A stretch of 64,000 bases of DNA from Verrucomicrobiota bacterium (GCA_020831625.1 JAFIGD010000017.1:1-64000); one strand, 5' to 3'; positions 1 to 64,000 are shown, counted from the first letter of the stretch. Notes: a model not told the origin generated them from the letters alone. Translations and numbers: made by a program.

Positions 1-137
1 GGGGCAGGGGTAGGGGAGACCACGGATGGAAGACCGCAGATGCTGTGGGGCAGGGGTAGGGGAGACCACGGATGGAAGACCGCAGATGCTGTGGGGCAGG
101 GTGGGGGGAGACCACGGATGGAAGACCACGGATGCTC
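1..137. repeat. 46-bp tandem repeat, three units
   Basis: Three head-to-tail units start at 1, 47 and 93. Each runs from GGGGCAGGG through GACCACGGATGGAAGACC to GATGCTGT. The first two units are almost identical and the third has small changes. The array is cut by the window edge, so more units may lie to the left. Related pieces sit at about 19596-19690 and 29053-29275, which makes this one member of a dispersed intergenic family. Short open frames inside it have no recognisable protein. Confidence 0.9.
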
Positions 138-247
138 AATTTGAAGATGGATTTCCTCGAAACGGATCGCAGATTCAAATGCATGTCTGATTCGGAATTC
201 TGGGGTTCCATGATCGAATGGGTGGCGGCACTGTCATTACGATTATT

Positions 248-478
248 CTACAGAAACCAATTTTCGACGGTCAGCCCGGGGATGCCTTCGAAGTGCCGTA
301 TATTTCCGGTGGCGACAATCAGGTTGTGGCGCAGTGCGGTTGCGGCAATCAAAATTTAGGAAATGGCGAGGCGATGATCGCCGAGAGAGGACCAGCGTCT
401 GACAACTTCCGGGTGAGGTCCGGGTTTTAGTCGCTGCGAATAAACGGAGGTGTCGAGGAGGTGAGTCAGCGTTTTCAT
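248..478 (-). pseudogene. VapC-like PIN-domain toxin, internally deleted
   Basis: Read on the minus strand from the ATG at 478, the frame gives a typical PIN N-terminus containing LLDTSVYSQRLKPGPHPEVV, with the conserved first acidic Asp. It hits a stop after about 40 codons (ending in LAIS). Immediately after this, another frame reads a typical PIN C-terminus, ATALRHNLIVATGNIRHFEG, then PGLTVENWFL and a stop at 248. Intact VapC proteins are about 130 aa, so roughly 60 central residues, including the middle acidic residues, are missing. This is a dead toxin gene. Its start overlaps the upstream remnant by four bases (ATGA), as is usual in vapBC pairs. Confidence 0.75.
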
Positions 479-640
479 GCCAGTGGATCTTCACGGTTGG
501 TGGCACCGTTTCGATCCGGCAGGTCAAGTTCTTCGGTAAGCGGGCCGTATTTCGCCTGGCATTCAGCCACCGTTCCCCAAACCGACTGTCTTGAATCCGG
601 CGTATGATATTGGATTATTCTAGCTGTCTGGCTGAAGATT
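475..640 (-). pseudogene. antitoxin remnant upstream of the vapC pseudogene
   Basis: The minus-strand frame ending in TGA at 475 overlaps the toxin ATG by four bases. It reads through about 50 codons containing VWGTVAECQAKYGPLTEELD and then DRNGATNREDPLA. There is no start codon or DNA-binding N-terminal domain before the frame closes, so only the C-terminal part of an antitoxin seems to be left. Identification rests on position and the overlap with the PIN fragment; the sequence is not diagnostic of a particular antitoxin family. The left boundary given is approximate. Confidence 0.4.
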
Positions 641-670
641 ATAAGCAATTATGCTTTTGAACGCCGGTTT

Positions 671-733
671 GATTGGATAATCGGGATCGGGATCGGGATC
701 GAAATCGGGACCGGCAAGGGGATTACGATTAAG
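671..733. repeat. GATCGG / GATTAC hexamer tract
   Basis: An impure 6-bp-period tract: GGGATC repeated about four times, then a GATTACGATTAAG piece. It ends about 15 bases before the stop codon of the minus-strand membrane transferase. Related tracts occur in at least six other spacers of this window. Confidence 0.7.
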
Positions 734-747
734 GTTGGGACTACAAT

Positions 748-1980
748 TTACTCCGGAATTGCAACTCCGTTTTTCGGGCGGAGGAGTTTGTCGAGGAACA
801 TGGCATTCGCGAGAATCATGAGCACATCGAAGGGAAGGCGGAAACGGATGCGGGTGAAGAAGACGGCGGTGAGAAAAACATTGGTGATGATCAGAAGCCA
901 TAAGACTTTTTCGAAGGCGGAAAAGGGGCGGGTTTTTGTGAAAAAGGGACGGAACAAAAACAATCCCAGAAGCGGAGCCCAGGTGATGAACAGAACCGCG
1001 TCGCGAAAGCGACCGGTTTCGGATGCGGTTTCAAGCCGGTTTCGGAAATAGAAATAGTGTGCGGCTTTCCCCAGATAGAGCCGGAAAGCTTTGCCAGGGT
1101 GGGTTTGAATCCATTCCACGGCCAGATCCCGGTAGCGCCGGTCCCGATCCAGTTCGGGAAGCGATTGCATCTCCGGAAGAAGATGACTTCGTTCCACATT
1201 CACGCCGGAACCCGGGGTGGTGTTTTCCGAGTTCCCAAGGAATAAATTGAATCCTGAGTTGCTGGAAACCGGAACAAAGGCATCGAAGACCCGGAAATTA
1301 CGGGCGGACCAGGGCGCAACCACGGTCAGGGAGGCCAGCGCAAGCAGTGCGGTGCGTAAAAATCGCTGTTTAAACGGAGATTCCTCAAATAACAGGACCG
1401 CGAAAGCGAGAACCGGCGCTGTGAGCATAAAGGTGGGAATGCACAGAATGAGATATCCCAGCAACAGGCCGGCCAGCAGGGATTTCAGAGCCGATCCCTG
1501 AAAAAACATCAACATGAGAATCGAAACGAACAGAAAAGCGCCGAGGGTTTGCGGGTAAAGCGTGGCCGAGGTGAACAGCAGCACCGGATAGGCCAGGATC
1601 ATGAGCGGGGGCAGGGCCTGACAGCGGTGTCCCTGCTTTTTCATGATTCGGGAAAGCAGCAGCGCGGTGGCGGTCAGCAAAAGCGCCTGGATCAGTTTCA
1701 CGGAGCGGATGCCTCCGCCCGGACGGTAGACCGCCCAAAGGAAAAACGGGTATCCCGGGGGGCGGAAGGCGGTCAACTGCCCGTCCGGCGCGCGATAGCC
1801 CTCACCGGCCAAGAGCGACTCCGCGAGCTGATGGTAGTCGACCTCATCGGGGAAGCGGAGGGAGGCCGGACTGACCGCCGCAAGCCCCGCCGAACATAAG
1901 AACAGGAGGACAAGGCATGTTTTTGAGCTGGAAAGCAGGGCCTGAAGTTGTATGACAAGAGAATGCATCGATTTAATCAT
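748..1980 (-). CDS. GT39/ArnT-like membrane glycosyltransferase
   Basis: A 410-aa integral membrane protein with about ten hydrophobic segments. The first extracytoplasmic loop holds FPDEVDYHQLAESLLAGEGY (about residues 43-62), followed by FRPPGYPFFLWAVY. This is the acidic-loop signature of the GT39/PMT and ArnT superfamily, whose members use polyprenyl-phosphate sugars to glycosylate lipids or proteins on the outer face of the inner membrane. The acceptor cannot be told from sequence. The gene runs away from the glycosyltransferase set that starts at 2016, with only 35 bases between the two starts, so they probably share a promoter region. An O-antigen or lipid-modifying role fits the context but is inference. 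Confidence 0.75.
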   Translation of the reverse strand: MIKSMHSLVIQLQALLSSSKTCLVLLFLCSAGLAAVSPASLRFPDEVDYHQLAESLLAGEGYRAPDGQLTAFRPPGYPFFLWAVYRPGGGIRSVKLIQALLLTATALLLSRIMKKQGHRCQALPPLMILAYPVLLFTSATLYPQTLGAFLFVSILMLMFFQGSALKSLLAGLLLGYLILCIPTFMLTAPVLAFAVLLFEESPFKQRFLRTALLALASLTVVAPWSARNFRVFDAFVPVSSNSGFNLFLGNSENTTPGSGVNVERSHLLPEMQSLPELDRDRRYRDLAVEWIQTHPGKAFRLYLGKAAHYFYFRNRLETASETGRFRDAVLFITWAPLLGLFLFRPFFTKTRPFSAFEKVLWLLIITNVFLTAVFFTRIRFRLPFDVLMILANAMFLDKLLRPKNGVAIPE

Positions 1981-2015
1981 TTACCCCCGCACCCGGTCAA
2001 ACAAAAGAGATTTAG

Positions 2016-3131
2016 GTGAAAAAAATATTGGTGATGGAACCATTGCCGGGCGGACATCGGGAGCATTTTTTGAAAGCGCTTGCAGATGAAATCCGGCGAC
2101 GGAGCGACAGAGAATCCCAATATGTATTTGTGGTCGCTGAGTCATCGGAGATTGACTATCCTCCAAGGATCGCGGTGGACCGGGTGCCTGTGGCCGAAAC
2201 GGATCGGCTTTCGGGTTGGAACAAAAAACGTTCGATGGGCCGTCTTTTGGAGCAGCGGGTGCAAACGCACCAGCCGGATGAGGTTATCCTGCTGGAACTG
2301 ACCCAGTATGAATGGTCCCTGTTGTGGAAAAAAATTCCCGCCACGCTTTCCGCGATCGTTTTTGTGCAGCCGCCTCATATTTGCTCAAGGCTGAAACGGG
2401 AATTCAAATTTTTAAAAACCCGACTGCTGTTGTGCCGGAATGTATGGAGGACGTTGTATTTTTTGAACGGGGACGGCACCGCCAGGATCCTTCGGGAGCG
2501 TTTCAAACGTGTTCGAACGGAGTTTTCGGGCGTTCCCGACCCGGTGATTGAATGGGCGGAGGGGGTTGGGGCATCTGTGGATGTGGATGCCGGACGTTCC
2601 ACCGCACTTTATTTCGGGGCGGTTTCCCGGCGAAAGGGTTTCGGTGTGCTGGTGGACGCATTGTTGATGCTGCCCGTTTCAATTCAGAAACGCCTGGAAC
2701 TGGTGATTTGCGGGAAACCGGAGGATCCCGTCTATTTCTCCGATGAACTGAATCGGCTCCGGGGACATGGGGGCGCGCTGAAACTGACGGTGGAGGCCGC
2801 ATTTTTGGAGGAATTCCGGGTTAAGGCGTATTTTGAAGCCTGTGACTGGGTGTTGATGCCTTACACCCGGCCTGAATATTCGAGCGGAGTCCTTGGCCTT
2901 GCGGCCCGTGCCGGAAAGCCGGTTTTGGGACCGGAGGGGGGGCTTTTAGGCAGCTTGATTCAGGAATACGGGCTTGGACGGAGCTGCGCAATCACTCCTG
3001 ACTCTCTTAAAAACGAGATCGAAAAGGCGGTGACATCCGGAATTTCTTTCAACCGTGAACGGGCCGCGGTCTACGCGGGGGAAAGAACGCCGGAAGCCTT
3101 TGCCCGTATCTTATTGGGGAGGAACGAATGA
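2016..3131 (+). CDS. GT4-like glycosyltransferase
   Basis: A 371-aa cytoplasmic protein with a GT-B layout. The N-terminal Rossmann half starts KILVMEPLPGGHREHFLKAL. The C-terminal half has LYFGAVSRRKGFGVLVDAL (about residues 198-216), LVICGKPEDP, and near the end MPYTRPEYSSGVLGLAARAG (about 285-305), where GT4 enzymes bind the nucleotide sugar. In that last motif the usual E-x7-E pattern is only partly kept. It is the first gene of a run of overlapping plus-strand genes to 7274 and overlaps the next by four bases (ATGA). Its sugar donor is unknown. It probably adds a residue to the repeat unit of a surface polysaccharide. Confidence 0.75.
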   Translation: MKKILVMEPLPGGHREHFLKALADEIRRRSDRESQYVFVVAESSEIDYPPRIAVDRVPVAETDRLSGWNKKRSMGRLLEQRVQTHQPDEVILLELTQYEWSLLWKKIPATLSAIVFVQPPHICSRLKREFKFLKTRLLLCRNVWRTLYFLNGDGTARILRERFKRVRTEFSGVPDPVIEWAEGVGASVDVDAGRSTALYFGAVSRRKGFGVLVDALLMLPVSIQKRLELVICGKPEDPVYFSDELNRLRGHGGALKLTVEAAFLEEFRVKAYFEACDWVLMPYTRPEYSSGVLGLAARAGKPVLGPEGGLLGSLIQEYGLGRSCAITPDSLKNEIEKAVTSGISFNRERAAVYAGERTPEAFARILLGRNE

Positions 3132-4138
3132 AAAAGCCGCAACGTTCCCCCCCTGGTTTTTTTCACGACAGTTTGTCCGATTTTGATGAAATTTGCCGAT
3201 TAAACGCGCCGAAGGTATACCTTTACAAAGGGTTGCTGGATGTGAAGGTTAAAACAAAGCCTTTTCGGCAGATGCTGATTTTTTGGCGCCATCTCCGGTT
3301 TTGGTGGTACTTGATCCGTCACTCAGACGGGGATCAGGTCATTCTGGTGCGTGAGTTTTCCAATGTGCCGATGTGGATGATCAGCTTCGGGTGCCGGCGT
3401 GCGCTTCCCCGTTTGCTGCTGCTGAATCATCATAATCTCCAGTGGGCGCTGCATCGGCGCTGGAACCGAAGGGCGATGTGTGCTCTTCAAAGACGGGGCG
3501 CGAATTTTCTATTTTTTGAGTTTGTTCCCGAAATGGCGCTTAAAAAAATTGGAATGACCGAAAACGGCTGTTATGCGATCCGGCATCCTGTGAAGCCAAT
3601 GAGGGAGCGAAGGGGGGGGCCAGATCATGACGTCGGGTTTTTCGGAATTTGGAAGAATGACGGAGAGACTAAAGCGATGCTTCGGGCTTTATTGAATGAC
3701 CCCTCAGCTCCTAAAATTCTGATTGGGGCCCCGAATATCCAAGAAGCCCGCAACGATCTGGGTGATGAGGCGCGTTCGATGACATTCGTGAACACGGCGG
3801 CTCCTGAAATCTTCCATGCGACGATGCAAAGATGCCGGTGGATTTGCCTTCCTTACGCGAGGGAGACACACGAATATCGGGTTTCCGGCCTGCTGAGCGA
3901 CGCGGTGGCGAACCACGTTTCAGTGTTGATTCCTGATTATCCGATGTTAAGTGAGCAAATGAATTGGCCGGAGCCGACGGGCATGATGCTGAACGTTGAC
4001 GAAAAGCATTATCTTTCAAAGCTTTGTCTTTCTGAAAGCGGAATAGACTCCCAAGCTTTCCGTTTGCATTGCGAGGAACGTTCCGCACAGAAACTGGCCA
4101 AAACGCTTGAGGGTATTCTTGAAAACATCTCCAAATAA
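3128..4138 (+). CDS. putative glycosyltransferase, divergent
   Basis: A 336-aa soluble protein that is not firmly recognised. It is strongly basic and aromatic in its first 110 residues. Later it has DVGFFGIWKNDGETKAML (about residues 173-190), LIGAPNIQEARND and a C-terminal ICLPYARETHEYRVSGLLSD followed by VSVLIPDYP. That order resembles the donor-binding half of GT-B enzymes, where a strand-loop-helix with Y/S-x-SG precedes the C-terminus. It lies between a GT4-like gene (ATGA overlap) and a WecG-family gene, so a glycosyltransferase role is likely. This is inference from fold-level resemblance and context. No signal peptide or membrane segment is seen. Confidence 0.5.
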   Translation: MKKPQRSPPGFFHDSLSDFDEICRLNAPKVYLYKGLLDVKVKTKPFRQMLIFWRHLRFWWYLIRHSDGDQVILVREFSNVPMWMISFGCRRALPRLLLLNHHNLQWALHRRWNRRAMCALQRRGANFLFFEFVPEMALKKIGMTENGCYAIRHPVKPMRERRGGPDHDVGFFGIWKNDGETKAMLRALLNDPSAPKILIGAPNIQEARNDLGDEARSMTFVNTAAPEIFHATMQRCRWICLPYARETHEYRVSGLLSDAVANHVSVLIPDYPMLSEQMNWPEPTGMMLNVDEKHYLSKLCLSESGIDSQAFRLHCEERSAQKLAKTLEGILENISK

Positions 4139-4877
4139 CATTCAGATTTTGAATTTGAAAATTGCCGACCTGACCTTGACAGAGCTTTTGGGCAGGCTCA
4201 GAGAGCTTGCCGTGCAACCGGGCGTATCGATTGTAAACTATGCAAATGCCCATGGATGCAATTTAAGTCTTAAAAACAGGGATTTTCAGCAGGCCATGTC
4301 GGAGGCGGATATTGTCTTTTGCGATGGGGTTGGGGTCAAAATCGGAGCCCGAATTCTGGGTACACCGCTGAAAGACCGGATGACGCCGCCGGATTGGATT
4401 GATCGATTTTTTCAACAATGTGTCGATGACCGGGCAAGTGTCTATTTTATCGGAGAAAGAGAGGAGGACTGTCGAAGGTTTTATGAGACCGTTCTGCGGA
4501 ATCATCCCGACCTGAAGGTGGCCGGAAGCCATCATGGGTATTTCCAGTTCGACTCAGAAGAAGAGGTGCTGTTGGTTTCCGAGTTGAACCGATTGCGCCC
4601 ACATTTCATCCTCACCGGCATGGGAATGCCCAAACAGGAGCTGTGGGCGCAGAGAATGAAAAACCTTGTTCAATCCGGCGTGATTCTTTCCACCGGCGCT
4701 CTTTTTCTTTGGTACGCCGGAAAAGAAACAAGGCGGCGGAATTTTTTAACCGACAACGGTTTCGAGTGGCTGTTGCGTTATTTGCGGCATCCCGTGGCGC
4801 ATTTCCGAAGGTACATCTTAGGGAATCCGTTGTTCATTTTCAGAATCTTGAAGCAGAAAGCGGGACTTGCCGTATGA
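4107..4877 (+). CDS. WecG/TagA/CpsF family glycosyltransferase (GT26)
   Basis: A 256-aa protein with the family hallmarks: VNYANAHGCNLS, then EADIVFCDGVGVKIGARILG (about residues 71-90), then TPPDWIDRFF, VYFIGEREEDCRRFYETVL and the glycine-rich ILTGMGMPKQELWAQ. Characterised members transfer ManNAcA, ManNAc or glucose from a nucleotide sugar onto a polyprenyl-linked acceptor at the inner membrane. The start is TTG at 4107, which overlaps the upstream gene by 32 bases; a second TTG at 4119 is also possible and no ATG is available. It ends in an ATGA overlap with the polymerase gene. It is one of the early-acting enzymes expected in an EPS or O-antigen locus. Confidence 0.9.
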   Translation: MRVFLKTSPNNIQILNLKIADLTLTELLGRLRELAVQPGVSIVNYANAHGCNLSLKNRDFQQAMSEADIVFCDGVGVKIGARILGTPLKDRMTPPDWIDRFFQQCVDDRASVYFIGEREEDCRRFYETVLRNHPDLKVAGSHHGYFQFDSEEEVLLVSELNRLRPHFILTGMGMPKQELWAQRMKNLVQSGVILSTGALFLWYAGKETRRRNFLTDNGFEWLLRYLRHPVAHFRRYILGNPLFIFRILKQKAGLAV

Positions 4878-6349
4878 AGAGTAATATTGTTTTAACCGTT
4901 TTACTCAGCACATTATTTGTGGTTGGCGCAGTGTTTTTTCTGATTTCAAGAGGAATGGCCATGTATTTAATGGCTCTTCCGGCGATTCCGGCAGGAATCT
5001 ATTTGTTGAATAAGCCCAAATTTCTGTACGGGGCGATCATCTGTCTGCCCTTCAGCCGGATTACGGTTCCGGGACTGCCAGGTTCACTCTACCTTTTCCA
5101 TTTATTTTTGCTTTTTGCGTTCGGAACCGGATTACTCAATAACGCTATACAGAAAAACAACAGACGTGGATTTTCATTAGCCCAAAAATCAGCGATGCTG
5201 TTTATGTTAAATATATTTGTTATCATGTATTTCCGGGGGGCCGGTCTGCGGATATTCGGGGGGGATCAATGGGGGGGAATGCGGTATGTTGAGCTTTTGA
5301 CACCCTTTTTGCTCCTTTTTCTGAACCCTCCATTTGTTTATTCTACTAGCGAATGGAAGCGCATCATGATTTTGTTCATGATCTTCAGTGCGCTTCCCTT
5401 GTTTTCGGAGATCGTATTTCTGGCGTCCGGAGGTAGATTGTACCATTTATATTATGTTATAAAATTCAATATGAGTACTTTTAACAGTTACCTTGCCGAA
5501 ATGAGAGGTGCTGATGTTGTGCGTTTTCAAACCGCAAATAGACTCGCTCCATTTGTTATTATCGCTTCATTAGTTTTATATCGCATGAAAACAAAGTCTA
5601 TTTTCTATGTGGTTTTATATATATTTGGAGTGCTTCTTGTTGGGATATCCGGACATCGTTCGGTTTTTATTGATCTGGTGTTTTTAAGCTGGGTGACGTT
5701 TTTAATCAGTTTTTGGAAGCAACGGTGGGTTTATTTTCTGGTGTCTTTTTTTGGAGGACTGGTGGTGATTGGAAGTGTTTACCTTTTTGCAGCCGATTTA
5801 CCGACAAACTTCCAGCGAGCGATTTCATTTCTTCCTGGGATCTCGATCAGTGAAGCGGCCCGAATGGATGCAATGATTACGATCGACTGGAGGCTTAACC
5901 TTTGGAATGAGGGGCTTACAGAGTTGCAACTTAACCCTATGTACTTGATCTTAGGGAAAGGATTGACGTATTCTGCAGCTGAATATATGGCGCTTCAGCT
6001 TTTTGATTTTCATTACTGGTGGGCCATTCTCACTTCGAATTACCATCAAGGTGTTTTGAGTCTGTTAATTATTACGGGAACCCCCGGACTTTTGTTCGTT
6101 GTCAGCTTTTTCGGGTTTACTATCAATGAATCGATTAGGAACGTGAGGAAAATGATTCGGATACCATTTATAACAGATTTATACCTCCTTTTAGTCCTTT
6201 ATTTCATTTTGTTGGTCTTTAAATATTTCGTTGTTTATGGTGACATGACCTCCTCCTTCATACCGATTTGTTATACCGCATTCCTGCTCAAACAACTACA
6301 TTTGACCTACAGAGAAGAAGTCAGGCTCAATGAAACCACAAAGACTTAA
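4874..6349 (+). CDS. O-antigen ligase/polymerase-like membrane protein (Wzy-like)
   Basis: A 491-aa protein with roughly eleven transmembrane segments. A large loop after residue about 305 contains RWRL-type basic residues (IDWRLNLWNEGLTELQLNP) and, later, YHQGVLSLLIITGTPGLLF. GISGHRSVFIDLVFLSW in the centre is the Arg-containing motif often seen in O-antigen ligase/polymerase family proteins. The ATG at 4874 overlaps the stop of the GT26 gene as ATGA; an upstream in-frame start at 4643 would lie deep in that gene and is not credible. The protein probably polymerises undecaprenyl-linked repeat units in the periplasm. The family also contains ligases, so polymerase is inferred from context. 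The gene is AT-rich compared with the later part of the window. Confidence 0.75.
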   Translation: MKSNIVLTVLLSTLFVVGAVFFLISRGMAMYLMALPAIPAGIYLLNKPKFLYGAIICLPFSRITVPGLPGSLYLFHLFLLFAFGTGLLNNAIQKNNRRGFSLAQKSAMLFMLNIFVIMYFRGAGLRIFGGDQWGGMRYVELLTPFLLLFLNPPFVYSTSEWKRIMILFMIFSALPLFSEIVFLASGGRLYHLYYVIKFNMSTFNSYLAEMRGADVVRFQTANRLAPFVIIASLVLYRMKTKSIFYVVLYIFGVLLVGISGHRSVFIDLVFLSWVTFLISFWKQRWVYFLVSFFGGLVVIGSVYLFAADLPTNFQRAISFLPGISISEAARMDAMITIDWRLNLWNEGLTELQLNPMYLILGKGLTYSAAEYMALQLFDFHYWWAILTSNYHQGVLSLLIITGTPGLLFVVSFFGFTINESIRNVRKMIRIPFITDLYLLLVLYFILLVFKYFVVYGDMTSSFIPICYTAFLLKQLHLTYREEVRLNETTKT

Positions 6350-7274
6350 ACCCATCCTTATAACAGGTTCTCATCGTTCAGGAACGACCTGGGTAGGAAG
6401 AATGCTGGCGGAAAGTCCCGGGGTGGCTTATATTCAGGAGCCGATGAATCCCGGGCACCGCCGGGGGGAGTGTCGCGCGGATTTTGGTGCATGGTTTCCA
6501 AAATTGGATGAAAAGAGCGGCGCGGGTTTTGTGAGGGATTTACAGGATTGCCTGTCGTTTCGGTATGATCTTCGCGCGGCCTGTACCGGTGCGCAAGGAA
6601 TCAAACCTTGGCTCCGAATACCCTATGATCAATGTCGGTGTTGGTGGCATCGCTGTCTTAGGACGCGCCCTTTGATGAAAGATCCGATTGCGCTGTTGTC
6701 TGCGGAATGGCTGGCCCGGCAATTTGATATGGATGTGATTATCATGATCCGCCACCCGGCGGCCTTTGTCGGGAGCCTGAAACGGACAGGATGGAACTTC
6801 CCCTTTCAAGATTTGGTGCGACAGGGGGTCTGTCTTCAAGAATCTCTCCGGAAATTTCAGGTGGATGTGGAGCGTTTTGCCAGGGAACCTCAGGACGTCG
6901 TTTCGCAGGGAATACTTCTTTGGAATCTCTTCCACACCGTCATCCGGGACTATCAACTCCGCCATCCTGAGTGGAATTATGTGCGCCACGAGGATCTATC
7001 CTTAGATCCGCTTCAAGGGTTTGAAGCTCTTTTTCATGCGGTCGGGCTTGATTTTAGTGACACGGTGAGGCGAAAAATTGAATGCTCGACGAAAGCAGTT
7101 CACTCAGGTCAAGAAGCCCTGCACAGCGTTCAGCGGGACAGTCGGAAGAATGTGGATTCCTGGCGGAAACGTTTGGAACTCACTGAAATTGAACAGATAC
7201 AATCGGGTACGGTGGAATTAGCAGTGTATTTTTACGGTGAAAATTTCATTTTTCATAAAACACCTAAAGACTAA
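6330..7274 (+). CDS. sulfotransferase family protein
   Basis: A 314-aa soluble protein. The N-terminal P-loop-like 5'-PSB motif is TGSHRSGTTWVGRMLAES (about residues 12-29). The 3'-phosphate-binding segment IIMIRHPAAFVGSLKRTGW follows at about 134-152. Both are hallmarks of PAPS-dependent sulfotransferases. EPMNPGHRRGE after the P-loop resembles the bacterial carbohydrate sulfotransferases. It overlaps the polymerase gene by 20 bases and is the last plus-strand gene of the polysaccharide locus, meeting the minus-strand genes tail to tail. It probably sulfates a sugar of the polymer or its precursor. Substrate is inference from location. Confidence 0.85.
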   Translation: MKPQRLKPILITGSHRSGTTWVGRMLAESPGVAYIQEPMNPGHRRGECRADFGAWFPKLDEKSGAGFVRDLQDCLSFRYDLRAACTGAQGIKPWLRIPYDQCRCWWHRCLRTRPLMKDPIALLSAEWLARQFDMDVIIMIRHPAAFVGSLKRTGWNFPFQDLVRQGVCLQESLRKFQVDVERFAREPQDVVSQGILLWNLFHTVIRDYQLRHPEWNYVRHEDLSLDPLQGFEALFHAVGLDFSDTVRRKIECSTKAVHSGQEALHSVQRDSRKNVDSWRKRLELTEIEQIQSGTVELAVYFYGENFIFHKTPKD

Positions 7275-7282
7275 TCGTCTTT
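7266..7282. terminator. small hairpin over two convergent stop codons (possible terminator)
   Basis: AAAGAC (7266-7271) and GTCTTT (7277-7282) form a six-pair stem with a five-base loop. The stem-loop covers both stop codons where the plus and minus halves of the polysaccharide locus overlap by four bases. There is no long T-tract, so efficient termination is uncertain. Confidence 0.3.
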
Positions 7283-8221
7283 ATAGGGATAACCGACGGA
7301 TTTCAGATCCAGTTTAAATCGTTCTGCAACCATTCGGTTTCCTTTTCCGTAAATGGAGTCAACGGCTTTTCGTTCGTCGGGCGTCAAAGGTTGAGTAAGT
7401 TGCTTTGACAAATATGACCAGAACTCCCCCGGAAGTGTTTTTTCCGATATTTTCAAAAATGATTTTCCCATAGGAAAACGTTGAATTTTTCGAATCCACC
7501 GCCGATCACGGTGCCAACCACTGGCAGAGGTGTTTGACGGGTTCAATTTTTCCTTGTGAGCCTTATTGAGAAGCGTTGAATTTGAAATACCGAGTAGGTT
7601 TCCTATATCGGAAATAAATCTGACCGGGTTTTGAATAAAATCTTCATACAGAAAAACATGTATATTTTCCTCTCCAAAGAGCGAACTGTATGTATTTAAA
7701 ACTCTTTTGTAATCCAGCGCTTTTGCAAAACCTCTCTGCTCTCCTATTACGCATGTATTTAGATACTTTTTCCATGAAAGCTCCGGAACAAAATAACTGT
7801 GATAAGAAGGCAGCAAACTATATTGACTTCGAAGGGTAATAATAATTTGTGGGGGGGTGTTTTTGTCTTCTGTCAGGCTGCTGAAATAGGTGAAAATCCG
7901 TGAAGCGGTGTCTTCAATATTATGCCCTTCGCTTTCAAAACCTTTACCGTACCGGGTGTTTCGAACAAAACCCTCCTGAGATATCAGGACCTTTGAACAC
8001 CCACAGTTTGTAATTTCTTTTAATAATACGTCCTTTTCATTAAGAGCCTGGTCAAACAAGTCTCCACCTAAAAGAAGAGCCTGCTCAAGGCGCTTTATGT
8101 TTTCAGCAGAAAACGGCTTTCCCAGATAGTACAATGAATCCGCATTTTGAAACAATGTCCGTTGCAGGGTTGTTGTTGCTGTTTTAGGGTATCCGATGTG
8201 AATAAAATAAATGGGTTTCAT
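7271..8221 (-). CDS. sulfotransferase domain protein
   Basis: A 316-aa protein starting MKPIYFIHIGYPKTATTTLQ, where GYPKTATTTLQ (about residues 9-19) is the PAPS 5'-phosphosulfate loop of the sulfotransferase superfamily. A second conserved segment, IIITLRSQYSLLPSYHSYF (about 126-144), corresponds to the 3'-phosphate-binding Arg/Ser region. It differs from the other two sulfotransferases here, so it is not a recent duplicate. The stop overlaps that of the upstream plus-strand sulfotransferase. It is the last gene of the minus-strand run that starts at 12478. Composition is AT-rich. A polysaccharide or glycolipid substrate is likely but unproven. Confidence 0.8.
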   Translation of the reverse strand: MKPIYFIHIGYPKTATTTLQRTLFQNADSLYYLGKPFSAENIKRLEQALLLGGDLFDQALNEKDVLLKEITNCGCSKVLISQEGFVRNTRYGKGFESEGHNIEDTASRIFTYFSSLTEDKNTPPQIIITLRSQYSLLPSYHSYFVPELSWKKYLNTCVIGEQRGFAKALDYKRVLNTYSSLFGEENIHVFLYEDFIQNPVRFISDIGNLLGISNSTLLNKAHKEKLNPSNTSASGWHRDRRWIRKIQRFPMGKSFLKISEKTLPGEFWSYLSKQLTQPLTPDERKAVDSIYGKGNRMVAERFKLDLKSVGYPYKDD

Positions 8222-8223
8222 TA

Positions 8224-9537
8224 TTAAACTTTAAGGTTGAATGATTTTAACTCTTTGTAAATTGAATGTAAGCGAAAAAACAAAAATAAGGACAAAAATT
8301 GTATCCTGAAAACCGGCCGCATCTCTTTGACCGCTGCCGTGAGAGCGAATGTGCAGAAAAACTGTGAGCATACTGTTGCGATGGCGGCACCGGTTCCTCC
8401 CAAATGCGGTATCAACAGCGCATTTAAAGATAGATTGACAGCACTGCCGACCATAGAGGAGATAAGAGAGATTTTAAAGCCTCCTCTCCCCACAATATCA
8501 ACATTCCTAGCTACACCTTGGAAAACAAACACACAACTCCAAATATGAATTTGAAGGATGATGGACGCAGAGGCATAAGCTTCTCCAAAAATTGTGCGAA
8601 CAATCCATGGAGCCATTAGACACATGGGTGTTGCGATCAGGTAGGCAATCCCCGTGTTGAAATCCATATAGGACTGCATCCTTTTCCAATAAGCCTGGGC
8701 GCTCTTTTTTCTCGCATGTAATATGGGCGGAGTCAATGAAGATGCCAGTAACATTGGGATAACATACCAAAGACTGCTTAAACGAGAGGCTGCCGCATAT
8801 TCACCCACAGCGATTTCGCCCTGCATGGATTTCAGCATCACTTGATCCATTCGTAAATAGAGATTGACCGCAAATCCGTTTAAAATCAATGGCCATGATT
8901 GTTTGAGTAATCCTTTTGCCATTTCTTTCGAGACGGTCCATTTCCTGATAGATTGAACATGTTTTGAATACAATCCCGCAAGCATCAGGCCGATAAAGGT
9001 GTTTTCAAGTAAGAAGATAACCGCAAAAACTAGAAGATCGGCGCCCAGTCGAATGGCGATTAATTTCAATATCGCTGAAAGAATAACCGGTATGGTGGTA
9101 GAAAAAACGACATATTTTGACTGGGTATGCGCGTCGAACCAAATATTTATGCACCGAAATGAATCGGCAATCAGGATGGCACCGAATGCCGTAAATAAAC
9201 CTCGTTCAACAGGTGATGTTGGTAAAGAATAAACCAACAACAGTAGAATCCCGTAAATAATAGTCCCTGCAAACACGTTTAAAAAAAAGGCGGTTCCAAG
9301 AACGGTCTGTTGTGATTCAGGTTCTTCAATACAACGCTTTCTCAGAACTCCTGTCAGGCCAAGATTGCCAAGATTCTGAAGTAAGAGCACAACAGAAAGC
9401 ACATAGTTATATGCTCCATATTGTCCAGGTCCCAAATATCTGGCCACCCACGCGGACGCCACCAGCCCGACTCCCATGCGGATTGATTGACCTCCGAAGA
9501 GCCAGAGTGTGTTTTGGGCGTAGCGATTTTTTAACAT
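8224..9537 (-). CDS. oligosaccharide flippase (Wzx-like)
   Basis: A 437-aa protein with 12 or more predicted transmembrane segments, opening NTLWLFGGQSIRMGVGLV and ARYLGPGQYGAYNYVLS. The ARYLGP-x-(E/Q)YG motif is typical of the first helix pair in Wzx/polysaccharide biosynthesis flippases of the MOP superfamily. Such proteins move undecaprenyl-linked repeat units across the inner membrane. It ends two bases before the start of the sulfotransferase at 8221, so the two are co-transcribed. Together with the Wzy-like protein at 4874 it points to a Wzx/Wzy-dependent pathway. No ABC transporter genes are visible. Confidence 0.88.
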   Translation of the reverse strand: MLKNRYAQNTLWLFGGQSIRMGVGLVASAWVARYLGPGQYGAYNYVLSVVLLLQNLGNLGLTGVLRKRCIEEPESQQTVLGTAFFLNVFAGTIIYGILLLLVYSLPTSPVERGLFTAFGAILIADSFRCINIWFDAHTQSKYVVFSTTIPVILSAILKLIAIRLGADLLVFAVIFLLENTFIGLMLAGLYSKHVQSIRKWTVSKEMAKGLLKQSWPLILNGFAVNLYLRMDQVMLKSMQGEIAVGEYAAASRLSSLWYVIPMLLASSLTPPILHARKKSAQAYWKRMQSYMDFNTGIAYLIATPMCLMAPWIVRTIFGEAYASASIILQIHIWSCVFVFQGVARNVDIVGRGGFKISLISSMVGSAVNLSLNALLIPHLGGTGAAIATVCSQFFCTFALTAAVKEMRPVFRIQFLSLFLFFRLHSIYKELKSFNLKV

Positions 9538-9564
9538 ATTTTTTTGTAAATGAGGATGTATATT

Positions 9565-10260
9565 TCAAAAAATATATTTAAATCGTTCCATATCTTTTTG
9601 GTATAGATTGGTAACAATTATTTTTTCGTCTGTATTATAATATGATTTATAGTCTCGATTTCGTTTCGATTGATTGAGCCTCGGTGGTTTTGATATAGTT
9701 GTTTCTGTTATCGATTCGATATATTTCAGCCCTTTATCAATTTCTTCAACTTTCCCCACAAAATCCATGTTGTCTATATGGTATTTAGGATTATGGTATG
9801 TGCTGCAATGGTGAATAATATTTTCGAGTTTCTTATCATAGATTTCTTCAGAAGAGTCATAGTAGACTGTGTGGGTATCAATGTGAGTCCATTCAAGAAA
9901 GCGAAGAAATGTTAAAAAGGAATCAAACAACGGCTTGAAAACTTTATAATGCGAAAACATCAGATATGCCGACAGTACCCTATCATAAGGATTCCTGACA
10001 AAAGTGAACTTGAACGACTGGTCCCACAGATGGTCAGGAATCAACTCCCGTCCGGTTCGATTAGGATAGTCCCCAGGCCGGGCTGAGCATGAAATTATTT
10101 TGGGATTCGTCTCAAAATTTTTGATCAGACTGGTACCCGCGCATTTATGGATATGCATATAAATTGCTTTGATTTGGGTCCGGTTCATTTGAATGCGTTG
10201 AGATCCTAAATCCGGATTTTTTCCTCGGAAATTGCTAAATTTATACGGAATATTCTTCAT
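9565..10260 (-). CDS. sulfotransferase family 2 protein
   Basis: A 231-aa protein with IYMHIHKCAGTSLIKNFE (about residues 33-50), the HK(C/T)AGTS PAPS-binding loop of the sulfotransferase-2 (HNK-1/chondroitin type) family. FKFTFVRNPYDRVLSAYLMF follows, the RNPYDRxxS 3'-phosphate motif. The ATG at 10260 gives a short N-terminal extension; a second in-frame ATG at 10188 would also keep all motifs. The gene is very AT-rich and sits 27 bases upstream of the flippase. In animals this family sulfates chondroitin- and HNK-type glycans; bacterial members usually sit in polysaccharide loci. It is the third independent sulfotransferase in this locus. Confidence 0.85.
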   Translation of the reverse strand: MKNIPYKFSNFRGKNPDLGSQRIQMNRTQIKAIYMHIHKCAGTSLIKNFETNPKIISCSARPGDYPNRTGRELIPDHLWDQSFKFTFVRNPYDRVLSAYLMFSHYKVFKPLFDSFLTFLRFLEWTHIDTHTVYYDSSEEIYDKKLENIIHHCSTYHNPKYHIDNMDFVGKVEEIDKGLKYIESITETTISKPPRLNQSKRNRDYKSYYNTDEKIIVTNLYQKDMERFKYIF

Positions 10261-10293
10261 TGTGCGGTTTTTGGGATGTCGATTGATTTTTTG

Positions 10294-11433
10294 TCAAATT
10301 GGCTGTTGGAGTAACCCGTTCAGAATAGATGCAGACGTGATTTTATCGATACACTGCGAAGTGTCAAACACGCAGTTCCAGTTACAAGAGTAGCAGGGGA
10401 GGCGTTCTGCGATCCAGTGTTGATTAGAGGAAGTGAACCAGGGCGCAAAATAATCATAATGTCCCCCGCCCAGAATGCACACCATAGGAATGTCCAGAAT
10501 CGTGGCGATATGTGCGGGCGCAGATTCCATGCAGAGGAGCTGTGTAGATTGCTGAATACGTTTGGCCGCATCCAGGATGGAGGCCGGATACTCAATGTTC
10601 ACCGGATGAGGTGACTGAAGCAGGCTTTGAAATTTACGGAGATCCGCTTCATCGTCTCGGGTTCCGAACACTGTGACCCGGAAGTCAGGTCTCACCCTTA
10701 AAAATTGGTTTACAGTTTCAGAGAGTTTTGGAAGCGGATAGTTCCGCAACCGTGAGCGGGTAACGGGGAAGACTGCCAACTCCGGAGGGGCGTTACGCTT
10801 AATCACCTGCAGATTGAGAAAAGGCATGCAGTCTGATTCCAGAAGCGGAGAGTCGATCAAAGCGTTCACCACCGCAAGATGCGCATGAACTTCCAGCGGA
10901 AGCTGCCCACGTTCGGTGGGATAAACCGGGGCATGATTAAATCTGTAGGTCCTGTAGCGGTCGGGAGTGGGGGCCGGCATAGGCGTGTCATGGATACCCG
11001 AAGAAATTTCCGGATGGAGCCAATTCAGCAGAACATGGTCCATTCCCGTTAAAGAGTGACGCAGACAAACGAGAGTCCCCACCCGATGAGACCGGCAGAA
11101 GCAACGAAGAGAGCAGATTTTTGCGAAGGCGTTGCTTGAATTGCCTCGATTTGAGCCTTGCAAAACAATCAGGATCAGATCAGGAAATAAATGTTCGGCG
11201 AGATCCTTCACTTGGGGGGAGCAAATCAACCCCCATGGCCCCGGGGCTCGTTTGATGAGTTGGCGAATCACGCCACCCGCCAAAAGAAAATCCCCGATGG
11301 CATCCGGTTTGTAAATGAGGTGGATCTCCCTTGCAGACTTTTTTTTATGGGGTTTGCATGAGAATAGGGCTTTTTGAAAAACCCGATACATCCATCCTTT
11401 GATCAGCTTTTCGGGATTAGGAAATAAATTCAT
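10294..11433 (-). CDS. glycosyltransferase family 9 (heptosyltransferase-like)
   Basis: A 379-aa protein. The N-terminal half has IHLIYKPDAIGDFLLAGGVI (about residues 37-56), matching the GT9 start with its conserved GD. The C-terminal half has FGTRDDEADLRKFQSLLQ, the characteristic SAPAHIATILDIPMVCILGG (about 303-322), and then a cysteine-rich tail with CYSCNWNCVF. GT9 enzymes add heptose or related sugars to LPS core or autotransporter-like proteins. It overlaps the gene upstream by 17 bases. The Cys-rich end is common in GT9 proteins of LPS and EPS clusters. Sugar specificity is unknown. Confidence 0.85.
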   Translation of the reverse strand: MNLFPNPEKLIKGWMYRVFQKALFSCKPHKKKSAREIHLIYKPDAIGDFLLAGGVIRQLIKRAPGPWGLICSPQVKDLAEHLFPDLILIVLQGSNRGNSSNAFAKICSLRCFCRSHRVGTLVCLRHSLTGMDHVLLNWLHPEISSGIHDTPMPAPTPDRYRTYRFNHAPVYPTERGQLPLEVHAHLAVVNALIDSPLLESDCMPFLNLQVIKRNAPPELAVFPVTRSRLRNYPLPKLSETVNQFLRVRPDFRVTVFGTRDDEADLRKFQSLLQSPHPVNIEYPASILDAAKRIQQSTQLLCMESAPAHIATILDIPMVCILGGGHYDYFAPWFTSSNQHWIAERLPCYSCNWNCVFDTSQCIDKITSASILNGLLQQPI

Positions 11434-12478
11434 ACAATAAATCTCTATTTTTAGCCGCCTTCTGAGCTAAATTATCCAGGATCATTTTCGATACTGTTTT
11501 AAAAGGCAAATGTTGAAAGGTCATAAGATTTTTTGATAATTTTGAGGGTGTTATGATATCAAGCTGCAGTTCCTCGCAAACCGTCTGGATTTTACTGGAC
11601 CGGTTGATGCCAAGGCATTGACAGCCCAACCAAGCACCCATCAGGAGACAATGATAACGTGAAGAAGCTAGCCGGTCAATCACGGTGAAAACTTCGGTGA
11701 AATTTTCAGTTTTTGACGTGAAGTATCCGGGCGTGACCAGTGTGGGATTCTGATGCGCCAAGCACGAACCGGACAGAATTCCGAATGTTTGAAATGTATT
11801 AATCTCGGATCCTTTTAAGTTTCGAAATTCATTCGAAAGAAACACCAATTTATGTTCTCGATTTATTCTTTTAGCCTTTAGATAAATATTTAGTAGTGAA
11901 AGATAGTTGAGTTTTTCATTATATACATTCAGGGCTAACTCATAGAGTTTATCCGGTTGAAGGGATGATTTGGAACTGATATTTTTCAAACAAACATGAG
12001 CCAGGTCCGCCGTAGGCTCAAGACGGGTGCTGGGTATATCAAAATGATTCGTCAAAAATGTAAAGGCGTTTTGGTCTCTGGTGGTGATTAGATTAATGCG
12101 AGTGATGATTTTTTGAAGCCGTTCTTGATACCGGATCGATTCAGCTTCGACTCCGACACCGATCAGGGCCACCCTGATGTTTTGGGGCAGGGTCAGAATG
12201 TCCTCTTCCATTTGCCGTATGAAGTAATCGCCGGAAAGACTTTGAAATGGAGTGTCACCGACACCCAGCCAATATTCATAAGCGGGTTCCTGCTCGTGTG
12301 GCAGCAGCCAAAGGACTGCCGGGAATCGGCGTTTAAGGGTTGCAAGACGACAGGTATCGGTGACCCCAAAAAGAGATAACTCTTTGGGACACAGGCTAAG
12401 AAACCCCTCCAACATTAGGTCGTCGCCCACGTTTCCGGCACCATAGAAGCGAAAACCAAGTTTTGCGTATATGTTCAT
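11417..12478 (-). CDS. polysaccharide pyruvyl transferase family protein
   Basis: A 353-aa protein with the family N-terminus GFRFYGAGNVGDDLMLEGFL (about residues 8-27), the GN-x-GD nucleotide/phosphoenolpyruvate region. WLGVGDTPFQS and VALIGVGVEAESI follow, the latter being the usual GxGxE/S motif. Family members ketalise polysaccharide sugars with pyruvate from PEP, as CsaB and WcaK-like proteins do. It is the first gene of the minus-strand run and is divergent from the CotH gene across a 227-base AT-rich spacer that must hold promoters for both. Pyruvate ketals would add negative charge to the same polymer the sulfotransferases may act on. Confidence 0.8.
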   Translation of the reverse strand: MNIYAKLGFRFYGAGNVGDDLMLEGFLSLCPKELSLFGVTDTCRLATLKRRFPAVLWLLPHEQEPAYEYWLGVGDTPFQSLSGDYFIRQMEEDILTLPQNIRVALIGVGVEAESIRYQERLQKIITRINLITTRDQNAFTFLTNHFDIPSTRLEPTADLAHVCLKNISSKSSLQPDKLYELALNVYNEKLNYLSLLNIYLKAKRINREHKLVFLSNEFRNLKGSEINTFQTFGILSGSCLAHQNPTLVTPGYFTSKTENFTEVFTVIDRLASSRYHCLLMGAWLGCQCLGINRSSKIQTVCEELQLDIITPSKLSKNLMTFQHLPFKTVSKMILDNLAQKAAKNRDLLYEFIS

Positions 12479-12705
12479 ATAATAGTCTTCTAGTATTTAA
12501 TCTGCGGTTTGACACGAAGATTAATAAAATTTTTACCCTACAAGCGTGTAGTCCCTTTTGATTTAATTTTAGTGTCCCGACAAAGCGGACATTCTTTTGT
12601 AGGTTCAGTTACGGGGGGAACGGATTTAGAAGTGATTTTTTTCTTATTAACATTTGAGTCTGATAAAATCTTGATTAAAATAGCCTTTTTGCGTTTACTT
12701 AACTT

Positions 12706-15700
12706 ATGCTAAAGTCTTGGTTTTGCTTCACTATTCTCCTTTACGGCCTTGTTTTTTTGGGCAAAAGCATGGCTGCTTCTGTCAGAATCAACGAGGTAAT
12801 GTCTTCCAACGGCGTGACGATCGCGGATGAGGATGGGGATTTTGAGGATTGGATTGAGCTATACAACTACGGTTCAGAGGAGGTTGATTTGTCCGGATGG
12901 GGCTTGTCAGATGACTATGATTCTCCTTTTAAATGGGTATTTCCGGAGGGCACTTTCCTTGAGCCCGGGGGCTTTTTACTGGTTTGGGCTTCGGGTAAAG
13001 ACCGGATTTCCGGAGAACTTCACACAAATTTCTCGATTTCTCTTTCGGGTGAAGAAGTTTTGTTAAGCCTGCCAGACGGTTCCATGGTTGATCTGTTAGA
13101 ACCCAGGATTATTCCCCGGGATGTTTCTGTGGGACGGGTTGAGGGTGAAGGGGATATCTGGTTTTACTTTGATGAGCCTTCTCCGGGAAACCCTAATAAA
13201 GGAGCTACGTTCTATGGAATCTTGGAACCTCCACTGTTTTCACACTCATCTGGGTTTTATAACTCTCTAGAAAGTCTAAGTTTTGATGCACCCCTGAATG
13301 CCTATGTTTTTTATAGCTTAAACGGTTCTGTTCCCGGACCAGAGTCACTTGTCTCCACCTCTGATTTCCATAAGTCATTTAACTATATCGATCCAATTGA
13401 CCTTATGGCATATGTGGATCGCGAAAATTTATTTTCTGAAATTCCGACAAACACATTAACATATTCCTGGCTTCCTTTGTGGGCACCCCCTGCGAATTTT
13501 GTCTATAAAGCAGTTGTTGTTAGGGCTCGTTCGTTTAAGGAGGGCTATCTTCCAAGTCCGGTGGTTACAGCCACCTATTTTTTGGGAGAGGATGTGTATC
13601 AAATCTACGGTGATTTGCCGATCATCTCACTGGTCTCAGATTATGAAAACCTATTTTCTCCTGATAGCGGGATCTATGTCCCTGGTCCGGAACCTCAGGA
13701 TATTAAAGATCAGAATTTTTTCCAAGGATGGAATCGGGATGCACATTTGACTTTTTTTGAGTCATCTCGTCGGGTGGGCTTTGAAGGCGATTTCTCGATA
13801 AGAATCCAAGGGGGCAGCTCCCCCGCTAGTCCCCTAAAAGGGCTGCATGTAATTTCAAGGCCCTGGTTGAGCGGAGAAACGCTAAATTACCCTTTATTTG
13901 CCGGACGGAGTGGACGTGCATCCGAGGTGGAAACCTTTCGACGTTTTATTTTACGAGGCTGGGGAAGTGCGCTTAACTGGCCTGTTTTCTTCTCTGATGC
14001 TTATCATCAGCAACTCGCAGTGGATACAGGTCAGGATATTCAGCACTACCGACCTGTTGTTGTGTTTATCAATGGAGAATATTGGGGCTTGCAGGAAATC
14101 AGAGAATATAATCGATGCATTGGGTATCTGCGAGAGCATCATGATTTGTCAAAAAGTGATGAAATCGATGTTATTAATCGGCATGGCGCATCTGAAGGCG
14201 ATCTTGAAGAATGGACCCGATTCATCACCTTCCTTGAGTCTAATGACTTAAGCTTGGAGGAAAACTATGAAATGGTGAGTGAGATGATGGATGTTGATAA
14301 TTTTATCGATTATATTGTTCACTCTACTTACACCGGTAAGCGGGACTGGCCCGGGCAAAATGAAGCGTGGTGGCGAGCTCGGAAGGAAGGCGCAAAATGG
14401 AGATGGATCCAATTTGATATGGACCATGGACTGGGTACTTTTTGGTCTTTTCCTGAACACAGTATGATTGAACAGGTCGTTAACGGACGAGGTAGCCGTG
14501 GGCCTCATCCCGTTTTGGTAGCACTGCTTGAAAATGATAAGTTTAAAAAGCAGTTTGTCCTGAGATATACTGATTGGATGAACAGTTATCTTTCCCTTGC
14601 CCGTGAGAAGTCCGTTTTTCAGGCACTTTCCGATGAGTTGTATCCTTATGTTGCTGAACATGAAGCCCGCTGGCCTTTTGATCAGGAGTGGGGCCACGGC
14701 CAGACTTTAGCACGCGACATTTTTCAACGAAGAGCCGCTTTAAGACCCCTTCAATTGCAAGATACCCTTGGGCTACAATCTCTCTGGAGCTTAAATCTTT
14801 TTGCGAATAACGTTTATGGAAATCTTTCGATAAACAGCCTTCTCCTTGATAACCGTATGGTTGGCTTCAATATAAACAAAAATACGCCCTGGGTAGGGAA
14901 TTATTATGAAGACTATCCCGTGACGATTACGGCCATACCCAAACCGGGCCACCGGTTTGCGGGGTGGGTGGTGTCGGGTGCGGGGGCGATGGGGGAGATG
15001 AGTGAGGGAGCACCGGAATTTTACTCGACGGAGCCGGTGATTGCGTTGTCTCTGTCGGAGGATACGAATGTTGAGGCGGTGTTTGAGCCGATTCCTCTGA
15101 TTGAATTGCCGGTGGCGGTTCATGTGTGGGACTTCGAGGATGCCGTGAGTCTGCTGGCTCCTTCGTTTACCCTGGGCGGCGGGGTGCTTTCGATTGCGCC
15201 GGGTGGGGGGACGGTGATCGAGGAAAACACGGGCGGGGACTTTGAATCGCAACATCTGCGGGTGAACAATCCCTTGGGGGCGGTGATGACCTTTGCGCTG
15301 CCCACAAGCGGGTATGAGCAGATCACGCTCGATTTCCTGACCCGCCGCTCGGGGCAGGGGGCCGGGCTGATGTCGGTGGAATACACCACGGACGGAGTCT
15401 CCTGGAGTGCCAAGGACACGGTCACGGTGTTTAACGCTCCGCCGCAACCGCAGTCGTTTGACTTCAGTGCCGTGGAGGCGGTGAAGGATAATCCGAATTT
15501 CGCGGTCAGGGTTTCGTTTGCCCAGGGGGCCGGGGGCACTGCGGGCAACAACCGCTTTGATGACGTGGTGCTGTCCGGCATCGCGCTGCCGGGCACAAAT
15601 CAGCCGCCGGTGGTTCAAGAAGAGGCGGTTCCCGAGTTTTTGGGGCTGACGTCGGCGGGGGCGGTCACGTCCTTTCATCTAAATGACTGGTTTACAGATC

Positions 15701-18700
15701 CGAATCAGGATGATGTGCTGACGTATGTTGTGTCCAGCAGCAATCCGGCGGTGGCCGCGGCGGGTTTGTTCGGAAATGATTTGCTGCTGACGCCGCTTGC
15801 CGCCGGGAACGCATGGATCACGGTGAGTGCGGATGACGGCGTGAATCCGCCGGTTTCGACGGAGTTGCATGTGCTGGTGTATCCGGCGCCGTTTGCGTTG
15901 AGCGGGGGAAATTACGTTTTCAATCACTGGAGCGCGGACGCGTCGGCCGGCAGTTTTCCGGATCATATGATTTTTCTGCAAAGTGGAGTTTCCGATCCGG
16001 GATTAAGCGAGGCGTTGCTTTTTGCGTATTCGATTGCCGGTGACGCTCATGTGGACGATGATGAGAATTTCCCGTACGCGGCCACTTCCCGCACCCGGAT
16101 CAACGGACTGGGGGCGGACGGGATCAGTTTCATCAACACCGGACGGGGGCGCGATGTGGGGTCGGCCCTGCTGGCGCTGGACACAAGCGGGGTGACGGAT
16201 GTTGCGGTGGGTTTCACGGCGGGCACGGTGATGCCGAACACCCGGATCTACGCGATTCGTCTGCAGTACCGCACGGCGCTGGATGCGGACTGGAGCGATG
16301 TGCTGAACGATCAGAATCAGCCGGTCGAATATCTGCGCAGTGTGACCCCGGGGGATGCGGTGACCTTCGGGCCGATCCTGTTGCCGGCGGCGCTGGAGGA
16401 TCAGCCTTTGGTGCAGTTGCAGTGGCGGTATTATCATGTTGCGGGAACATCCGGTGCCCGGGCAATGCTGCGGCTGGATGATGTTGTGGTGACGTCATCC
16501 GCTTCGCCTTTGGAGCCGGAAACCTTTATGGTGGAGGGGCTGACTCCGCACCTCGCCGAAGGGCCGCTGCCGGGCTTTACGGTGCGGGTGGTGGATCCGG
16601 ACGGCTTTACGGTGACGTCCTTCAACGGGCCGGTGACGCTGGCACTGTCCGGGGACGGGACGCTTTCGGGATCGGTCACGGTCAACGCGGTGGACGGGAT
16701 TGCGGAATTCGATGATCTGGTGCTTGGCGGAGCCGGGGCGTTCACGTTGACGGTTTCGGCGGACGGGGTTCCGGCCGAGAAGATCCTTGAGACCCGCGCG
16801 CTCCGTCTGGTTGCGGTCTTGCAGCCGCGCTATCTGCAGGGTGAGCAGGATGCGGGGGGGGATAACTTCAACCGGATTCCGGTCGCCTTCCGCTATCGGA
16901 TCGAGGGGCTGGAGCCCGGCGCGCCGTATCGGTACGGGAACCGGATGGCGCTGGATGCGCAGGACACGGCTCCGGACGATAACGGCGCCGGAAATTTCAT
17001 TCTGATTCCCGCCGGGGGCGGAGATTGGGTGCGCAGCACATCGGCGCCGCGGTTCCGCGACGAAGACGTGAACATCCGCCATGCGGTATTGACCGCGGAC
17101 GAAAACGGGGTGTGGGAGGGCTGGGTGGTCACCGAGCCCAGCGGCAACACGCGGTTCACGCCGGGCCATGAGCTGCGGCCTCTGATCATGCTCAATGACG
17201 GTGCGGACGGTGAGGAACCCGCCTGGTTCCTGCGCGCCGAACATACGGTCAAGGTTTTGGAACTCGGGACAGCTGCCGGACAGGCCACAGCGGTGTACGG
17301 CGAGGCGGATGCGGAATCCGCCGCGCTTGTGGCCCTGTATGCGGACAGTGATTTGATTGCGCTGACGCATGTTGAGGCGGGCGGGTCAGAATTTGACGAC
17401 CGCTATGCGGATTTTTACTTCGACTCCGTGGCCGGGCATCCGGGGCGGTGGGGGAGTCTGATCCCGAATGATTTGGCGGCCGGTATCGACCGGATTGAGT
17501 TTCTGGATCTGGACGCGCAGGTGTTGGAAAGTGTGGAGGACGATCTGGAGGGGGCGGTTTTGGCCGACGGCGGAACGGTGGCGCTGTGGCTGCCCGCTGA
17601 GTCCGGTTTTGTTTTTCTGCCGGGCGGGGACGGCCGGTGGGATGATCCCAACCACTGGATGGCCCCCGGCTGGCCGAGCGCCCCGGATGAGATGGTGATC
17701 ATCCCCGCGCCTCTTTTCGGAGACCGTTCGGTGATCATTTCCGAAGGGGTGCATGCGGTTGTGGGGACCCTGTTGATGACGAACGGGGGCTACCGAAACC
17801 GCATCGCGGGTCCGGGAGATCTTACGTTTGACGCTGCCGGACACGCCGCGATGGTGGCGGTCCCGGATGCGGGTCCGGGCTGGGCGGAATTTGATCTGGA
17901 CGGGACGGTGACCCTGGTGTCGGATTTGCTGTTGGACACGTACAGCGTTGAGGAGAATCCGTTTGAGCCGGAGTTCGGGGCGTTGCGGTTGCGGGGAACG
18001 TGGCAGGGTTCCGGTGATTTGGTGAAGCTGAGCCCCGGAACGGCGAGTCTCACGGGAGAAAATAAACAATTTACGGGCGCGCTTCGGATCGAGGAGGGGG
18101 TGTTGCGGATCACCGAATCGTCAACGCCCGGCCAGGTGGCGTCCGCGCGGGTGTTTCCGGGCGGTCAGTTGCGCCTGGTGTCCGAGGGTGTCGGGCGGGT
18201 GTATGATTTCGGAGTGCCGGTGGAACTCGCGGGAAGCGGACGGAATCCCGAAGATGTGGAGACCGGGGAGCAGTACGGCATTCTGGGAGCCCTGCGGTTC
18301 GATCCGTTCGCCAACGACAGCGAGGCGATTCTGCCGGGCGGGGTTATTCTTGCGGGCGGCGGTTCCGTTTCGCTGCACGTGGACGGCACCCGGAATGTGC
18401 TGGAGATCGGCGGGTCGCTTGGCGGTCCGGGTGCTTTTTCCAAAACCGGGGGCGGAACGCTGCGGTTATCCGGAGAGGATGTTTCGGCGTTGACCGCGTC
18501 TGTGGATAACGGCACCCTGCGGGTGGATGGATCGTATCCGGCGCTGGCGGTTTCACTGGGGGCGGACGGCGTGCTCACCGGCGCGGGTCGCGTGGCCACG
18601 GCTTCCGGTTCGGGAAGCGTGACTTTGGGACCCGGAGAGGTGCTGACCGCTCAAAGCGTTTCCGGCCTGTCGTACCGCTTCCGGTATGCGGCGGGCGAAT

Positions 18701-19419
18701 CCGCGCCGATTTTGCGCCTTGAGAGCGAAACGCCGTTCGGCCCCGGATTTAATTCGGCGAACACGTTTGCGTTGTATTTGGATCAAATGCCTCCGGCGCA
18801 TCCGCGGTTCGGATTTTTCAGTGACGCGTCCGCAGGCGTGGCCGACATCGTGACTGACGGAGACTGGTTTTATTATGTGCGGGGCGATGAGGACGAAGCC
18901 GGCGGGGTGATGTATCAGGGGGTGAATTACGTTCTTTTGGATGTGGATCAGAAGCTGTTCACCGCGCGTCACCGGTTGGACGGGGTGGAGGGAACGCTGC
19001 TGGGCGCGGGGGTGGGGCCGGCGGGATATTCGGCCTGGGCGGCGGTGAATTTGGGTCCGGAGGATGCGGACGGGCCGACGGATAATCCCTTCGGCACCGG
19101 GCCGAATCTGCTGAAGTACGCCCTTGGGCTGTCCGCGGGGGTGAGTGCCGGAGAGGACGCGGTTTGGCTGGGTGTGGATGCGGCCGGACGGCTGTTCGCC
19201 CGCTTCCGCCGGGATCCCGATCTTGTGGATGTGGTCTATTTTGTGGAGGTGACCCCGGATCTGACCGACTGGTCGGACGCGGAAATCCTTTATGATTCCA
19301 GTATGTCCGCGGAAGAGAACAACGATTTTGACCGGATGCTGATTTTGGATGATGCCCCGGAGGGCAGTCCGCGGTTTCTGCGGTTGAGGATTATGTTGCC
19401 GGGGGAGTGGTTGGAATGA
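12706..19419 (+). CDS. giant secreted lamin-tail / CotH protein with autotransporter-like repeats
   Basis: A 2237-aa extracellular protein. Residues 1-24 form a signal peptide. A lamin-tail domain follows (about 25-130, with RINEVMSSNG and DWIELYNYGSEEVDLSGWGL). Chitobiase-like and then CotH kinase-like domains come next (about 365-580, with IRIQGGSSPASPLKGLHV, NGEYWGLQEIREYNRC and FDMDHGLGTFW). Then comes an InlB-type repeat near 738-795, several beta-sandwich segments, and from about 1640 repeats like those found beside autotransporter passengers (DGRWDDPNHW, GGGTLRLSGEDVSAL). It ends with LRLRIMLPGEWLE. CotH proteins are atypical protein kinases. No Shine-Dalgarno is seen before the ATG. 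Base composition switches from AT-rich to very GC-rich at about 14,930, inside the InlB-type repeat, suggesting a fusion of two sources. Confidence 0.85.
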   Translation: MLKSWFCFTILLYGLVFLGKSMAASVRINEVMSSNGVTIADEDGDFEDWIELYNYGSEEVDLSGWGLSDDYDSPFKWVFPEGTFLEPGGFLLVWASGKDRISGELHTNFSISLSGEEVLLSLPDGSMVDLLEPRIIPRDVSVGRVEGEGDIWFYFDEPSPGNPNKGATFYGILEPPLFSHSSGFYNSLESLSFDAPLNAYVFYSLNGSVPGPESLVSTSDFHKSFNYIDPIDLMAYVDRENLFSEIPTNTLTYSWLPLWAPPANFVYKAVVVRARSFKEGYLPSPVVTATYFLGEDVYQIYGDLPIISLVSDYENLFSPDSGIYVPGPEPQDIKDQNFFQGWNRDAHLTFFESSRRVGFEGDFSIRIQGGSSPASPLKGLHVISRPWLSGETLNYPLFAGRSGRASEVETFRRFILRGWGSALNWPVFFSDAYHQQLAVDTGQDIQHYRPVVVFINGEYWGLQEIREYNRCIGYLREHHDLSKSDEIDVINRHGASEGDLEEWTRFITFLESNDLSLEENYEMVSEMMDVDNFIDYIVHSTYTGKRDWPGQNEAWWRARKEGAKWRWIQFDMDHGLGTFWSFPEHSMIEQVVNGRGSRGPHPVLVALLENDKFKKQFVLRYTDWMNSYLSLAREKSVFQALSDELYPYVAEHEARWPFDQEWGHGQTLARDIFQRRAALRPLQLQDTLGLQSLWSLNLFANNVYGNLSINSLLLDNRMVGFNINKNTPWVGNYYEDYPVTITAIPKPGHRFAGWVVSGAGAMGEMSEGAPEFYSTEPVIALSLSEDTNVEAVFEPIPLIELPVAVHVWDFEDAVSLLAPSFTLGGGVLSIAPGGGTVIEENTGGDFESQHLRVNNPLGAVMTFALPTSGYEQITLDFLTRRSGQGAGLMSVEYTTDGVSWSAKDTVTVFNAPPQPQSFDFSAVEAVKDNPNFAVRVSFAQGAGGTAGNNRFDDVVLSGIALPGTNQPPVVQEEAVPEFLGLTSAGAVTSFHLNDWFTDPNQDDVLTYVVSSSNPAVAAAGLFGNDLLLTPLAAGNAWITVSADDGVNPPVSTELHVLVYPAPFALSGGNYVFNHWSADASAGSFPDHMIFLQSGVSDPGLSEALLFAYSIAGDAHVDDDENFPYAATSRTRINGLGADGISFINTGRGRDVGSALLALDTSGVTDVAVGFTAGTVMPNTRIYAIRLQYRTALDADWSDVLNDQNQPVEYLRSVTPGDAVTFGPILLPAALEDQPLVQLQWRYYHVAGTSGARAMLRLDDVVVTSSASPLEPETFMVEGLTPHLAEGPLPGFTVRVVDPDGFTVTSFNGPVTLALSGDGTLSGSVTVNAVDGIAEFDDLVLGGAGAFTLTVSADGVPAEKILETRALRLVAVLQPRYLQGEQDAGGDNFNRIPVAFRYRIEGLEPGAPYRYGNRMALDAQDTAPDDNGAGNFILIPAGGGDWVRSTSAPRFRDEDVNIRHAVLTADENGVWEGWVVTEPSGNTRFTPGHELRPLIMLNDGADGEEPAWFLRAEHTVKVLELGTAAGQATAVYGEADAESAALVALYADSDLIALTHVEAGGSEFDDRYADFYFDSVAGHPGRWGSLIPNDLAAGIDRIEFLDLDAQVLESVEDDLEGAVLADGGTVALWLPAESGFVFLPGGDGRWDDPNHWMAPGWPSAPDEMVIIPAPLFGDRSVIISEGVHAVVGTLLMTNGGYRNRIAGPGDLTFDAAGHAAMVAVPDAGPGWAEFDLDGTVTLVSDLLLDTYSVEENPFEPEFGALRLRGTWQGSGDLVKLSPGTASLTGENKQFTGALRIEEGVLRITESSTPGQVASARVFPGGQLRLVSEGVGRVYDFGVPVELAGSGRNPEDVETGEQYGILGALRFDPFANDSEAILPGGVILAGGGSVSLHVDGTRNVLEIGGSLGGPGAFSKTGGGTLRLSGEDVSALTASVDNGTLRVDGSYPALAVSLGADGVLTGAGRVATASGSGSVTLGPGEVLTAQSVSGLSYRFRYAAGESAPILRLESETPFGPGFNSANTFALYLDQMPPAHPRFGFFSDASAGVADIVTDGDWFYYVRGDEDEAGGVMYQGVNYVLLDVDQKLFTARHRLDGVEGTLLGAGVGPAGYSAWAAVNLGPEDADGPTDNPFGTGPNLLKYALGLSAGVSAGEDAVWLGVDAAGRLFARFRRDPDLVDVVYFVEVTPDLTDWSDAEILYDSSMSAEENNDFDRMLILDDAPEGSPRFLRLRIMLPGEWLE

Positions 19420-19444
19420 CGAGTGACGAGTGACGAGTGACGAA
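19417..19444. repeat. TGACGAR 7-bp tandem repeat
   Basis: Four consecutive 7-base units (TGACGAG three times, then TGACGAA) begin exactly at the TGA stop codon of the CotH gene. About 15 bases on, CCCGCCTCGGCGGG (19458-19471) can form a GC-rich hairpin, but it has no T-tract. Confidence 0.75.
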
Positions 19445-19483
19445 TTTTGAAATCGAACCCGCCTCGGCGGGCAGGCATCGAAT

Positions 19484-19566
19484 CGTAACCGTAATCATCC
19501 TCGTGATCGTCATCGGGTTCGGGATCGATTAGGATTACGATTAAGATTAGGATTACGATTAAGACT
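19484..19566. repeat. GATTAC/GATTAA hexamer tract
   Basis: A 6-bp-period tract made of imperfect units such as ATCGTA, GATCGT, GATTAG, GATTAC and GATTAA. It lies between the CotH gene and a copy of the CACGGATG repeat family. It is non-coding and of the same type as the tracts at 671, 42261, 48492, 56219 and 59043. Confidence 0.7.
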
Positions 19567-19595
19567 TGTGGGCCTTGGCGTATTCAGAAAACGGA

Positions 19596-19690
19596 GGGAA
19601 AGACCTCGGATAAAAGACCACGGATGCTGTGGGGCAGCGCATTATTTGAACAGAAGGCCGCAAAGGGGGCGGAGGGTTTTGAGGCAGGGG
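19596..19690. repeat. copy of the CACGGATG/GTGGGGCAG dispersed repeat
   Basis: The segment reads AAGACCACGGATGCTGTGGGGCAG, then TTTGAACAGAAGG, then GGCGGAGGG-TTTTGAGGCAGG. The first half matches the array at 1-137 and the whole order matches the copy at 29053-29275. It reaches the 3' end of the minus-strand cyclophilin gene. Confidence 0.75.
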
Positions 19691-19698
19691 GGGATATG

Positions 19699-21024
19699 TT
19701 ATGGCTGGGGCGGGATCCTGGTGAAGGTGCCGCGCGTATTCGGGCCGGATGTGTTTTCATCAAAGTTAAGGTTTATATTGCCGTTGTACCAGCCTGTGGT
19801 TTCAGTGTGGAATGAGAATACAGTCCTGAAGTTGGATATTTCATCCGGCCCAACCGGAGTGTTAAATTCAACAAAAATCTCTCTTGCTTGCAGGGCTCTG
19901 GCCCAGCTTCCCTGACTGTTGATATAAAGGCCGGATGTTGGAATCCCGGGGTAGATACTGTTCTCAAAGAATCCGTACGTTAAGGTTCCTGAAGTCGTGT
20001 CCCCGGCGGTGGCTTCGAACTGCCAGTTGCCGCCGCCGGTGCCGTTGAAGGAGAGGGTGAGGACTCCGCCGCCGGCATTCAGGATCATTTGATTGCCGGC
20101 TGCGAAAATGTTTTGCGGCAGGTCCGGGACGTGGCTGTAATCCACGACTGGCAGCGTGAAAAAGGTTTGTTTCGGGCCGACGACTGGTGTGACATCCACT
20201 TCCTGAATCCCGGCGGGGTTCATGTTCAAAAGATTGCCGGGGCGAAACCATGTTTGCAAATTTTCGCTTTGGTACAGAGGTAAGTCCTGTTTGGGTCCGG
20301 CATTGAACGCGACGAATGTCCGCCCGTCGGGTTGGGGGCGTAGGGCCATTTGGGGGCCGCTGACCTGGGGGAGGCCGTGGGTTGGGGAGTGGGGATCGAA
20401 ACTGGCGAGCCCGGGGCCTGAAATCGTTATGGAGTCGATGATGATGTCGGTAAGGGGGCGGTCGTCGTCATCGGTTGGAAATTCAGCGGGGTTTGTGAAG
20501 CTGTCGATGAGGGCGAGGCTGTCGGGGAAATCGTTATCATTGATGACGGTGCCGAAGATCGTGTGGAGGTCGTCAAGGAAGGAGGTGTCGGCGAGAGTGA
20601 TGAAAAACTGGGAGCCGTTGGAGTTGGGGCCGCTGTGGGCCATGGAGAGGATATAGGGTCCGTCGTGGCGGAGCGTGGGGTCGAATTGGTCCTGAAAGAC
20701 GTAGCCGGGTCCGCCGGTTCCGGTGCCGAGCGGATCGCCGCCCTGGATCATAAAATTGTGGATGAGCCGGTGGAAGATGAGGCCGTTGTAGAACGGAACG
20801 CCTTCCCGGACGGCCCCGTTTGCGGGGTCAATCCAGGCGCGGGTCCCTTGGGCGAGTCCGATGAAATTGGCGACGGCGCGGGGGGCTTTGTCCTCGTGCA
20901 GGAGGACGCGGACGGTTCCAAGAGGGCTGTCGCCTTCGCGGAGGGTGATGTCGGCGTGGATTTGGGCTTTCAGAGCGGGGACGTGGAGAAAAGACAGAAG
21001 GATGAGATATTGAAAGAAACGCAT
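19699..21024 (-). CDS. secreted cyclophilin-type peptidylprolyl isomerase with C-terminal extension
   Basis: A 441-aa protein. Residues 1-20 look like a signal peptide ([18 protein letters not shown]). The cyclophilin domain covers about 22-200, with [20 protein letters not shown] (about 76-95), the active-site FHR, then [10 protein letters not shown] and [11 protein letters not shown]. Cyclophilins of this size class are usually 160-200 aa. The remaining 240 residues form an unrecognised, beta-rich extension ([36 protein letters not shown]) that may be a surface or polysaccharide-binding module. The protein probably assists folding of secreted proteins in the periplasm or outside. No operon partner is evident. 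Confidence 0.85.
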
Positions 21025-21256
21025 ACCTTTAGTCTAATCAGAGTCAGCCGGAAAGATCAATGCCGTTTCTTGTCAGGACCTGCCCCATATTTGACAGGAT
21101 CACGCCGGCCACATGCACGCTTATTTTCGACAGGATAACAGGATCAACCGGATTTTATGGTGATTTTCTGTCTCATCCTGCTCTATAGAGGGGGATGCGG
21201 GGATGAGAATTCCATCTCAACACCAACGCATGACCCCATCACCCTTATGCTCTACT

Positions 21257-22039
21257 TCAGCGGGGCTGTTTGCGGCTGAGGAGGGTGTGGGGGTGGGTGG
21301 GTTCGGGGCGTTTGAAGACGGGGAGTTTGTGTTTGAATTTGAGGAAGATCGCCTGCCAAATGATCCGGGGCATGGTGAGCCAGGCGCGGAGGGGGTAGCG
21401 GCGGCGTTCGCGGCAGATTTCGGCCCGGGTGAGGGGACGGCCTTCGCCCTCGATCCAGGTTTCGATGATTTTTTGACCGTCGCGATATAAATCCACGCCG
21501 ATGTAGAGCTGTTGGGCGTTCCTTCGGCAGGTGAACTGATAAGTTCCCTCCATGTTGTTGAAGGGGGAGACGTGAAATTCTTTGTCGTGCGCGCCGTCGC
21601 TGAGCTGCGTGTTTTCGGGTTTCTCCATGCGCACCGGGTAGATATGGCGGTCGCCGAAGGTGTTGTTGACTTCGGCGATCATGCCCTGAAGTCCGCCTTC
21701 GGCGTCTTCGAGAAGATAAAAGCTGACGGGATTGAAGACGCGTCCGAACCAGCGCAGGGCGGTGACGAGGGTGACGCGGGTGATGTCGGCAGGCAGGGTC
21801 AGCTGCTCGATCCAGGGCCGGAGCTTTTCCCGAATGGGTTCAGAATCGGGGCGGAGATAGTCTTTGTCGTGCAGACTGACGGTGGCGAAGCGGTTGTGCG
21901 CGAAGTCGGCAATGCTTTTTTCGAGGGCGGGAATGTCTTCGAGATCGATGGCGTAGAAGGTGACGGCGTTGCGGAAGCGGTGCACGGCCGGATGCAGCCG
22001 GGCGTGTTCGACATGGCCGTGAAAGATGAGGCTGTTCAT
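21257..22039 (-). CDS. DUF1365 family protein
   Basis: A 260-aa protein with the DUF1365 signatures: LIFHGHVEHARLHPAVHRFR (about residues 4-23), then VTLVTALRWFGRVFNPVSFY (about 100-120), VNNTFGDRH and KEFHVSPFNNMEGTYQF. The biochemical function is not established. The family almost always travels with an FAD amine oxidase and a cyclopropane-fatty-acid-synthase-like methyltransferase, as here. It is the last gene of a four-gene operon; its start overlaps the amine-oxidase stop by four bases. It is probably involved in modifying unsaturated acyl chains of membrane lipids. Confidence 0.85.
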   Translation of the reverse strand: MNSLIFHGHVEHARLHPAVHRFRNAVTFYAIDLEDIPALEKSIADFAHNRFATVSLHDKDYLRPDSEPIREKLRPWIEQLTLPADITRVTLVTALRWFGRVFNPVSFYLLEDAEGGLQGMIAEVNNTFGDRHIYPVRMEKPENTQLSDGAHDKEFHVSPFNNMEGTYQFTCRRNAQQLYIGVDLYRDGQKIIETWIEGEGRPLTRAEICRERRRYPLRAWLTMPRIIWQAIFLKFKHKLPVFKRPEPTHPHTLLSRKQPR

Positions 22040-23310
22040 AAGCGGGCCAGCAGTTTTTCGGACATGTCGACGGCGGATTTGACCGCGTCCTCATGAAAGC
22101 CGAAGCCGAAGTAGCTGCCGACCAGCCAGGTGTTGCGGGCTCCGTTGCGTTCGCGAAGCGGGGTCTGGGCGTCCATCGCCGCGCGGGTGTACTGCGGATG
22201 ATGCAGCACGGCGCGGTTGATGACGTGTTCTTCAGGGATGTCGCCGAGGCGGTTGAGGGTGACGAAGTATTCGCGTTCGGTTTTCAGGTTTTGCAGTCGG
22301 TTCATCCAGTAGGTGACGCTGACGGGCTTTTTGGCGTCGAATCCGATTTCGCGGGCGAAGTTCCAGGAGGCCCAGCAGGGGCGGGGTACGGGCATCACGT
22401 CCTTCCAGGTGTGCAGCACCACGTCGTTGGGCTGATACGTCCAGGCGCCGAGAAGGCGGGATTCGTCCGCATCGGGATCGCCGAGAAGCTGCAGGGCCTC
22501 ATCGGCGTGCGCGCCGATGACCACGTGGTCAAAAGACGTTTTCCGACCGTCGGAAAACAGCAGGTCGACCTTTTCCGAGGTTCGGAAAATCTTTTCCGGG
22601 GTTTCACCGACGCGGACATCGGCCTTGAGGTGTTTGAGGGCTTTGCGGACGTAGGTCTGGCTGCCGCCGCGGACGATGCGCCACTGGGGACGGTTTTTGA
22701 GGGTGAGCAGTCCGTGGTTCTGAAAGAAATGCAGGTAGGGTTCGGCGGGGAAATCGGCGAGGCTTTCGGGGGGGGAGGACCAGATGGCGGCACCCATGGC
22801 GAAGAGGTAGCGGTCGCGGAAGACGGGAGAGAACTTGTGCGTCTGGAGGAAGTCTCCGAGGCTCTGGGTTTTGGCGGAGCCGTCCGCCAGGGCGCGGGTG
22901 CCGACGGTTCCGAAGCGGCGCAGTTCCCGCAGGAGGGTCCAGTGCGGCGGGGAGACGAGATGTTTCCAGGAGGGGAAGATGCCGCGCAGGGTGGTGCCGG
23001 CGTAGGCGTAGCCGCTGGTGACGTCGTGATAGCTGAAGGACATGTCGCTGTCTTCGAGTTCCACCTCCCATTCGCGCAGGAGCGCGGAGAAATGGGGGTA
23101 GTTGCGGTGGTTCATGACGATGAACCCGGTGTCCACCGGAGTGCCCTCGTCGGGGCCGTCCGGAACGGTCAGGGTGCGGGTGTGCCCGCCGATGTAGTCG
23201 TTTTTTTCGAAGAGGGTGACGTTGCAGGCGTGCTGGAGTTTCCAGGCGGCGGTGAGTCCGGCGACACCGGCGCCGATGACCGCGACGGTGGGTTTGCTGT
23301 CGGCGGTCAC
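22036..23310 (-). CDS. FAD/NAD(P)-binding amine oxidase-like protein
   Basis: A 424-aa flavoprotein. The dinucleotide-binding motif is VAVIGAGVAGLTAAWKL near the N-terminus, followed by VTLFEKNDYIGGHTRTL. DTGFIVMNHRNYPHFSALL and a C-terminal VGSYFGFGFHEDAVKSAV also match the family. The start is GTG at 23310, overlapping the CFA-like stop as GTGA. A longer frame from an ATG at 23361 would lie inside the upstream gene and before the Rossmann strand, so it is rejected. Close relatives sit beside CFA synthase and DUF1365. In Rhodobacter, related clusters take part in methylated or furan fatty-acid formation. The reaction here is inferred, not shown. Confidence 0.85.
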   Translation of the reverse strand: MTADSKPTVAVIGAGVAGLTAAWKLQHACNVTLFEKNDYIGGHTRTLTVPDGPDEGTPVDTGFIVMNHRNYPHFSALLREWEVELEDSDMSFSYHDVTSGYAYAGTTLRGIFPSWKHLVSPPHWTLLRELRRFGTVGTRALADGSAKTQSLGDFLQTHKFSPVFRDRYLFAMGAAIWSSPPESLADFPAEPYLHFFQNHGLLTLKNRPQWRIVRGGSQTYVRKALKHLKADVRVGETPEKIFRTSEKVDLLFSDGRKTSFDHVVIGAHADEALQLLGDPDADESRLLGAWTYQPNDVVLHTWKDVMPVPRPCWASWNFAREIGFDAKKPVSVTYWMNRLQNLKTEREYFVTLNRLGDIPEEHVINRAVLHHPQYTRAAMDAQTPLRERNGARNTWLVGSYFGFGFHEDAVKSAVDMSEKLLARL

Positions 23311-24347
23311 GTGTCGGTCTCCGTTTTTTTGAGACCGAAGAGGTAGTGGTGAACGGGCCATTCCTCGCCGTCACGGTAGGCGAAAAGCTCGGCGCAGGCC
23401 ATCCAGAACATGCGCCAGCGCTGGGCCCAGAGTTTGGCGTCGGCCCCGTAGCCTTTTTCGAGAACGGGGAGGAGGTTTTCGGCGGCGGCGTCCTGGCGGT
23501 TCAGCCAGGTTTCGAGGGTGCGGGCGTAGTGTTTGCCGTTGACCCGCCATTTTTCCTGGAGGTCGAGCCGGCTTGTGGCTTTGGGGAGGTAGTCGATGGA
23601 GGGCATCATGCCGCCGGTGAAGAAATATTTGGACATCCAGTCCTGTTCGCGGCCATGGTTTTCGAAGAGGTAGGGTTTGCCGTCGTGGGTGAAGATATGG
23701 ATGAAGAGTTTGCCGTCGGGTTTAAGCCAGCCGGCGGCGCGGTCGAGCAGTTTGCCGGGATTGCGCATGTGTTCGAACATTTCGACGGAGACGATGCGGT
23801 CGAAGGCGCGGCCGGGATCGAAGTCGTTCATGTCGCAGGTGCGGACCTCGACATTGCAGAGGCCGCGGTCGAGGGCCTGGGTTTCGATGTGGGCGCGCTG
23901 GGTGGCGGAGTTGCTGACGGCGAGGATGCGGGCGTTGGGATATTGTTCGGCCATCCAGAGGGTGAGGGAGCCCCAGCCGCAGCCGAGTTCGAGAATGTCC
24001 ATGCGGTCGGTGATTTCGGCGCGTTTGCAGGTGAGGTCGAGCATGGCTTTTTCGGCGTCGGCGAGGTTGTCGACGCCTTCCGGCCAGACGCAACTGCTGT
24101 ATTTCATGCGGGGGCCGAGCACTTTCATGAAAAAGCGGGTGGGGACTTCGTAGTGCTGCTCGTTGGCGGCGTCGGTGGCCACGGCGACGGGTTCGTCTTT
24201 GAGGCGGTCGATGAGCTGTTCGGTGGTTTCGCCTTCGGTTTCGAGGAGCGCGAGACGGCTTTTGAGGAGTTTGCGGATGCCGGTGCGGATGGCGAGGTCG
24301 GGGAGTTTGCCCTGTTCGGCAAGGTTCATCAGCATGGATTTCATCAA
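23307..24347 (-). CDS. cyclopropane-fatty-acyl-phospholipid synthase-like methyltransferase
   Basis: A 346-aa SAM-dependent methyltransferase of the CFA/mycolic-acid synthase superfamily. Visible motifs are QHYEVPTRFFMKVLGPRMKY (about residues 65-84), YSSCVWPEG, the SAM loop ILELGCGWGSLTLWMAEQYP (about 117-136) and VSVEMFEHMRN (about 187-197). E. coli Cfa is about 380 aa; this is the shorter form usual in clusters with an amine oxidase and DUF1365. It methylates or cyclopropanates unsaturated acyl chains in phospholipids. Its ATG overlaps the upstream stop by four bases and its own stop overlaps the next GTG, so translation is coupled. Confidence 0.88.
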   Translation of the reverse strand: MMKSMLMNLAEQGKLPDLAIRTGIRKLLKSRLALLETEGETTEQLIDRLKDEPVAVATDAANEQHYEVPTRFFMKVLGPRMKYSSCVWPEGVDNLADAEKAMLDLTCKRAEITDRMDILELGCGWGSLTLWMAEQYPNARILAVSNSATQRAHIETQALDRGLCNVEVRTCDMNDFDPGRAFDRIVSVEMFEHMRNPGKLLDRAAGWLKPDGKLFIHIFTHDGKPYLFENHGREQDWMSKYFFTGGMMPSIDYLPKATSRLDLQEKWRVNGKHYARTLETWLNRQDAAAENLLPVLEKGYGADAKLWAQRWRMFWMACAELFAYRDGEEWPVHHYLFGLKKTETDT

Positions 24348-24880
24348 TTTATTCCTTCCAAAAGCGCGTTGCGGAGCGGAGCAGACATGGGCTGATCGCC
24401 CAGCCAGATATTAAGATACCATAAACCAAAGTCCGCGTCTTGCAGAAAAAGGATTTCTTTATCGTTGAGGTGCAGCCAGGTTCCGCGGTCGGGAATGACG
24501 GTGAAGGTGTAGCGGTCGCCTTTGGAGACATCCTGATAGGCGTCATTGACTTTGTCGATGAGATCCTTGCGGGCGTCGATGTCTTCGGCGGATTTGGCCT
24601 CGCGCAGGACCCGCATGCCCTGTTCGACCAGGGTGTCGGCACCGAGCCTGCGGGTGTAGGTGAAGGTGAGCCGCCGGGCGTCCGCATCCGATTCCGTGGT
24701 GTACAGGGCCCCGGTGAAAACGGAGAAGAGGCGGAAGCGGAAGTGATCGGCTCCGGAAAGAGACCAGTCCAGATCCTTGGATTGCAGGTGGACGGGATAG
24801 CGGTGGCCCGCGACTTCGCGCACATCGTCGGCGAAGAGAAGCGGCAGCGGGAGAAGGAGGAGGAGGAGGAGGTTTTTCAT
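24344..24880 (-). CDS. chalcone-isomerase-like secreted protein
   Basis: A 178-aa protein with a clear signal peptide (MKNLLLLLLLPLPLLFADDV). The chalcone-isomerase-like fold is suggested by FRFRLFSVFTGALYTTESDA (about residues 41-60), LTFTYTRRL, and the C-terminal ILFLQDADFGLWYLNIWLGD. Bacterial members of this family lack flavonoid substrates and are thought to bind fatty acids or modify membrane lipids, which fits the operon. The ATG at 24880 is preferred over the upstream in-frame ATG at 24907 because the signal peptide begins there. It is the first gene of the operon and its stop overlaps the CFA-like start. Confidence 0.75.
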   Translation of the reverse strand: MKNLLLLLLLPLPLLFADDVREVAGHRYPVHLQSKDLDWSLSGADHFRFRLFSVFTGALYTTESDADARRLTFTYTRRLGADTLVEQGMRVLREAKSAEDIDARKDLIDKVNDAYQDVSKGDRYTFTVIPDRGTWLHLNDKEILFLQDADFGLWYLNIWLGDQPMSAPLRNALLEGIN

Positions 24881-25131
24881 AGATGTATGAATATAACGAA
24901 CGCACATTCGAAACCTTACCAGGAATCGGGGTCAGAGGTCAGCACCGCCGCCGATGGGAATCGGAAGTTGAAGAGATGAGACGTGGGGGCGGCGGTGATG
25001 GGGGGGGGGGCGTTGGTGCGGCATTGGGTGTTCCAATACAACATCAAAACACAACCCCATCACACCGGGTCTCGCATTACGATTACGATTTATTGTTGAT
25101 GAATTCATCTGTATACGATATAGGTGTATTT

Positions 25132-25584
25132 ATGAAGCGGATTTCAACGGTAACAGGAACGGACGGTCCCGCCACGGCGGCTGCGGGCGTTTCGTATGGC
25201 GATTTGCGGGTGCCGGCCGGGTTTCCCTCGCCGGCCCAGGATTATCTGGAGGAGCGGATTGATTTGAACCAGGCGCTGATCCGCAATCCGGCGGCGACGT
25301 TTCTGGCGCGGATTGCGGGGGAGTCGATGCGGGATCTGGGGATGTATGACGGGGATTTGATTGTGGTGGACCGTTCGCTGACGCCGCGTCCGGGGGATGT
25401 GGTGCTGGCCTGGGTGCAGGGGGGCTTCACGGTGAAGGGCTTTCAGGTGCGCAACCGGCGGGCGTTTTTGGTGCCGGCCCATCCGGAATATCCGGAGTTG
25501 GAACTGCTGGAGGACGCCGGTGACGGAATCTGGGGCGTGGTGACCCATGTGATCCGCTCTTTCCGGGGGACTCCGGGGGCCTGA
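25132..25584 (+). CDS. UmuD-like S24 peptidase (SOS mutagenesis subunit)
   Basis: A 150-aa protein closely following UmuD. AGFPSPAQDYLEERIDLNQ (about residues 29-47) corresponds to the autocleavage site and the segment after it, with Ala29-Gly30 in place of the E. coli Cys-Gly. GESMRDLGMYDGDLIVVDRS follows, with the likely nucleophile Ser65, and FTVKGFQ carries the general-base Lys102. UmuD is cleaved on RecA filaments and joins UmuC in DNA polymerase V. No umuC follows; the next gene is a sugar kinase. The start at 25132 is chosen because the motif begins near residue 29, as in UmuD, and an AGGTG lies just upstream. A longer frame from 24883 would cross repeats. Confidence 0.88.
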   Translation: MKRISTVTGTDGPATAAAGVSYGDLRVPAGFPSPAQDYLEERIDLNQALIRNPAATFLARIAGESMRDLGMYDGDLIVVDRSLTPRPGDVVLAWVQGGFTVKGFQVRNRRAFLVPAHPEYPELELLEDAGDGIWGVVTHVIRSFRGTPGA

Positions 25585-25658
25585 AGGCGTTTTTGAACCG
25601 GGGAAATTACGAAAATTTCTCGACAAAGCGGGATCGGAATGACTTTAATGCGGCGCTT

Positions 25659-27143
25659 ATGGAGACAAACGAAAAGACCCCTGTGTATTTGGCTGTTGAT
25701 TTGGGTGCCGGTTCGGGCCGGGTGATCGCCGGGATTTTGGAACCGGAGGGCCTCCGTCTGGAGGAGGTGCACCGGTTTGCGAATGAAGGCGTGAAACTGG
25801 TGGACACCTGGCACTGGAACACCACCGGATTGTATGCGGATATTCTCAAGGGGCTGACCCTGGCGGGGGACCGCTACGGGGACCGGGTGCGCAGTCTGGG
25901 CGTGGACACCTGGGGCGTGGATTACGGACTGCTGGATTCGGCCGGATCGCTTTTGGGACTCCCGGTGCAGTACCGCGACGGACGCACGGACGGGATCATG
26001 GACGAGGCGTTCGCGAAGATGCCGTCGAAGGATCTGTATGCGGCCACGGGAAATCAGTTCATGTTTTACAACACGCTGTTTCAGCTCATGGCGGAATCCA
26101 GGCGGAATCCGGGACGGCTGGCGGCGGCGGACACGCTGCTGTGGATGCCGGATTTGCTGGGGTACTGGCTGACGGGGAAGGCCTGTCAGGAATCCACCAT
26201 CGCCAGCACGGGACAGCTCGTGGACGCGCGCACCGGGGAGTGGGCGTGGGATGTGATTGACCGCATGGGGCTGCCGCGAACGCTGTTCGGCCCTCTGACC
26301 CGGCCGGGCACGGTGCTGGGGGATTTGTTGCCGGAGGTCGCGGAGGCGACCGGGTTGAAGGCGCGGGTGGTGACGGTCGGGGGGCATGACACCGCGTCGG
26401 CGGTGGCGGCGGTTCCGTCGACCGACGGCAACAGCGTCTATTTGTCCTCGGGGACCTGGTCGTTGCTGGGCGTGCTGACGCCTTCGGCGGTGGTGAATGA
26501 GAACAGTTTTGATTTGGCCTTCACCAATGAGGGCGGGGTGGCGGGGGATATCCGTCTGCTGAAGATTCTGTGCGGGCTGTGGCTGATTCAGGAGTGCAAG
26601 CGGGAATGGGAGGCGAAGGCGGGCGGGGAACTGAGCTGGGAAACGCTGATTGCCGAGGCGGAGGCGGCGGAGCCGTTTGTGTCGCTGGTGGATCCGGATC
26701 ATGCGGATCTGGTCGCGCCGGGGGATATGCCCGCGCGGCTGGGCGCGGTCTGCCGAGCGGCCGGCGAGCCGGTTCCGGCCACGCGGGGCGCGGTGACCCG
26801 GATGATTTTTGAAAGCCTGGCTTTGAAATACCGGCTGGTTTTCGAGAAACTGGAGACTCTGACGGGGCACGGGCTGGGCGCCTTTCATATTGTGGGCGGC
26901 GGAAGCCGCAACGCGCTGCTGAATCAGTTCGCCGCCAATGCCCTGAACCGCGACGTGGTGGCGGGTCCGGTGGAGGCGACCGCGGCCGGAAATATTCTGC
27001 TGCAGCTGGTCGCGGACGGTGCGGCGCCGGATCTGAACGCCGGGCGGGATTTGATCCGCCGCTCCTTTGATGTGCAAACCTTTTCGCCTCAAAACCCGGA
27101 CGCCTGGGCGGCGCAGCTGCCGCGGTTCCGGGCGCTGCTGTGA
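25659..27143 (+). CDS. rhamnulokinase-type FGGY sugar kinase
   Basis: A 494-aa FGGY carbohydrate kinase. The N-terminal phosphate loop VYLAVDLGAGSGRVIAGIL, then SLGVDTWGVDYGLLDSAG, VTVGGHDTASAVAAVP, VYLSSGTWSLLGVL and the C-terminal GGGSRNALLNQFAANALNRD with GPVEATAAGN follow RhaB closely. RhaB phosphorylates L-rhamnulose at O1. The gene sits 57 bases before an L-fucose isomerase gene and no rhamnose isomerase is present, so it may act on L-fuculose here. The ATG at 25659 is preferred over an in-frame start at 25593, because the first conserved strand starts within ten residues of it. No aldolase is seen in the window. Confidence 0.88.
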   Translation: METNEKTPVYLAVDLGAGSGRVIAGILEPEGLRLEEVHRFANEGVKLVDTWHWNTTGLYADILKGLTLAGDRYGDRVRSLGVDTWGVDYGLLDSAGSLLGLPVQYRDGRTDGIMDEAFAKMPSKDLYAATGNQFMFYNTLFQLMAESRRNPGRLAAADTLLWMPDLLGYWLTGKACQESTIASTGQLVDARTGEWAWDVIDRMGLPRTLFGPLTRPGTVLGDLLPEVAEATGLKARVVTVGGHDTASAVAAVPSTDGNSVYLSSGTWSLLGVLTPSAVVNENSFDLAFTNEGGVAGDIRLLKILCGLWLIQECKREWEAKAGGELSWETLIAEAEAAEPFVSLVDPDHADLVAPGDMPARLGAVCRAAGEPVPATRGAVTRMIFESLALKYRLVFEKLETLTGHGLGAFHIVGGGSRNALLNQFAANALNRDVVAGPVEATAAGNILLQLVADGAAPDLNAGRDLIRRSFDVQTFSPQNPDAWAAQLPRFRALL

Positions 27144-27200
27144 TGACGAATTTTAATGAATGATGAAGAACCCCAACCTTAACCCCGGAATTCAAATCCC

Positions 27201-28985
27201 ATGAGCAAAGCATCTCTTATCGGCTCCCTCCCAAAAATCGGTATTCGTCCCACCATTGACGGACGTTTGGGCGGTGTGCGCGAATCGCTGGAAGATCAAA
27301 CCATGAACATGGCCCGTTCGGTGGCCGAGTTTCTGTCCGCCAATCTCAAGCACATCAGCGGCGACGCGGTGGAGTGCGTGATTGCCGACAGCACCATCGG
27401 CGGCGTGGCCGAAGCGGCGGCCTGCGCGGAGAAATTCGCCCGCGAAGGCGTGGGCGCAACCATCACCGTGACCCCCTGCTGGTGTTACGGATCGGAAACC
27501 ATGGATATGGATCCGCTGATGCCCAAAGCGGTGTGGGGCTTTAACGGCACCGAACGGCCGGGCGCGGTGTATCTGGCCGCCATGCAGGCCGCGCACAATC
27601 AGAAAGGCCTGCCGATTTTCACCATTTACGGCCGGGATGTGCAGGATGGCGGCGACACCAGCATTCCCGATGACGTGCAGGAGAAAATGCTGCGCTTCGC
27701 CAATGCCGCGATTGCGGTGGCCTTCATGAAAGGCAAGAGCTACCTGGGCATGGGCGGCGTGTCCATGGGGATTATGGGCAGTTACACCGATCACGATTTC
27801 TTTGAGCGCTATCTCGGCATGCGCGTGGAGGCGGTGGACATGGTGGAGTTTGTCCGGCGCATGGACCGCGGGATTTACGATGCCGAAGAGTACGAGCTGG
27901 CCCTGTCCTGGGTGAAAGAAAACTGCCGTCAGGGCGATGATTACAATCCCGACAAAGACAAATTCAACGACGACGAAATCGCGGCCCAGTGGGAAACCTC
28001 GGTGAAAATGGCGATCATCGCCCGCGATCTGATGGTGGGCAATCCCAAATTGAAGGCCCTCGGCTTCGGGGAGGAGGCACTGGGTCATAACGCCCTCGCG
28101 GCAGGATTCCAGGGACAGCGTCAGTGGACCGACCATCTGCCCAACGGCGATTTCATGGAGGCGATCCTGACGACCTCGTTTGACTGGAACGGCAAGCGGG
28201 CTCCTTACATGCTGGCTACGGAAAACGACACGTTGAACGCGGTGTCGATGCTCTTCGGGCATCTGATCACCAAAGGCGCGCAGATTTTCGCGGACGTGCG
28301 GACGTACTGGAGTCCGGAGGCGGTGAAGCGGGTGACGGGTCATGAACTGACCGGCCGCGCGGCGGGCGGATTTCTGCATTTGATCAACTCCGGTCCGGCG
28401 GCGCTGGACGGCACCGGTCAGCAATCGGAAAACGGCGTGCCGGCGATGAAGCCCTTCTGGGACATCACGGACGAGGAGCAGAAAGCCTGCTTGGAGGCCA
28501 CGACCTGGCATCCGGGCATGCGTGAATACTTCCGCGGGGGCGGCATGTCCACCCGGTTCCGCACCAAGGGCGGGATGCCGGTGACGCTTTGCCGGGTGAA
28601 CCTCACCCGCGGTCTGGGTCCGGCACTGCAGATTGCCCAGGGCTGGACGGTTGAGCTGCCCGAAGCGGTGCACGATGTGCTCGACAACCGCACCAATCCC
28701 ACCTGGCCGACGACCTGGTTCGTGCCCGAGACCGGCGGGGACGGCGTGTTCCGCGATGCCTACAGCGTGATGAACGCCTGGGGCAGCAATCACGGCGCCT
28801 TCGCGTACGGTCACATCGGCGCGGATCTGATCACTCTGGCCTCGATGCTGCGGATTCCGGTCTATATGCACAACGTGGCGAAGGAGGACATCTTCCGTCC
28901 CAGCGCCTGGAACGCCTTTGGAACGGGCGAATTGGAAAGCGCCGACTTCCGGGCCTGCGGGACCTTCGGTCCGCTGTACGGTTGA
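27201..28985 (+). CDS. fucI: L-fucose isomerase
   Basis: A 594-aa protein, the usual FucI length (about 590 aa). It opens [20 protein letters not shown] and contains [33 protein letters not shown] (about residues 114-133), [20 protein letters not shown] and a C-terminal [20 protein letters not shown]. FucI is a Mn2+-dependent cytoplasmic ketol isomerase converting L-fucose to L-fuculose, and many members also accept D-arabinose. It follows the kinase by 57 bases in the same orientation and ends at a strong terminator, so the two probably form a catabolic unit for fucose released by the GH95 and sulfatase cluster further on. Confidence 0.93.
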
Positions 28986-29017
28986 TGATCCATAGGGGCA
29001 AACAGCCCGGATGAATG

Positions 29018-29048
29018 AAACCCGGCCCGTGAGGGCCGGGTTTTTTTT
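29018..29048 (+). terminator. Rho-independent terminator after fucI
   Basis: CCCGGCCC-GTGA-GGGCCGGG forms a perfect eight-pair GC-rich stem with a four-base loop, followed by eight T residues. It begins about 35 bases after the fucI stop codon. Confidence 0.92.
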
Positions 29049-29052
29049 GGGG

Positions 29053-29275
29053 CAGGATGGGTTTTGAACAGAAGGAAACGAAGGAAAGGAAGGCTTTGGG
29101 GCAGGGGGGAGGAGAACCACGGATGAACACGAATGAACACGGATGCTGTGGGGCAGAGCGTGTGTTTGAACAGAAGGACGCGGAGGGAGCGGAGGGCTGT
29201 GAGGCAGGGGGGGGGAGACCCCGGGTGGAAGACCACGGATGCTGTGGGGCAGAGCGTGTGTTTTGAACAGGAATC
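29053..29275. repeat. dispersed CACGGATG/GTGGGGCAG repeat, about 2.5 tandem copies
   Basis: Units of GGGGCAG-(G-rich)-ACCACGGATG...GATGCTGTGGGGCAG-AGCGTGTG-TTTGAACAG-AAGG...GGAGGGCTGTGAGGCAGGGG recur across the segment. The same order is found at 19596-19690 and part of it at 1-137. It starts directly after the fucI terminator and reaches the 3' end of the minus-strand lipoprotein gene. The open frames it generates (for example one with GCCGAERVFEQ twice) are by-products of the repeat. Confidence 0.85.
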
Positions 29276-29286
29276 AATGAACCGTT

Positions 29287-30591
29287 CTATCTGTCTGGCA
29301 ACCCGGTCTGTATACTATATAAAAGGTCTTCCGTGTCATGAATTTCATTAGGATACAACTTTATGTGCAGTTGATCCGGGGGGATCCAGGTGACAGGGCC
29401 ACGGGGTGTATACAGAGGAAGATTTAAAATCCGGTCCGCTGTGGTGCTGTCCTTTGGTGAGAACGGGCTTAAGTATTTGTCCGTGCCGGAAATCACCGAG
29501 TTGCAACCATCCTTGGCGCAGGACGTTTCTCTGGGAAGACTTAAGTAATACTCGATCTTTTCGCGGGTCAGAGATTGTCTGTCAAAATCTTCTGGCTGAT
29601 ACGCACTGGCAAAAGGGTCCCTCTCAAAAAATGGCGGGTAATTATTTTCATCATCAATGATTCTGAATGCGCGTTCTTCCACCCAGGCCATTTTCCTGAA
29701 GTCTGCAGAAGTAAAGAGCGGATCTACGGCGTTGGCCCATTCAATCCACCGGGCCAGTTGTCCGGGATTTATCCGGTAAACCTGCGTTTGTCGCAAGGGG
29801 GAGTGCAGCGGCACTAAGGTGAATACTCCATTTTGGATATAAAAATACAGCCCCAGGGTTTCTGTATAATCATTGATCAAATCCATAATCGACCAGTCCG
29901 GTGAGACACCTGATTTCGTTGGATACGACCGAAAGCCAATTTCTTTAAAGCGTTTATGGAATTGATCCGGAATGACGAAAATTTGATGGTCAAAATCCAG
30001 TCCAGCGTTTCTTGTGAGGGTTTCAACCTCTTTCAAGAACGTAATTGGATGATTGGAGACAGGCTTGAAATCACCTATCAGCGTATTTTCAAGGACCTGT
30101 ATGAGAAGCTCATTGTGAAAACTCTTTTGACGGGTTTCCGCCCGACTGGGTGGAGGCCCCCAGCTGATTCGATCCGATAAAGAGGACAGGTACAAAAAGA
30201 ATCCGCGTAAATGACCCTCTGAATCGTAGCCGAAGGTTCTTCTCCGGAATAAATGTATGGAAACATCCGCTTCGACCTGATGGATGGAGTCAAAGGAAAG
30301 ATATTGAATGGTAGCAAAAGATGTCAGGTCCGTGCACAGGAAGCCGATAACAGAGTCGAGTGTTTGCGGATTCTGAACGATCTGATCCACAGTGGTCCTT
30401 TTGATGTCCACGTGTTTTGTGATCGATTCCCGGACCTCTGAAGGCAGCCTGGCCCATTCCGTATGTGCCTCATCCAAGATCAGGATTGTTGGGCGGGCAG
30501 GGGGCGACTGCCGCAGATGCGTGCAGGAAAACAGGGTGGCAACAAGAACGAAAATGACAGAAGTCCTTGCAAGGATAGAGGTATGATTCAT
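29287..30591 (-). CDS. uncharacterised lipoprotein, possible secretin-N-like segment
   Basis: A 434-aa protein not recognised as a whole. From the ATG at 30591 it has a lipoprotein signal, SVIFVLVATLFSC, with the lipobox Cys at about residue 23, then a Pro-rich linker. Residues about 225-270 read SPDWSIMDLINDYTETLGLY followed by IQNGVFTLVPL. This resembles the small alpha-beta STN/secretin-N modules found in TonB-type and secretin proteins, but the match is weak. It is probably anchored in the outer membrane. It lies downstream of the MoxR operon with about 140 bases between. Codon use is more AT-rich than that operon, and its last codons run into the dispersed repeat. Confidence 0.55.
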   Translation of the reverse strand: MNHTSILARTSVIFVLVATLFSCTHLRQSPPARPTILILDEAHTEWARLPSEVRESITKHVDIKRTTVDQIVQNPQTLDSVIGFLCTDLTSFATIQYLSFDSIHQVEADVSIHLFRRRTFGYDSEGHLRGFFLYLSSLSDRISWGPPPSRAETRQKSFHNELLIQVLENTLIGDFKPVSNHPITFLKEVETLTRNAGLDFDHQIFVIPDQFHKRFKEIGFRSYPTKSGVSPDWSIMDLINDYTETLGLYFYIQNGVFTLVPLHSPLRQTQVYRINPGQLARWIEWANAVDPLFTSADFRKMAWVEERAFRIIDDENNYPPFFERDPFASAYQPEDFDRQSLTREKIEYYLSLPRETSCAKDGCNSVISGTDKYLSPFSPKDSTTADRILNLPLYTPRGPVTWIPPDQLHIKLYPNEIHDTEDLLYSIQTGLPDR

Positions 30592-30731
30592 CGCATTACA
30601 TTGGATGCCGCCCCATGTTGGCACACCACCGGCAGCTTCATGGGTGAGGGAAAATTTCAGATAAACATGTGTGGTTGGGGATTAGTGGAGCTGTTGAATT
30701 CAGGGCCAACGGCCCGGCTTGACGTTCACGC

Positions 30732-31715
30732 TTACCGTTCGTAAATGGGCATGAGGCGGTAGTTGAGGGCCATGGTGAGGAGAGCGGAGGCGGTGGAGAA
30801 GGTGGCTCCGCGGGGTCCGTTCCAGGAGCCGTCGGGCTGTTGGGTGGCTTCAAAGAGCCTTAAAATCTGGGCGTTCCAGACGCGCCATTCGGTCATGTCG
30901 CCCTGAAACAGGGCCTGGGCCATGTAGTAGAAGTGGTAGTAGATGTAGGAGGAGGACGCGTCCCGGTTTTCGCGGAGGTACTCGAAGATTTTTCTGGATT
31001 CGGCGGAGGTGAAGTCGTTGTGGAGGCTGAAGTTGAGGCTGGCGATGGCGGAGCGGGTGGGGTTGCCGCCGGTGTTGTTGGTGTAGCCGATGCCGCCGCG
31101 GGGATCCATGGTTTCGCGGAAGTACTGCAGGCCTTTTTCGATGGCGGCTTCGGGGACGGCGAGTCCGGCGTTGCGGGCGGCGAAGAGGGTCACCAGTTGT
31201 CCGCCGGAGACGGTGGTGTCGGCGTCTTTGGAGATCGGGGTGTAGCGCCAGGCTCCGTGCGGGTTCTGCTCCTGGGCGTGGAGAATGAGATCCACGGCGC
31301 GGCGGAGCGGCTGACCGACATCCGGCTCGTGAAGATGTCCGTAGAGTTCGGCCAGGGCGAGGGTGGCGAAGGCGTGGTTGTACATGGAGTTGCCGATGTA
31401 CCCGGTGTTCGCGTCCTGTTGGGAAACGATGTATTCGGCGGCGCGGCGGATGTGGGCGCGGAAGGGGCCATAGTTGGGATCCTCTCCGGAGGCGAGAAAG
31501 GCGAGGACCGCAAATCCGACCACGCCGGGCTGCTGCCCGTACTGATCATTCCAGTGGCCCTGGGCGCTCTGGGTGTCGGCCAGAAACCGGAGTCCGGAGC
31601 GGTACATGCTTTCCAGACCGGGGGGCAGGCCCTCGCCGACCTGAAGGCCGCCCGTCGGATTTTGCGCCGGAACGGTTCCGGCGATGAGCAGAAACAGCGC
31701 GATCCATGTTTTCAT
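30732..31715 (-). CDS. prenyltransferase/squalene-oxidase-repeat secreted protein
   Basis: A 327-aa protein with a signal peptide (KTWIALFLLIAGTVPAQ) and an alpha/alpha-barrel built from repeated GxW/Q-containing helical pairs. Examples are FLADTQSAQGHWNDQYG (about residues 44-60), IVSQQDANTGYIGNSMYNHA (about 95-114), NPHGAWRYTP and ATQQPDGSWNGPRGATFSTA. This fold is shared with squalene cyclases and complement-like proteins, but the catalytic DxDD motif of cyclases is not seen, so it is more likely a binding or processing protein. It overlaps the DUF4175 gene by four bases and closes the MoxR operon. The function is unknown. Confidence 0.75.
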   Translation of the reverse strand: MKTWIALFLLIAGTVPAQNPTGGLQVGEGLPPGLESMYRSGLRFLADTQSAQGHWNDQYGQQPGVVGFAVLAFLASGEDPNYGPFRAHIRRAAEYIVSQQDANTGYIGNSMYNHAFATLALAELYGHLHEPDVGQPLRRAVDLILHAQEQNPHGAWRYTPISKDADTTVSGGQLVTLFAARNAGLAVPEAAIEKGLQYFRETMDPRGGIGYTNNTGGNPTRSAIASLNFSLHNDFTSAESRKIFEYLRENRDASSSYIYYHFYYMAQALFQGDMTEWRVWNAQILRLFEATQQPDGSWNGPRGATFSTASALLTMALNYRLMPIYER

Positions 31716-34700
31716 TCCCGGCCCTCCATGGCCTGATAGTAGTCGTCGATGAGGTTGCGGTACTCGCTCGGCCAGCGGTCGGGATCCACCGCCGCGCCGG
31801 AGGCTTCCGCCTCCCGGTCCCGTCCCGCCTGACCTCCCGGGCGTCCGGACGCCGCGCGGCCGGGATCGCCCGCGCCGGTCATGCCTTCGCCGTCCTGCTC
31901 GCCGGGGCTCATTCCCTGCATCATTTGCATGAGTGCCTGCATCATCTGTTGATTCTGCATCTGTTGCTGCGACGGACTTTGGTCCTCTCCGGAGGAGGGA
32001 TCGGAGGATGAACCGCCCATGCTCTGATCGAGGGCGGCGGCCAGCAGTTCGATCACCAGGGTCTGGGTGGCCCGGGTTTCGCTGTCGGTTTGCGGCCGGC
32101 GCAGTTGCACGCCGGCGTTCATAATTTCGCCGGAGGCGAGGCTGATGAGCTGTTTGACCTCATCGGTCCGCACCCGGTTCTCGAGCCGCTGGAGGCCCAT
32201 GCCCAGATCGTACTGGCGGTCTGAAAGCTCGATGGCCTCCCGGTGATAGTTCATGTTTTCGGCGTAGGATTCGTCGAGGCTGCGGGTGTGCCGCCGCAGG
32301 CGCTCCTGGCGTTCCCGGGCGCGGACCAGCGCGATCATGGTTTCGAGGTCCTCACCCTCCTCCTCGCCGCCGCCCTCACCGCCTTCGCCCGCGCCGCCGT
32401 CGTCCTCGTCATCGGAAAGCATGTCGGCCCAGCGGGTGAAGAGACCGCTCCACTCATCGGCCTCGCGGGTGGTGCGGCCGATCACGTTGCGCAGAATGAG
32501 ATCGCGCAGTTCCGGAAGCCGGGCCGCATAGCGCTCGGCCTCCATATCGACGGTGACCTCTCGCAGAATTTCCTGACGGGTGCGGCGGTAGAATCCGGTC
32601 AGATCATCGAACACATAGCGGGATTCCCGGAAAATGTCGTCCTGCCGCGCCGCTTCGGCCTGAACGCGCCCGGCCAGGTCCTCCGGCAGTTGATCGGCGG
32701 AAAGACCGATGGTTTGGGGCAGCAGCTCCTGCATGACCCCGCCGACTTCGCCCTGAATCCGCGCCAGTTCCCGGAGGCGGTTGACAAAACTTTCGGACAG
32801 GCTGCGTTCCAGCGATTCATTGAGGTCCTCTTCCCCCTGTTGCATGGCGGCGATGGCCTCCTCCTGTTTCCGCATGGCCTCCTCCAGCCGTTCCTGCCGT
32901 TCGGAGGCGGCGGCTTCGCTTTCCTCCCCGTTTTCACCGGCCTCTCCGTTCTCACCGCCCTCTCCGGCGCTGCCGGGTTCCCCGGAGGCCTGGGCGGCGG
33001 CCTGCAACTCCCGGGCGGCGTCCCGCATGGCGGGCTGGGCGGTGTTTTGCAGGTCTTGAGCAATGCCGGTCCAGTCGGCGATGGCCTCGTCGGAAATGGT
33101 CTCGTTTTTGGTGGATTCGGCGATCAGATTCTCCATGCGCCGCCGGGTTTCCTCCAGGCGTTCCGCGCGCAGCAGTTCCTCCAGCGCCCGCTCGGCCAGT
33201 TCGGCGGCGGTGGATTCATCGGCGAAATCCTCCGGATCCCGATCCATCAGGAGTTTGTTCTCCTCCAGGGCGAGGCTTTCCTGGCGGATGAGTTCGTCCA
33301 GTTCGGAGAGGACCGCGTCCATTTGCTGGTGAACCATTTTGGCGTGTTCCTCATGGCTCATGACCAGAATGCGGTGCCGGGCGCTGGTGCTCGGCTCGCG
33401 GTCCGGATAGGCGTCCACCGCCAGGGCGACCAGTTCGATCATCTCGCCGGCCGCGAATCCGGCGCGGTCGGGGGAGAAGGTTCGCGATTCGCCGCCGGAC
33501 AGCCCGCGGATGTCCAGTTCCTCGATCCGGTCTTCGGGACTGCCCGCGCGCATCACCCGCATCCGGGTCCAGACCCGTTTGAGCCCGAAGTCATCCCCGG
33601 CGCGCACCTCAAAATTGAGGAATTCGTCCGGCAGCACCGCCACGGCGGGGGCGAGGCCGGCGATGGAGACGCGGGGCGGTTCGTCGGGACGGCCGACGAG
33701 TTCAACGGTGGCCGGAACCCGGGGGGTCAGTCCCGCCTCATCGGTCCATTCCAGCCCGAGGGTTTGATTTTCGGTCAGGGTGACCGGCGGCACGATGAAA
33801 TCCGCGCCTTCGACCCGAAGCGGATTCGCGCCCGCGTCCCGGGCGTCTTTGAGGGTGCGGCTGACGGTTCCGCGCAGGGCAACCTGACTGCCGAGGGGTA
33901 CTTCCAGACGGCGGCGGCGCAGGGTTTGTTCTTCGGGTTCCCGTCCGAGATAGTCCGGCCAGTGGATGGTGGCCGCGAGGGCGATGAGTTCCGGACGGAG
34001 CAGGGGCTCCACGCGGACCTCGGCCCTGGCGTCTCCGGCTCTCAGGGCAACCATCCGGGGTTGCGTGAGGCTTTCGCCGGAAACGCGGAGGGAGCCGTCT
34101 TGCAGGGACGACTCCAGGCGTTCGGGTCCGTTCAGGCGGACATCCACCGCGTGCACCGGCTGGTCGCGGACATGGGAGACGGAGCCGGAGAAGGAAAACG
34201 GTTCGCCGTGGGCGATGTTCAGGGTGTTCGGGAGCCCCTCAAAACGCACGAAGGTGAAGCGCTCGATTTGCCGGTGCGGGTTCAGCCAGCGGGTGAAGCT
34301 GTTGCGGGCGGCGTCGGGCACGAAGAGCACATAGAGAAAGCCGGCCAGCAGGAGGCCGGTGGTGATCCAGCTGAGTTTCTGAAGTTTGGAGGTGTCCAGT
34401 TTTTCTTCGGCGCGGACATCGGCCAGCTCGCGGGCGACTTGTTCAATGGCGGCGCGGCGCAGGGCGGGGGAGTCGCCGGATGACAGATTACCGTCCTCGG
34501 AGAGTTCGACGGCGCCGAGAAGCCGGTCGCCGATGCGGCGGTCGAGACGGCCCATGACGTTCGCGAGGGTGCGGGCGTCGGGTTTGCGGAGGACCCACTG
34601 CCGGAGCCAGGGCCAGAGACAGAACAGCAGCAGCAGGGGGACCGGTCCGGCGAGGAGGACGCGGACGGCGGCGGGGGTGGCCCAGAGCCGGTCGGACAGG

Positions 34701-34837
34701 GCCAGGAGACCGAAGCTGAGCAGGGGGATGAACACGAACAGTCCGGCCACTTTGAGGGTGTGCAACAGGAGCCAGCGGCGCTGAAAGCGCGCCAGCGCCT
34801 GTTCAAGTTGTGCGGGAAAAAGCGGTGTGTCTGACAT
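31712..34837 (-). CDS. DUF4175-type large membrane/coiled-coil protein
   Basis: A 1041-aa protein. Three N-terminal hydrophobic segments (about residues 25-45, 60-80 and 152-172) anchor it in the inner membrane. A periplasmic beta-rich portion follows to about 480, then a long Glu/Gln/Arg-rich coiled-coil region (about 520-900) with runs such as GEGGENGEAGENGEESEAAA. The end is rich in Gln and Met (QQQMQNQQMMQALMQMMQG). This architecture matches the DUF4175 proteins that accompany MoxR/BatA clusters. It starts one base after the upstream stop and overlaps the next gene by four. It is probably a structural partner of a MoxR-driven envelope complex. Confidence 0.7.
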   Translation of the reverse strand: MSDTPLFPAQLEQALARFQRRWLLLHTLKVAGLFVFIPLLSFGLLALSDRLWATPAAVRVLLAGPVPLLLLFCLWPWLRQWVLRKPDARTLANVMGRLDRRIGDRLLGAVELSEDGNLSSGDSPALRRAAIEQVARELADVRAEEKLDTSKLQKLSWITTGLLLAGFLYVLFVPDAARNSFTRWLNPHRQIERFTFVRFEGLPNTLNIAHGEPFSFSGSVSHVRDQPVHAVDVRLNGPERLESSLQDGSLRVSGESLTQPRMVALRAGDARAEVRVEPLLRPELIALAATIHWPDYLGREPEEQTLRRRRLEVPLGSQVALRGTVSRTLKDARDAGANPLRVEGADFIVPPVTLTENQTLGLEWTDEAGLTPRVPATVELVGRPDEPPRVSIAGLAPAVAVLPDEFLNFEVRAGDDFGLKRVWTRMRVMRAGSPEDRIEELDIRGLSGGESRTFSPDRAGFAAGEMIELVALAVDAYPDREPSTSARHRILVMSHEEHAKMVHQQMDAVLSELDELIRQESLALEENKLLMDRDPEDFADESTAAELAERALEELLRAERLEETRRRMENLIAESTKNETISDEAIADWTGIAQDLQNTAQPAMRDAARELQAAAQASGEPGSAGEGGENGEAGENGEESEAAASERQERLEEAMRKQEEAIAAMQQGEEDLNESLERSLSESFVNRLRELARIQGEVGGVMQELLPQTIGLSADQLPEDLAGRVQAEAARQDDIFRESRYVFDDLTGFYRRTRQEILREVTVDMEAERYAARLPELRDLILRNVIGRTTREADEWSGLFTRWADMLSDDEDDGGAGEGGEGGGEEEGEDLETMIALVRARERQERLRRHTRSLDESYAENMNYHREAIELSDRQYDLGMGLQRLENRVRTDEVKQLISLASGEIMNAGVQLRRPQTDSETRATQTLVIELLAAALDQSMGGSSSDPSSGEDQSPSQQQMQNQQMMQALMQMMQGMSPGEQDGEGMTGAGDPGRAASGRPGGQAGRDREAEASGAAVDPDRWPSEYRNLIDDYYQAMEGRE

Positions 34838-34838
34838 A

Positions 34839-37028
34839 TTATACCCAGCCCTGCTGTTTGCGGATTATCCAATATAGTCCGAAAAAGAGGAAAACGCCAA
34901 TGATCCAGGCGGGATGTTGCCAAAGGCGGCGGATGGTGACCACCACCTGCTGCCGCGGCAATTCGCGCAGGCGGGCCAGCAGCTCCGCGGCCTCGTCCAT
35001 GGAGACGCTTTGACCGCCGGACACACCGGCCATCTCGCGCAGCGGGCGGGGGCGCATGGGCTCGCCGATTTTTTCGACAATCCGGGCCTCCACGCGGACG
35101 GAGCGCTCCATCCAGGCGCGGTCCGGATCTTCCGATGAAATCAGCTCCAGGCGGTGCTCGCCGGGCCGGGCGGGCGTCCAGTCGGCGGAGAAGGCCCCGC
35201 CGCCCTCCAGGGGTTCGAGGCGGGGGGTGACGACTTCGCCTTCGGGATCGGTCACCCGCAGCCGCACCGGGACTTCCGCGCCGGACGCGGCGGCGGCACC
35301 GCGCAGGACCACGGTGACGCGGTTGGCCTGGCCCGCCTCGGGGCGTTCCGGCTGCAGAAAGACCCGCGATCCCTCTTCGCCGAACATGTGCCGCCGGTGC
35401 GCCATCCAGCGGACCACCTGACCCCAGAAGCGGTAGTGATAGAGGTCCTCGACCCCGGTCCGCCAGCGGTAGGCGGCATCGGTGCCCAGAAACAGCACAT
35501 GTCCGGTGCCGGCGTTGCGAATGGCCAGCAGGGGAATGCGGCCGCTTTCGTTGCGGCGGGAGGCATGGGTGGCGAGCACCTCGCTGCCGACGCGGGCGCG
35601 GGTGACCCCGGCGTACCAAAAGAAGCCCGGCAGATTCCGCCAGATTTGCTGATTGCGGAGGGGATTGGGGTGGAGCTGGGTGAGCATGTGGTCGCGGCCC
35701 TCGCGGGTCAGCGCGAAGCGCATTTCCAGATCCATACCCACGCCGCGGGGGACATTGGCATCGTACTCGACCGGCATCAGCGGTTCCAGGGCGGTGCCGG
35801 TGAGGCGCAGATGTCCGCCGCGCGCGCCGGGGAGAAAGACCAGTCCGCCCGCCTGTTCGCGGACGAGCAGGGCGATGTTTTGGGCGTCGGTCTCATCCAA
35901 TTCCGTCGGACCCACGCCGACATCGCCGAGAAAAATGACATCAAACGCGCCCCATTCCCCGGGGTCCTTGGGGAATTCGGAGATGAAGCCCGGTCCGGTG
36001 CCGGGGCCGAGTTCGGGATGGAAGAGCAGGCTGGTGACCTCCACGCCCGGGTCGCGGTGCAGGGCGTTGCGGAGGTAGCGGTATTCCCAGCGGGGCCAAC
36101 TGTCGATCAGCAGCACCCGGATGGTGGTGCTGCGCACATCCAGTTCGGCGCTCATCTCGTTGTTGTCGGGAAAACGCTCCAGCGGATGCGGTGTGACCTG
36201 AACGGTGAGGTTCACGCGGCCCTCGCTGCGCGGCACCCAGCGGAGGGTGGCGGAGCCCTCCCGGCCGGCGGGGATGTCGATGTCCTGGCGGGCGACGGTT
36301 TGACCGTCGGCCAGCAGGGTGACTTCGGAGCGCGCGTCTTCGGGCAGGGAACTGGTGACCCGGACCGGCAGGACCAGGGCCTCGTTCACGAGGGTGTAGG
36401 ACGGAAACGCGACCGGTTCGAGGACCAGATCCGGCAGGCGGGTGGTTTGACCGATTTCGACCGCGAAAACGGGCACCTCGCGTTCGGCCAGCCGCAGGGC
36501 TTCGGGCAGCGGGGAGCCGGGGGCGTTGTGCCCGCCGTCGGTGAGCATCAGCACCGCGGACAGGTCTTCGCGCGAGGCGGCGCGGGAGAGCCCGCCGCTC
36601 AAATCGGTTTCGCGGACCAGGGCATCCTCCTCGTGACCGAGACGGATAAGATCCAGTTGCACGGTGTCGGCGAGGGCGGCCCATTCCGGCCGGGCCTGCA
36701 GGGACGCGATCCACTGTTTGCGGGTGGCGGGGCGGCCGTCGACATCGGTGTCGGGGGTGAGCATGGAATCGGTGTCGTCGATCACCACCGCGATGCGGGC
36801 GTTGTCGCTTCGGGCACTGCGGGTGTGGATTTCCGGCTGCAGCAGGGTGAGCAGGAGCAGCAGCGCGCCGGCGAATTTCAGTCCCTCGCTGAGGAGACGG
36901 ACGCGGGCGAAGCGGGTTTGCCGGAGATGGTACAGACTGATCGCCAGATAGATCAGAAAGACGGCGATTCCGAGCAGGCGGAACCCGGCGGGGGCGTTCC
37001 AGATCCAGAGGCGGGTGTCGGGGTTCAT
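34839..37028 (-). CDS. VWA/glutamine-amidotransferase-like membrane protein of the MoxR operon
   Basis: A 729-aa protein with two N-terminal membrane helices (LLGIAVFLIYLAISLYHL and FAGALLLLLTLLQPEI) and a C-terminal one (WIIGVFLFFGLYWII). Between them lie a degenerate VWA domain (RIAVVIDDTDSMLTPDT, then SAVLMLTDGGHNAPGSP), a beta-sandwich stretch, and a class I amidotransferase-like fold (IRVLLIDSWPRWEYRYLRNA, FDVIFLGDVGVG, GHVLFLGTDAAYRWR). Proteins of this type are common in MoxR/DUF58 operons of PVC bacteria and Bacteroidetes. The MIDAS motif is DDTDSM, not the usual DxSxS, so metal binding may be altered. It overlaps the upstream BatA-like gene by four bases. Confidence 0.75.
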   Translation of the reverse strand: MNPDTRLWIWNAPAGFRLLGIAVFLIYLAISLYHLRQTRFARVRLLSEGLKFAGALLLLLTLLQPEIHTRSARSDNARIAVVIDDTDSMLTPDTDVDGRPATRKQWIASLQARPEWAALADTVQLDLIRLGHEEDALVRETDLSGGLSRAASREDLSAVLMLTDGGHNAPGSPLPEALRLAEREVPVFAVEIGQTTRLPDLVLEPVAFPSYTLVNEALVLPVRVTSSLPEDARSEVTLLADGQTVARQDIDIPAGREGSATLRWVPRSEGRVNLTVQVTPHPLERFPDNNEMSAELDVRSTTIRVLLIDSWPRWEYRYLRNALHRDPGVEVTSLLFHPELGPGTGPGFISEFPKDPGEWGAFDVIFLGDVGVGPTELDETDAQNIALLVREQAGGLVFLPGARGGHLRLTGTALEPLMPVEYDANVPRGVGMDLEMRFALTREGRDHMLTQLHPNPLRNQQIWRNLPGFFWYAGVTRARVGSEVLATHASRRNESGRIPLLAIRNAGTGHVLFLGTDAAYRWRTGVEDLYHYRFWGQVVRWMAHRRHMFGEEGSRVFLQPERPEAGQANRVTVVLRGAAAASGAEVPVRLRVTDPEGEVVTPRLEPLEGGGAFSADWTPARPGEHRLELISSEDPDRAWMERSVRVEARIVEKIGEPMRPRPLREMAGVSGGQSVSMDEAAELLARLRELPRQQVVVTIRRLWQHPAWIIGVFLFFGLYWIIRKQQGWV

Positions 37029-38953
37029 GCCGCGCCTCCCCGCCAGAGCGGCGAACGGACGGCGGGCGCGCGCCGGATGTTGAGGGTCAGCAGATAGGAT
37101 TCGACCGCGAGGAAGATGAGCCCCAGGAGGGCCAGCAGCGAGGTGAGTTCCACCCGCGAATCCCGGCCGCGGACATCGGCGGTCCGGTCCTCGAACACGC
37201 GCAGATCAAAGGGGGCGGCCCATTCGCGCAGTTCGTCGATGCTGATTTGCGCGGGGGCGTCGTGATGCGGGGAGCGGTTGAGGGCGACGACCTGTCCGCG
37301 GTGCTGATAGCGGCCGACGTGCAGGCGCGGATCGGCGTCGTCCCCGTCCAGCGGGGCCCATTCCTCTCCGGGGTTCAGACGCCAGTCGCCCAGCCGGTGG
37401 GTGCCGCGGGAAAAATCACGGGCGCCGCCCTCGCGGAGGAGGCGCTGCAGGACGGGCACCCAGACAAAGCCCGCGTCCAGGGTGGACCAGTCGCGCAGGG
37501 GCAGGGTGGCCAGCCGATAGTGGGCGCCGTCGCCGAGGGCTTCGCGGGTGAGCAGCGGGGAGCCGTCCTCCAGCCGGGCGAGCACATCGATGCCCTCCCG
37601 TTCCTCCAGGGGGACGGCTTGAAACACCCGGAGCAAGTCGAGCCGGAGCGGTTCGCGGGCGCGGTCGGTTCCGAGGACCCCGCCCGCGTCCTGCCAGTCG
37701 GCGACACCGAGGCCGTCCTCTTCCGGGAAGGCGTTGGCCCCGGCGGCCGCGGAGCCGGGCAGGGACAGGACCGCGCCGCCCTGCCGGATCCATTCCGATT
37801 CGGAGGGTTGCTGTGTTCGTCCGGCTTCGCGGATCCAGAGATGAACGGCGGCGGACAAGGCGGTGCGTCGGTCGGTGATTTCCCGTTCGCCGCTCCGGGG
37901 CAGCAGGGCGGCGCGGGTGGCGCGCATCGCGGCGGTATCGGACAGATCCAGGCGGGCGACACGGGTGGCGCGGGGGGCGAGGGACACCGCCACGGTGTTG
38001 TCCATGGGATTGCTGTCGGCGGGCAGGGTTAAATACGCGTGGACGGATTCGCCGGAGGAGTCGACGGGCAGGGTCTGGGTCCACTGAAAGGACCGTCCCT
38101 CGACGAGGATGTCTTCACGGAGGCTGAGTCCGCCGGCTTCGATTTGGAGGGGAACGCTTTCGGGGTCGGCCCGGTCGCGGTTAAGGCGAAGTTCCACCCG
38201 CAGGCCGTCCGCTTCCCGCCGGGGTTCGCCGACGAGTTGGAGGGCGCGGTTGCCGGGGTCGGGGTCGATTTGACCGACATCAAGCAGGCGAAGGGTCACT
38301 TGCGTGTTCATGCCGGCCCATTCGTTCCAGTCGGTGGCGGAGCCGCCTTCGGGAATCCAGCTGGAGGCCCGGCGGTCGGTGGCGATCCAGATTTCGGTGG
38401 CGGGGCCGTCCTCCCGGGCGATGTCCTCGAGGGCGCGGCGGAGAAGATCCTCCAGATTGACGGGGGCGTGGGAGGGGCGGCTTTGGGGAAGGGATTCGGG
38501 ATTGACGCCGGGGGGGACGGTCACGGTTTCCCCGGTGGCGGAATCGATCCAGAGGATGCGGGGGGAACCGCGCAGTTCGGAAAGGCCCTGTTGGATGAGG
38601 GCGAGGGCGCGTTCGCGGGAGGAGACGCCGCCCCGGGTTTGTTCCATGCCGGGGGAGCGGTCGAAGAGAATCACAATCCGGTCGGAATCGCGGTTGAGAA
38701 AACGGGCGATGCCGCCGCGGGACTGGAGGCGGGCGAGGGCAAGGAGGAAGACCAGGAGCATGAGGCAGCGGGCGGCCAGGATCATCCATTGCCGGACCCT
38801 GGCGCGGCGGGAGGCGTCGCGGTCCGCCGTGCGCAGGAACATCATCGCCGCCCATTTGACGGTGCGGTAGCGCAGCCGGTTAAGCAGGTGAATGACGACC
38901 GGCAGCAGGGCCAGCGGCAGGAGCCAGAGGAACAGCGGGGACAGGGCGGTCAT
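37025..38953 (-). CDS. BatA-like membrane protein with VWA domain
   Basis: A 642-aa protein beginning with the BatA N-terminal domain: LSPLFLWLLPLALLPVVIHL then LNRLRYRTVKWAAMMFLR, and a second helix at about residues 56-76. A VWA-like stretch starts with DRIVILFDRSPGMEQT (about 91-106), where the MIDAS reads DRSPG, a degenerate form. The C-terminus has a further helix, LTSLLALLGLIFLAVESYLL. BatA-type proteins act with MoxR ATPases and DUF58 proteins in envelope stress, cell shape and metal-enzyme maturation. The gene overlaps both neighbours by four bases. Confidence 0.82.
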   Translation of the reverse strand: MTALSPLFLWLLPLALLPVVIHLLNRLRYRTVKWAAMMFLRTADRDASRRARVRQWMILAARCLMLLVFLLALARLQSRGGIARFLNRDSDRIVILFDRSPGMEQTRGGVSSRERALALIQQGLSELRGSPRILWIDSATGETVTVPPGVNPESLPQSRPSHAPVNLEDLLRRALEDIAREDGPATEIWIATDRRASSWIPEGGSATDWNEWAGMNTQVTLRLLDVGQIDPDPGNRALQLVGEPRREADGLRVELRLNRDRADPESVPLQIEAGGLSLREDILVEGRSFQWTQTLPVDSSGESVHAYLTLPADSNPMDNTVAVSLAPRATRVARLDLSDTAAMRATRAALLPRSGEREITDRRTALSAAVHLWIREAGRTQQPSESEWIRQGGAVLSLPGSAAAGANAFPEEDGLGVADWQDAGGVLGTDRAREPLRLDLLRVFQAVPLEEREGIDVLARLEDGSPLLTREALGDGAHYRLATLPLRDWSTLDAGFVWVPVLQRLLREGGARDFSRGTHRLGDWRLNPGEEWAPLDGDDADPRLHVGRYQHRGQVVALNRSPHHDAPAQISIDELREWAAPFDLRVFEDRTADVRGRDSRVELTSLLALLGLIFLAVESYLLTLNIRRAPAVRSPLWRGGAA

Positions 38954-39882
38954 CGCCGGGCGCCTCCCCGGCCTTTGACGGCGCGGCCGGCGTGTCCCAG
39001 CAGAAAGGCGGTGAGGAGCTGCTCGAAATCCTCATCCACGGGGGCCAGACGGTGGTCGACGTGGTATTTGCGCAGACCGGTGCGCAGGGTGGTCATGTGC
39101 TGTTCGAGGGCCTGCAGATAGGAGGCGTGGACCACGGAGGGATCCGCCACGAGATCGGCGCCGCCCTCGAGGTCGACAAAGCGGATGGGGCGGTTGAAGT
39201 CGAAGCGGAGTTCCTGCGGATCGATCAAGTGGAAAAAGGTGACCTCATGGCGGCAGAAGCAGAGGTGCTGCACGGCGTCGAGCAGTTCGTCGGCGGGCAT
39301 AAGGGCGTCGGAGAGGACGATGATTTGCGCGCGGCGCTGGACGCGCTCGGCGAGTTCGTGCAGGGCGGGGATGAGGGTGGATTCGCCGCGGGGGCGGGCG
39401 GCCTCGAGTTCGTGAAAAATGTTCTGGAGATGGGAGGGGGCCTGGCGGGCGGGGAGGTCGGTGTCGGTGTCTTTGCCGCAAAGGCTCAGGCCCACGGCAT
39501 CGCCCTGTTTCACAAGCATATAGGCCAGATGCGCGGCGAGGCTGCGGGCGTAGTCGAAACGGGGACCGTGACCGGAGTCGAAGGCCATGGAACCGCTGCA
39601 GTCGAGGGCGAGATAGGCGCGCAGGTTGGTGTCGGCTTCGAATTCCTTGATGTAAAAGCGGTCGCTGCGGGCGTAGACCTGCCAGTCGATGTGTTTGATG
39701 TCGTCGCCGGGGACGTATTTGCGGTATTCGGCGAATTCGACGCTGGCGCCGCGGGTGGCGCTGCGGTGCATGCCGGTGACGGGGCCGAGCATGGGGGTGT
39801 TCGCCTGCAGCGGCATGCGGGACAGGCGTGAGAGCACACCTGAATCCAGGAGCGGTTTGGAAGAGGAGTCGCGCGCGGCCAC
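38950..39882 (-). CDS. DUF58 domain protein
   Basis: A 310-aa protein with the DUF58 core: RSATRGASVEFAEYRKYVPG (about residues 41-60), then DDIKHIDWQVYARSDRFYIK, and a VWA-like motif LALDCSGSMAFDSGHGPRFD (about 90-110), with an intact DxSxS-type MIDAS (DCSGS). DUF58 proteins are encoded next to moxR genes and are thought to be substrates or partners of the MoxR chaperone. The start lies five bases after the moxR stop and the stop overlaps the BatA-like start. The role is inferred from this conserved arrangement. Confidence 0.9.
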   Translation of the reverse strand: MAARDSSSKPLLDSGVLSRLSRMPLQANTPMLGPVTGMHRSATRGASVEFAEYRKYVPGDDIKHIDWQVYARSDRFYIKEFEADTNLRAYLALDCSGSMAFDSGHGPRFDYARSLAAHLAYMLVKQGDAVGLSLCGKDTDTDLPARQAPSHLQNIFHELEAARPRGESTLIPALHELAERVQRRAQIIVLSDALMPADELLDAVQHLCFCRHEVTFFHLIDPQELRFDFNRPIRFVDLEGGADLVADPSVVHASYLQALEQHMTTLRTGLRKYHVDHRLAPVDEDFEQLLTAFLLGHAGRAVKGRGGARR

Positions 39883-39887
39883 CGGGA

Positions 39888-40922
39888 TCAGGCCTTGTGG
39901 AGTTCTTCCTGCAGGCGGGCGATCACATCCGCGGAGGTCAGCCCTTCCGACTGGGCGTGGAAATTGGTGAGAATGCGGTGGGAGAGCACCGGTTCGGCGA
40001 CCGCGTCAACGTCCTCGATCTGAACGAGCAGGCTGCCGCGCAGGACGGCGCGGGCCTTGGCGCCGAGGACCAGGTACTGGAGGGCGCGGGGGCCGGGGCC
40101 CCACATGACCATTTCGCCGACCCAGGCGGGGCTGTCGGGCTGGCCCGGACGGGCGCTGCGGACGAGTTTGACCACGTGTTCGTAAACATGATCGGCCACG
40201 GGCACGCGGCGGACGACATCCTGCGCCTCGAGAATTTGATCGCCGGTGAGGACGGGTTCGAGGGTCACGCTCTTGCCGCCGGTGGTTTCGCGGGCGATGC
40301 GGATTTCCTCGGCGTAGCTAGGGTACTTCACATCAATGAGGAACATGAAGCGGTCGAGCTGGGCTTCGGGGAGGGGGTAGGTGCCCTCCTGTTCGATGGG
40401 GTTCTGGGTGGCGAGCACAAAGAAGGGTTTGTCGAGGGTGAAGGTGTGGTTGCCGGCGCTGATGCGGTGCTCCTGCATGGCCTGCAGGAGGGCGGCCTGG
40501 GTTTTGGGCGGGGTGCGGTTAATCTCGTCGGCGAGCACGATGTTGGCGAAAATCGGGCCTTTCATGAATTCAAAGGCGCGGTGGCCGTCTTCGGTCTGCT
40601 GGAGAATGTCGGTGCCGGTGATGTCGGAGGGCATGAGGTCGGGGGTGAACTGAATCCGGCTGAAGTCAAGGGACATCAGATCTGCCAGCGACTGAATCAG
40701 CAGGGTTTTGGCGAGGCCGGGCACGCCGACGAGCAGGCCGTGGCCGCGGGCGAGAAGGCAGATGAGCAGTTTTTCAATGACATCCTCCTGGCCGATGATG
40801 ACTTTGCCGAGTTCGGCGCGGACGCGGTCCATGCGTTCGCGGAGGGCCTGAATGGCCTGAAGGTCTTTGTCGTTAACTTGGTCTACTACGGATGTTGACG
40901 CGGAGGGGGAAGCACTGTCCAT
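39888..40922 (-). CDS. MoxR family AAA+ ATPase
   Basis: A 344-aa AAA+ protein: Walker [21 protein letters not shown], then [19 protein letters not shown], Walker [34 protein letters not shown], and the sensor-1 region [20 protein letters not shown] followed by the Arg finger LDRFMF. MoxR ATPases act as chaperones that remodel VWA-containing partners. The start is placed at 40922 (MDSASPS); a longer frame to 40976 adds 18 residues with no support. It is the promoter-proximal gene of a six-gene operon ending at 30732, with overlaps or gaps of at most five bases. Confidence 0.93.
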
Positions 40923-41005
40923 AAAAAATAATCCTGATTGTGAAGCGTGAGTATGCTGTCTACAACATATGAGCAAATCGGCGGATGCAATCTAAAACCT
41001 GAATT

Positions 41006-41040
41006 AAAAAAAGAAAAAACCGCCAGCGGGCTGGCGGTTT
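41006..41040 (-). terminator. Rho-independent terminator for the small basic protein gene
   Basis: On the minus strand, AAACCGCCAGC (41040-41030) pairs with GCTGGCGGTTT (41027-41017) to give an eleven-pair stem with a two-base loop. A run made almost entirely of T follows to 41006. It ends the gene at 41066-41272 and isolates it from the MoxR operon. Confidence 0.9.
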
Positions 41041-41065
41041 GGTCGGCTTGAAAGCGTCCGGACGG

Positions 41066-41272
41066 TTATTTCGCGGCGAACATCGCGGCGGTTTTGGACG
41101 GGTACTTCAGTAAATCGCGCACTTCTTTGGGATTGAGTTTGGCGACGGCGGCCTCGCTCATGCCCAGCGCGACGAGACGCTCGCGGTGCTGGCGCTGGCG
41201 CTGCAGTTTGGCGCTTCCGCCTTTGGAGGGACGGGTGATAACGGTTTTAGTGAATTTACGTCCGATGCCCAT
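41066..41272 (-). CDS. small basic protein, function unknown
   Basis: A 68-aa, strongly basic protein that opens MGIGRKFTKTVITRPSKGGS and then has a Gln/Arg-rich helix, KLQRQRQHRERLVAL (about residues 22-36). A helical hairpin with NPKEVRDLLKYPSKTA follows near the end. I do not recognise a family. Its charge suggests nucleic-acid or ribosome binding. It has a plausible ribosome-binding site (AGGAAA nine bases before the ATG) and a strong private terminator, which argues that it is a genuine, well-expressed gene. It stands alone between the TlpA-like gene and the MoxR operon. Confidence 0.7.
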   Translation of the reverse strand: MGIGRKFTKTVITRPSKGGSAKLQRQRQHRERLVALGMSEAAVAKLNPKEVRDLLKYPSKTAAMFAAK

Positions 41273-41387
41273 GATATGGTTTCCTGTTTGAAATTGAAGG
41301 GAAATCCGCCGGTGCGGAATTTAAAAGAGGGGTTTCTATGCCGATTTCCGACAGGCATTGCAAGCGGAAAGTCCTAAAAAGGGGCGG

Positions 41388-42242
41388 TTATTCGCGCGCG
41401 AGGAGCCGCTCGATTTCGCGGTGGAGTTCGGGACCGCGGGGATTGACGGAGGCGACCCGGCCGTTTTGGTCGATGAGGAAAAAGGCGGGGATGGAGTCAA
41501 TGCTGTGTTTTTCCGCGAGGGAAAGGGGCTGCTCCTGATCAAAAAGGTTGGGCCAGGGGATGTTCTCACGTTCCAGATAGGCGGTGAGATCTCTTTTGGT
41601 CCGGTCGAGGGAAATGCCGATAATCTCAAAGCCCTGTTCGTTAAACGCCTGATATGCGGCTTTCACATTGGGCTTTTCAGCCATGCAGGGGCCGCACCAG
41701 GTTGCCCAGAAGTCGATCAAAACGACTTTGCCGCGGAGGGCGGCGAGATCCACGGGTTCCCCGAGGGCGTCGTTTCCGGAGATTTCAAGCACATCGCCGA
41801 TCGAGGGGCGGCTGAGGATGGCTTTGATCCGTTCGAGCACGGCTTCATAAATCGGCTCGTCGTCACTTTCCGCCAACGTGAGCATTTGATCGCGGGCGAA
41901 TTCGACGGAGGCGCGGTCGCCTTCGCCGTTGGCGATTTGCGCGAGCATCATGGCGGACTGGGCGATTTCCTGACTGTTCCGGGGCGTTTGCCCGATGTCA
42001 TGCGCCAGTTTTCCGCGCACGAGGCGGAGAAAGGACTCCATGTCCCCCAGGGTATAGGTGGCTTGGAGGGCGTTTTCGTAGGCCAGTTGAACATCCGGTG
42101 ACTCCGGGTTGGCCTGAATGTATTCGGCGAGGGCCTGTGCCAGGGGGCGGTAATGGTTTTCGAGAATTTCCTGAACCGTTTGGGCGTTGATACCGAGCGT
42201 TAAGAGGAGGACGGAAAGAAAAGTAAGGGGTTGTTTGATCAT
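41388..42242 (-). CDS. TlpA-like secreted thioredoxin
   Basis: A 284-aa protein with a signal peptide (IKQPLTFLSVLLLTLGINAQ) and a helical N-terminal region of about 140 residues. The C-terminal TlpA/AhpC-TSA domain contains VVLIDFWATWCGPCMAEKPN (about residues 173-192), with the redox-active Cys pair in WCGPC, then FEIIGISLDRTKRDLTAYLE and the cis-Pro segment IDSIPAFFLIDQNG. It is probably a periplasmic thiol-disulfide oxidoreductase. The promoter region on its 5' side holds a long hexamer array starting about 20 bases before the ATG. No cytochrome or Dsb genes are nearby. Confidence 0.9.
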   Translation of the reverse strand: MIKQPLTFLSVLLLTLGINAQTVQEILENHYRPLAQALAEYIQANPESPDVQLAYENALQATYTLGDMESFLRLVRGKLAHDIGQTPRNSQEIAQSAMMLAQIANGEGDRASVEFARDQMLTLAESDDEPIYEAVLERIKAILSRPSIGDVLEISGNDALGEPVDLAALRGKVVLIDFWATWCGPCMAEKPNVKAAYQAFNEQGFEIIGISLDRTKRDLTAYLERENIPWPNLFDQEQPLSLAEKHSIDSIPAFFLIDQNGRVASVNPRGPELHREIERLLARE

Positions 42243-42260
42243 GGATGGTGTCTCTGTGCG

Positions 42261-42394
42261 GTTTGGATTTGGATTTGGATTTGGATTTGGATTTGGATTT
42301 GGATTTGGATTAAGATTAAGATTAAGATTAAGATTAAGATTAAGATTAAGATTAAGATTAAGATTAAGATTAGGGTTAGGGTTAGGATTAGGAT
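42261..42394. repeat. hexanucleotide array GGATTT / AGATTA / TAGGGT
   Basis: About 134 bases of perfect or near-perfect 6-bp repeats in three blocks. GGATTT comes first (about seven units), then AAGATT (about eleven units), then GGGTTA (about three units) and GGATTA ends it. All three reading frames are open and give alternating dipeptides (Ile-Trp, Lys-Ile or Phe-Gly, Arg-Leu), so frames across it are artefacts. It sits 20 bases upstream of the minus-strand tlpA-like start. The last block is identical to the vertebrate telomere unit and is G-rich. Confidence 0.95.
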
Positions 42395-42485
42395 AAATGC
42401 AAGGTGGGTGGCGGATGCCCGGTGAATATGACGCACCGGATGTGGGGGGATTACAGATTTTTACGCGAATGTATCGGAGCGCAGG

Positions 42486-44315
42486 TTAACGGCTGCGGAG
42501 TCTGAAAGCCCGGTGTTCCAGTGCCTCGTGCAGTTTGTTGCGGAGCATGTTGGGATGAAACGGTTTGGGAATGATGTCAAATGCGCCCTGATCATGCAGG
42601 GATTCTTCACTGTGCTTGGTGATATGTCCGGTGATGACCAGTGAAATCATATCAGGATCCCTTTCCCGGGCAATCGCGAGCATTTCGTATCCATCCTGAA
42701 TCGGCAAAGAAAGGTCTGTGAGAAGGAGTTCAAAGGTTTGGCCCTCTGCAAGAAGACGTTCAGCCTCAGCCACAGAGGTGACGGTGGTCACGTTGTAGGT
42801 GTCGCCGTTGAGCATTCGTCGAAGAAGGTTCAACACCTGGGGGTCATCATCGACAATCAGCACTTCATGTCGAAGAGGCGGCAGTGATTTGTAGTCACAG
42901 GCTTTCCAAACCGCGATACGGTTGCCGCCTTCATGTTTGGCCGCATACATGGCCCGGTCCGCGCATTCCAGGAGCTGCATTGAGGATCTGACGGGATCTT
43001 CTTTATCGAATACGACGGCTCCGATGGAGGTGGTGATCTTCAGGTCGTTATCCTGTTTCCGAACCGGCTGGGTTTCGAGTGTTTGACGCAGTCTTTCAGC
43101 CAGTTCCCGGGTGCCGCCCGCATCGGTTTGCGGGAGAATGATGACAAATTCATCTCCACCCAGGCGAATCACCAGATCGGAACGTCGAAGGGTTTCGAGA
43201 AGGATTCTGGCCACATGTTTCAAGAGACTGTCGCCAAAGGTATGACCGTGTTGATCATTCAAGGCTTTAAACCCGTCAAGATCCAACATTAAGAGGCCGA
43301 AGGGAATGTTTTCGCGCTGGCCGAGGAGCCAGAACCGCTCGAGTTCCGCTTGAAGATAACGGCGGTTGTACAGTCCGGTCAGCGGATCTTTCATTCCCTG
43401 CCGCTGGATTTCCGACACAGATTGAAACAGGGTGCTTAAATGATGGGCCGCATGATACACAATGGGAAAGTCGCCGGGTTCGAGGCTGATATTCGGGTAG
43501 GGGACGAGTACGAGCATCCCCAGAAGGGATCGACGCCCCATGAGCGGTAAATAGACGGCGCTCTCAAGATCGATGGGCTCGCCGCCGTCAGACACTTTGC
43601 TTTGCCGGTGCCGTTCGCTGACGTCGCAGACCCAGTCTCTGCCGGTAATGGCGTGCAACCGCTCCCGGCACCCCGTGTAGAGCGTTTCATGGACAGAGGA
43701 GGAAATGTTCCCTTTGTGAAACGATTCGTACCGGCGAATCGTGCCGTCGTCAATCAGCACCGCCGCAGCGTTGACCGGGGCCCATTGCTCCAGGAATTCC
43801 AGAAACCCGGACACGAGGGTGGAGAGCCTGGGTGTCTTCCAAACCCGGGCGGATAAATGCCTCAGTTTTTGCAGGCACGCCACTGTGCCGGCATTGGACG
43901 GGGCGATTCCGTAGCCATGAGAAATATGAAATTCCCTGGAACTGCGGGAGGAATCAATGGCGCTTTTGAGCTGATTCCGGCTAAGGGGTTTTTCAAGAAT
44001 CTGTTTCACCCCGAGATCCTGAGCCTGTTTTTTCAGGGCCTCGGAAACGTGGCCGGTACAGAAGAAAATTTCCTGCCAGGGCCAGATTTTGCGGACTTCC
44101 CGGGTGAAGTCCAATCCGTCCATCACGGGCATGTTCACATCCACAATCACCAGGTCAAACGCGTGTTTGACCATTAAGTCCAGGCCCTCGCGGCCGTTGG
44201 ATCCGGTATATACGTCAATGGTTTTTTCCTGTTTGGTGAACAGCTGGAACATCCGGAGGACTTTTTCATCATCATCCAGCACGAGAACGTGGAGAGTGGG
44301 AGCGCGCAGTGTCAT
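42486..44315 (-). CDS. REC-GGDEF-REC signalling protein (predicted diguanylate cyclase)
   Basis: A 609-aa cytoplasmic protein with three recognisable parts. An N-terminal receiver has LHVLVLDDDEKVLRMFQLF, the phospho-acceptor Asp in DLVIVDVNMPVMDGLDF and a Lys in ILEKPLS. A GAF-like middle occupies about residues 140-290. A GGDEF domain follows (DPLTGLYNRRYLQAELERFW, then RRSDLVIRLGGDEFVIILPQ), with an intact GGDEF active site and an RxxD inhibitory site five residues before it. A second receiver closes the protein (EVLIVDDDPQVLNLLRRML, LLLTDLSLPIQDGYEML, IIPKPFHP). It should make c-di-GMP under control of two phosphorylation inputs. The ATG at 44315 is used; a GTG at 44330 is possible. No sensor kinase gene lies beside it. 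Confidence 0.9.
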   Translation of the reverse strand: MTLRAPTLHVLVLDDDEKVLRMFQLFTKQEKTIDVYTGSNGREGLDLMVKHAFDLVIVDVNMPVMDGLDFTREVRKIWPWQEIFFCTGHVSEALKKQAQDLGVKQILEKPLSRNQLKSAIDSSRSSREFHISHGYGIAPSNAGTVACLQKLRHLSARVWKTPRLSTLVSGFLEFLEQWAPVNAAAVLIDDGTIRRYESFHKGNISSSVHETLYTGCRERLHAITGRDWVCDVSERHRQSKVSDGGEPIDLESAVYLPLMGRRSLLGMLVLVPYPNISLEPGDFPIVYHAAHHLSTLFQSVSEIQRQGMKDPLTGLYNRRYLQAELERFWLLGQRENIPFGLLMLDLDGFKALNDQHGHTFGDSLLKHVARILLETLRRSDLVIRLGGDEFVIILPQTDAGGTRELAERLRQTLETQPVRKQDNDLKITTSIGAVVFDKEDPVRSSMQLLECADRAMYAAKHEGGNRIAVWKACDYKSLPPLRHEVLIVDDDPQVLNLLRRMLNGDTYNVTTVTSVAEAERLLAEGQTFELLLTDLSLPIQDGYEMLAIARERDPDMISLVITGHITKHSEESLHDQGAFDIIPKPFHPNMLRNKLHEALEHRAFRLRSR

Positions 44316-44387
44316 AGAGGAAGTATGCACCCTTCATTCACGCAACTCCAGACATAAGTTTGGTAAACCGTGATTTTTAGAGGTTCG

Positions 44388-44820
44388 TGTGCTTCGAGAG
44401 GGCCTTGTGGACCGACGGTCACCAGAGCATGTTCACCTGGAACAGCGTGTCGAACCGACTGGAGCGGGTGCGTCAAAGAGCGAATGGAGAAAGGAACAGG
44501 CCAACGGCGATGTAATCGCGGTGCGGTACGTGGATGACGCGGTTTTCGGTTTCCAATACGAAAACGAAGCCCTCGCTATCACACGGCCATTTGCCGGATG
44601 TGGTTGCGGAGCATCCGGCGGCGAAGCCAGAAGGCCAGACAACCTTGGAACGGGGAACGATTCAACCGTTTACACGGGAGGTGGCTTATCCGCCCCCGGG
44701 CAAGTCATCCTTATCCAGGCCAGAGATTTGACGCTAAATACTCAAGGGTAGGAGCCGTATGCGGTAATCCCGCACGTACGGATCTGTGCGGGGGGCACCC
44801 ATCCCGGGTGTCCCTACCGC
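44388..44820 (+). pseudogene. group II intron 3' remnant with broken reverse-transcriptase ORF
   Basis: Three pieces occur in the right order. First, a frame (44389 on) reads NGDVIAVRYVDDAVFGFQYE, the reverse-transcriptase catalytic block with YVDD in place of YADD. Second, in another frame, HPYPGQRFDAKYSR (about 44690-44745) matches the C-terminal end of many intron-encoded proteins. Third, the RNA end: GAGCCGTATGCGGTAATCCC followed by GCACGTACGGATC (44752-44784) is a domain V hairpin keeping the AGC triad, and GGCACCC-ATCC-CGGGTGTCC then CTACCGC is domain VI. Nearly all of the 5' ribozyme and most of the RT are missing, so the element is dead. It is oriented on the plus strand. Confidence 0.8.
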
Positions 44821-44937
44821 TTCTGGGATCCTCTTTCTTCTTGACCAAAACCATCTCATCGCCAAGTTCTTATCCTTTTACTCGCCGCCGTTTTGGCCGG
44901 TGTCGCATCCTGTTTAGATCCCTGCACGCACGCTCTT

Positions 44938-45675
44938 ATGAAAATACTCCTCATCTCAGACATACACAGCAACATTCAGGCGCTTGAGGCCGTGCTGGCT
45001 GCCGAGGCGGATGCCGATGCCGTCTATTGCGCGGGCGATCTCGTGGACTACGGGCCGTTTCCCCGCGAGGTCATTGATCTCGTGCGGGAGCGGAACATCC
45101 CCTGCGTGAGCGGAAATCATGACGAGGAGGTGGTTGAGCTTGCAAAGAATCGTGAAACCTGGGCCGACATGCGTCCGCAGGACAGGCACTGGGTGCATCA
45201 GAACGCGGAGGCACTTGATGCCGGCGACATTGCCTTTCTTGACGCGCTTCCGGAGTCTGTTGAGTTTACAGCGGACGGTCACTACTACCATATGCGGCAC
45301 CGCGGGGCAAAGGGCTATGAGCTCATCCAGCTCCTGTCCAGGTTTGAAGCGCTCTGGAGCGCCGGTCAGTCGCCAGATCGTCGTCCTGAACAGACTGCGC
45401 GTGTTATTGTGGGACACACCCACATTCAGGCCGTGCATTATCTGGCGGCAGACAGGCTCTGGTTGAACCCGGGGAGCACGTCCTACCGGCCTGCGCGAAA
45501 GAATTTTCATCTTCCCCGCTACGCGGAATACATGACGGTGGTGCAGGGCGAGATCCGTTTCCACCGTTTGGACTACGACTGCCGCAAAACTTTCCTGCAC
45601 ACCCGGGACCTTGAGCTGGACAACAGCCAAAAGCAGGTCGGATTGCGCCTGTTCGGGGTAGAAGAACAGATATGA
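44938..45675 (+). CDS. metallophosphoesterase (YfcE/MJ0936-like)
   Basis: A 245-aa calcineurin-type phosphoesterase with all metal motifs: KILLISDIHSNIQALEAVL (DxH, about residues 2-20), VYCAGDLVDYGPFPREVI (GDxxDYG), IPCVSGNHDEEV (GNHD), and the C-terminal VIVGHTHIQAVHYLAADRLW then NPGSTSYRP (GHTH and NPGS). This subfamily hydrolyses small phosphodiesters; the natural substrate cannot be told. The ATG at 44938 lies directly before the first strand; a longer in-frame start at 44893 is less likely. It is intact although it is surrounded by decayed genes. Confidence 0.9.
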   Translation: MKILLISDIHSNIQALEAVLAAEADADAVYCAGDLVDYGPFPREVIDLVRERNIPCVSGNHDEEVVELAKNRETWADMRPQDRHWVHQNAEALDAGDIAFLDALPESVEFTADGHYYHMRHRGAKGYELIQLLSRFEALWSAGQSPDRRPEQTARVIVGHTHIQAVHYLAADRLWLNPGSTSYRPARKNFHLPRYAEYMTVVQGEIRFHRLDYDCRKTFLHTRDLELDNSQKQVGLRLFGVEEQI

Positions 45676-45747
45676 GGTCACCGGCTATCACTCGGGCATT
45701 GTGGTCAACGAACACACCGACGGAGACGGAATCAACCTGGCCTGCAA

Positions 45748-46056
45748 CGTCAACGGTACGACGACAAGGCTGAACTCTATGACCTGTCTGTGGATATTGG
45801 CGAGAAGCAGGATGTCGCCGGTCAACACCCCGGACGGGTCGCTTCCATGCGGGCGGCATTGGATGCATGGCGCCGCGAGAATGACGCCCAAACCAACACC
45901 CCCAATCCGGACTGCGACGAGAAGGAGTTCAGAAGACTCTACATCGACACAGACCCGAGCACATTTGATCCTCTCACCGCAGGTGAGGAGGACTGGGCGG
46001 ATATCCGGACGTGGCGGGAAGGAATGGACAACGCGGTCCGGAGAAACAAAAAATGA
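45748..46056 (+). pseudogene. sulfatase C-terminal fragment
   Basis: The frame reads RYDDKAELYDLSVDIGEKQD, then VAGQHPGRVASMRAALDAWR, ending WREGMDNAVRRNKK. The phrase ELYDL...D..E..D(V/L)A...P is the standard end of a type I sulfatase, just after its last beta-hairpin. There is no catalytic domain before it: the preceding sequence is the metallophosphoesterase gene. The left boundary is approximate. The stop codon overlaps the next sulfatase start as ATGA, which shows that two sulfatase genes once stood in tandem here. Confidence 0.7.
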
Positions 46057-47211
46057 ACAAACAACAGCCCAATATCCTTTGGCTCATGACGGATGAGCAG
46101 CGCTGCGATTCCCTTGGCTGCTACGGGAGTCGCTGGGCTCACTCCCCGAATATAGACGCTCTGGCGGCCGAAGGCGCGGTTTTCGAGACCGCCATCACAC
46201 CGGCGCCGGTTTGCGTGCCGGCGCGGACGTCCCTCCTCGCCGGAAAGCATCCCTGCCAGACCGGCGTATGGCATAACAGACTTGAATCCGGGCCCCATCC
46301 CTTGGATCCTCGGCGGCCGGTTTCCCGCCCCTCCCGAGGAAACCGCCGAGGCCGTGGCGGTCAGGCAGGCCATGGATTGGCTTGCCGAAAGGCCGCGGGA
46401 CAACCCCTTCTTTTTGAGAGTGTCCTTCAACGGCCCGCACACACCCGTCTGCCCTCCCGCACCCTTTGACCGCATGATGGATCCCTGCATAGAGCTCCCG
46501 GGCGGCACGGATCTCCCGGAAGGCAGTCCGGATTGGTTGGCCAAAGAACTCCGCAAATGCGCGGACGCTTCCGCTCTGTCCCGCGAAGAGATACGAAAGC
46601 TGCGACAGTGTTACTTTGGTGAGGTCAGTTTTCTGGACTCGCTGTTTGGCCGGTTGCTCGATTGGATGCGCGGTGAAGGTCTGCTGGACAACACCATCGT
46701 CGTTTTCCTTTCCGACCATGGAACCCACCTCGGGGACCACGGCCTTGTGCAGAAACAAACGTTTTTCGAATCGGTTGTCAATGTGCCGTTCATTGTCCGG
46801 CATCCACAGCAGATTGCGGGATCCTCACGTTTCCACACCCCGGTTGAGACACAGAGTCTCCTTCGGACCTTGTTGGAACTTGCGGGGCTTGATCCGGTTG
46901 CCGACGGGGTTTCCCCCAGTCCTGCCTCCTGTCTGCGCACCGGCCGGGAGCCCGAAGCGCGCCCCGTGTTCAGCGAATTCTCACTGAATTCTTTTGCGCC
47001 CCACATCCAGCATGACGGGCGTTTGGTGATGGTTCGGCACGGACACTGGAAGCTCTCGGCCTGTATCGACCCCGCGATCCATGACGTCGCCCTGTATGAC
47101 TTGAACCATGACCCCGAAGAACGCACAAACCTCGCCGGGGATCCCGCGTGCACCGCGCAGCGGGAAACGCTGCTGGCGTTCGTGCGGAAACACATTTCGG
47201 AAGCAAAATAA
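46053..47211 (+). pseudogene. sulfatase with internal deletion and frameshift
   Basis: The N-terminal frame from ATG 46053 is a proper sulfatase start: PNILWLMTDEQRCDSLGCYG, with the formylglycine motif CVPARTS (Cys at residue 54) and LLAGKHPCQTGVWHN. After about codon 75 the homology jumps to another frame, which reads FPAPPEETAEAVAVRQAMDW, FFLRVSFNGPHTPVCPP, VVFLSDHGTHLGDHGLVQKQ and VALYDLNHDPEERTNLAGDP to the stop at 47211. The segment with the conserved GKWH, expected between them, is absent. A deletion with a frameshift near 46275 explains both. The C-terminal half alone cannot be a working sulfatase. Confidence 0.8.
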
Positions 47212-47383
47212 AGCCATTGAGGCGACACGTGACAGCGGCGGACATTGGCAGCGAAGGTATGATAAGAATCTAACCACTGTTCATCCGTGGTTAAAAATCC
47301 CAAATGCCAACCAGCAGTCGCATCGAACCCCGTAAACTCGCTCCGGTGGTCTAAGACGTTCTGGTTTCAAATATTTCGAGTCT

Positions 47384-47644
47384 TCATTTCACCTGAAGAG
47401 CGTTCAAGCTCCGGGTAATCGCGGCACACACCAGATTCAGCTCTTTCGGGGTATGAGAGGCCCCCACGTACCAGCGGCCATCCGGCAACAGATAGACCCC
47501 GTTTTGCAACATCGCACGGTGGAATTTTTTATACAGTTCTTTGTCGGTTTCCAAGCTGTCTGCATAATGTTGAGGCGGCGTTTTTCGTCCCATGGGCAGT
47601 GGCGTGACCCCGGTGAACACGGGCAGGCGGTTCCGGCTTGACAT
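47384..47644 (-). pseudogene. class III aminotransferase (GSA-aminotransferase-like) C-terminal fragment
   Basis: The minus-strand frame contains YADSLETDKELYKKFHRAML followed by QNGVYLLPDGRWYVGASHTP and a short helix to the stop. This is the end of glutamate-1-semialdehyde-2,1-aminomutase-type and related class III aminotransferases (alternating F/M, GVYL, and S-x-AHT). The PLP-binding Lys domain is missing and no coding sequence continues upstream. It is a leftover of a larger gene. The right boundary is approximate. Confidence 0.6.
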
Positions 47645-47748
47645 CCGCTCCCCGTTTCTCCAGAACCCACCCATGTTCGCCCCCCCTCACAACCCCGAAC
47701 CCGCCTCCCTCGCTCAAAGCGCGAAAAGCGATTTCCTATCCATTATTT

Positions 47749-48366
47749 ATGAAGCTCATTCTTATTCGACATGGACAATCTTACGGAAACATATATACTG
47801 ATGAAGACTTGCCGGACGCTCGTCTCACCGGTCTAGGTCTGCAGCAAGCGACACGAGTTGCCAAGCGTCTGGCTGATTCAGAGATTGAAACGATTGTGGC
47901 AAGCCCGTTGCTTCGAGCACTCGCGACGGCTCAACCACTGGCGCAGGCCCTTTCGTTGCCCATTCAGGTCTGGCACGAGGCTGTGGAGATCCGCAGAGAA
48001 GGACCTTATAGAGGGCCTGGTTTGCAGGACTTGCAGGAGGAGTTCCCAGAAGCCAAGTTTGGATGTGAACACACCGATGACGGGTGGCACTATCCTGGAG
48101 ATGATAATGTAACTCGAGGAATTGGACGAGCAAAGCAAACCCTTGATCGACTTCTCGGGGAATTCTCAAACAGCACGGTAGCTCTGATCGCTCACGGAAA
48201 CTTCAATCGTTTCCTCCTTCTAGTAGCGCTGGGACTGTCTCACACGCGCCACATTCACTTTCCCCAGGATAACGGGTGTATTAATGTTCTCGAGTTTGCC
48301 GGCAAAGCTATACGTGTATCCTGCCTGAACGACACGTGCCACCAAGCAGGTGTTGAGTCGTTATAG
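47749..48366 (+). CDS. histidine phosphatase family protein (phosphoglycerate-mutase-like)
   Basis: A 205-aa protein opening MKLILIRHGQSYGNIY, the RHG catalytic motif (His8), then LTGLGLQQATRVAKRL, IVASPLLRALATAQPLAQAL (the second conserved Arg) and VALIAHGNFNRFLLLVAL, with the second catalytic His in AHG. Such enzymes are small phosphomonoesterases or mutases of wide specificity. The ATG at 47749 is directly before the first strand; an upstream in-frame start at 47638 would add an odd Pro-rich stretch lying over the aminotransferase fragment. No operon partner is seen. Confidence 0.88.
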   Translation: MKLILIRHGQSYGNIYTDEDLPDARLTGLGLQQATRVAKRLADSEIETIVASPLLRALATAQPLAQALSLPIQVWHEAVEIRREGPYRGPGLQDLQEEFPEAKFGCEHTDDGWHYPGDDNVTRGIGRAKQTLDRLLGEFSNSTVALIAHGNFNRFLLLVALGLSHTRHIHFPQDNGCINVLEFAGKAIRVSCLNDTCHQAGVESL

Positions 48367-49252
48367 CTAACACAAGGAGACACTGAGACATAATCGAATT
48401 GTGACGTTTGTGGCTTACTTGGCGGCGTTGCGAGAGTACGCTTCCGCCTTGGGGAGGGATCGCACGGAGGCGCAGAGGCACGGGGGAGGGGGATCGTCGA
48501 TCACGATCACGATCAGGATTTCACGAATTTCCTGACCTCTACCCTCTTAGCTCTACCCTCTATTTTGACGCAGTTCGCGACATGGACTGATTCTTCCGGC
48601 CGGCTGACTTGGAAATCCGCATACCGTGAAGAAGCACCGCCCCGCGAAAGCTGTTTTCATCCGGCTCCATCGCCGCCACCCGGTCCAGTGCCGCCTGACA
48701 TGGCTGTCCGGACCCTGCGGATAGGCCGTGGTCCCCTCCGGAATGGCCTCTCCGGGCAGAGGGTTCGGGGTCACCACCGCCTTCACAAACGGAATGGATT
48801 TTTCGCTGGCTCTATATCCCGCGAAGGAGAAACGTTCGGCAGATGCTCATGCATAATTACAGGTCCTTCCTTTGTGGTTTCATCCTCCGTTTCGACCAAA
48901 AGCGATGCAAACCTTAGGCATAAAGATATGTAAATACGACTTATAATTAGGTTTAAATTACAATTTTATACGAAAAATATTTAAACCGTTTGCGTTTCCA
49001 ATCCTCGTCTTCCTGATTGCATAAAAAGCTGTATTTCCTATTTTTTAAAAGGGAAAGCTTTACATTTTCATAAAAAATTACTGAAATATTATTTTTTTCT
49101 TGCATTCTGGAGTGGGGAGGGAGTTTAATGTTGCAAAGGATTGGAGGCAATATTTCTGCGTTTGAGTTACCTAAGACGTACTGAAATTCATGGATTCTGG
49201 TTCTTGCGAAAACCCACAATGATACATGTAAATATAAAAGGAGACCTGCAAC
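48367..49252. other. 886-base gene-poor spacer
   Basis: No convincing gene is seen. It holds a GATCAC/GATCGT hexamer tract at about 48492-48520. A GC-rich stretch at 48560-48850 follows; its minus strand shows broken coding-like pieces (KAVVTPNPLPGEAIPEGTTA in one frame, AALDRVAAMEPDENSFRGAV in another) and looks like a decayed gene of unknown family. From about 48890 the DNA turns strongly AT-rich up to the start of the large secreted protein and must contain its promoter, though I cannot place -35/-10 boxes with confidence. Confidence 0.5.
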
Positions 49253-52200
49253 ATGAAATTAAGGCAATCGTTGAAGCCGTTCCATTATCACCCCGTATTC
49301 CCACACGCCGTGAAGTTTTTCTCCGCCTTGTTCTTCATGGCAACGTACTTCGCTGGCAACGCGTTCGGCCAATCTGTGGCTGAGGTACCCTTTGATCTGC
49401 CAAAGTTTCAACCCATCCTTTCTGCAAGCAGGCTGCACAGCCCTTCCACCTCACCCTCCACGGTCAGTAGCGGGAACTTCGGCGGCTACGAACTTCCAGG
49501 GCGTTTTTATCTGGGGGGCGACGGCACGACGATGGTGCTGGCGACAACCGTCAGCGACAATGACCGCAGCGAACTTCGCCATAATTTCACTTGGCCGGTG
49601 ACCGAACAGGAAGTGAACTACTTCGCACGCTTGCGGTTCGACAAGCCTGTCGCTCATCAAGAAGATTACTGGGAAAGAAGACGGGTTAACTTCGTGCAGA
49701 TCTATGTTCCGGGTATTGACTTGGGGCCAGTGGTGTTGCTCAGCGGGAGGCTAAGATGGGGACCCACAGCAGAGACGATTAAAGAGGACCATCTGTGGAT
49801 GTCGGTGCAAGGAGGCGGGCAGTACGATCTTGGGCCCCGGCCCGAGGGCTTCTTCGACGTGGATGTCCGCGTGAAGGATGGGGAAGTGCGTGCATATATT
49901 AATGATGAGTTGAAGGCTGTGTCTAATCTCCTTGGATTCGACGGGGAGGTAGCCTATTTTAAAACCGGAGCCTACCACAGGGGCATCCAACCCATTGCGG
50001 TTGAGTATGAATTGCTGTCGATCACGGCGGGTCCAGACCGAGCGCCGGCCAGCTTCACCTCCAACATAGTCAACAAACCGGATGCAACCGCACACGCGGC
50101 CTACCACGCCACGATTGCAGATGACACCAACGATCCGGAAAACGACCAAATGATTTTTATCAAAACCTCCGGCCCGGACTGGCTGAACGTTGCCCCCAAC
50201 GGTGCCCTCTCCGGAATCCCGTCCGCCAGCGACGTGGGAGCAAACAGCTTTACAGTTGATCTTTGGGACAGCGGCGGGAACTTCGACAGCGCAACCCTGG
50301 AGATCAACGTTGCAGCGTCTTCCAACAATGTGTCTGCGGCCCGGTTTGGTTCTGATTTTGATGGATTCGCCGGGTTTAGCACCGGCGGCAATGGAACGTT
50401 TACAGAGCAAACAGATTCGATCAACTTCAACAGAAATTTCGCTGACAACAGTAACGCATTTCTCTATACGACGAACAGTTCCGTAAACACGAATGCAGGG
50501 AGCAGCTATGCCTTCACTTCCGTGGTGAAATACAATAGTTCAACGGACATCGGCAGCCCCCGAAACGTTTCCATGGTCTTGTTCAGTGGTCAAACAAACG
50601 GGGCATTTGGCATTACGCTGAAAATGCATGAACATGCAAACACCTTCCAGATCGATACCGGGCTTAATCAATTTGACGGACCTACGACCTCTTGGGGCGG
50701 GAAACCGTTTGCATCCGGGGCCACTTATACGCTCGAGGGGACCGTTTATTTCACTGCGGATCACGCCCATGTGACATTCAAGCTCACCGATGATGCCGGA
50801 TTTTCGGACACGACCACCCGAATCTTCTCAAAAAGTGACCTGAACATTGGGAATCGTCATGGCATAGGCACCCGTAACCGGGGGCTGAACTTTGATGCGA
50901 AGTATTTCGTCATCAACAACAAGCTTTCACCCACACCACCGACCGGCCTTTTCGCCACCGCCGACGAAAGCTCAGTCTCTTTGGACTGGGCGGACAGCCC
51001 TGAAGGCAGTCTCGTTGAATACAGCGTCTACCGCTCGAACACTTCGGGCAGTTACAGCAGCGCTCTTGTGACCGGCCTGAGCACGAGTGAGTATGTCGAT
51101 AACAACGTGGTAAGCGACACCACATACTATTACGTGGTCACGGCCACAGACATTTTTGATAGGGAGTCAGCGCCGAGCAGTGAAGTTTCCGTCACGACGC
51201 CCTCACCCAATCAGCCTCCGGTGTTCACGGCCAATCCGATTGTCGGAGTCGACGCAACCGAAGGGGACGCCTACACGGGAACCCTCGCCGGAAGCGCGAC
51301 CGATCCGGATGTGAACGACACGCTGAGCTATGCGAAAGTCAGTGGTCCTGCCTGGCTCAGTATTGCCGCCAATGGCGATCTTTCCGGCACACCCGGCGAC
51401 GCGGATGTCGGACTCAACAGCTTCACGGTGGAAGTCTCCGACGGAAACGGCGGGTTTGACCAGGCGACGCTGGAGATCACCGTGAGTGCGGCGGTTATTG
51501 CTGTAACCTGTGACTTCGGGACCGATCCGGGTAAAACGACCTTCGGCGATGCCGGATTTACCGCCGGAGGTGGTGGGTTGCAGATCACGAATGGGTCGGA
51601 CCACGTCCGCTTCAGGAGGAGTGGCAGCCCTTCCAATACTCGTGACGGTATCACCCGAACCTTCGACGGGCTTGGCGGCGGGGCGAGAAACGATTTCACC
51701 ATCACCGCGCAATATACTCATGTTAATTACCAGACCTGGGATGGGGTTATGTTTCCTGCCGGCATCCTTTTATTTGCCGAGGGTACCACTGAGAATGCTC
51801 TTCGAAATTCTGGTCTGGGGATTCATATCTACTCAGACGGGACGTTTACTACGGAACGCCTTAGGATTACATCATCCGCCGCCATCAATACATCCTCATC
51901 TGCAGACACCTTTTGGCAATCAGGATCGCAAGGTGCAAATGATGGTGATATTGCAATACGTCACGGCGACGTTATGCAGTGGAAGGTGGATGTCACCTTC
52001 CATGGCACAAATAGTATGACGATTGACGCAACCCTGACTCGTATTGACGGAACTTGGGAACGTACCGCCGAGCAACTTGAAAGAAGCGTGTCGGTATCGC
52101 ACACCTTTACCAACGCCAGCGACTTGATCGACGGTGAGTATTTCGGGTTTGGTGGCCGTTTTAGAGGGAGTGTAGAAACGCGTTTGGACACGTTCAGCGT

Positions 52201-53887
52201 TAATTCCCTCGTGAGCACACCGCCGGTGGCGGACGCGGGACCTGACCAGATGGTGACGGATAGCAACAGAAGCGGCAGCGAAGACGTGACCCTCGATGGA
52301 AGCGGTTCCAGCGACGCGGACGGCAGCATCGTCAGCTATCTTTGGACCCTGAACGACAGCCAAATCGCAACGGGTGTCACGCCCACCGTATCCTTGCCTG
52401 TCGGCACCCATGTCGTGACCCTGACGGTAACCGATAACGACGATGCCACGGATACCGACACCGTAACCATCACGGTGAACGCGCCTCCAGTGGCCGACGC
52501 CGGCGGTGACCAGACGGTGACAAACGTAAACGGAAGCGGCAGCGAAGATGTAACCCTCGACGGGAGCGACTCCAGCGACGCGGACGGCAACATTGTCAGC
52601 TTTGTTTGGACGCTGGACGGCAGCCAAATTGCAACCGGTGTGATACCCACGGTTACTTTGCCCGTTGGCACCCATATGATCACCCTGACCGCAACCGACA
52701 ACCGAGGGGCCACCGACAGCGATACAGTGACCATCACCGTGAATCCGGCTCCGGCACCGGGCCCGGGCATCCGGGTCACGGAATACCACCTAACCACGGG
52801 CGACTTCACCGGAACCACCGCGACTCTGACGCTTGATCAGAATTTGGCGGATGACTACTACATTCTTGTTCGCGGATCACGGGTCGGCGACGGGCTCAGC
52901 CTGCCCGACAATGACTATGCCCGGGTGACAGCGGTGCCTGGCGGCAAAGGCGACCTGCCGGATTCCGGCACCGCCGATCAAATCACCTTGGGCCGTTGGA
53001 CCGCAGGGTTCGACTGGGAGGGTGTGGTGACGGTGGTGGAGAGTGAAAACCCCGCCAGCGCGGACGGCTTCAGACTGGTCGATGTGCTGGAGACATCCCT
53101 GACCGGGACTTCTGGTACCGCAAGTTCGGCGGCCTGGACTGACCTGAGCCGGGTGGTGCTGTTTGGCGGCTACCGCGGCGGCGGGGCGGCCTTTACCGAA
53201 GCTGCGAGCCACCGGAACCAGGGCACCAGTGTTTATGTGCGCTTGCATCCGAGCGGAACGGACACCCTGAACTGGAGCCGCGATGCGGGCGGTGAAACCT
53301 TGCGCAATGCGGTGATGACCACCTTCGTGGTGGAGTGGGGCGACACGTGGACCGTGCAGCACGTCAATGTGGCCGGAGCCAACGGTGGTAATGGCGCTAA
53401 CCACACCAGCCACTACACCACCGCGGCCATCACCGCGGTCAACCGCGACAACACCTGGGTCTGGGGAACCGGAACCCGCCTGGCCGCCGGCATTGGCACC
53501 TGTGCCGAAGCCTGCCTGATCACCCTGGGGGACGGTGTCAGCCAAAACACAATCGAAAGCACGGTGGCGGTCGGCTCGGAATACACGAACGCCTACGACT
53601 TTGATGTCTACGTGCTGACCCACCCGGCGATCGCGGTCGACCACGTGTTTGTGCCCGACGGAAACACCAATGTGTCGGATCTGCCCGTGTCGGTGGCCCC
53701 CGCCGCAGCGGGAGCCCGATTTGGCTGGGTGTATAACGGGGTCAACGGAACGGGTGACTATCATCCGCGTTCGCGCTTCTGGGCGCGCTACACTGCTGAC
53801 AACGAAATCACCATCAGCCGCGGGTTCAGCGGCCAGCCCTTCCCCGCCTGGGTGCAGGGAGTTGATTTTTCGGATCTGAACCCGTAA
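49253..53887 (+). CDS. large secreted PL7-like protein with cadherin-like, FN3 and PKD domains
   Basis: A 1544-aa extracellular protein. Residues 1-39 act as a signal sequence ending GNAFG. Residues about 75-260 look like a polysaccharide-lyase-7/alginate-lyase jelly roll: DRSELR (104-109), VQIYVPG (148-154) and YFKTGAYHRG (235-244) stand where PL7 enzymes have RSE(L/V)R, QIH and YFKAGxY. The catalytic His of QIH is Tyr here. Then come two cadherin-like domains (about 265-355 and 650-745), two LamG-like segments, one FN3 domain (about 560-650) and two near-identical PKD domains (about 985-1165, each with PPVADAG and DGS-SSDADG). A C-terminal module of about 380 aa is unrecognised. The ribosome-binding site AAAAGGAG lies nine bases before the ATG. 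It is probably a carbohydrate-active surface protein. Confidence 0.75.
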   Translation: MKLRQSLKPFHYHPVFPHAVKFFSALFFMATYFAGNAFGQSVAEVPFDLPKFQPILSASRLHSPSTSPSTVSSGNFGGYELPGRFYLGGDGTTMVLATTVSDNDRSELRHNFTWPVTEQEVNYFARLRFDKPVAHQEDYWERRRVNFVQIYVPGIDLGPVVLLSGRLRWGPTAETIKEDHLWMSVQGGGQYDLGPRPEGFFDVDVRVKDGEVRAYINDELKAVSNLLGFDGEVAYFKTGAYHRGIQPIAVEYELLSITAGPDRAPASFTSNIVNKPDATAHAAYHATIADDTNDPENDQMIFIKTSGPDWLNVAPNGALSGIPSASDVGANSFTVDLWDSGGNFDSATLEINVAASSNNVSAARFGSDFDGFAGFSTGGNGTFTEQTDSINFNRNFADNSNAFLYTTNSSVNTNAGSSYAFTSVVKYNSSTDIGSPRNVSMVLFSGQTNGAFGITLKMHEHANTFQIDTGLNQFDGPTTSWGGKPFASGATYTLEGTVYFTADHAHVTFKLTDDAGFSDTTTRIFSKSDLNIGNRHGIGTRNRGLNFDAKYFVINNKLSPTPPTGLFATADESSVSLDWADSPEGSLVEYSVYRSNTSGSYSSALVTGLSTSEYVDNNVVSDTTYYYVVTATDIFDRESAPSSEVSVTTPSPNQPPVFTANPIVGVDATEGDAYTGTLAGSATDPDVNDTLSYAKVSGPAWLSIAANGDLSGTPGDADVGLNSFTVEVSDGNGGFDQATLEITVSAAVIAVTCDFGTDPGKTTFGDAGFTAGGGGLQITNGSDHVRFRRSGSPSNTRDGITRTFDGLGGGARNDFTITAQYTHVNYQTWDGVMFPAGILLFAEGTTENALRNSGLGIHIYSDGTFTTERLRITSSAAINTSSSADTFWQSGSQGANDGDIAIRHGDVMQWKVDVTFHGTNSMTIDATLTRIDGTWERTAEQLERSVSVSHTFTNASDLIDGEYFGFGGRFRGSVETRLDTFSVNSLVSTPPVADAGPDQMVTDSNRSGSEDVTLDGSGSSDADGSIVSYLWTLNDSQIATGVTPTVSLPVGTHVVTLTVTDNDDATDTDTVTITVNAPPVADAGGDQTVTNVNGSGSEDVTLDGSDSSDADGNIVSFVWTLDGSQIATGVIPTVTLPVGTHMITLTATDNRGATDSDTVTITVNPAPAPGPGIRVTEYHLTTGDFTGTTATLTLDQNLADDYYILVRGSRVGDGLSLPDNDYARVTAVPGGKGDLPDSGTADQITLGRWTAGFDWEGVVTVVESENPASADGFRLVDVLETSLTGTSGTASSAAWTDLSRVVLFGGYRGGGAAFTEAASHRNQGTSVYVRLHPSGTDTLNWSRDAGGETLRNAVMTTFVVEWGDTWTVQHVNVAGANGGNGANHTSHYTTAAITAVNRDNTWVWGTGTRLAAGIGTCAEACLITLGDGVSQNTIESTVAVGSEYTNAYDFDVYVLTHPAIAVDHVFVPDGNTNVSDLPVSVAPAAAGARFGWVYNGVNGTGDYHPRSRFWARYTADNEITISRGFSGQPFPAWVQGVDFSDLNP

Positions 53888-53896
53888 AATCAACGG

Positions 53897-54655
53897 ATGA
53901 ATCGAACTGTAAAAATAACGCCCCCCCTGCTGGCCCTCGGGCTGGCAGGGGGGCTTTTTTGGATTTTGCGGGAATCCACACCGCCCATTCCTGACCAAGC
54001 TGTCGTACCGGACCGTCCCGTCATTGAGGATCGAATGGAGCCGGTGAACTCACAATCGCCGCCGGCGGAGGTGCCGGTCTCTCCATCTGAACCGTTTCAC
54101 GCCCCGACGGGAGCCGTCCGGGAAAGTGTTTCGACCTCGCCCGCGTCCGCGCCCATGTCCACGCCCGCGCCGAATCCAGCTCCGGCGGTTCGATTTTCAA
54201 GCGATGAACTCAAAGAAATCCTTCCTCTTTGGATGCGGGAGGAGGCCGATGTGGACATCTTTGCCGACGAACGCGTGGTTGCGGACACCCGGGTGATCCG
54301 GGTCCGCGGACGATATGCCTGGCCGAACGGCAGCGGAATGGAGGTGGAAATCACCGATCTGGGAAATGGCCCCTCCGACGTTTTGCTGCGTTCGCTGGGC
54401 TTTCAGCCGGCTCTGGCAGACAGCGCGACGGAGGAGGGTTTCAGCCTGCAGGTGGAAGCGATGAACGAACCCGGTAATTTCGAGTACCACTATCAAACCG
54501 GGGAGGGCCGTATTCAGTTACTGGTTGCCGACCGGTTTTTAGTGGAGGTGCAACTCGCGCTGCTCCCGGAGGAATCCTTCGGGACCGTGATTGAACATCA
54601 GGTTCCGATTGCCCTGCTGAGGGAAATGGTGGAGAAAAGAGGGGCCAAACCATGA
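53897..54655 (+). CDS. anchored Pro-rich protein of unknown function
   Basis: A 252-aa protein. Residues 8-23 form a single hydrophobic anchor (TPPLLALGLAGGLFWIL). A long Pro/Ser/Ala linker (about 28-95) follows, then a compact C-terminal domain of about 150 residues with SDELKEILPLWMREEADVDI, RYAWPNGSGMEVEIT and FEYHYQTGEGRIQLLVADRF. No family is recognised. It starts nine bases after the stop of the PL7-like gene and is probably co-transcribed with it. The DNA coding for the anchor is itself an inverted repeat followed by TTTTTT, which looks like a terminator for the upstream gene. Confidence 0.55.
   Translation: MNRTVKITPPLLALGLAGGLFWILRESTPPIPDQAVVPDRPVIEDRMEPVNSQSPPAEVPVSPSEPFHAPTGAVRESVSTSPASAPMSTPAPNPAPAVRFSSDELKEILPLWMREEADVDIFADERVVADTRVIRVRGRYAWPNGSGMEVEITDLGNGPSDVLLRSLGFQPALADSATEEGFSLQVEAMNEPGNFEYHYQTGEGRIQLLVADRFLVEVQLALLPEESFGTVIEHQVPIALLREMVEKRGAKP
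53920..53960 (+). terminator. terminator-like hairpin inside the start of the downstream gene
   Basis: GCCCCCC(C)TGC at 53920-53930 pairs with GCAGGGGGGC at 53945-53954. An inner GCCC/GGGC stem follows and then six T residues from 53955. The structure has every feature of a Rho-independent terminator for the gene ending at 53887. It lies over codons 9-22 of the next open frame, so it could act as an attenuator between the two genes. Confidence 0.65.
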
Positions 54656-54697
54656 AACGGCTTTCACATTGACGGAGACGTTCGCAATCTCCGCCGT

Positions 54698-56206
54698 TTA
54701 CTTGGATGTTTGTCCTGCTTCCGGTTGTGACGAATTCATCCACCAAAGCTGTTTCCACCCGGGGCCGCCGGTGTTGGGCTGCGGCGCGCCGGGCGTGCTC
54801 CGTCCGGTTTCGACGTACCGGGTGAGGAGGGTTTTGAGTTCCTCCACGACATCCGGATGCTGATCGTGGACGTTGGTCCGCTCGCCGATATCGGTGTCGA
54901 GATTGTAAAGCTGAAGGGGGGGGAGACCCTCGCAGGCGGGACCGGGCCGGGGATCGCTCCAGCCGCCGGAGCCGGGACACATCTCCAGCTTCCAGTTGCC
55001 TTTGCGAATGGAAAAGGAGCCGTCGATGGAGTGGTGGACGGTCGCCTCGCGCAGGCTGCGGTCCAGCGTCTTTCCCTGCCAGGCGGGCAGGTTGCTGACG
55101 CTGTCCTCGCCGGCGTTGTCGGGGAGGGGCGCGCCGGTGATGTCCGCACAGGTGGCGAGCAGATCGCTGAGGCAGACGGTTTCATCGGTGACCGAGCCGG
55201 CCTGAATGCCCTTCGGCCAGTGGATCAGCAGGGGAATGCGGTGTCCTCCCTCGTAGATGTCGGCCTTGTGTCCCCGGAAGACATAGCTGGGGTTGTGGCC
55301 GCACGCGGCCAGCTCCTCGAAGTTGGCCTGGGGAGAGCATCCGTTGTCGGAGGTGAAGATAAAAATGGTGTTCTCGGCCACGCCGCTCCGCTCCAGCGCC
55401 TCCAGGATTTGCCCGACATGGTGATCCACCTGGAGGCAGAAGTCGCCGTAGGGATTGGTGCCGCTTTTGCCCTGGAACTCCGGCAGCGGCAGGATGGGGG
55501 TGTGCGGCGAGGGGAGGGGGAGATAGAGAAAAAACGGCTCCCCGGCGGCGGCCCGCTCCTCGATGTACTTCACCCCGCGGCGGGTGAAGTTGGGGGACAC
55601 CTCTTCGTGCACGAAATCCGCGCCGGTGGGGCCCTCCCGCCAGAAGCGGAATCCGCTGTCGGAGGTCACGCGGTCGGGTTGGGCGGTGACCCGGCCGTTT
55701 TCAACGTACACGTAGGGCGCCATGTCCAGCGAACCGCAGTGGCCGTAGTAATAATCGAATCCGCAGGCGTCAGGGCCGCCGGTGACCGGCGCGGTGAAGT
55801 CCACATTGGCCCCGTCTTTGGCGACCGGCTGCCCGTCGGTGGTGGCCCAGTTCCAGCCCAGATGCCATTTACCGATCATGGCGGTGTGGTAGCCCTGCGC
55901 TTTCAGAAAGGAGGCCACGGTCATGCGTCCGGGTTCGATCAGAGAGGGGCTGTACCCGTCGAGAACTCCATTTTTCAGGCGGGATCGCCAGTTGTAGCGT
56001 CCGGTGAGGATGCTGTAGCGGGAGGGGGTGCAGACGGCCGAGGAGGAATGGGCGTCGGTGCAGATCATGCCGCCGGCGGCCATCCGGTCCAACTGCATCG
56101 TTTGAAGTTTGGAGCCGGGGTTCAGGCAGGAGAGATCGCCGTACCCCATGTCGTCGACGAGGATATAGACAATGTTGGGTTTTTTATCGCTTGAATAATG
56201 TTTCAT
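54698..56206 (-). CDS. type I sulfatase (arylsulfatase A family)
   Basis: A 502-aa sulfatase. PNIVYILVDDMGYGDLSCLN gives the metal-binding DD, and VCTPSR (Cys59) is the formylglycine signature. TAMIGKWHLGW, FFLYLPLPSPHTPI, IFIFTSDNGCSPQ and ADIYEGGHRIPLLIHWPKG complete the active site. No signal peptide is evident, so export is unclear. The ATG at 56206 is used. An upstream in-frame ATG at 56251 would translate the hexamer tract as a run of Ile-Thr. It removes sulfate esters, presumably from a marine-type polysaccharide. It reads away from the GH3 gene and ends close to the anchored-protein gene. Confidence 0.93.
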   Translation of the reverse strand: MKHYSSDKKPNIVYILVDDMGYGDLSCLNPGSKLQTMQLDRMAAGGMICTDAHSSSAVCTPSRYSILTGRYNWRSRLKNGVLDGYSPSLIEPGRMTVASFLKAQGYHTAMIGKWHLGWNWATTDGQPVAKDGANVDFTAPVTGGPDACGFDYYYGHCGSLDMAPYVYVENGRVTAQPDRVTSDSGFRFWREGPTGADFVHEEVSPNFTRRGVKYIEERAAAGEPFFLYLPLPSPHTPILPLPEFQGKSGTNPYGDFCLQVDHHVGQILEALERSGVAENTIFIFTSDNGCSPQANFEELAACGHNPSYVFRGHKADIYEGGHRIPLLIHWPKGIQAGSVTDETVCLSDLLATCADITGAPLPDNAGEDSVSNLPAWQGKTLDRSLREATVHHSIDGSFSIRKGNWKLEMCPGSGGWSDPRPGPACEGLPPLQLYNLDTDIGERTNVHDQHPDVVEELKTLLTRYVETGRSTPGAPQPNTGGPGWKQLWWMNSSQPEAGQTSK

Positions 56207-56218
56207 GATTTTCAACGA

Positions 56219-56292
56219 ACTAATCGTAATCGTAATCGTGATCGTAATCAAACCCCAAAACCAACTTTTCGATCACGATTAAGATTACGAAA
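56219..56292. repeat. AATCGT hexamer tract with inverted partner
   Basis: TAATCG units are repeated at 56221-56250. After a gap of about 22 bases, GATCACGATTAAGATTACGA is roughly their reverse complement, so the pair could fold into a long imperfect hairpin. It lies just upstream of the minus-strand sulfatase start. A second tract of four units is at 56488-56514, shortly before the GH3 start. Confidence 0.75.
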
Positions 56293-56357
56293 GCGGTTTC
56301 TTTTTCCGGCAATCCTCAGCATGCGATTCGCCGGGGCGTCGGGTGCGAACATAATCC

Positions 56358-56470
56358 GATCTCGTCAACCGGAAAATGGCGAAAAAGGGAGGTCGGTAAA
56401 CGAGAACGGCGACGAGAACGGGGGACGATTTTGTTTTGCCACTCGTAATGCGCTCTCGTCTGCCGGAAAA
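56358..56470. repeat. direct repeat, left copy flanking the GH3 gene
   Basis: The segment starts GATCTCGTCAACCGGAAAAT and continues through GAACGGCGACGAGAACGGGG, GACGATTTTGTTTT and CCACTCGTAATGCGCTCTCG. The right copy at 58917-59040 matches along nearly its whole length in the same orientation. Both copies are followed by an AATCGT-type tract. The segment has no coding capacity. Confidence 0.85.
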
Positions 56471-56559
56471 TCTTGTTGAATTCCTTTTCGTAATCGTAAT
56501 CGTAATCGTTATCGATGTGCAAGAATGACCCTGATGCCGTTGAAACAGGAGTGTATACA

Positions 56560-58842
56560 ATGAGTAACCCCAAGAACAGCCCGCTTCCTTACAGAGATGC
56601 CGCTCTACCCGTTTCCGAGCGGGTGGAGGACCTGCTTTCCCGCATGAGCGTGGAGGAGAAGATCGAACAACTGCGCAGCCAGATGCTGTTCGATCCGGAA
56701 AGTTCCAAGCGTGACCCGGCCGTGGGGCATGTCAGGTCGCTGACCCATTTCGCGCATCAGAAGGGGCACCGCCGCACCCCCGGCGAGTGTGCGGCCATCA
56801 ACAACGCTGACATCAAGCGCTCGACCGGGGCCAACCGCTGGGGCATTCCCGTGCTGGTCCACGAAGAAGCCCTGCACGGCGCGCAATGGGGGGATGCGAC
56901 CTGCTTCCCTCAATCGATCGCGCTGGCGGCCACCTGGGACGATGCCCTGATGCGGCGGGTCGCCAGGGCCATCGCCTGCGAGCTGAAGGCTGTGAACATT
57001 CACCAGGTGCTGTCTCCGGTCGTCAATCTTGGCCGCGATTCACGCTGGGGGCGGACGCAGGAAACCTATGGTGAGGATGTCTATCTGGTAAGTCGAATGG
57101 CACTCGCCTACGTGCAGACACTGGAAGAGATGAACATCATCACCACGCCGAAGCATTTTGTCGACAACTACGGTGAGGGCGGCCGGGACAGCAATGTTTC
57201 CAATAGCTCATGGCGGGTGCTGCGCGAGGTGTTCCTGGAGCCTTTCCGCGTATGCGTTCAGGAGGGGCGCGCCCGCTCGATCATGCCGGCCTACAACAGT
57301 GTCGACGGCGTGCCCTGCACCTGCAGTCAGACGCTGCTGACCGATATCCTGCGGACCGAGTGGGGGTTCGAGGGATTTACGGTGTCGGACTATGGGGCCG
57401 TGCCCGGCCTCGTTGCCCCGCAGCGGGTGGCGGCCGACCGGGTTGAAGCCGTGGCCCGGAGCATGGAGGCCGGGCTGGATGTGGTCCTGCCAAACAATGA
57501 CGGGGAGGCCCAGCGGCAACTGGCCCGGGAAGGGCGGTTTTCCATGGAGGTCCTCGACCGGTCCGTGCGGCGTATCCTCAAGGCCAAGTTCGAGCTGGGT
57601 CTGTTCGAACATCCGTATGTGGATGCGGGGGCGGCGGACGCGGGGGTCCGCAGTTCCGGGCACCGGGCGCTGGCGCTGGAGGCCGCGCGCAAAGCGGTGG
57701 TTCTGCTGAAAAACCGGGACCGCATCCTGCCGCTCTCCGGAGCGGCCGGGAAGATCGGTGTGTTCGGCCCGGCCTGCAACACGGTCAATCTGGGCGGCTA
57801 CAGCGGTCCCTATGGCGGCTGGAAGGGGGAGGCTATGACCCCATTGGAGGCCCTGCGGAATCTGGCTCCCGCCGGAGCCGAGATCCGTGCCTGCGACGGA
57901 ACTGCGGACCTGGAATCCGTTGCCCGTGAATGCGATGTGGCTGTCTACTTCGCCACCATCCGGGAGGATGAAGGCTCCGACCGCTCCAGTCTCGACCTTC
58001 CGGATCTATCGGCGGGGAAGCAGGCGGAGATCGCCGATGCCGCTCATGCGGTGATCGTGGACAAGCGTGAGAAGAGCGTTGCGTCCGGAGATCAGGAAAG
58101 TGAGATCCTGCGCATTGCGGAAACCGGCATTCCGGTGATTGTCGTGCTGGTGGCCGGCAGCGCGGTGACAATGCGGCGCTGGGAGGAGAAAGCGGCGGCA
58201 ATTGTTCTGCCGTGGTACGGCGGCGAGCAGGGCGCAACCGCTGTCGCGGAGGTGTTGTTCGGTCACTGGAATCCCGGCGGCAGGCTGCCGCTGACCTTTC
58301 CAAAGACCGTTGGCCAGTGTCCGCTCTACTACAGCCACAAACCCACCGGCCGCGCCTATCACTATAACGACAACGATGGCAAGCCGCAGTTCCCCTTTGG
58401 TTTCGGGCTGAGCTACAGCACCTTCGAATACAGCAACCTGGTGGTCGCGCCCGGAACGGCGGCGATCGGCACACCGGTGACGGTCACCGTCGAGATCCGC
58501 AACACCTCGGACGTGGCCGGTGACGAAGTGGTGCAGCTCTATGTGCACGACTGCGTGGCCAGCGTGGCGGTGCCTGTCAAGCAGCTTTGCGGCTTCGAAC
58601 GCATCCATCTTGCGCCCGGGGAAACGCGGCTCGTCCGCTTCACCCTCGATGACCGGCACCTGGCCCTGTGGAATGCGCAGATGAAGCGCGTGGTCGAGCC
58701 CGGCGACTTCGAGATCATGGCCGGAAGCTCATCGGAAGACATTCGGCTGAAGGCAATGCTGACCCTTTTCACCGGAGGTCAGGCTTTTCAGCCTGACACG
58801 GCGGAGAGGCAAAGCGACCGGAGGTCAGGCTTTCCAGCCTGA
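56560..58842 (+). CDS. glycoside hydrolase family 3 (beta-glycosidase)
   Basis: A 760-aa enzyme with GH3 N- and C-terminal domains and an FnIII-like tail. Key segments are WGIPVLVHEEALHGAQW, SPVVNLGRDSRWGRTQETYG, TTPKHFVDNYGEGGRDSN (the KH dyad), IMPAYNSVDGVPCTCS and FTVSDYGAVPGLV, where the SDY Asp is the likely nucleophile. FPFGFGLSYSTFEYSNL is near the end. AGGAG stands eight bases before the ATG at 56560. No signal peptide is seen. The last 20 or so codons (GGQAFQPDTAERQ, DRRSGFPA) are read from a 46-bp repeat and are not part of the family. The substrate could be beta-xyloside, beta-glucoside or similar; specificity is not deducible. Two copies of a direct repeat flank the gene. Confidence 0.9.
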   Translation: MSNPKNSPLPYRDAALPVSERVEDLLSRMSVEEKIEQLRSQMLFDPESSKRDPAVGHVRSLTHFAHQKGHRRTPGECAAINNADIKRSTGANRWGIPVLVHEEALHGAQWGDATCFPQSIALAATWDDALMRRVARAIACELKAVNIHQVLSPVVNLGRDSRWGRTQETYGEDVYLVSRMALAYVQTLEEMNIITTPKHFVDNYGEGGRDSNVSNSSWRVLREVFLEPFRVCVQEGRARSIMPAYNSVDGVPCTCSQTLLTDILRTEWGFEGFTVSDYGAVPGLVAPQRVAADRVEAVARSMEAGLDVVLPNNDGEAQRQLAREGRFSMEVLDRSVRRILKAKFELGLFEHPYVDAGAADAGVRSSGHRALALEAARKAVVLLKNRDRILPLSGAAGKIGVFGPACNTVNLGGYSGPYGGWKGEAMTPLEALRNLAPAGAEIRACDGTADLESVARECDVAVYFATIREDEGSDRSSLDLPDLSAGKQAEIADAAHAVIVDKREKSVASGDQESEILRIAETGIPVIVVLVAGSAVTMRRWEEKAAAIVLPWYGGEQGATAVAEVLFGHWNPGGRLPLTFPKTVGQCPLYYSHKPTGRAYHYNDNDGKPQFPFGFGLSYSTFEYSNLVVAPGTAAIGTPVTVTVEIRNTSDVAGDEVVQLYVHDCVASVAVPVKQLCGFERIHLAPGETRLVRFTLDDRHLALWNAQMKRVVEPGDFEIMAGSSSEDIRLKAMLTLFTGGQAFQPDTAERQSDRRSGFPA

Positions 58843-58862
58843 CACGGCGGAGAGGCAACGCG
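58771..58862. repeat. 46-bp tandem hairpin repeat overlapping the GH3 3' end
   Basis: Two 46-base units start at 58771 and 58817. Each contains GGTCAGGCTTT(T/C)CAGCCTGACA, whose GTCAGGCT/AGCCTGAC arms form a hairpin, followed by CGGCGGAGAGGCAA. A third, partial inverted piece (CAGCCTGGAAAGGCTG) follows at about 58864. The stop codon of GH3 is inside the second unit, so the repeat replaced the original end of the gene. Confidence 0.85.
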
Positions 58863-58916
58863 ACAGCCTGGAAAGGCTGTCCTCCATGTGTAGCAATCTG
58901 ACCTTACACCGTCGCC

Positions 58917-59040
58917 GATCTCGTCAGCCGGAAAATGGCGGAAACGGGCGGTCGGTGAACGAGAACGGCGACGAGAACGGGGGACGATTGTGTTTTAGCC
59001 ACTCGTAATCCACTCTCGTCGCCGATCTCGTCAGCCGATT
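58917..59040. repeat. direct repeat, right copy flanking the GH3 gene
   Basis: The segment begins GATCTCGTCAGCCGGAAAAT and continues GAACGGCGACGAGAACGGGG, GACGATTGTGTTTT and CCACTCGTAATCCACTCTCG. It is the right partner of the copy at 56358-56470. Its internal motif GATCTCGTCAGCCG appears twice, at 58917 and about 59024. A hexamer tract follows at once. Confidence 0.85.
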
Positions 59041-59042
59041 TC

Positions 59043-59106
59043 CTAATCGTAATCGAATCCCAACATCGGTTTTTCGATCACGATCACGATCACGATTATG
59101 ATTACG
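59043..59106. repeat. AATCGT / GATCAC hexamer tract
   Basis: AATCGTAATCG, a short spacer, then CGATCACGATCACGATCACG and ATTATGATTACGG: two opposed hexamer blocks, as at 56219-56292. The tract ends about 15 bases before the stop of the AraC-type regulator gene. Confidence 0.75.
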
Positions 59107-59121
59107 GATTCGTGAGGGATC

Positions 59122-59979
59122 TCAAAACCGTCCGGCCGCGGAGGGCGGGTACCCCATGACCGCGCGGAACTGCTTGGAGAACGTGAAGCTGTCCGCATAG
59201 CCGGTGGCCGCGGCGGCCTCGGCCACACGGAAGCCCTCCTCGCGGATCAGCCCGGCGGCATAGTGACAGCGCTGCCGGATGGCATATTGACCCGGACTCA
59301 GCCCCGTCATCTCCTTGAACCGCTGACAGAAGCCGCTGCGGCTCATGCCGGCCTTGCGGGCCAGTTCGGTCAAGGGCAGCCGATGCCCCGGATGGCGGTC
59401 GATGAATGCGCAGACCTCGAGAATGCCGGGGTGGGGGGGCGGCTTATTTCCTTTCGGACGCAGGAGCGGCGCCGCAAGCTGTTCCAGGAGCGCGTGCAGG
59501 AGCGCGGCGGCCGCCTGCTGTCCGGCGGGTCTTCCGCTCCGCCACAGCGTGCCCAGGGTCTCCAGCAGGCCGATCAGATCCGGGGCCCCCGCCGTGTCCA
59601 GAATCTGCCAGGGCTGCGCCCGGGAAGAATTTGGAACCTCCTGGTTTTCACGCGATGTCACCTTGAAATGGATGGGGTGGAAGACGAGAGGGCGGGAGGG
59701 ATCGGATGCCAGACTGTAGGAAAGCCCCCTGGCCAGCAGCAGCGCCGAGGGAGCCTGTATCGGCAGCTCCGTCTCTCCGCAGCGGAACTGTCCCCGGCCG
59801 CCGAGGATGATGTACAGGATACAGGTCTCCATCGTCCGCGTGATCCGCCAGGCGGGTCCCGGCGACAAGCGGCCCCGGTAGAGATGAAGGCAGAGTCCTC
59901 CCGCCTCCGGAAGCCCCTCCAGCAGATCTTCAATCAGAAACTTTGGATGATTTGACATAACCTTTAGACGATAATCCAT
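59122..59979 (-). CDS. AraC family transcriptional regulator
   Basis: A 285-aa protein with an N-terminal cupin-like sensing domain (ILYIILGGRGQFRCGETELP, about residues 54-73). The C-terminal double helix-turn-helix has LPLTELARKAGMSRSGFCQR (about 200-219), FKEMTGLSPGQYAIRQR, and the second HTH with VAEAAAATGYADSFTFSKQF then RAVMGYPPS. It should sense a sugar or oligosaccharide and control nearby genes. It is divergent from the sulfatase at 60053 with only 73 bases between starts, and it points toward the GH3 gene. Both are candidate targets. An in-frame ATG at 59958 is an alternative start. Confidence 0.92.
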   Translation of the reverse strand: MDYRLKVMSNHPKFLIEDLLEGLPEAGGLCLHLYRGRLSPGPAWRITRTMETCILYIILGGRGQFRCGETELPIQAPSALLLARGLSYSLASDPSRPLVFHPIHFKVTSRENQEVPNSSRAQPWQILDTAGAPDLIGLLETLGTLWRSGRPAGQQAAAALLHALLEQLAAPLLRPKGNKPPPHPGILEVCAFIDRHPGHRLPLTELARKAGMSRSGFCQRFKEMTGLSPGQYAIRQRCHYAAGLIREEGFRVAEAAAATGYADSFTFSKQFRAVMGYPPSAAGRF

Positions 59980-60052
59980 TCACGTTTCCGATTTTTTCGG
60001 TATTCTTCAAGAAGATTTAACACATACCAAGCAAAAGAAGGAACCCTCCACC

Positions 60053-61525
60053 ATGACCAGCGCGACTTCGACATCTTCAAGACGGACGGACGGGAAACCC
60101 AATATCGTTTACATCCTTTGCGATGACCTCGGGTACGGGGATGTGCGGTTTATGAATCCGGAACGGTGCCGCATTCCCACCCCGCACATCGATCAGCTCG
60201 CATCGGAGAGCCTGTGTTTCACCGACGCCCACTCCGGCTCCGCCGTCTGCACGCCCACCCGCTACGGGTTTCTGACCGGCCGCTATGCCTGGCGCAGCCG
60301 TCTTCAGCGCGGTGTGGTGGTGGAGAATGAAACGCCCCTGATCGCGGAGGACCTTGCCACCCTGCCCGGGTATCTCGGCAGCAGGGGCTACCGGACCGCC
60401 TGTCTCGGCAAGTGGCATCTCGGCCTAAGCTTCACGGACGCGGATGGAAAGGTGTTAAACGTCCGGTCAGACAAGTCCCGCGAGAATTTTCATACCGCCG
60501 GGGTTCCGGTGGGCACCCGCGTCCCGGACGGACCGGTCACCCGCGGATTCGAGTATTTTTGGGGCTTTTACCGCTCCGCCACCATGAGTTCGGTGATCGA
60601 AAACGACCGCGTCGCTGAAGAGGTTCCGCTCACGGAGATGCTGGGAGAGCTGGGGCGGCGCGCCTGCGGGTACATTGCCGAGCGTGCCCGGGAGGACAAG
60701 CCCTTCTTCCTCTACCTCCCCCTCAATTCCCCCCACGGTCCCATTGTGCCTTCGGAATCCTGGCAGGGCCGCAGCGAGATTGGACCCTACGGCGATTTTA
60801 TCATGGAGACCGACGACGTGGTGGGCCGCGTACTGGCCGCGCTCAAAGCCAACGGACTCGAGGAGAACACCCTGGTGATCTTCACCAGCGACAACGGCTG
60901 CTCCGAGCCCTGCGCCGAAGCCCATGTCCTCGAGCGGGAACACGGCCACTATCCCAGCGCACATCTGCGCGGCTACAAGTCCGATATCTGGGAGGGCGGA
61001 CACCGCGTCCCCTTTGTCGCCCGCTGGCCGGGCCGCATCCCGGCCGGAACAACTTCCGACGCGCTGATCTGCCTCACCGATCTCTTCCGCACCTGCGCCG
61101 ATCTCTTCAAGGACCCGCTGCCGGACGACACCGCCGTGGATTCCGAAAGCATGCTGCCGCTCCTCCTGGGCGAGACGGAGAGGGGACGAAACTCCGTGAT
61201 CCACCATTCCATCAAGGGACGCTTCTCCATTCGCCAGGGGAGGTGGAAACTGGAACTCTGTCCGGGGTCCGGCGGCTGGAGCCGTCCCAAAGATCCTGAA
61301 GCGCTTGAGCAGGGGCTGCCGTCCATCCAGCTCTACGATATGCAGGCCGACGTGTCGGAAACCGTCAATCTCGCCGAACAGCAGCCGGAGGTTGTGGCCC
61401 GTCTGCTTGCGGAACTGTCACACAGCGTGGAGCAGGGACGCAGCACCCCCGGAGCTCCGCAGCGCAACGATGTGGAGATCGATCTGTTCAAAGGCGCGGA
61501 ACTTCCGAAGACCGGAACGGCCTGA
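60053..61525 (+). CDS. type I sulfatase (arylsulfatase A family)
   Basis: A 490-aa sulfatase with PNIVYILCDDLGYGDVRFMN, the formylglycine motif VCTPTR (Cys66), TACLGKWHLGLSF, FFLYLPLNSPHGPIVPSESW, LVIFTSDNGCSEP and SDIWEGGHRVPFVARWPG. It resembles the sulfatase at 54698 along its length (HAHSGSAVCTP, RSRL, GFEYFWG against HSSSAVCTP, RSRL, GFDYYYG), so the two are paralogues. No clear signal peptide is present. It is the first plus-strand gene after the AraC regulator and is likely under its control. The substrate is unknown. Confidence 0.93.
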   Translation: MTSATSTSSRRTDGKPNIVYILCDDLGYGDVRFMNPERCRIPTPHIDQLASESLCFTDAHSGSAVCTPTRYGFLTGRYAWRSRLQRGVVVENETPLIAEDLATLPGYLGSRGYRTACLGKWHLGLSFTDADGKVLNVRSDKSRENFHTAGVPVGTRVPDGPVTRGFEYFWGFYRSATMSSVIENDRVAEEVPLTEMLGELGRRACGYIAERAREDKPFFLYLPLNSPHGPIVPSESWQGRSEIGPYGDFIMETDDVVGRVLAALKANGLEENTLVIFTSDNGCSEPCAEAHVLEREHGHYPSAHLRGYKSDIWEGGHRVPFVARWPGRIPAGTTSDALICLTDLFRTCADLFKDPLPDDTAVDSESMLPLLLGETERGRNSVIHHSIKGRFSIRQGRWKLELCPGSGGWSRPKDPEALEQGLPSIQLYDMQADVSETVNLAEQQPEVVARLLAELSHSVEQGRSTPGAPQRNDVEIDLFKGAELPKTGTA

Positions 61526-61541
61526 ATCTTATCCGCCTGCA

Positions 61542-61769
61542 TCAGTTGATGGCGCCGAATGGCGGCGGCCAATGCTGCCCGCGCTGACTGGAGAAATTGA
61601 AATCCGGATCCGCAGCCCGGTTGCGGCACTCGCTGGGAGCCTCGGCCAAATCAAAGAGCAGAAATTCATTGCCGCAGGGGAAGTAAATCAGCTCTTCTTC
61701 AGCAACGGCCCCTCCACACCACTCACCCCGGTCACTTTTCCCCCAATTTCGCGCATACCTCCTTCTCAT
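61542..61769 (-). pseudogene. possible sulfatase C-terminal remnant
   Basis: A minus-strand frame of 75 codons reads ELIYFPCGNEFLLFDLAEAP, then SECRNRAADPDFNFS. This resembles the final hairpin of sulfatases (LIYYP-x-G-x-x-LFDL-x-x-DP-x-E-x-x-N). Nothing upstream extends it, and it fills part of the spacer between two intact sulfatase genes but in the opposite direction. The match is short, so the assignment is tentative. The rest of the spacer (61770-61844) is AT-rich and probably holds the next promoter. Confidence 0.35.
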
Positions 61770-61844
61770 TTTTGTAATTACATGATATAGGTAAGTAATT
61801 TACCGAATATAAACCCGGCCGCAATCTCTTAATCGGACATCTCT

Positions 61845-63338
61845 ATGAACGCACCCCGTAAAATTATCCTGATCATGACCGACACCCAAAGATGGGACAT
61901 GCTGGGCTGTTATGGCAATCCGGACATGAAAACCCCGCGGCTGGACCGTCTGGCCGCCGAGGGAATGCGCTTTGACCGTGCCTACACCTGTCAGCCCGTC
62001 TGCGGTCCGGCCCGGTCCGCGCTCTTCACCGGCACCTATCCCCATTCCAACGGGGCCTGGGGGAACACCATGCCCATCGGCGACAACGTGAAAACCGTTG
62101 CCCAGCGCATGATGGGCTCCGGGGTTCACTGCGCCTACGTTGGAAAATGGCATGTGGACGGGGGGGACTACTTTGGCACGGGGCGCTGCCCCGAAGGCTG
62201 GGATCCGGACTACTGGTACGATATGCGGACCTATCTGCATGAGCTGACCCCGGAGGAGCGTCAGTTGAGCCGGAACGTGGATGCGAACCGCAATCCGGGC
62301 ATCGCGCGGGAGTTCACCTTTGCAAACCGCTGCTCCAACCGGGCCATCGATTTTCTGAGCAAACATGGCGAAGAGGATTTTTTCCTGGTCGTCAGCTACG
62401 ATGAGCCCCACGGACCCTTCCTCAATCCGCCGCCCTTCAACACCCTCTACGATGACTACACCTGGCCCAAACCGGAGAATGCATCCGACGACCTGAAAAA
62501 CAAACCGGAGCATCACCGCGTGTGGGCGGAGTCGTGCACGTTCGGCGGGCGCTGTTTTAAACCCGGGGCTGCGGCGGACTGGCTGAACTGCAACAGCTTT
62601 GTCGACGACGAGATCGGGCGGGTGCTGGACGCCATTGATGAACACGCCGCCGATGCGCTGGTGATTTACACCTCGGACCACGGCGACATGTTCGGATCCC
62701 ACGGCATCGACAACAAAGGCGCGGTGATGTACGACGAAAACATCCGCATTCCCATGATCGCCCGGTGGAAAGGGGTGTTGCCGGCGGGCGCGGTCTATCC
62801 ACATCCCGTGTCCCATATTGATCTCGTTCCCACGCTGCTGGATGTCGCCGGCGTCGCCCAGGCCCCGCTGCTGGAGGGGAAAAGCCTGGCACCCGCACTG
62901 CGGGACCCCGCGGCGAAAATCAATTCCGAGGTGTTTGTGGAGTTTGGCCGCTACGAAATCGACCATGACGGATTCGGCGGCTTCCAGCCCATCCGCTGCG
63001 TCACCGACGGCCGCTATAAACTGGCGGTCAATCTGCTGGACACGGACGAGCTGTACGACACGGAAACCGATCCCGGGGAAATGAACAACCTGATTGACGC
63101 CCCGGAGCACGCGGAGATCCGCAACCGCATGCATGACCGGCTGCTGGACTGGATGAACGACACGCGCGATCCCTTCCGCGGCTATCAGTGGGAGCGGCGC
63201 CCCTGGCGCACCGATGCCCGCAAGGCGACTTGGGACTATACCGCCATGACCCGCCAGCGGATCGAGGATGACTACGAGCCCCGTCAGCTGGACTACAACA
63301 CCGGATTGCCGATCACCGAAGCGGTTCGCCCGAAATAA
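61845..63338 (+). CDS. type I sulfatase, CxPAR subtype
   Basis: A 497-aa sulfatase of a different subfamily from its neighbours. It has KIILIMTDTQRWDMLGCYGN, the formylglycine motif VCGPARSALFTGTYPHSNGA (Cys53), CAYVGKWHVDGGDYFGTG, FFLVVSYDEPHGPFLNPPPF, LVIYTSDHGDMFGSHGIDNK and ELYDTETDPGEMNNLIDAPE. The DHGDMFGSHG form is found in sulfatases acting on carbohydrate sulfates. No signal peptide is visible. About 110 bases separate it from the GH95 gene, which reads the same way. The two may act in turn on a sulfated fucose- or galactose-containing glycan. Confidence 0.92.
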   Translation: MNAPRKIILIMTDTQRWDMLGCYGNPDMKTPRLDRLAAEGMRFDRAYTCQPVCGPARSALFTGTYPHSNGAWGNTMPIGDNVKTVAQRMMGSGVHCAYVGKWHVDGGDYFGTGRCPEGWDPDYWYDMRTYLHELTPEERQLSRNVDANRNPGIAREFTFANRCSNRAIDFLSKHGEEDFFLVVSYDEPHGPFLNPPPFNTLYDDYTWPKPENASDDLKNKPEHHRVWAESCTFGGRCFKPGAAADWLNCNSFVDDEIGRVLDAIDEHAADALVIYTSDHGDMFGSHGIDNKGAVMYDENIRIPMIARWKGVLPAGAVYPHPVSHIDLVPTLLDVAGVAQAPLLEGKSLAPALRDPAAKINSEVFVEFGRYEIDHDGFGGFQPIRCVTDGRYKLAVNLLDTDELYDTETDPGEMNNLIDAPEHAEIRNRMHDRLLDWMNDTRDPFRGYQWERRPWRTDARKATWDYTAMTRQRIEDDYEPRQLDYNTGLPITEAVRPK

Positions 63339-63433
63339 ATTCAGATGGGGTACTGGATGATGGCATTTTTGGCGCCCGGCCGGGTTGCAAAACGTCAGCC
63401 GCCGTGCCGCCCGCCAAACCCGAAAGACTCTGC

Positions 63434-63439
63434 AGGAGG
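63434..63439 (+). promoter_or_regulatory. Shine-Dalgarno for the GH95 gene
   Basis: A perfect AGGAGG six bases before the TTG at 63446. It decides the start: an ATG at 63441 opens a frame that stops after two codons, while the TTG frame leads directly into GH95 homology. Confidence 0.8.
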
Positions 63440-63445
63440 CATGGA

Positions 63446-64000
63446 TTGAAAACCGAAAACCAACCAAGATCCGGGGAGGAGCCCTTGTTCCTTTCCGGCG
63501 AACAAAAACGGGTCCTGTGGGACGACGCGGCGGCAGACACGTGGGAGGTCGCGTACCCGGTGGGCAACGGTCGTTTGGGAGCCATGCCCCATGCCGGGTT
63601 TCCCCGCGAAACGATCCTCATCAACGAGGAGACCGTTTGGGAGCGGAATGAACCCATGCTCGTTCCGGAGGACCGTTATGAACACTTGGAAACGATCCGG
63701 GAACTGGAGGCGGCCGGGGACCACCACGGAGCGGACAAACACTTCGAGAAGCATTTTCTGAACGGGGCTCTGGCGTGCTCGTACCAGTACGTGGGCTGGT
63801 TGAATCTGGAATACCGGAACCCCGCGAAACGCCAAAGCACTCGCCGGGAACTCGACCTGTCCACCGGGATCGCGCGAAATGTGTATGCGCTGGAGGATGG
63901 ATCGAACATCGTTCAGGAAACCTTCGTCAGCGCTCCCGACGATGTCGTGGTGGTGACCCTCGAATCGGACCGGGATCTCGACCTCCGGGTCTTCCTGGAG
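63446..64000 (+). CDS. glycoside hydrolase family 95 (alpha-L-fucosidase type), 5' part
   Basis: The first 185 codons of a gene that runs off the window. From the TTG start the frame reads LFLSGEQKRVLWDDAAADTW, then EVAYPVGNGRLGAMPHAGFP, then ETILINEETVWERNEP. That is the GH95 N-terminal beta-domain (W...A..W..A.PVGNGRLGAM..G....E.I.LNE.T.W). SYQYVGWLNLEYRN, STRRELDLSTGIARNVYAL and VQETFVSAPDDVVVVTLES follow in the expected order. GH95 enzymes release terminal alpha-L-fucose or alpha-L-galactose; full-length members are about 750-800 aa. The catalytic residues lie beyond the window. No signal peptide is seen at this start. Confidence 0.88.
   Translation, partial: MKTENQPRSGEEPLFLSGEQKRVLWDDAAADTWEVAYPVGNGRLGAMPHAGFPRETILINEETVWERNEPMLVPEDRYEHLETIRELEAAGDHHGADKHFEKHFLNGALACSYQYVGWLNLEYRNPAKRQSTRRELDLSTGIARNVYALEDGSNIVQETFVSAPDDVVVVTLESDRDLDLRVFLE

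Follow-up and report, generated by a model that had tools for sequence, protein, structure and literature searches.

A Wzx/Wzy-type locus with three divergent sulfotransferases is predicted to build a sulfated surface polysaccharide in a Verrucomicrobiota bacterium

A probable sulfated surface-polysaccharide locus

The DNA analyzed here (the window, 64,000 nucleotides, bases 1-64000 of the 87.5 kb contig C6) contains between positions 2016 and 12478 what is likely a Wzx/Wzy-type surface-polysaccharide locus, in which three sulfotransferases (ST1, ST2, and ST3) would sulfate an acidic polymer and a PF04230-family protein would probably pyruvylate it. Judged from its genes, the locus very likely builds a sulfated sugar coat, sulfation being well supported and pyruvylation less so. 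The gene families, synteny in relatives, and a full set of genes for PAPS synthesis support the original prediction that a Wzx/Wzy-type locus here makes a sulfated surface polymer. Published loci of the same type with a sulfated product (PMC8205485, PMC11766843, PMC11641403) lend it further support by analogy.

Organization and genome setting

The genes that had been named in this region are real, each being an intact open reading frame lying where it had been placed. In all, ten intact genes are arranged in two convergent blocks that join with a 4-base overlap at 7271-7274 (Table 1). The plus-strand block runs in the order GT4, an unclassified glycosyltransferase-like gene (GTx), GT26, a Wzy-type membrane protein, and ST1. 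Read downward from 12478, the minus-strand block consists of the PF04230 protein, GT9, ST3, Wzx, and ST2.

The genome holding the window comprises 4.9 Mb in 111 contigs, with 96% completeness, and our analysis suggests that the source bacterium belongs to the Kiritimatiellae (Verrucomicrobiota). The GC content is 44% in 4107-12478 and 60% in 19700-64000, with only 36% in the ST3 gene. Such low GC is common in surface-polysaccharide loci, and the lower value of 4107-12478 is compatible with gene exchange rather than proof of it. The sulfatases that had been noted in the same bacterium are present later in the window, and nothing was found that links them to this polymer.

A GT39-like gene at 748-1980, upstream and divergent, is to be added as a member of the locus because of its synteny with L088: its counterpart next to the G010 locus occupies the equivalent position (L088:4444-5676) and is 49% identical over 397 amino acids. 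The contig starts within repeats 747 bases before this gene, so further locus genes may lie beyond.

Table 1 Features of the locus. E-values refer to the named Pfam families; identities are with the same-position genes of the syntenic loci L088 and L040.
Feature	Position	Strand	Evidence
GT39/PMT_2-like membrane glycosyltransferase	748-1980	-	PF13231, sub-threshold, E 0.0027; upstream and divergent; member by synteny
GT4-family glycosyltransferase	2016-3131	+	PF00534, E 8.6e-6, just under cut-off; ~40% identity (L088, L040)
GTx, glycosyltransferase-like	3128-4138	+	41% (L088) and 34% (L040) identity
WecG/TagA/CpsF family glycosyltransferase (GT26)	4107-4877	+	PF03808, E 6.4e-42; 57% and 41% identity
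Wzy-type polymerase (or O-antigen-ligase-like) membrane protein	4874-6349	+	43-46% identity
ST1 sulfotransferase	6330-7274	+	PF13469, E 2.5e-11, over cut-off
ST1 PAPS 5′-phosphosulfate loop GSHRSGTTW	6366-6392	+	3′-phosphate-binding-type motif at 6747-6779
ST2 sulfotransferase	7271-8221	-	PF00685/PF13469, E ~5e-4, under cut-off
ST2 PAPS 5′-phosphosulfate loop GYPKTATTT	8168-8194	-	3′-phosphate-binding-type motif at 7802-7834
Wzx flippase	8224-9537	-	PF01943, E 1.8e-26; PF13440, E 6.6e-14; 32% identity (L040)
ST3 sulfotransferase	9565-10260	-	PF03567, E 5.9e-12, over cut-off
ST3 PAPS 5′-phosphosulfate loop HKCAGTS	10129-10149	-	3′-phosphate-binding-type motif at 9964-9999
GT9-family (heptosyltransferase-like) glycosyltransferase	10294-11433	-	PF01075, E 1.5e-5, over cut-off; 43% and 36% identity
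PF04230 polysaccharide-pyruvyltransferase-like protein	11417-12478	-	PF04230, E 2.9e-7, full profile length, 31.1 bits (cut-off 25.3)

Sulfotransferases

All three predicted PAPS-loop forms were found, each followed by a 3′-phosphate-binding-type motif in the order that is correct for PAPS enzymes; the numbers originally quoted for them (6330, 7271, and 9565) are the low-coordinate ends of the genes and not motif positions. When family profiles were searched against the PDB, nearly all matches were sulfotransferases. The ST1 family matched tyrosylprotein and CurM sulfotransferases (best E 2.3e-12), and the ST3 family matched heparan sulfate 6-O- (E 4e-11) and 2-O-sulfotransferases (E 6e-10). 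The ST2 family matched 3rnl (E 2.4e-37, a score boosted by closer relatives of 3rnl within the alignment) and otherwise sulfotransferases. As single sequences, ST2 retrieved 3rnl at E 0.003, and ST1 and ST3 gave only chance matches in the PDB. A residue of ST3 lying between its two PAPS motifs, H77, is invariant in the family alignment, and its column coincides with the histidine (in GH and LHA, respectively) known as the catalytic base in the animal enzymes 4ndz and 5t03.

The three enzymes had been described as unrelated, which is overstated because ST1 and ST2 are distant relatives. In a profile-against-profile comparison of separate alignments for each family, the ST1 and ST2 families matched with 95% probability over 97 columns, and no convincing match was obtained between those of ST1 and ST3. 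ST1, ST2, and ST3 are therefore best described from their profiles as highly divergent, with at least two of them (ST1 and ST2) demonstrably, if distantly, related. The single-sequence structure model of ST2 had a pLDDT of 37, too low for use. No close relatives of ST2 were found in 388 genomes of the phylum, and no relatives of ST3 in viral contigs. A plasmid search likewise gave no close relatives at the DNA level. Searches of the whole genome returned eight sulfotransferases. Chance clustering of ST1-ST3 was rejected, as three of eight random sites fell within 4 kb in only ~0.01% of simulations.

PAPS supply

Absence of PAPS synthesis from the genome was to count against the prediction, and the pathway was found: CysC is encoded on contig C97 (TIGR00455, E 1.6e-58), and CysH, CysD, and CysN form an operon-like run on contig C102. 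CysN, CysD, and CysC scored over subfamily or equivalog-domain cut-offs, so PAPS can be made. Since the genome also encodes the PAPS reductase CysH, another use of PAPS, the ability to make PAPS is required for sulfation without being specific to it. The CysC gene on C97 sits among glycosyltransferase genes, outside the 2016-12478 locus.

Assembly and export genes

GTx gave no match to Pfam or NCBIfam. The open frame of the Wzy-type protein starts at 4643, its homology beginning only at ~4874. The protein from the window had no Pfam match, 9 of 14 relatives matched PF04932, and the family profile matched the polysaccharide polymerase/ligase 7tpg in the PDB (E 1.2e-6). These matches fit a polymerase and a ligase alike, and sequence does not tell them apart; we infer from its position beside Wzx that a polymerase is favored.

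Counting against the main reading are the Pfam score of ST2, under cut-off, the other use of PAPS, the equal fit of the Wzy-type matches to a ligase, and the lack in the 2016-12478 locus of an initiating transferase, a nucleotide-sugar gene, Wzz/Wzc, or an OPX export gene. Elsewhere, the genome encodes three PF02397 initiating transferases; among them, an ortholog-like gene on C102 shares 71.5% identity with a transferase flanking the G005 locus and 60% with that of G006. It also encodes two OPX (PF02563) proteins, on C58 and C59, both outside the locus.

These data bear on an alternative in which the Wzy-type protein acts as an O-antigen ligase, or in which the locus makes LPS O-antigen or a short lipid-linked glycan with decorations; the sulfate would then be carried by LPS and not by a secreted capsule or exopolysaccharide. 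Rhizobia are known to make sulfated LPS, and this precedent, the matches to 7tpg and to PF04932 ("O-antigen ligase"), and the lack of Wzz/Wzc or OPX genes in the locus all count for such a reading. However, the OPX proteins encoded elsewhere speak against it, and many loci across the class place Wzy beside a Wzx flippase and several glycosyltransferases, an arrangement that suits a polymerase no less well. We regard a ligase or LPS product as rather unlikely and retain the polymerized, sulfated coat as the preferred reading.

Related loci in the class

Relatives of the Wzy protein were found in 43 of the 346 genomes of the class, and neighborhoods of up to 20 kb were retrieved for nearly all of them. 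Two loci, L088 (genome G010) and L040 (genome G006), show synteny with the window and come from genomes of its own family; they rule out a scaffold unique to the window's genome. The first block of L088 consists of GT39-like, an extra 185-aa gene, GT4, GTx, GT26, and Wzy, and the convergent block of GT9, PF04230, and Wzx; no sulfotransferase was found in this locus. L040 encodes in its first block an initiating transferase, GT4, GTx, GT26, an FkbM methyltransferase, Wzy, and a PF03567 sulfotransferase, and in its convergent block GT9, PF04230, a PF13469 sulfotransferase, and Wzx.

Identities between the window and these two loci were 34-57% for GT4, GTx, GT26, Wzy, and GT9. Gene order in the minus-strand block differs between the window and L040/L088. 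Neither the PF04230 genes of L040 and L088 nor the Wzx of L088 gave a BLAST match to the corresponding gene of the window, so different sequences occupy the same positions. A similar CotH/lamin-tail gene adjoins the loci of G000, G004, and G005, which hints at a shared chromosomal site; as such a gene was also seen in L096, from another family, the shared site is not claimed.

Sulfotransferases were present in 5 of the 8 Wzy loci of the same family (three in G000, two in G006, and one each in G009, G004, and G005, the one in G009 scoring just under the Pfam cut-off), and local profiles detected none in the 34 Wzy loci of other families. In a Pfam scan of 144 unassigned neighbor proteins from the other-family loci, the 25 families matched most often included none of sulfotransferases; the lowest count among these 25 was three, so that any sulfotransferase family matched at most two of the 144 proteins. 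PF04230 matched nine of them. Assuming two positive other-family loci, Fisher's test gave p 0.0012, which ignores the kinship of the genomes and is indicative only, and the loci were compared in windows of unequal size, some of them cut by contig ends. With 54 of 388 genomes across the phylum containing PF03567, this enzyme is not rare.

Because sulfotransferase content varies on a kept scaffold (three, two, or none) and because sulfotransferases occur in 5 of 8 loci versus none detected in 34, these genes resemble interchangeable add-ons to an assembly pathway that is itself conserved.

This variation, together with the divergence of ST2, raises the question of whether only one or two of ST1-ST3 act on the polymer, the others, notably ST2, serving another acceptor or being recent non-functional arrivals. 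ST2 is the most divergent of the three, is sub-threshold in Pfam, and has no close relative in the phylum genomes; moreover, loss of XssE, one of the two xss sulfotransferases of Synechocystis, left the amount of bloom and EPS without substantial change (PMC8205485). However, ST2 retains both PAPS motifs and an intact frame and lies a few bases from its neighbors, and we consider such a division of labor a minority possibility, with joint action of all three enzymes on one polymer as the preferred reading.

Possible pyruvylation

That the polymer is pyruvylated, as had been predicted, is plausible and somewhat favored by the sequence data, the PF04230 match being over the cut-off, moderate in strength, and limited to a single gene. 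With the CsaB equivalog model, the protein obtained E 9e-10 and 38.3 bits, far under the cut-off of 213.1, and it was therefore filed as PF04230 only and not as CsaB. A C-terminal histidine is conserved in 8 of 8 aligned family members, and other PF04230 genes are present in the loci of relatives.

Alternatively, the PF04230 gene may make no pyruvate ketal, leaving the polymer sulfated only. The moderate match, the low CsaB score, and the lack of BLAST similarity to the PF04230 genes of L040 and L088 would agree with this, as would the breadth of the family, which to our knowledge is mostly untested. The match nevertheless covers the full profile and is accompanied by the conserved histidine, and both syntenic loci also hold PF04230 genes, so that we find a polymer with sulfate alone the less likely case and keep pyruvylation as the working assignment.

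Proposed pathway and implications

The pathway that we infer includes the choice of sugars to be sulfated, the action of all three sulfotransferases on one polymer, the pyruvate, the order of the steps, and the cell-surface fate of the product. An initiating transferase encoded elsewhere would start an oligosaccharide on a lipid carrier in the cytoplasm, which GT26, GT4, GTx, GT9, and possibly GT39 would then extend. ST1, ST2, and ST3 would place sulfate from PAPS at different positions, and the PF04230 enzyme would probably add a pyruvate ketal from PEP. Wzx would flip the unit, Wzy would polymerize it, and an export protein encoded elsewhere would carry the polymer out, the expected product being a strongly acidic capsule, exopolysaccharide, or O-antigen.

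More speculatively, the family might have a "sulfation-type" system, in which the Wzx/Wzy scaffold gains and loses sulfotransferases (none, one, two, or three) and the sulfate pattern of the coat varies like the serotypes of pathogens; the three-enzyme version would yield a glycosaminoglycan-like polymer in a cell that also degrades foreign sulfated glycans. We hold this extended scenario to be rather unlikely as it stands.

If the proposed function is correct, a group best known for breaking down sulfated polysaccharides would gain a clearly delimited candidate pathway for making them, and the natural variants, whose related scaffolds carry from none to three sulfotransferases, would offer a way to test the role of each enzyme. 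Bacterial relatives of the heparan sulfate 2-O- and 6-O-sulfotransferases could also serve the animal-free making of sulfated glycans.

Comparison with known systems

Loci of the kind described here have already been reported from an actinomycete, from small numbers of cyanobacteria and marine proteobacteria, and from Pontiella, a relative of the window's source. The statement that few bacterial loci have been described is accordingly true in part, several comparable clusters having been published, including one with sulfate and pyruvate and one from Pontiella.

Synechan, the product of the xss cluster of Synechocystis 6803, is a measured sulfated polysaccharide (PMC8205485). Like the window locus, xss is of the Wzx/Wzy type, has sulfotransferases of distinct subfamilies, and relies on an export protein encoded outside the cluster; unlike it, xss is cyanobacterial, has two sulfotransferases, and includes its own regulators and priming transferase (PMC8205485). 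The wps-1 cluster of Actinoplanes missouriensis also combines Wzx/Wzy with sulfotransferases of different families, one of them of the heparan-sulfate type, but it concerns an actinomycete sporangium polymer, has two sulfotransferases versus three, and its sulfation is putative (PMC13390465).

The polymer of Cobetia marina KMM 1449 carries sulfate and minor pyruvate, and the capsule clusters of Cobetia are reported, like the window locus, to hold sulfotransferase and pyruvyltransferase genes; in contrast, they use ABC-transporter export and contain the PAPS genes within the cluster (PMC11766843). Vibrio KMM 8419 has a sulfated capsule together with PAPS genes and sulfotransferases (PMC11641403). 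On pSymB of Sinorhizobium meliloti (CP140883, L052), a PF03567-type homolog of ST3 (~25% identity) lies within several kb of glycosyltransferase genes and of a gene annotated as a pyruvyl transferase, whereas that stretch has ABC and type I secretion genes and no annotated Wzx/Wzy pair.

Within the Kiritimatiellae, Pontiella is a producer as well as a degrader of sulfated polysaccharides, and a candidate cluster is described for it (PMC7356697). Pontiella sulfatireligans F21, a sulfatase-rich degrader that also makes a sulfated exopolymer and has a sulfotransferase among glycosyltransferases, resembles what is predicted for the source of the window, but its putative sulfated glycosaminoglycan cluster has one PF13469-type sulfotransferase, with no pyruvyltransferase mentioned (PMC7356697). 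What is special to the window locus is that a single compact Wzx/Wzy locus holds three sulfotransferases so divergent from one another, together with natural variants in which related scaffolds carry from none to three such enzymes.

Flanks of the polysaccharide locus

The contig opens with about three tandem copies of a GC-rich unit of ~46 bases (ggggcaggggtaggggagaccacggatggaagaccgcagatgctgt; window 1-140), which likely caused the assembly break at this point. Just inside it, on the reverse strand (window ~250-600), lies a remnant that, read by eye, resembles the last part of a VapC-type PIN-domain gene. It contains an in-frame stop and has a short antitoxin-like ORF ahead of it, so that the two look like a decayed toxin-antitoxin pair.

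On the other side of the locus, the lamin-tail/CotH-kinase gene perhaps marks a common site for the polysaccharide loci of the window and of two same-genus genomes (see table). A similar gene, however, is also present beyond these same-genus loci, in a stretch from another family (L096). The glycan-degradation genes of the window fit, as expected, a degrader of fucose-containing sulfated glycans.

Features in the window, its genome and related genomes
Feature	Position	Context
Large lamin-tail/CotH-kinase protein	window 12706-19419	after polysaccharide locus
Similar lamin-tail/CotH-kinase genes	L091:1-3065; L089:18419-19901	beside polysaccharide loci, two same-genus genomes
FGGY kinase, L-fucose isomerase, GH3 enzyme, two sulfatases	window 25593-28985; 56515-63338	
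GT2-sulfotransferase fusion gene beside second PF04230 gene	L015:13329-15946 (C94)	the two facing each other
Very large sulfotransferase-matching proteins	L019:16188-19580 (C65); L021:9554-12610 (C80)	ABC-transporter ATPase sequence adjoining or fused
GT4, GT2, membrane-protein run	L024:6062-13284 (C97)	APS kinase gene at its end
Three different sulfotransferases (ST2-like, PF13469, PF03567)	L042:3898-10186 (G010, C34)	within 6.5 kb

Sulfotransferase genes beyond the locus

The genome of the window carries a further sulfation/pyruvyl-type pair on contig C94, and the regions on C65 and C80 are apparent ABC-type glycan loci with sulfotransferases. The APS kinase gene of C97 is adjoined by an aconitase gene.

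In the same-family genome G010, a cluster on C34 holds three different sulfotransferases, as does the window locus, whereas none was found in the syntenic Wzy locus of G010.
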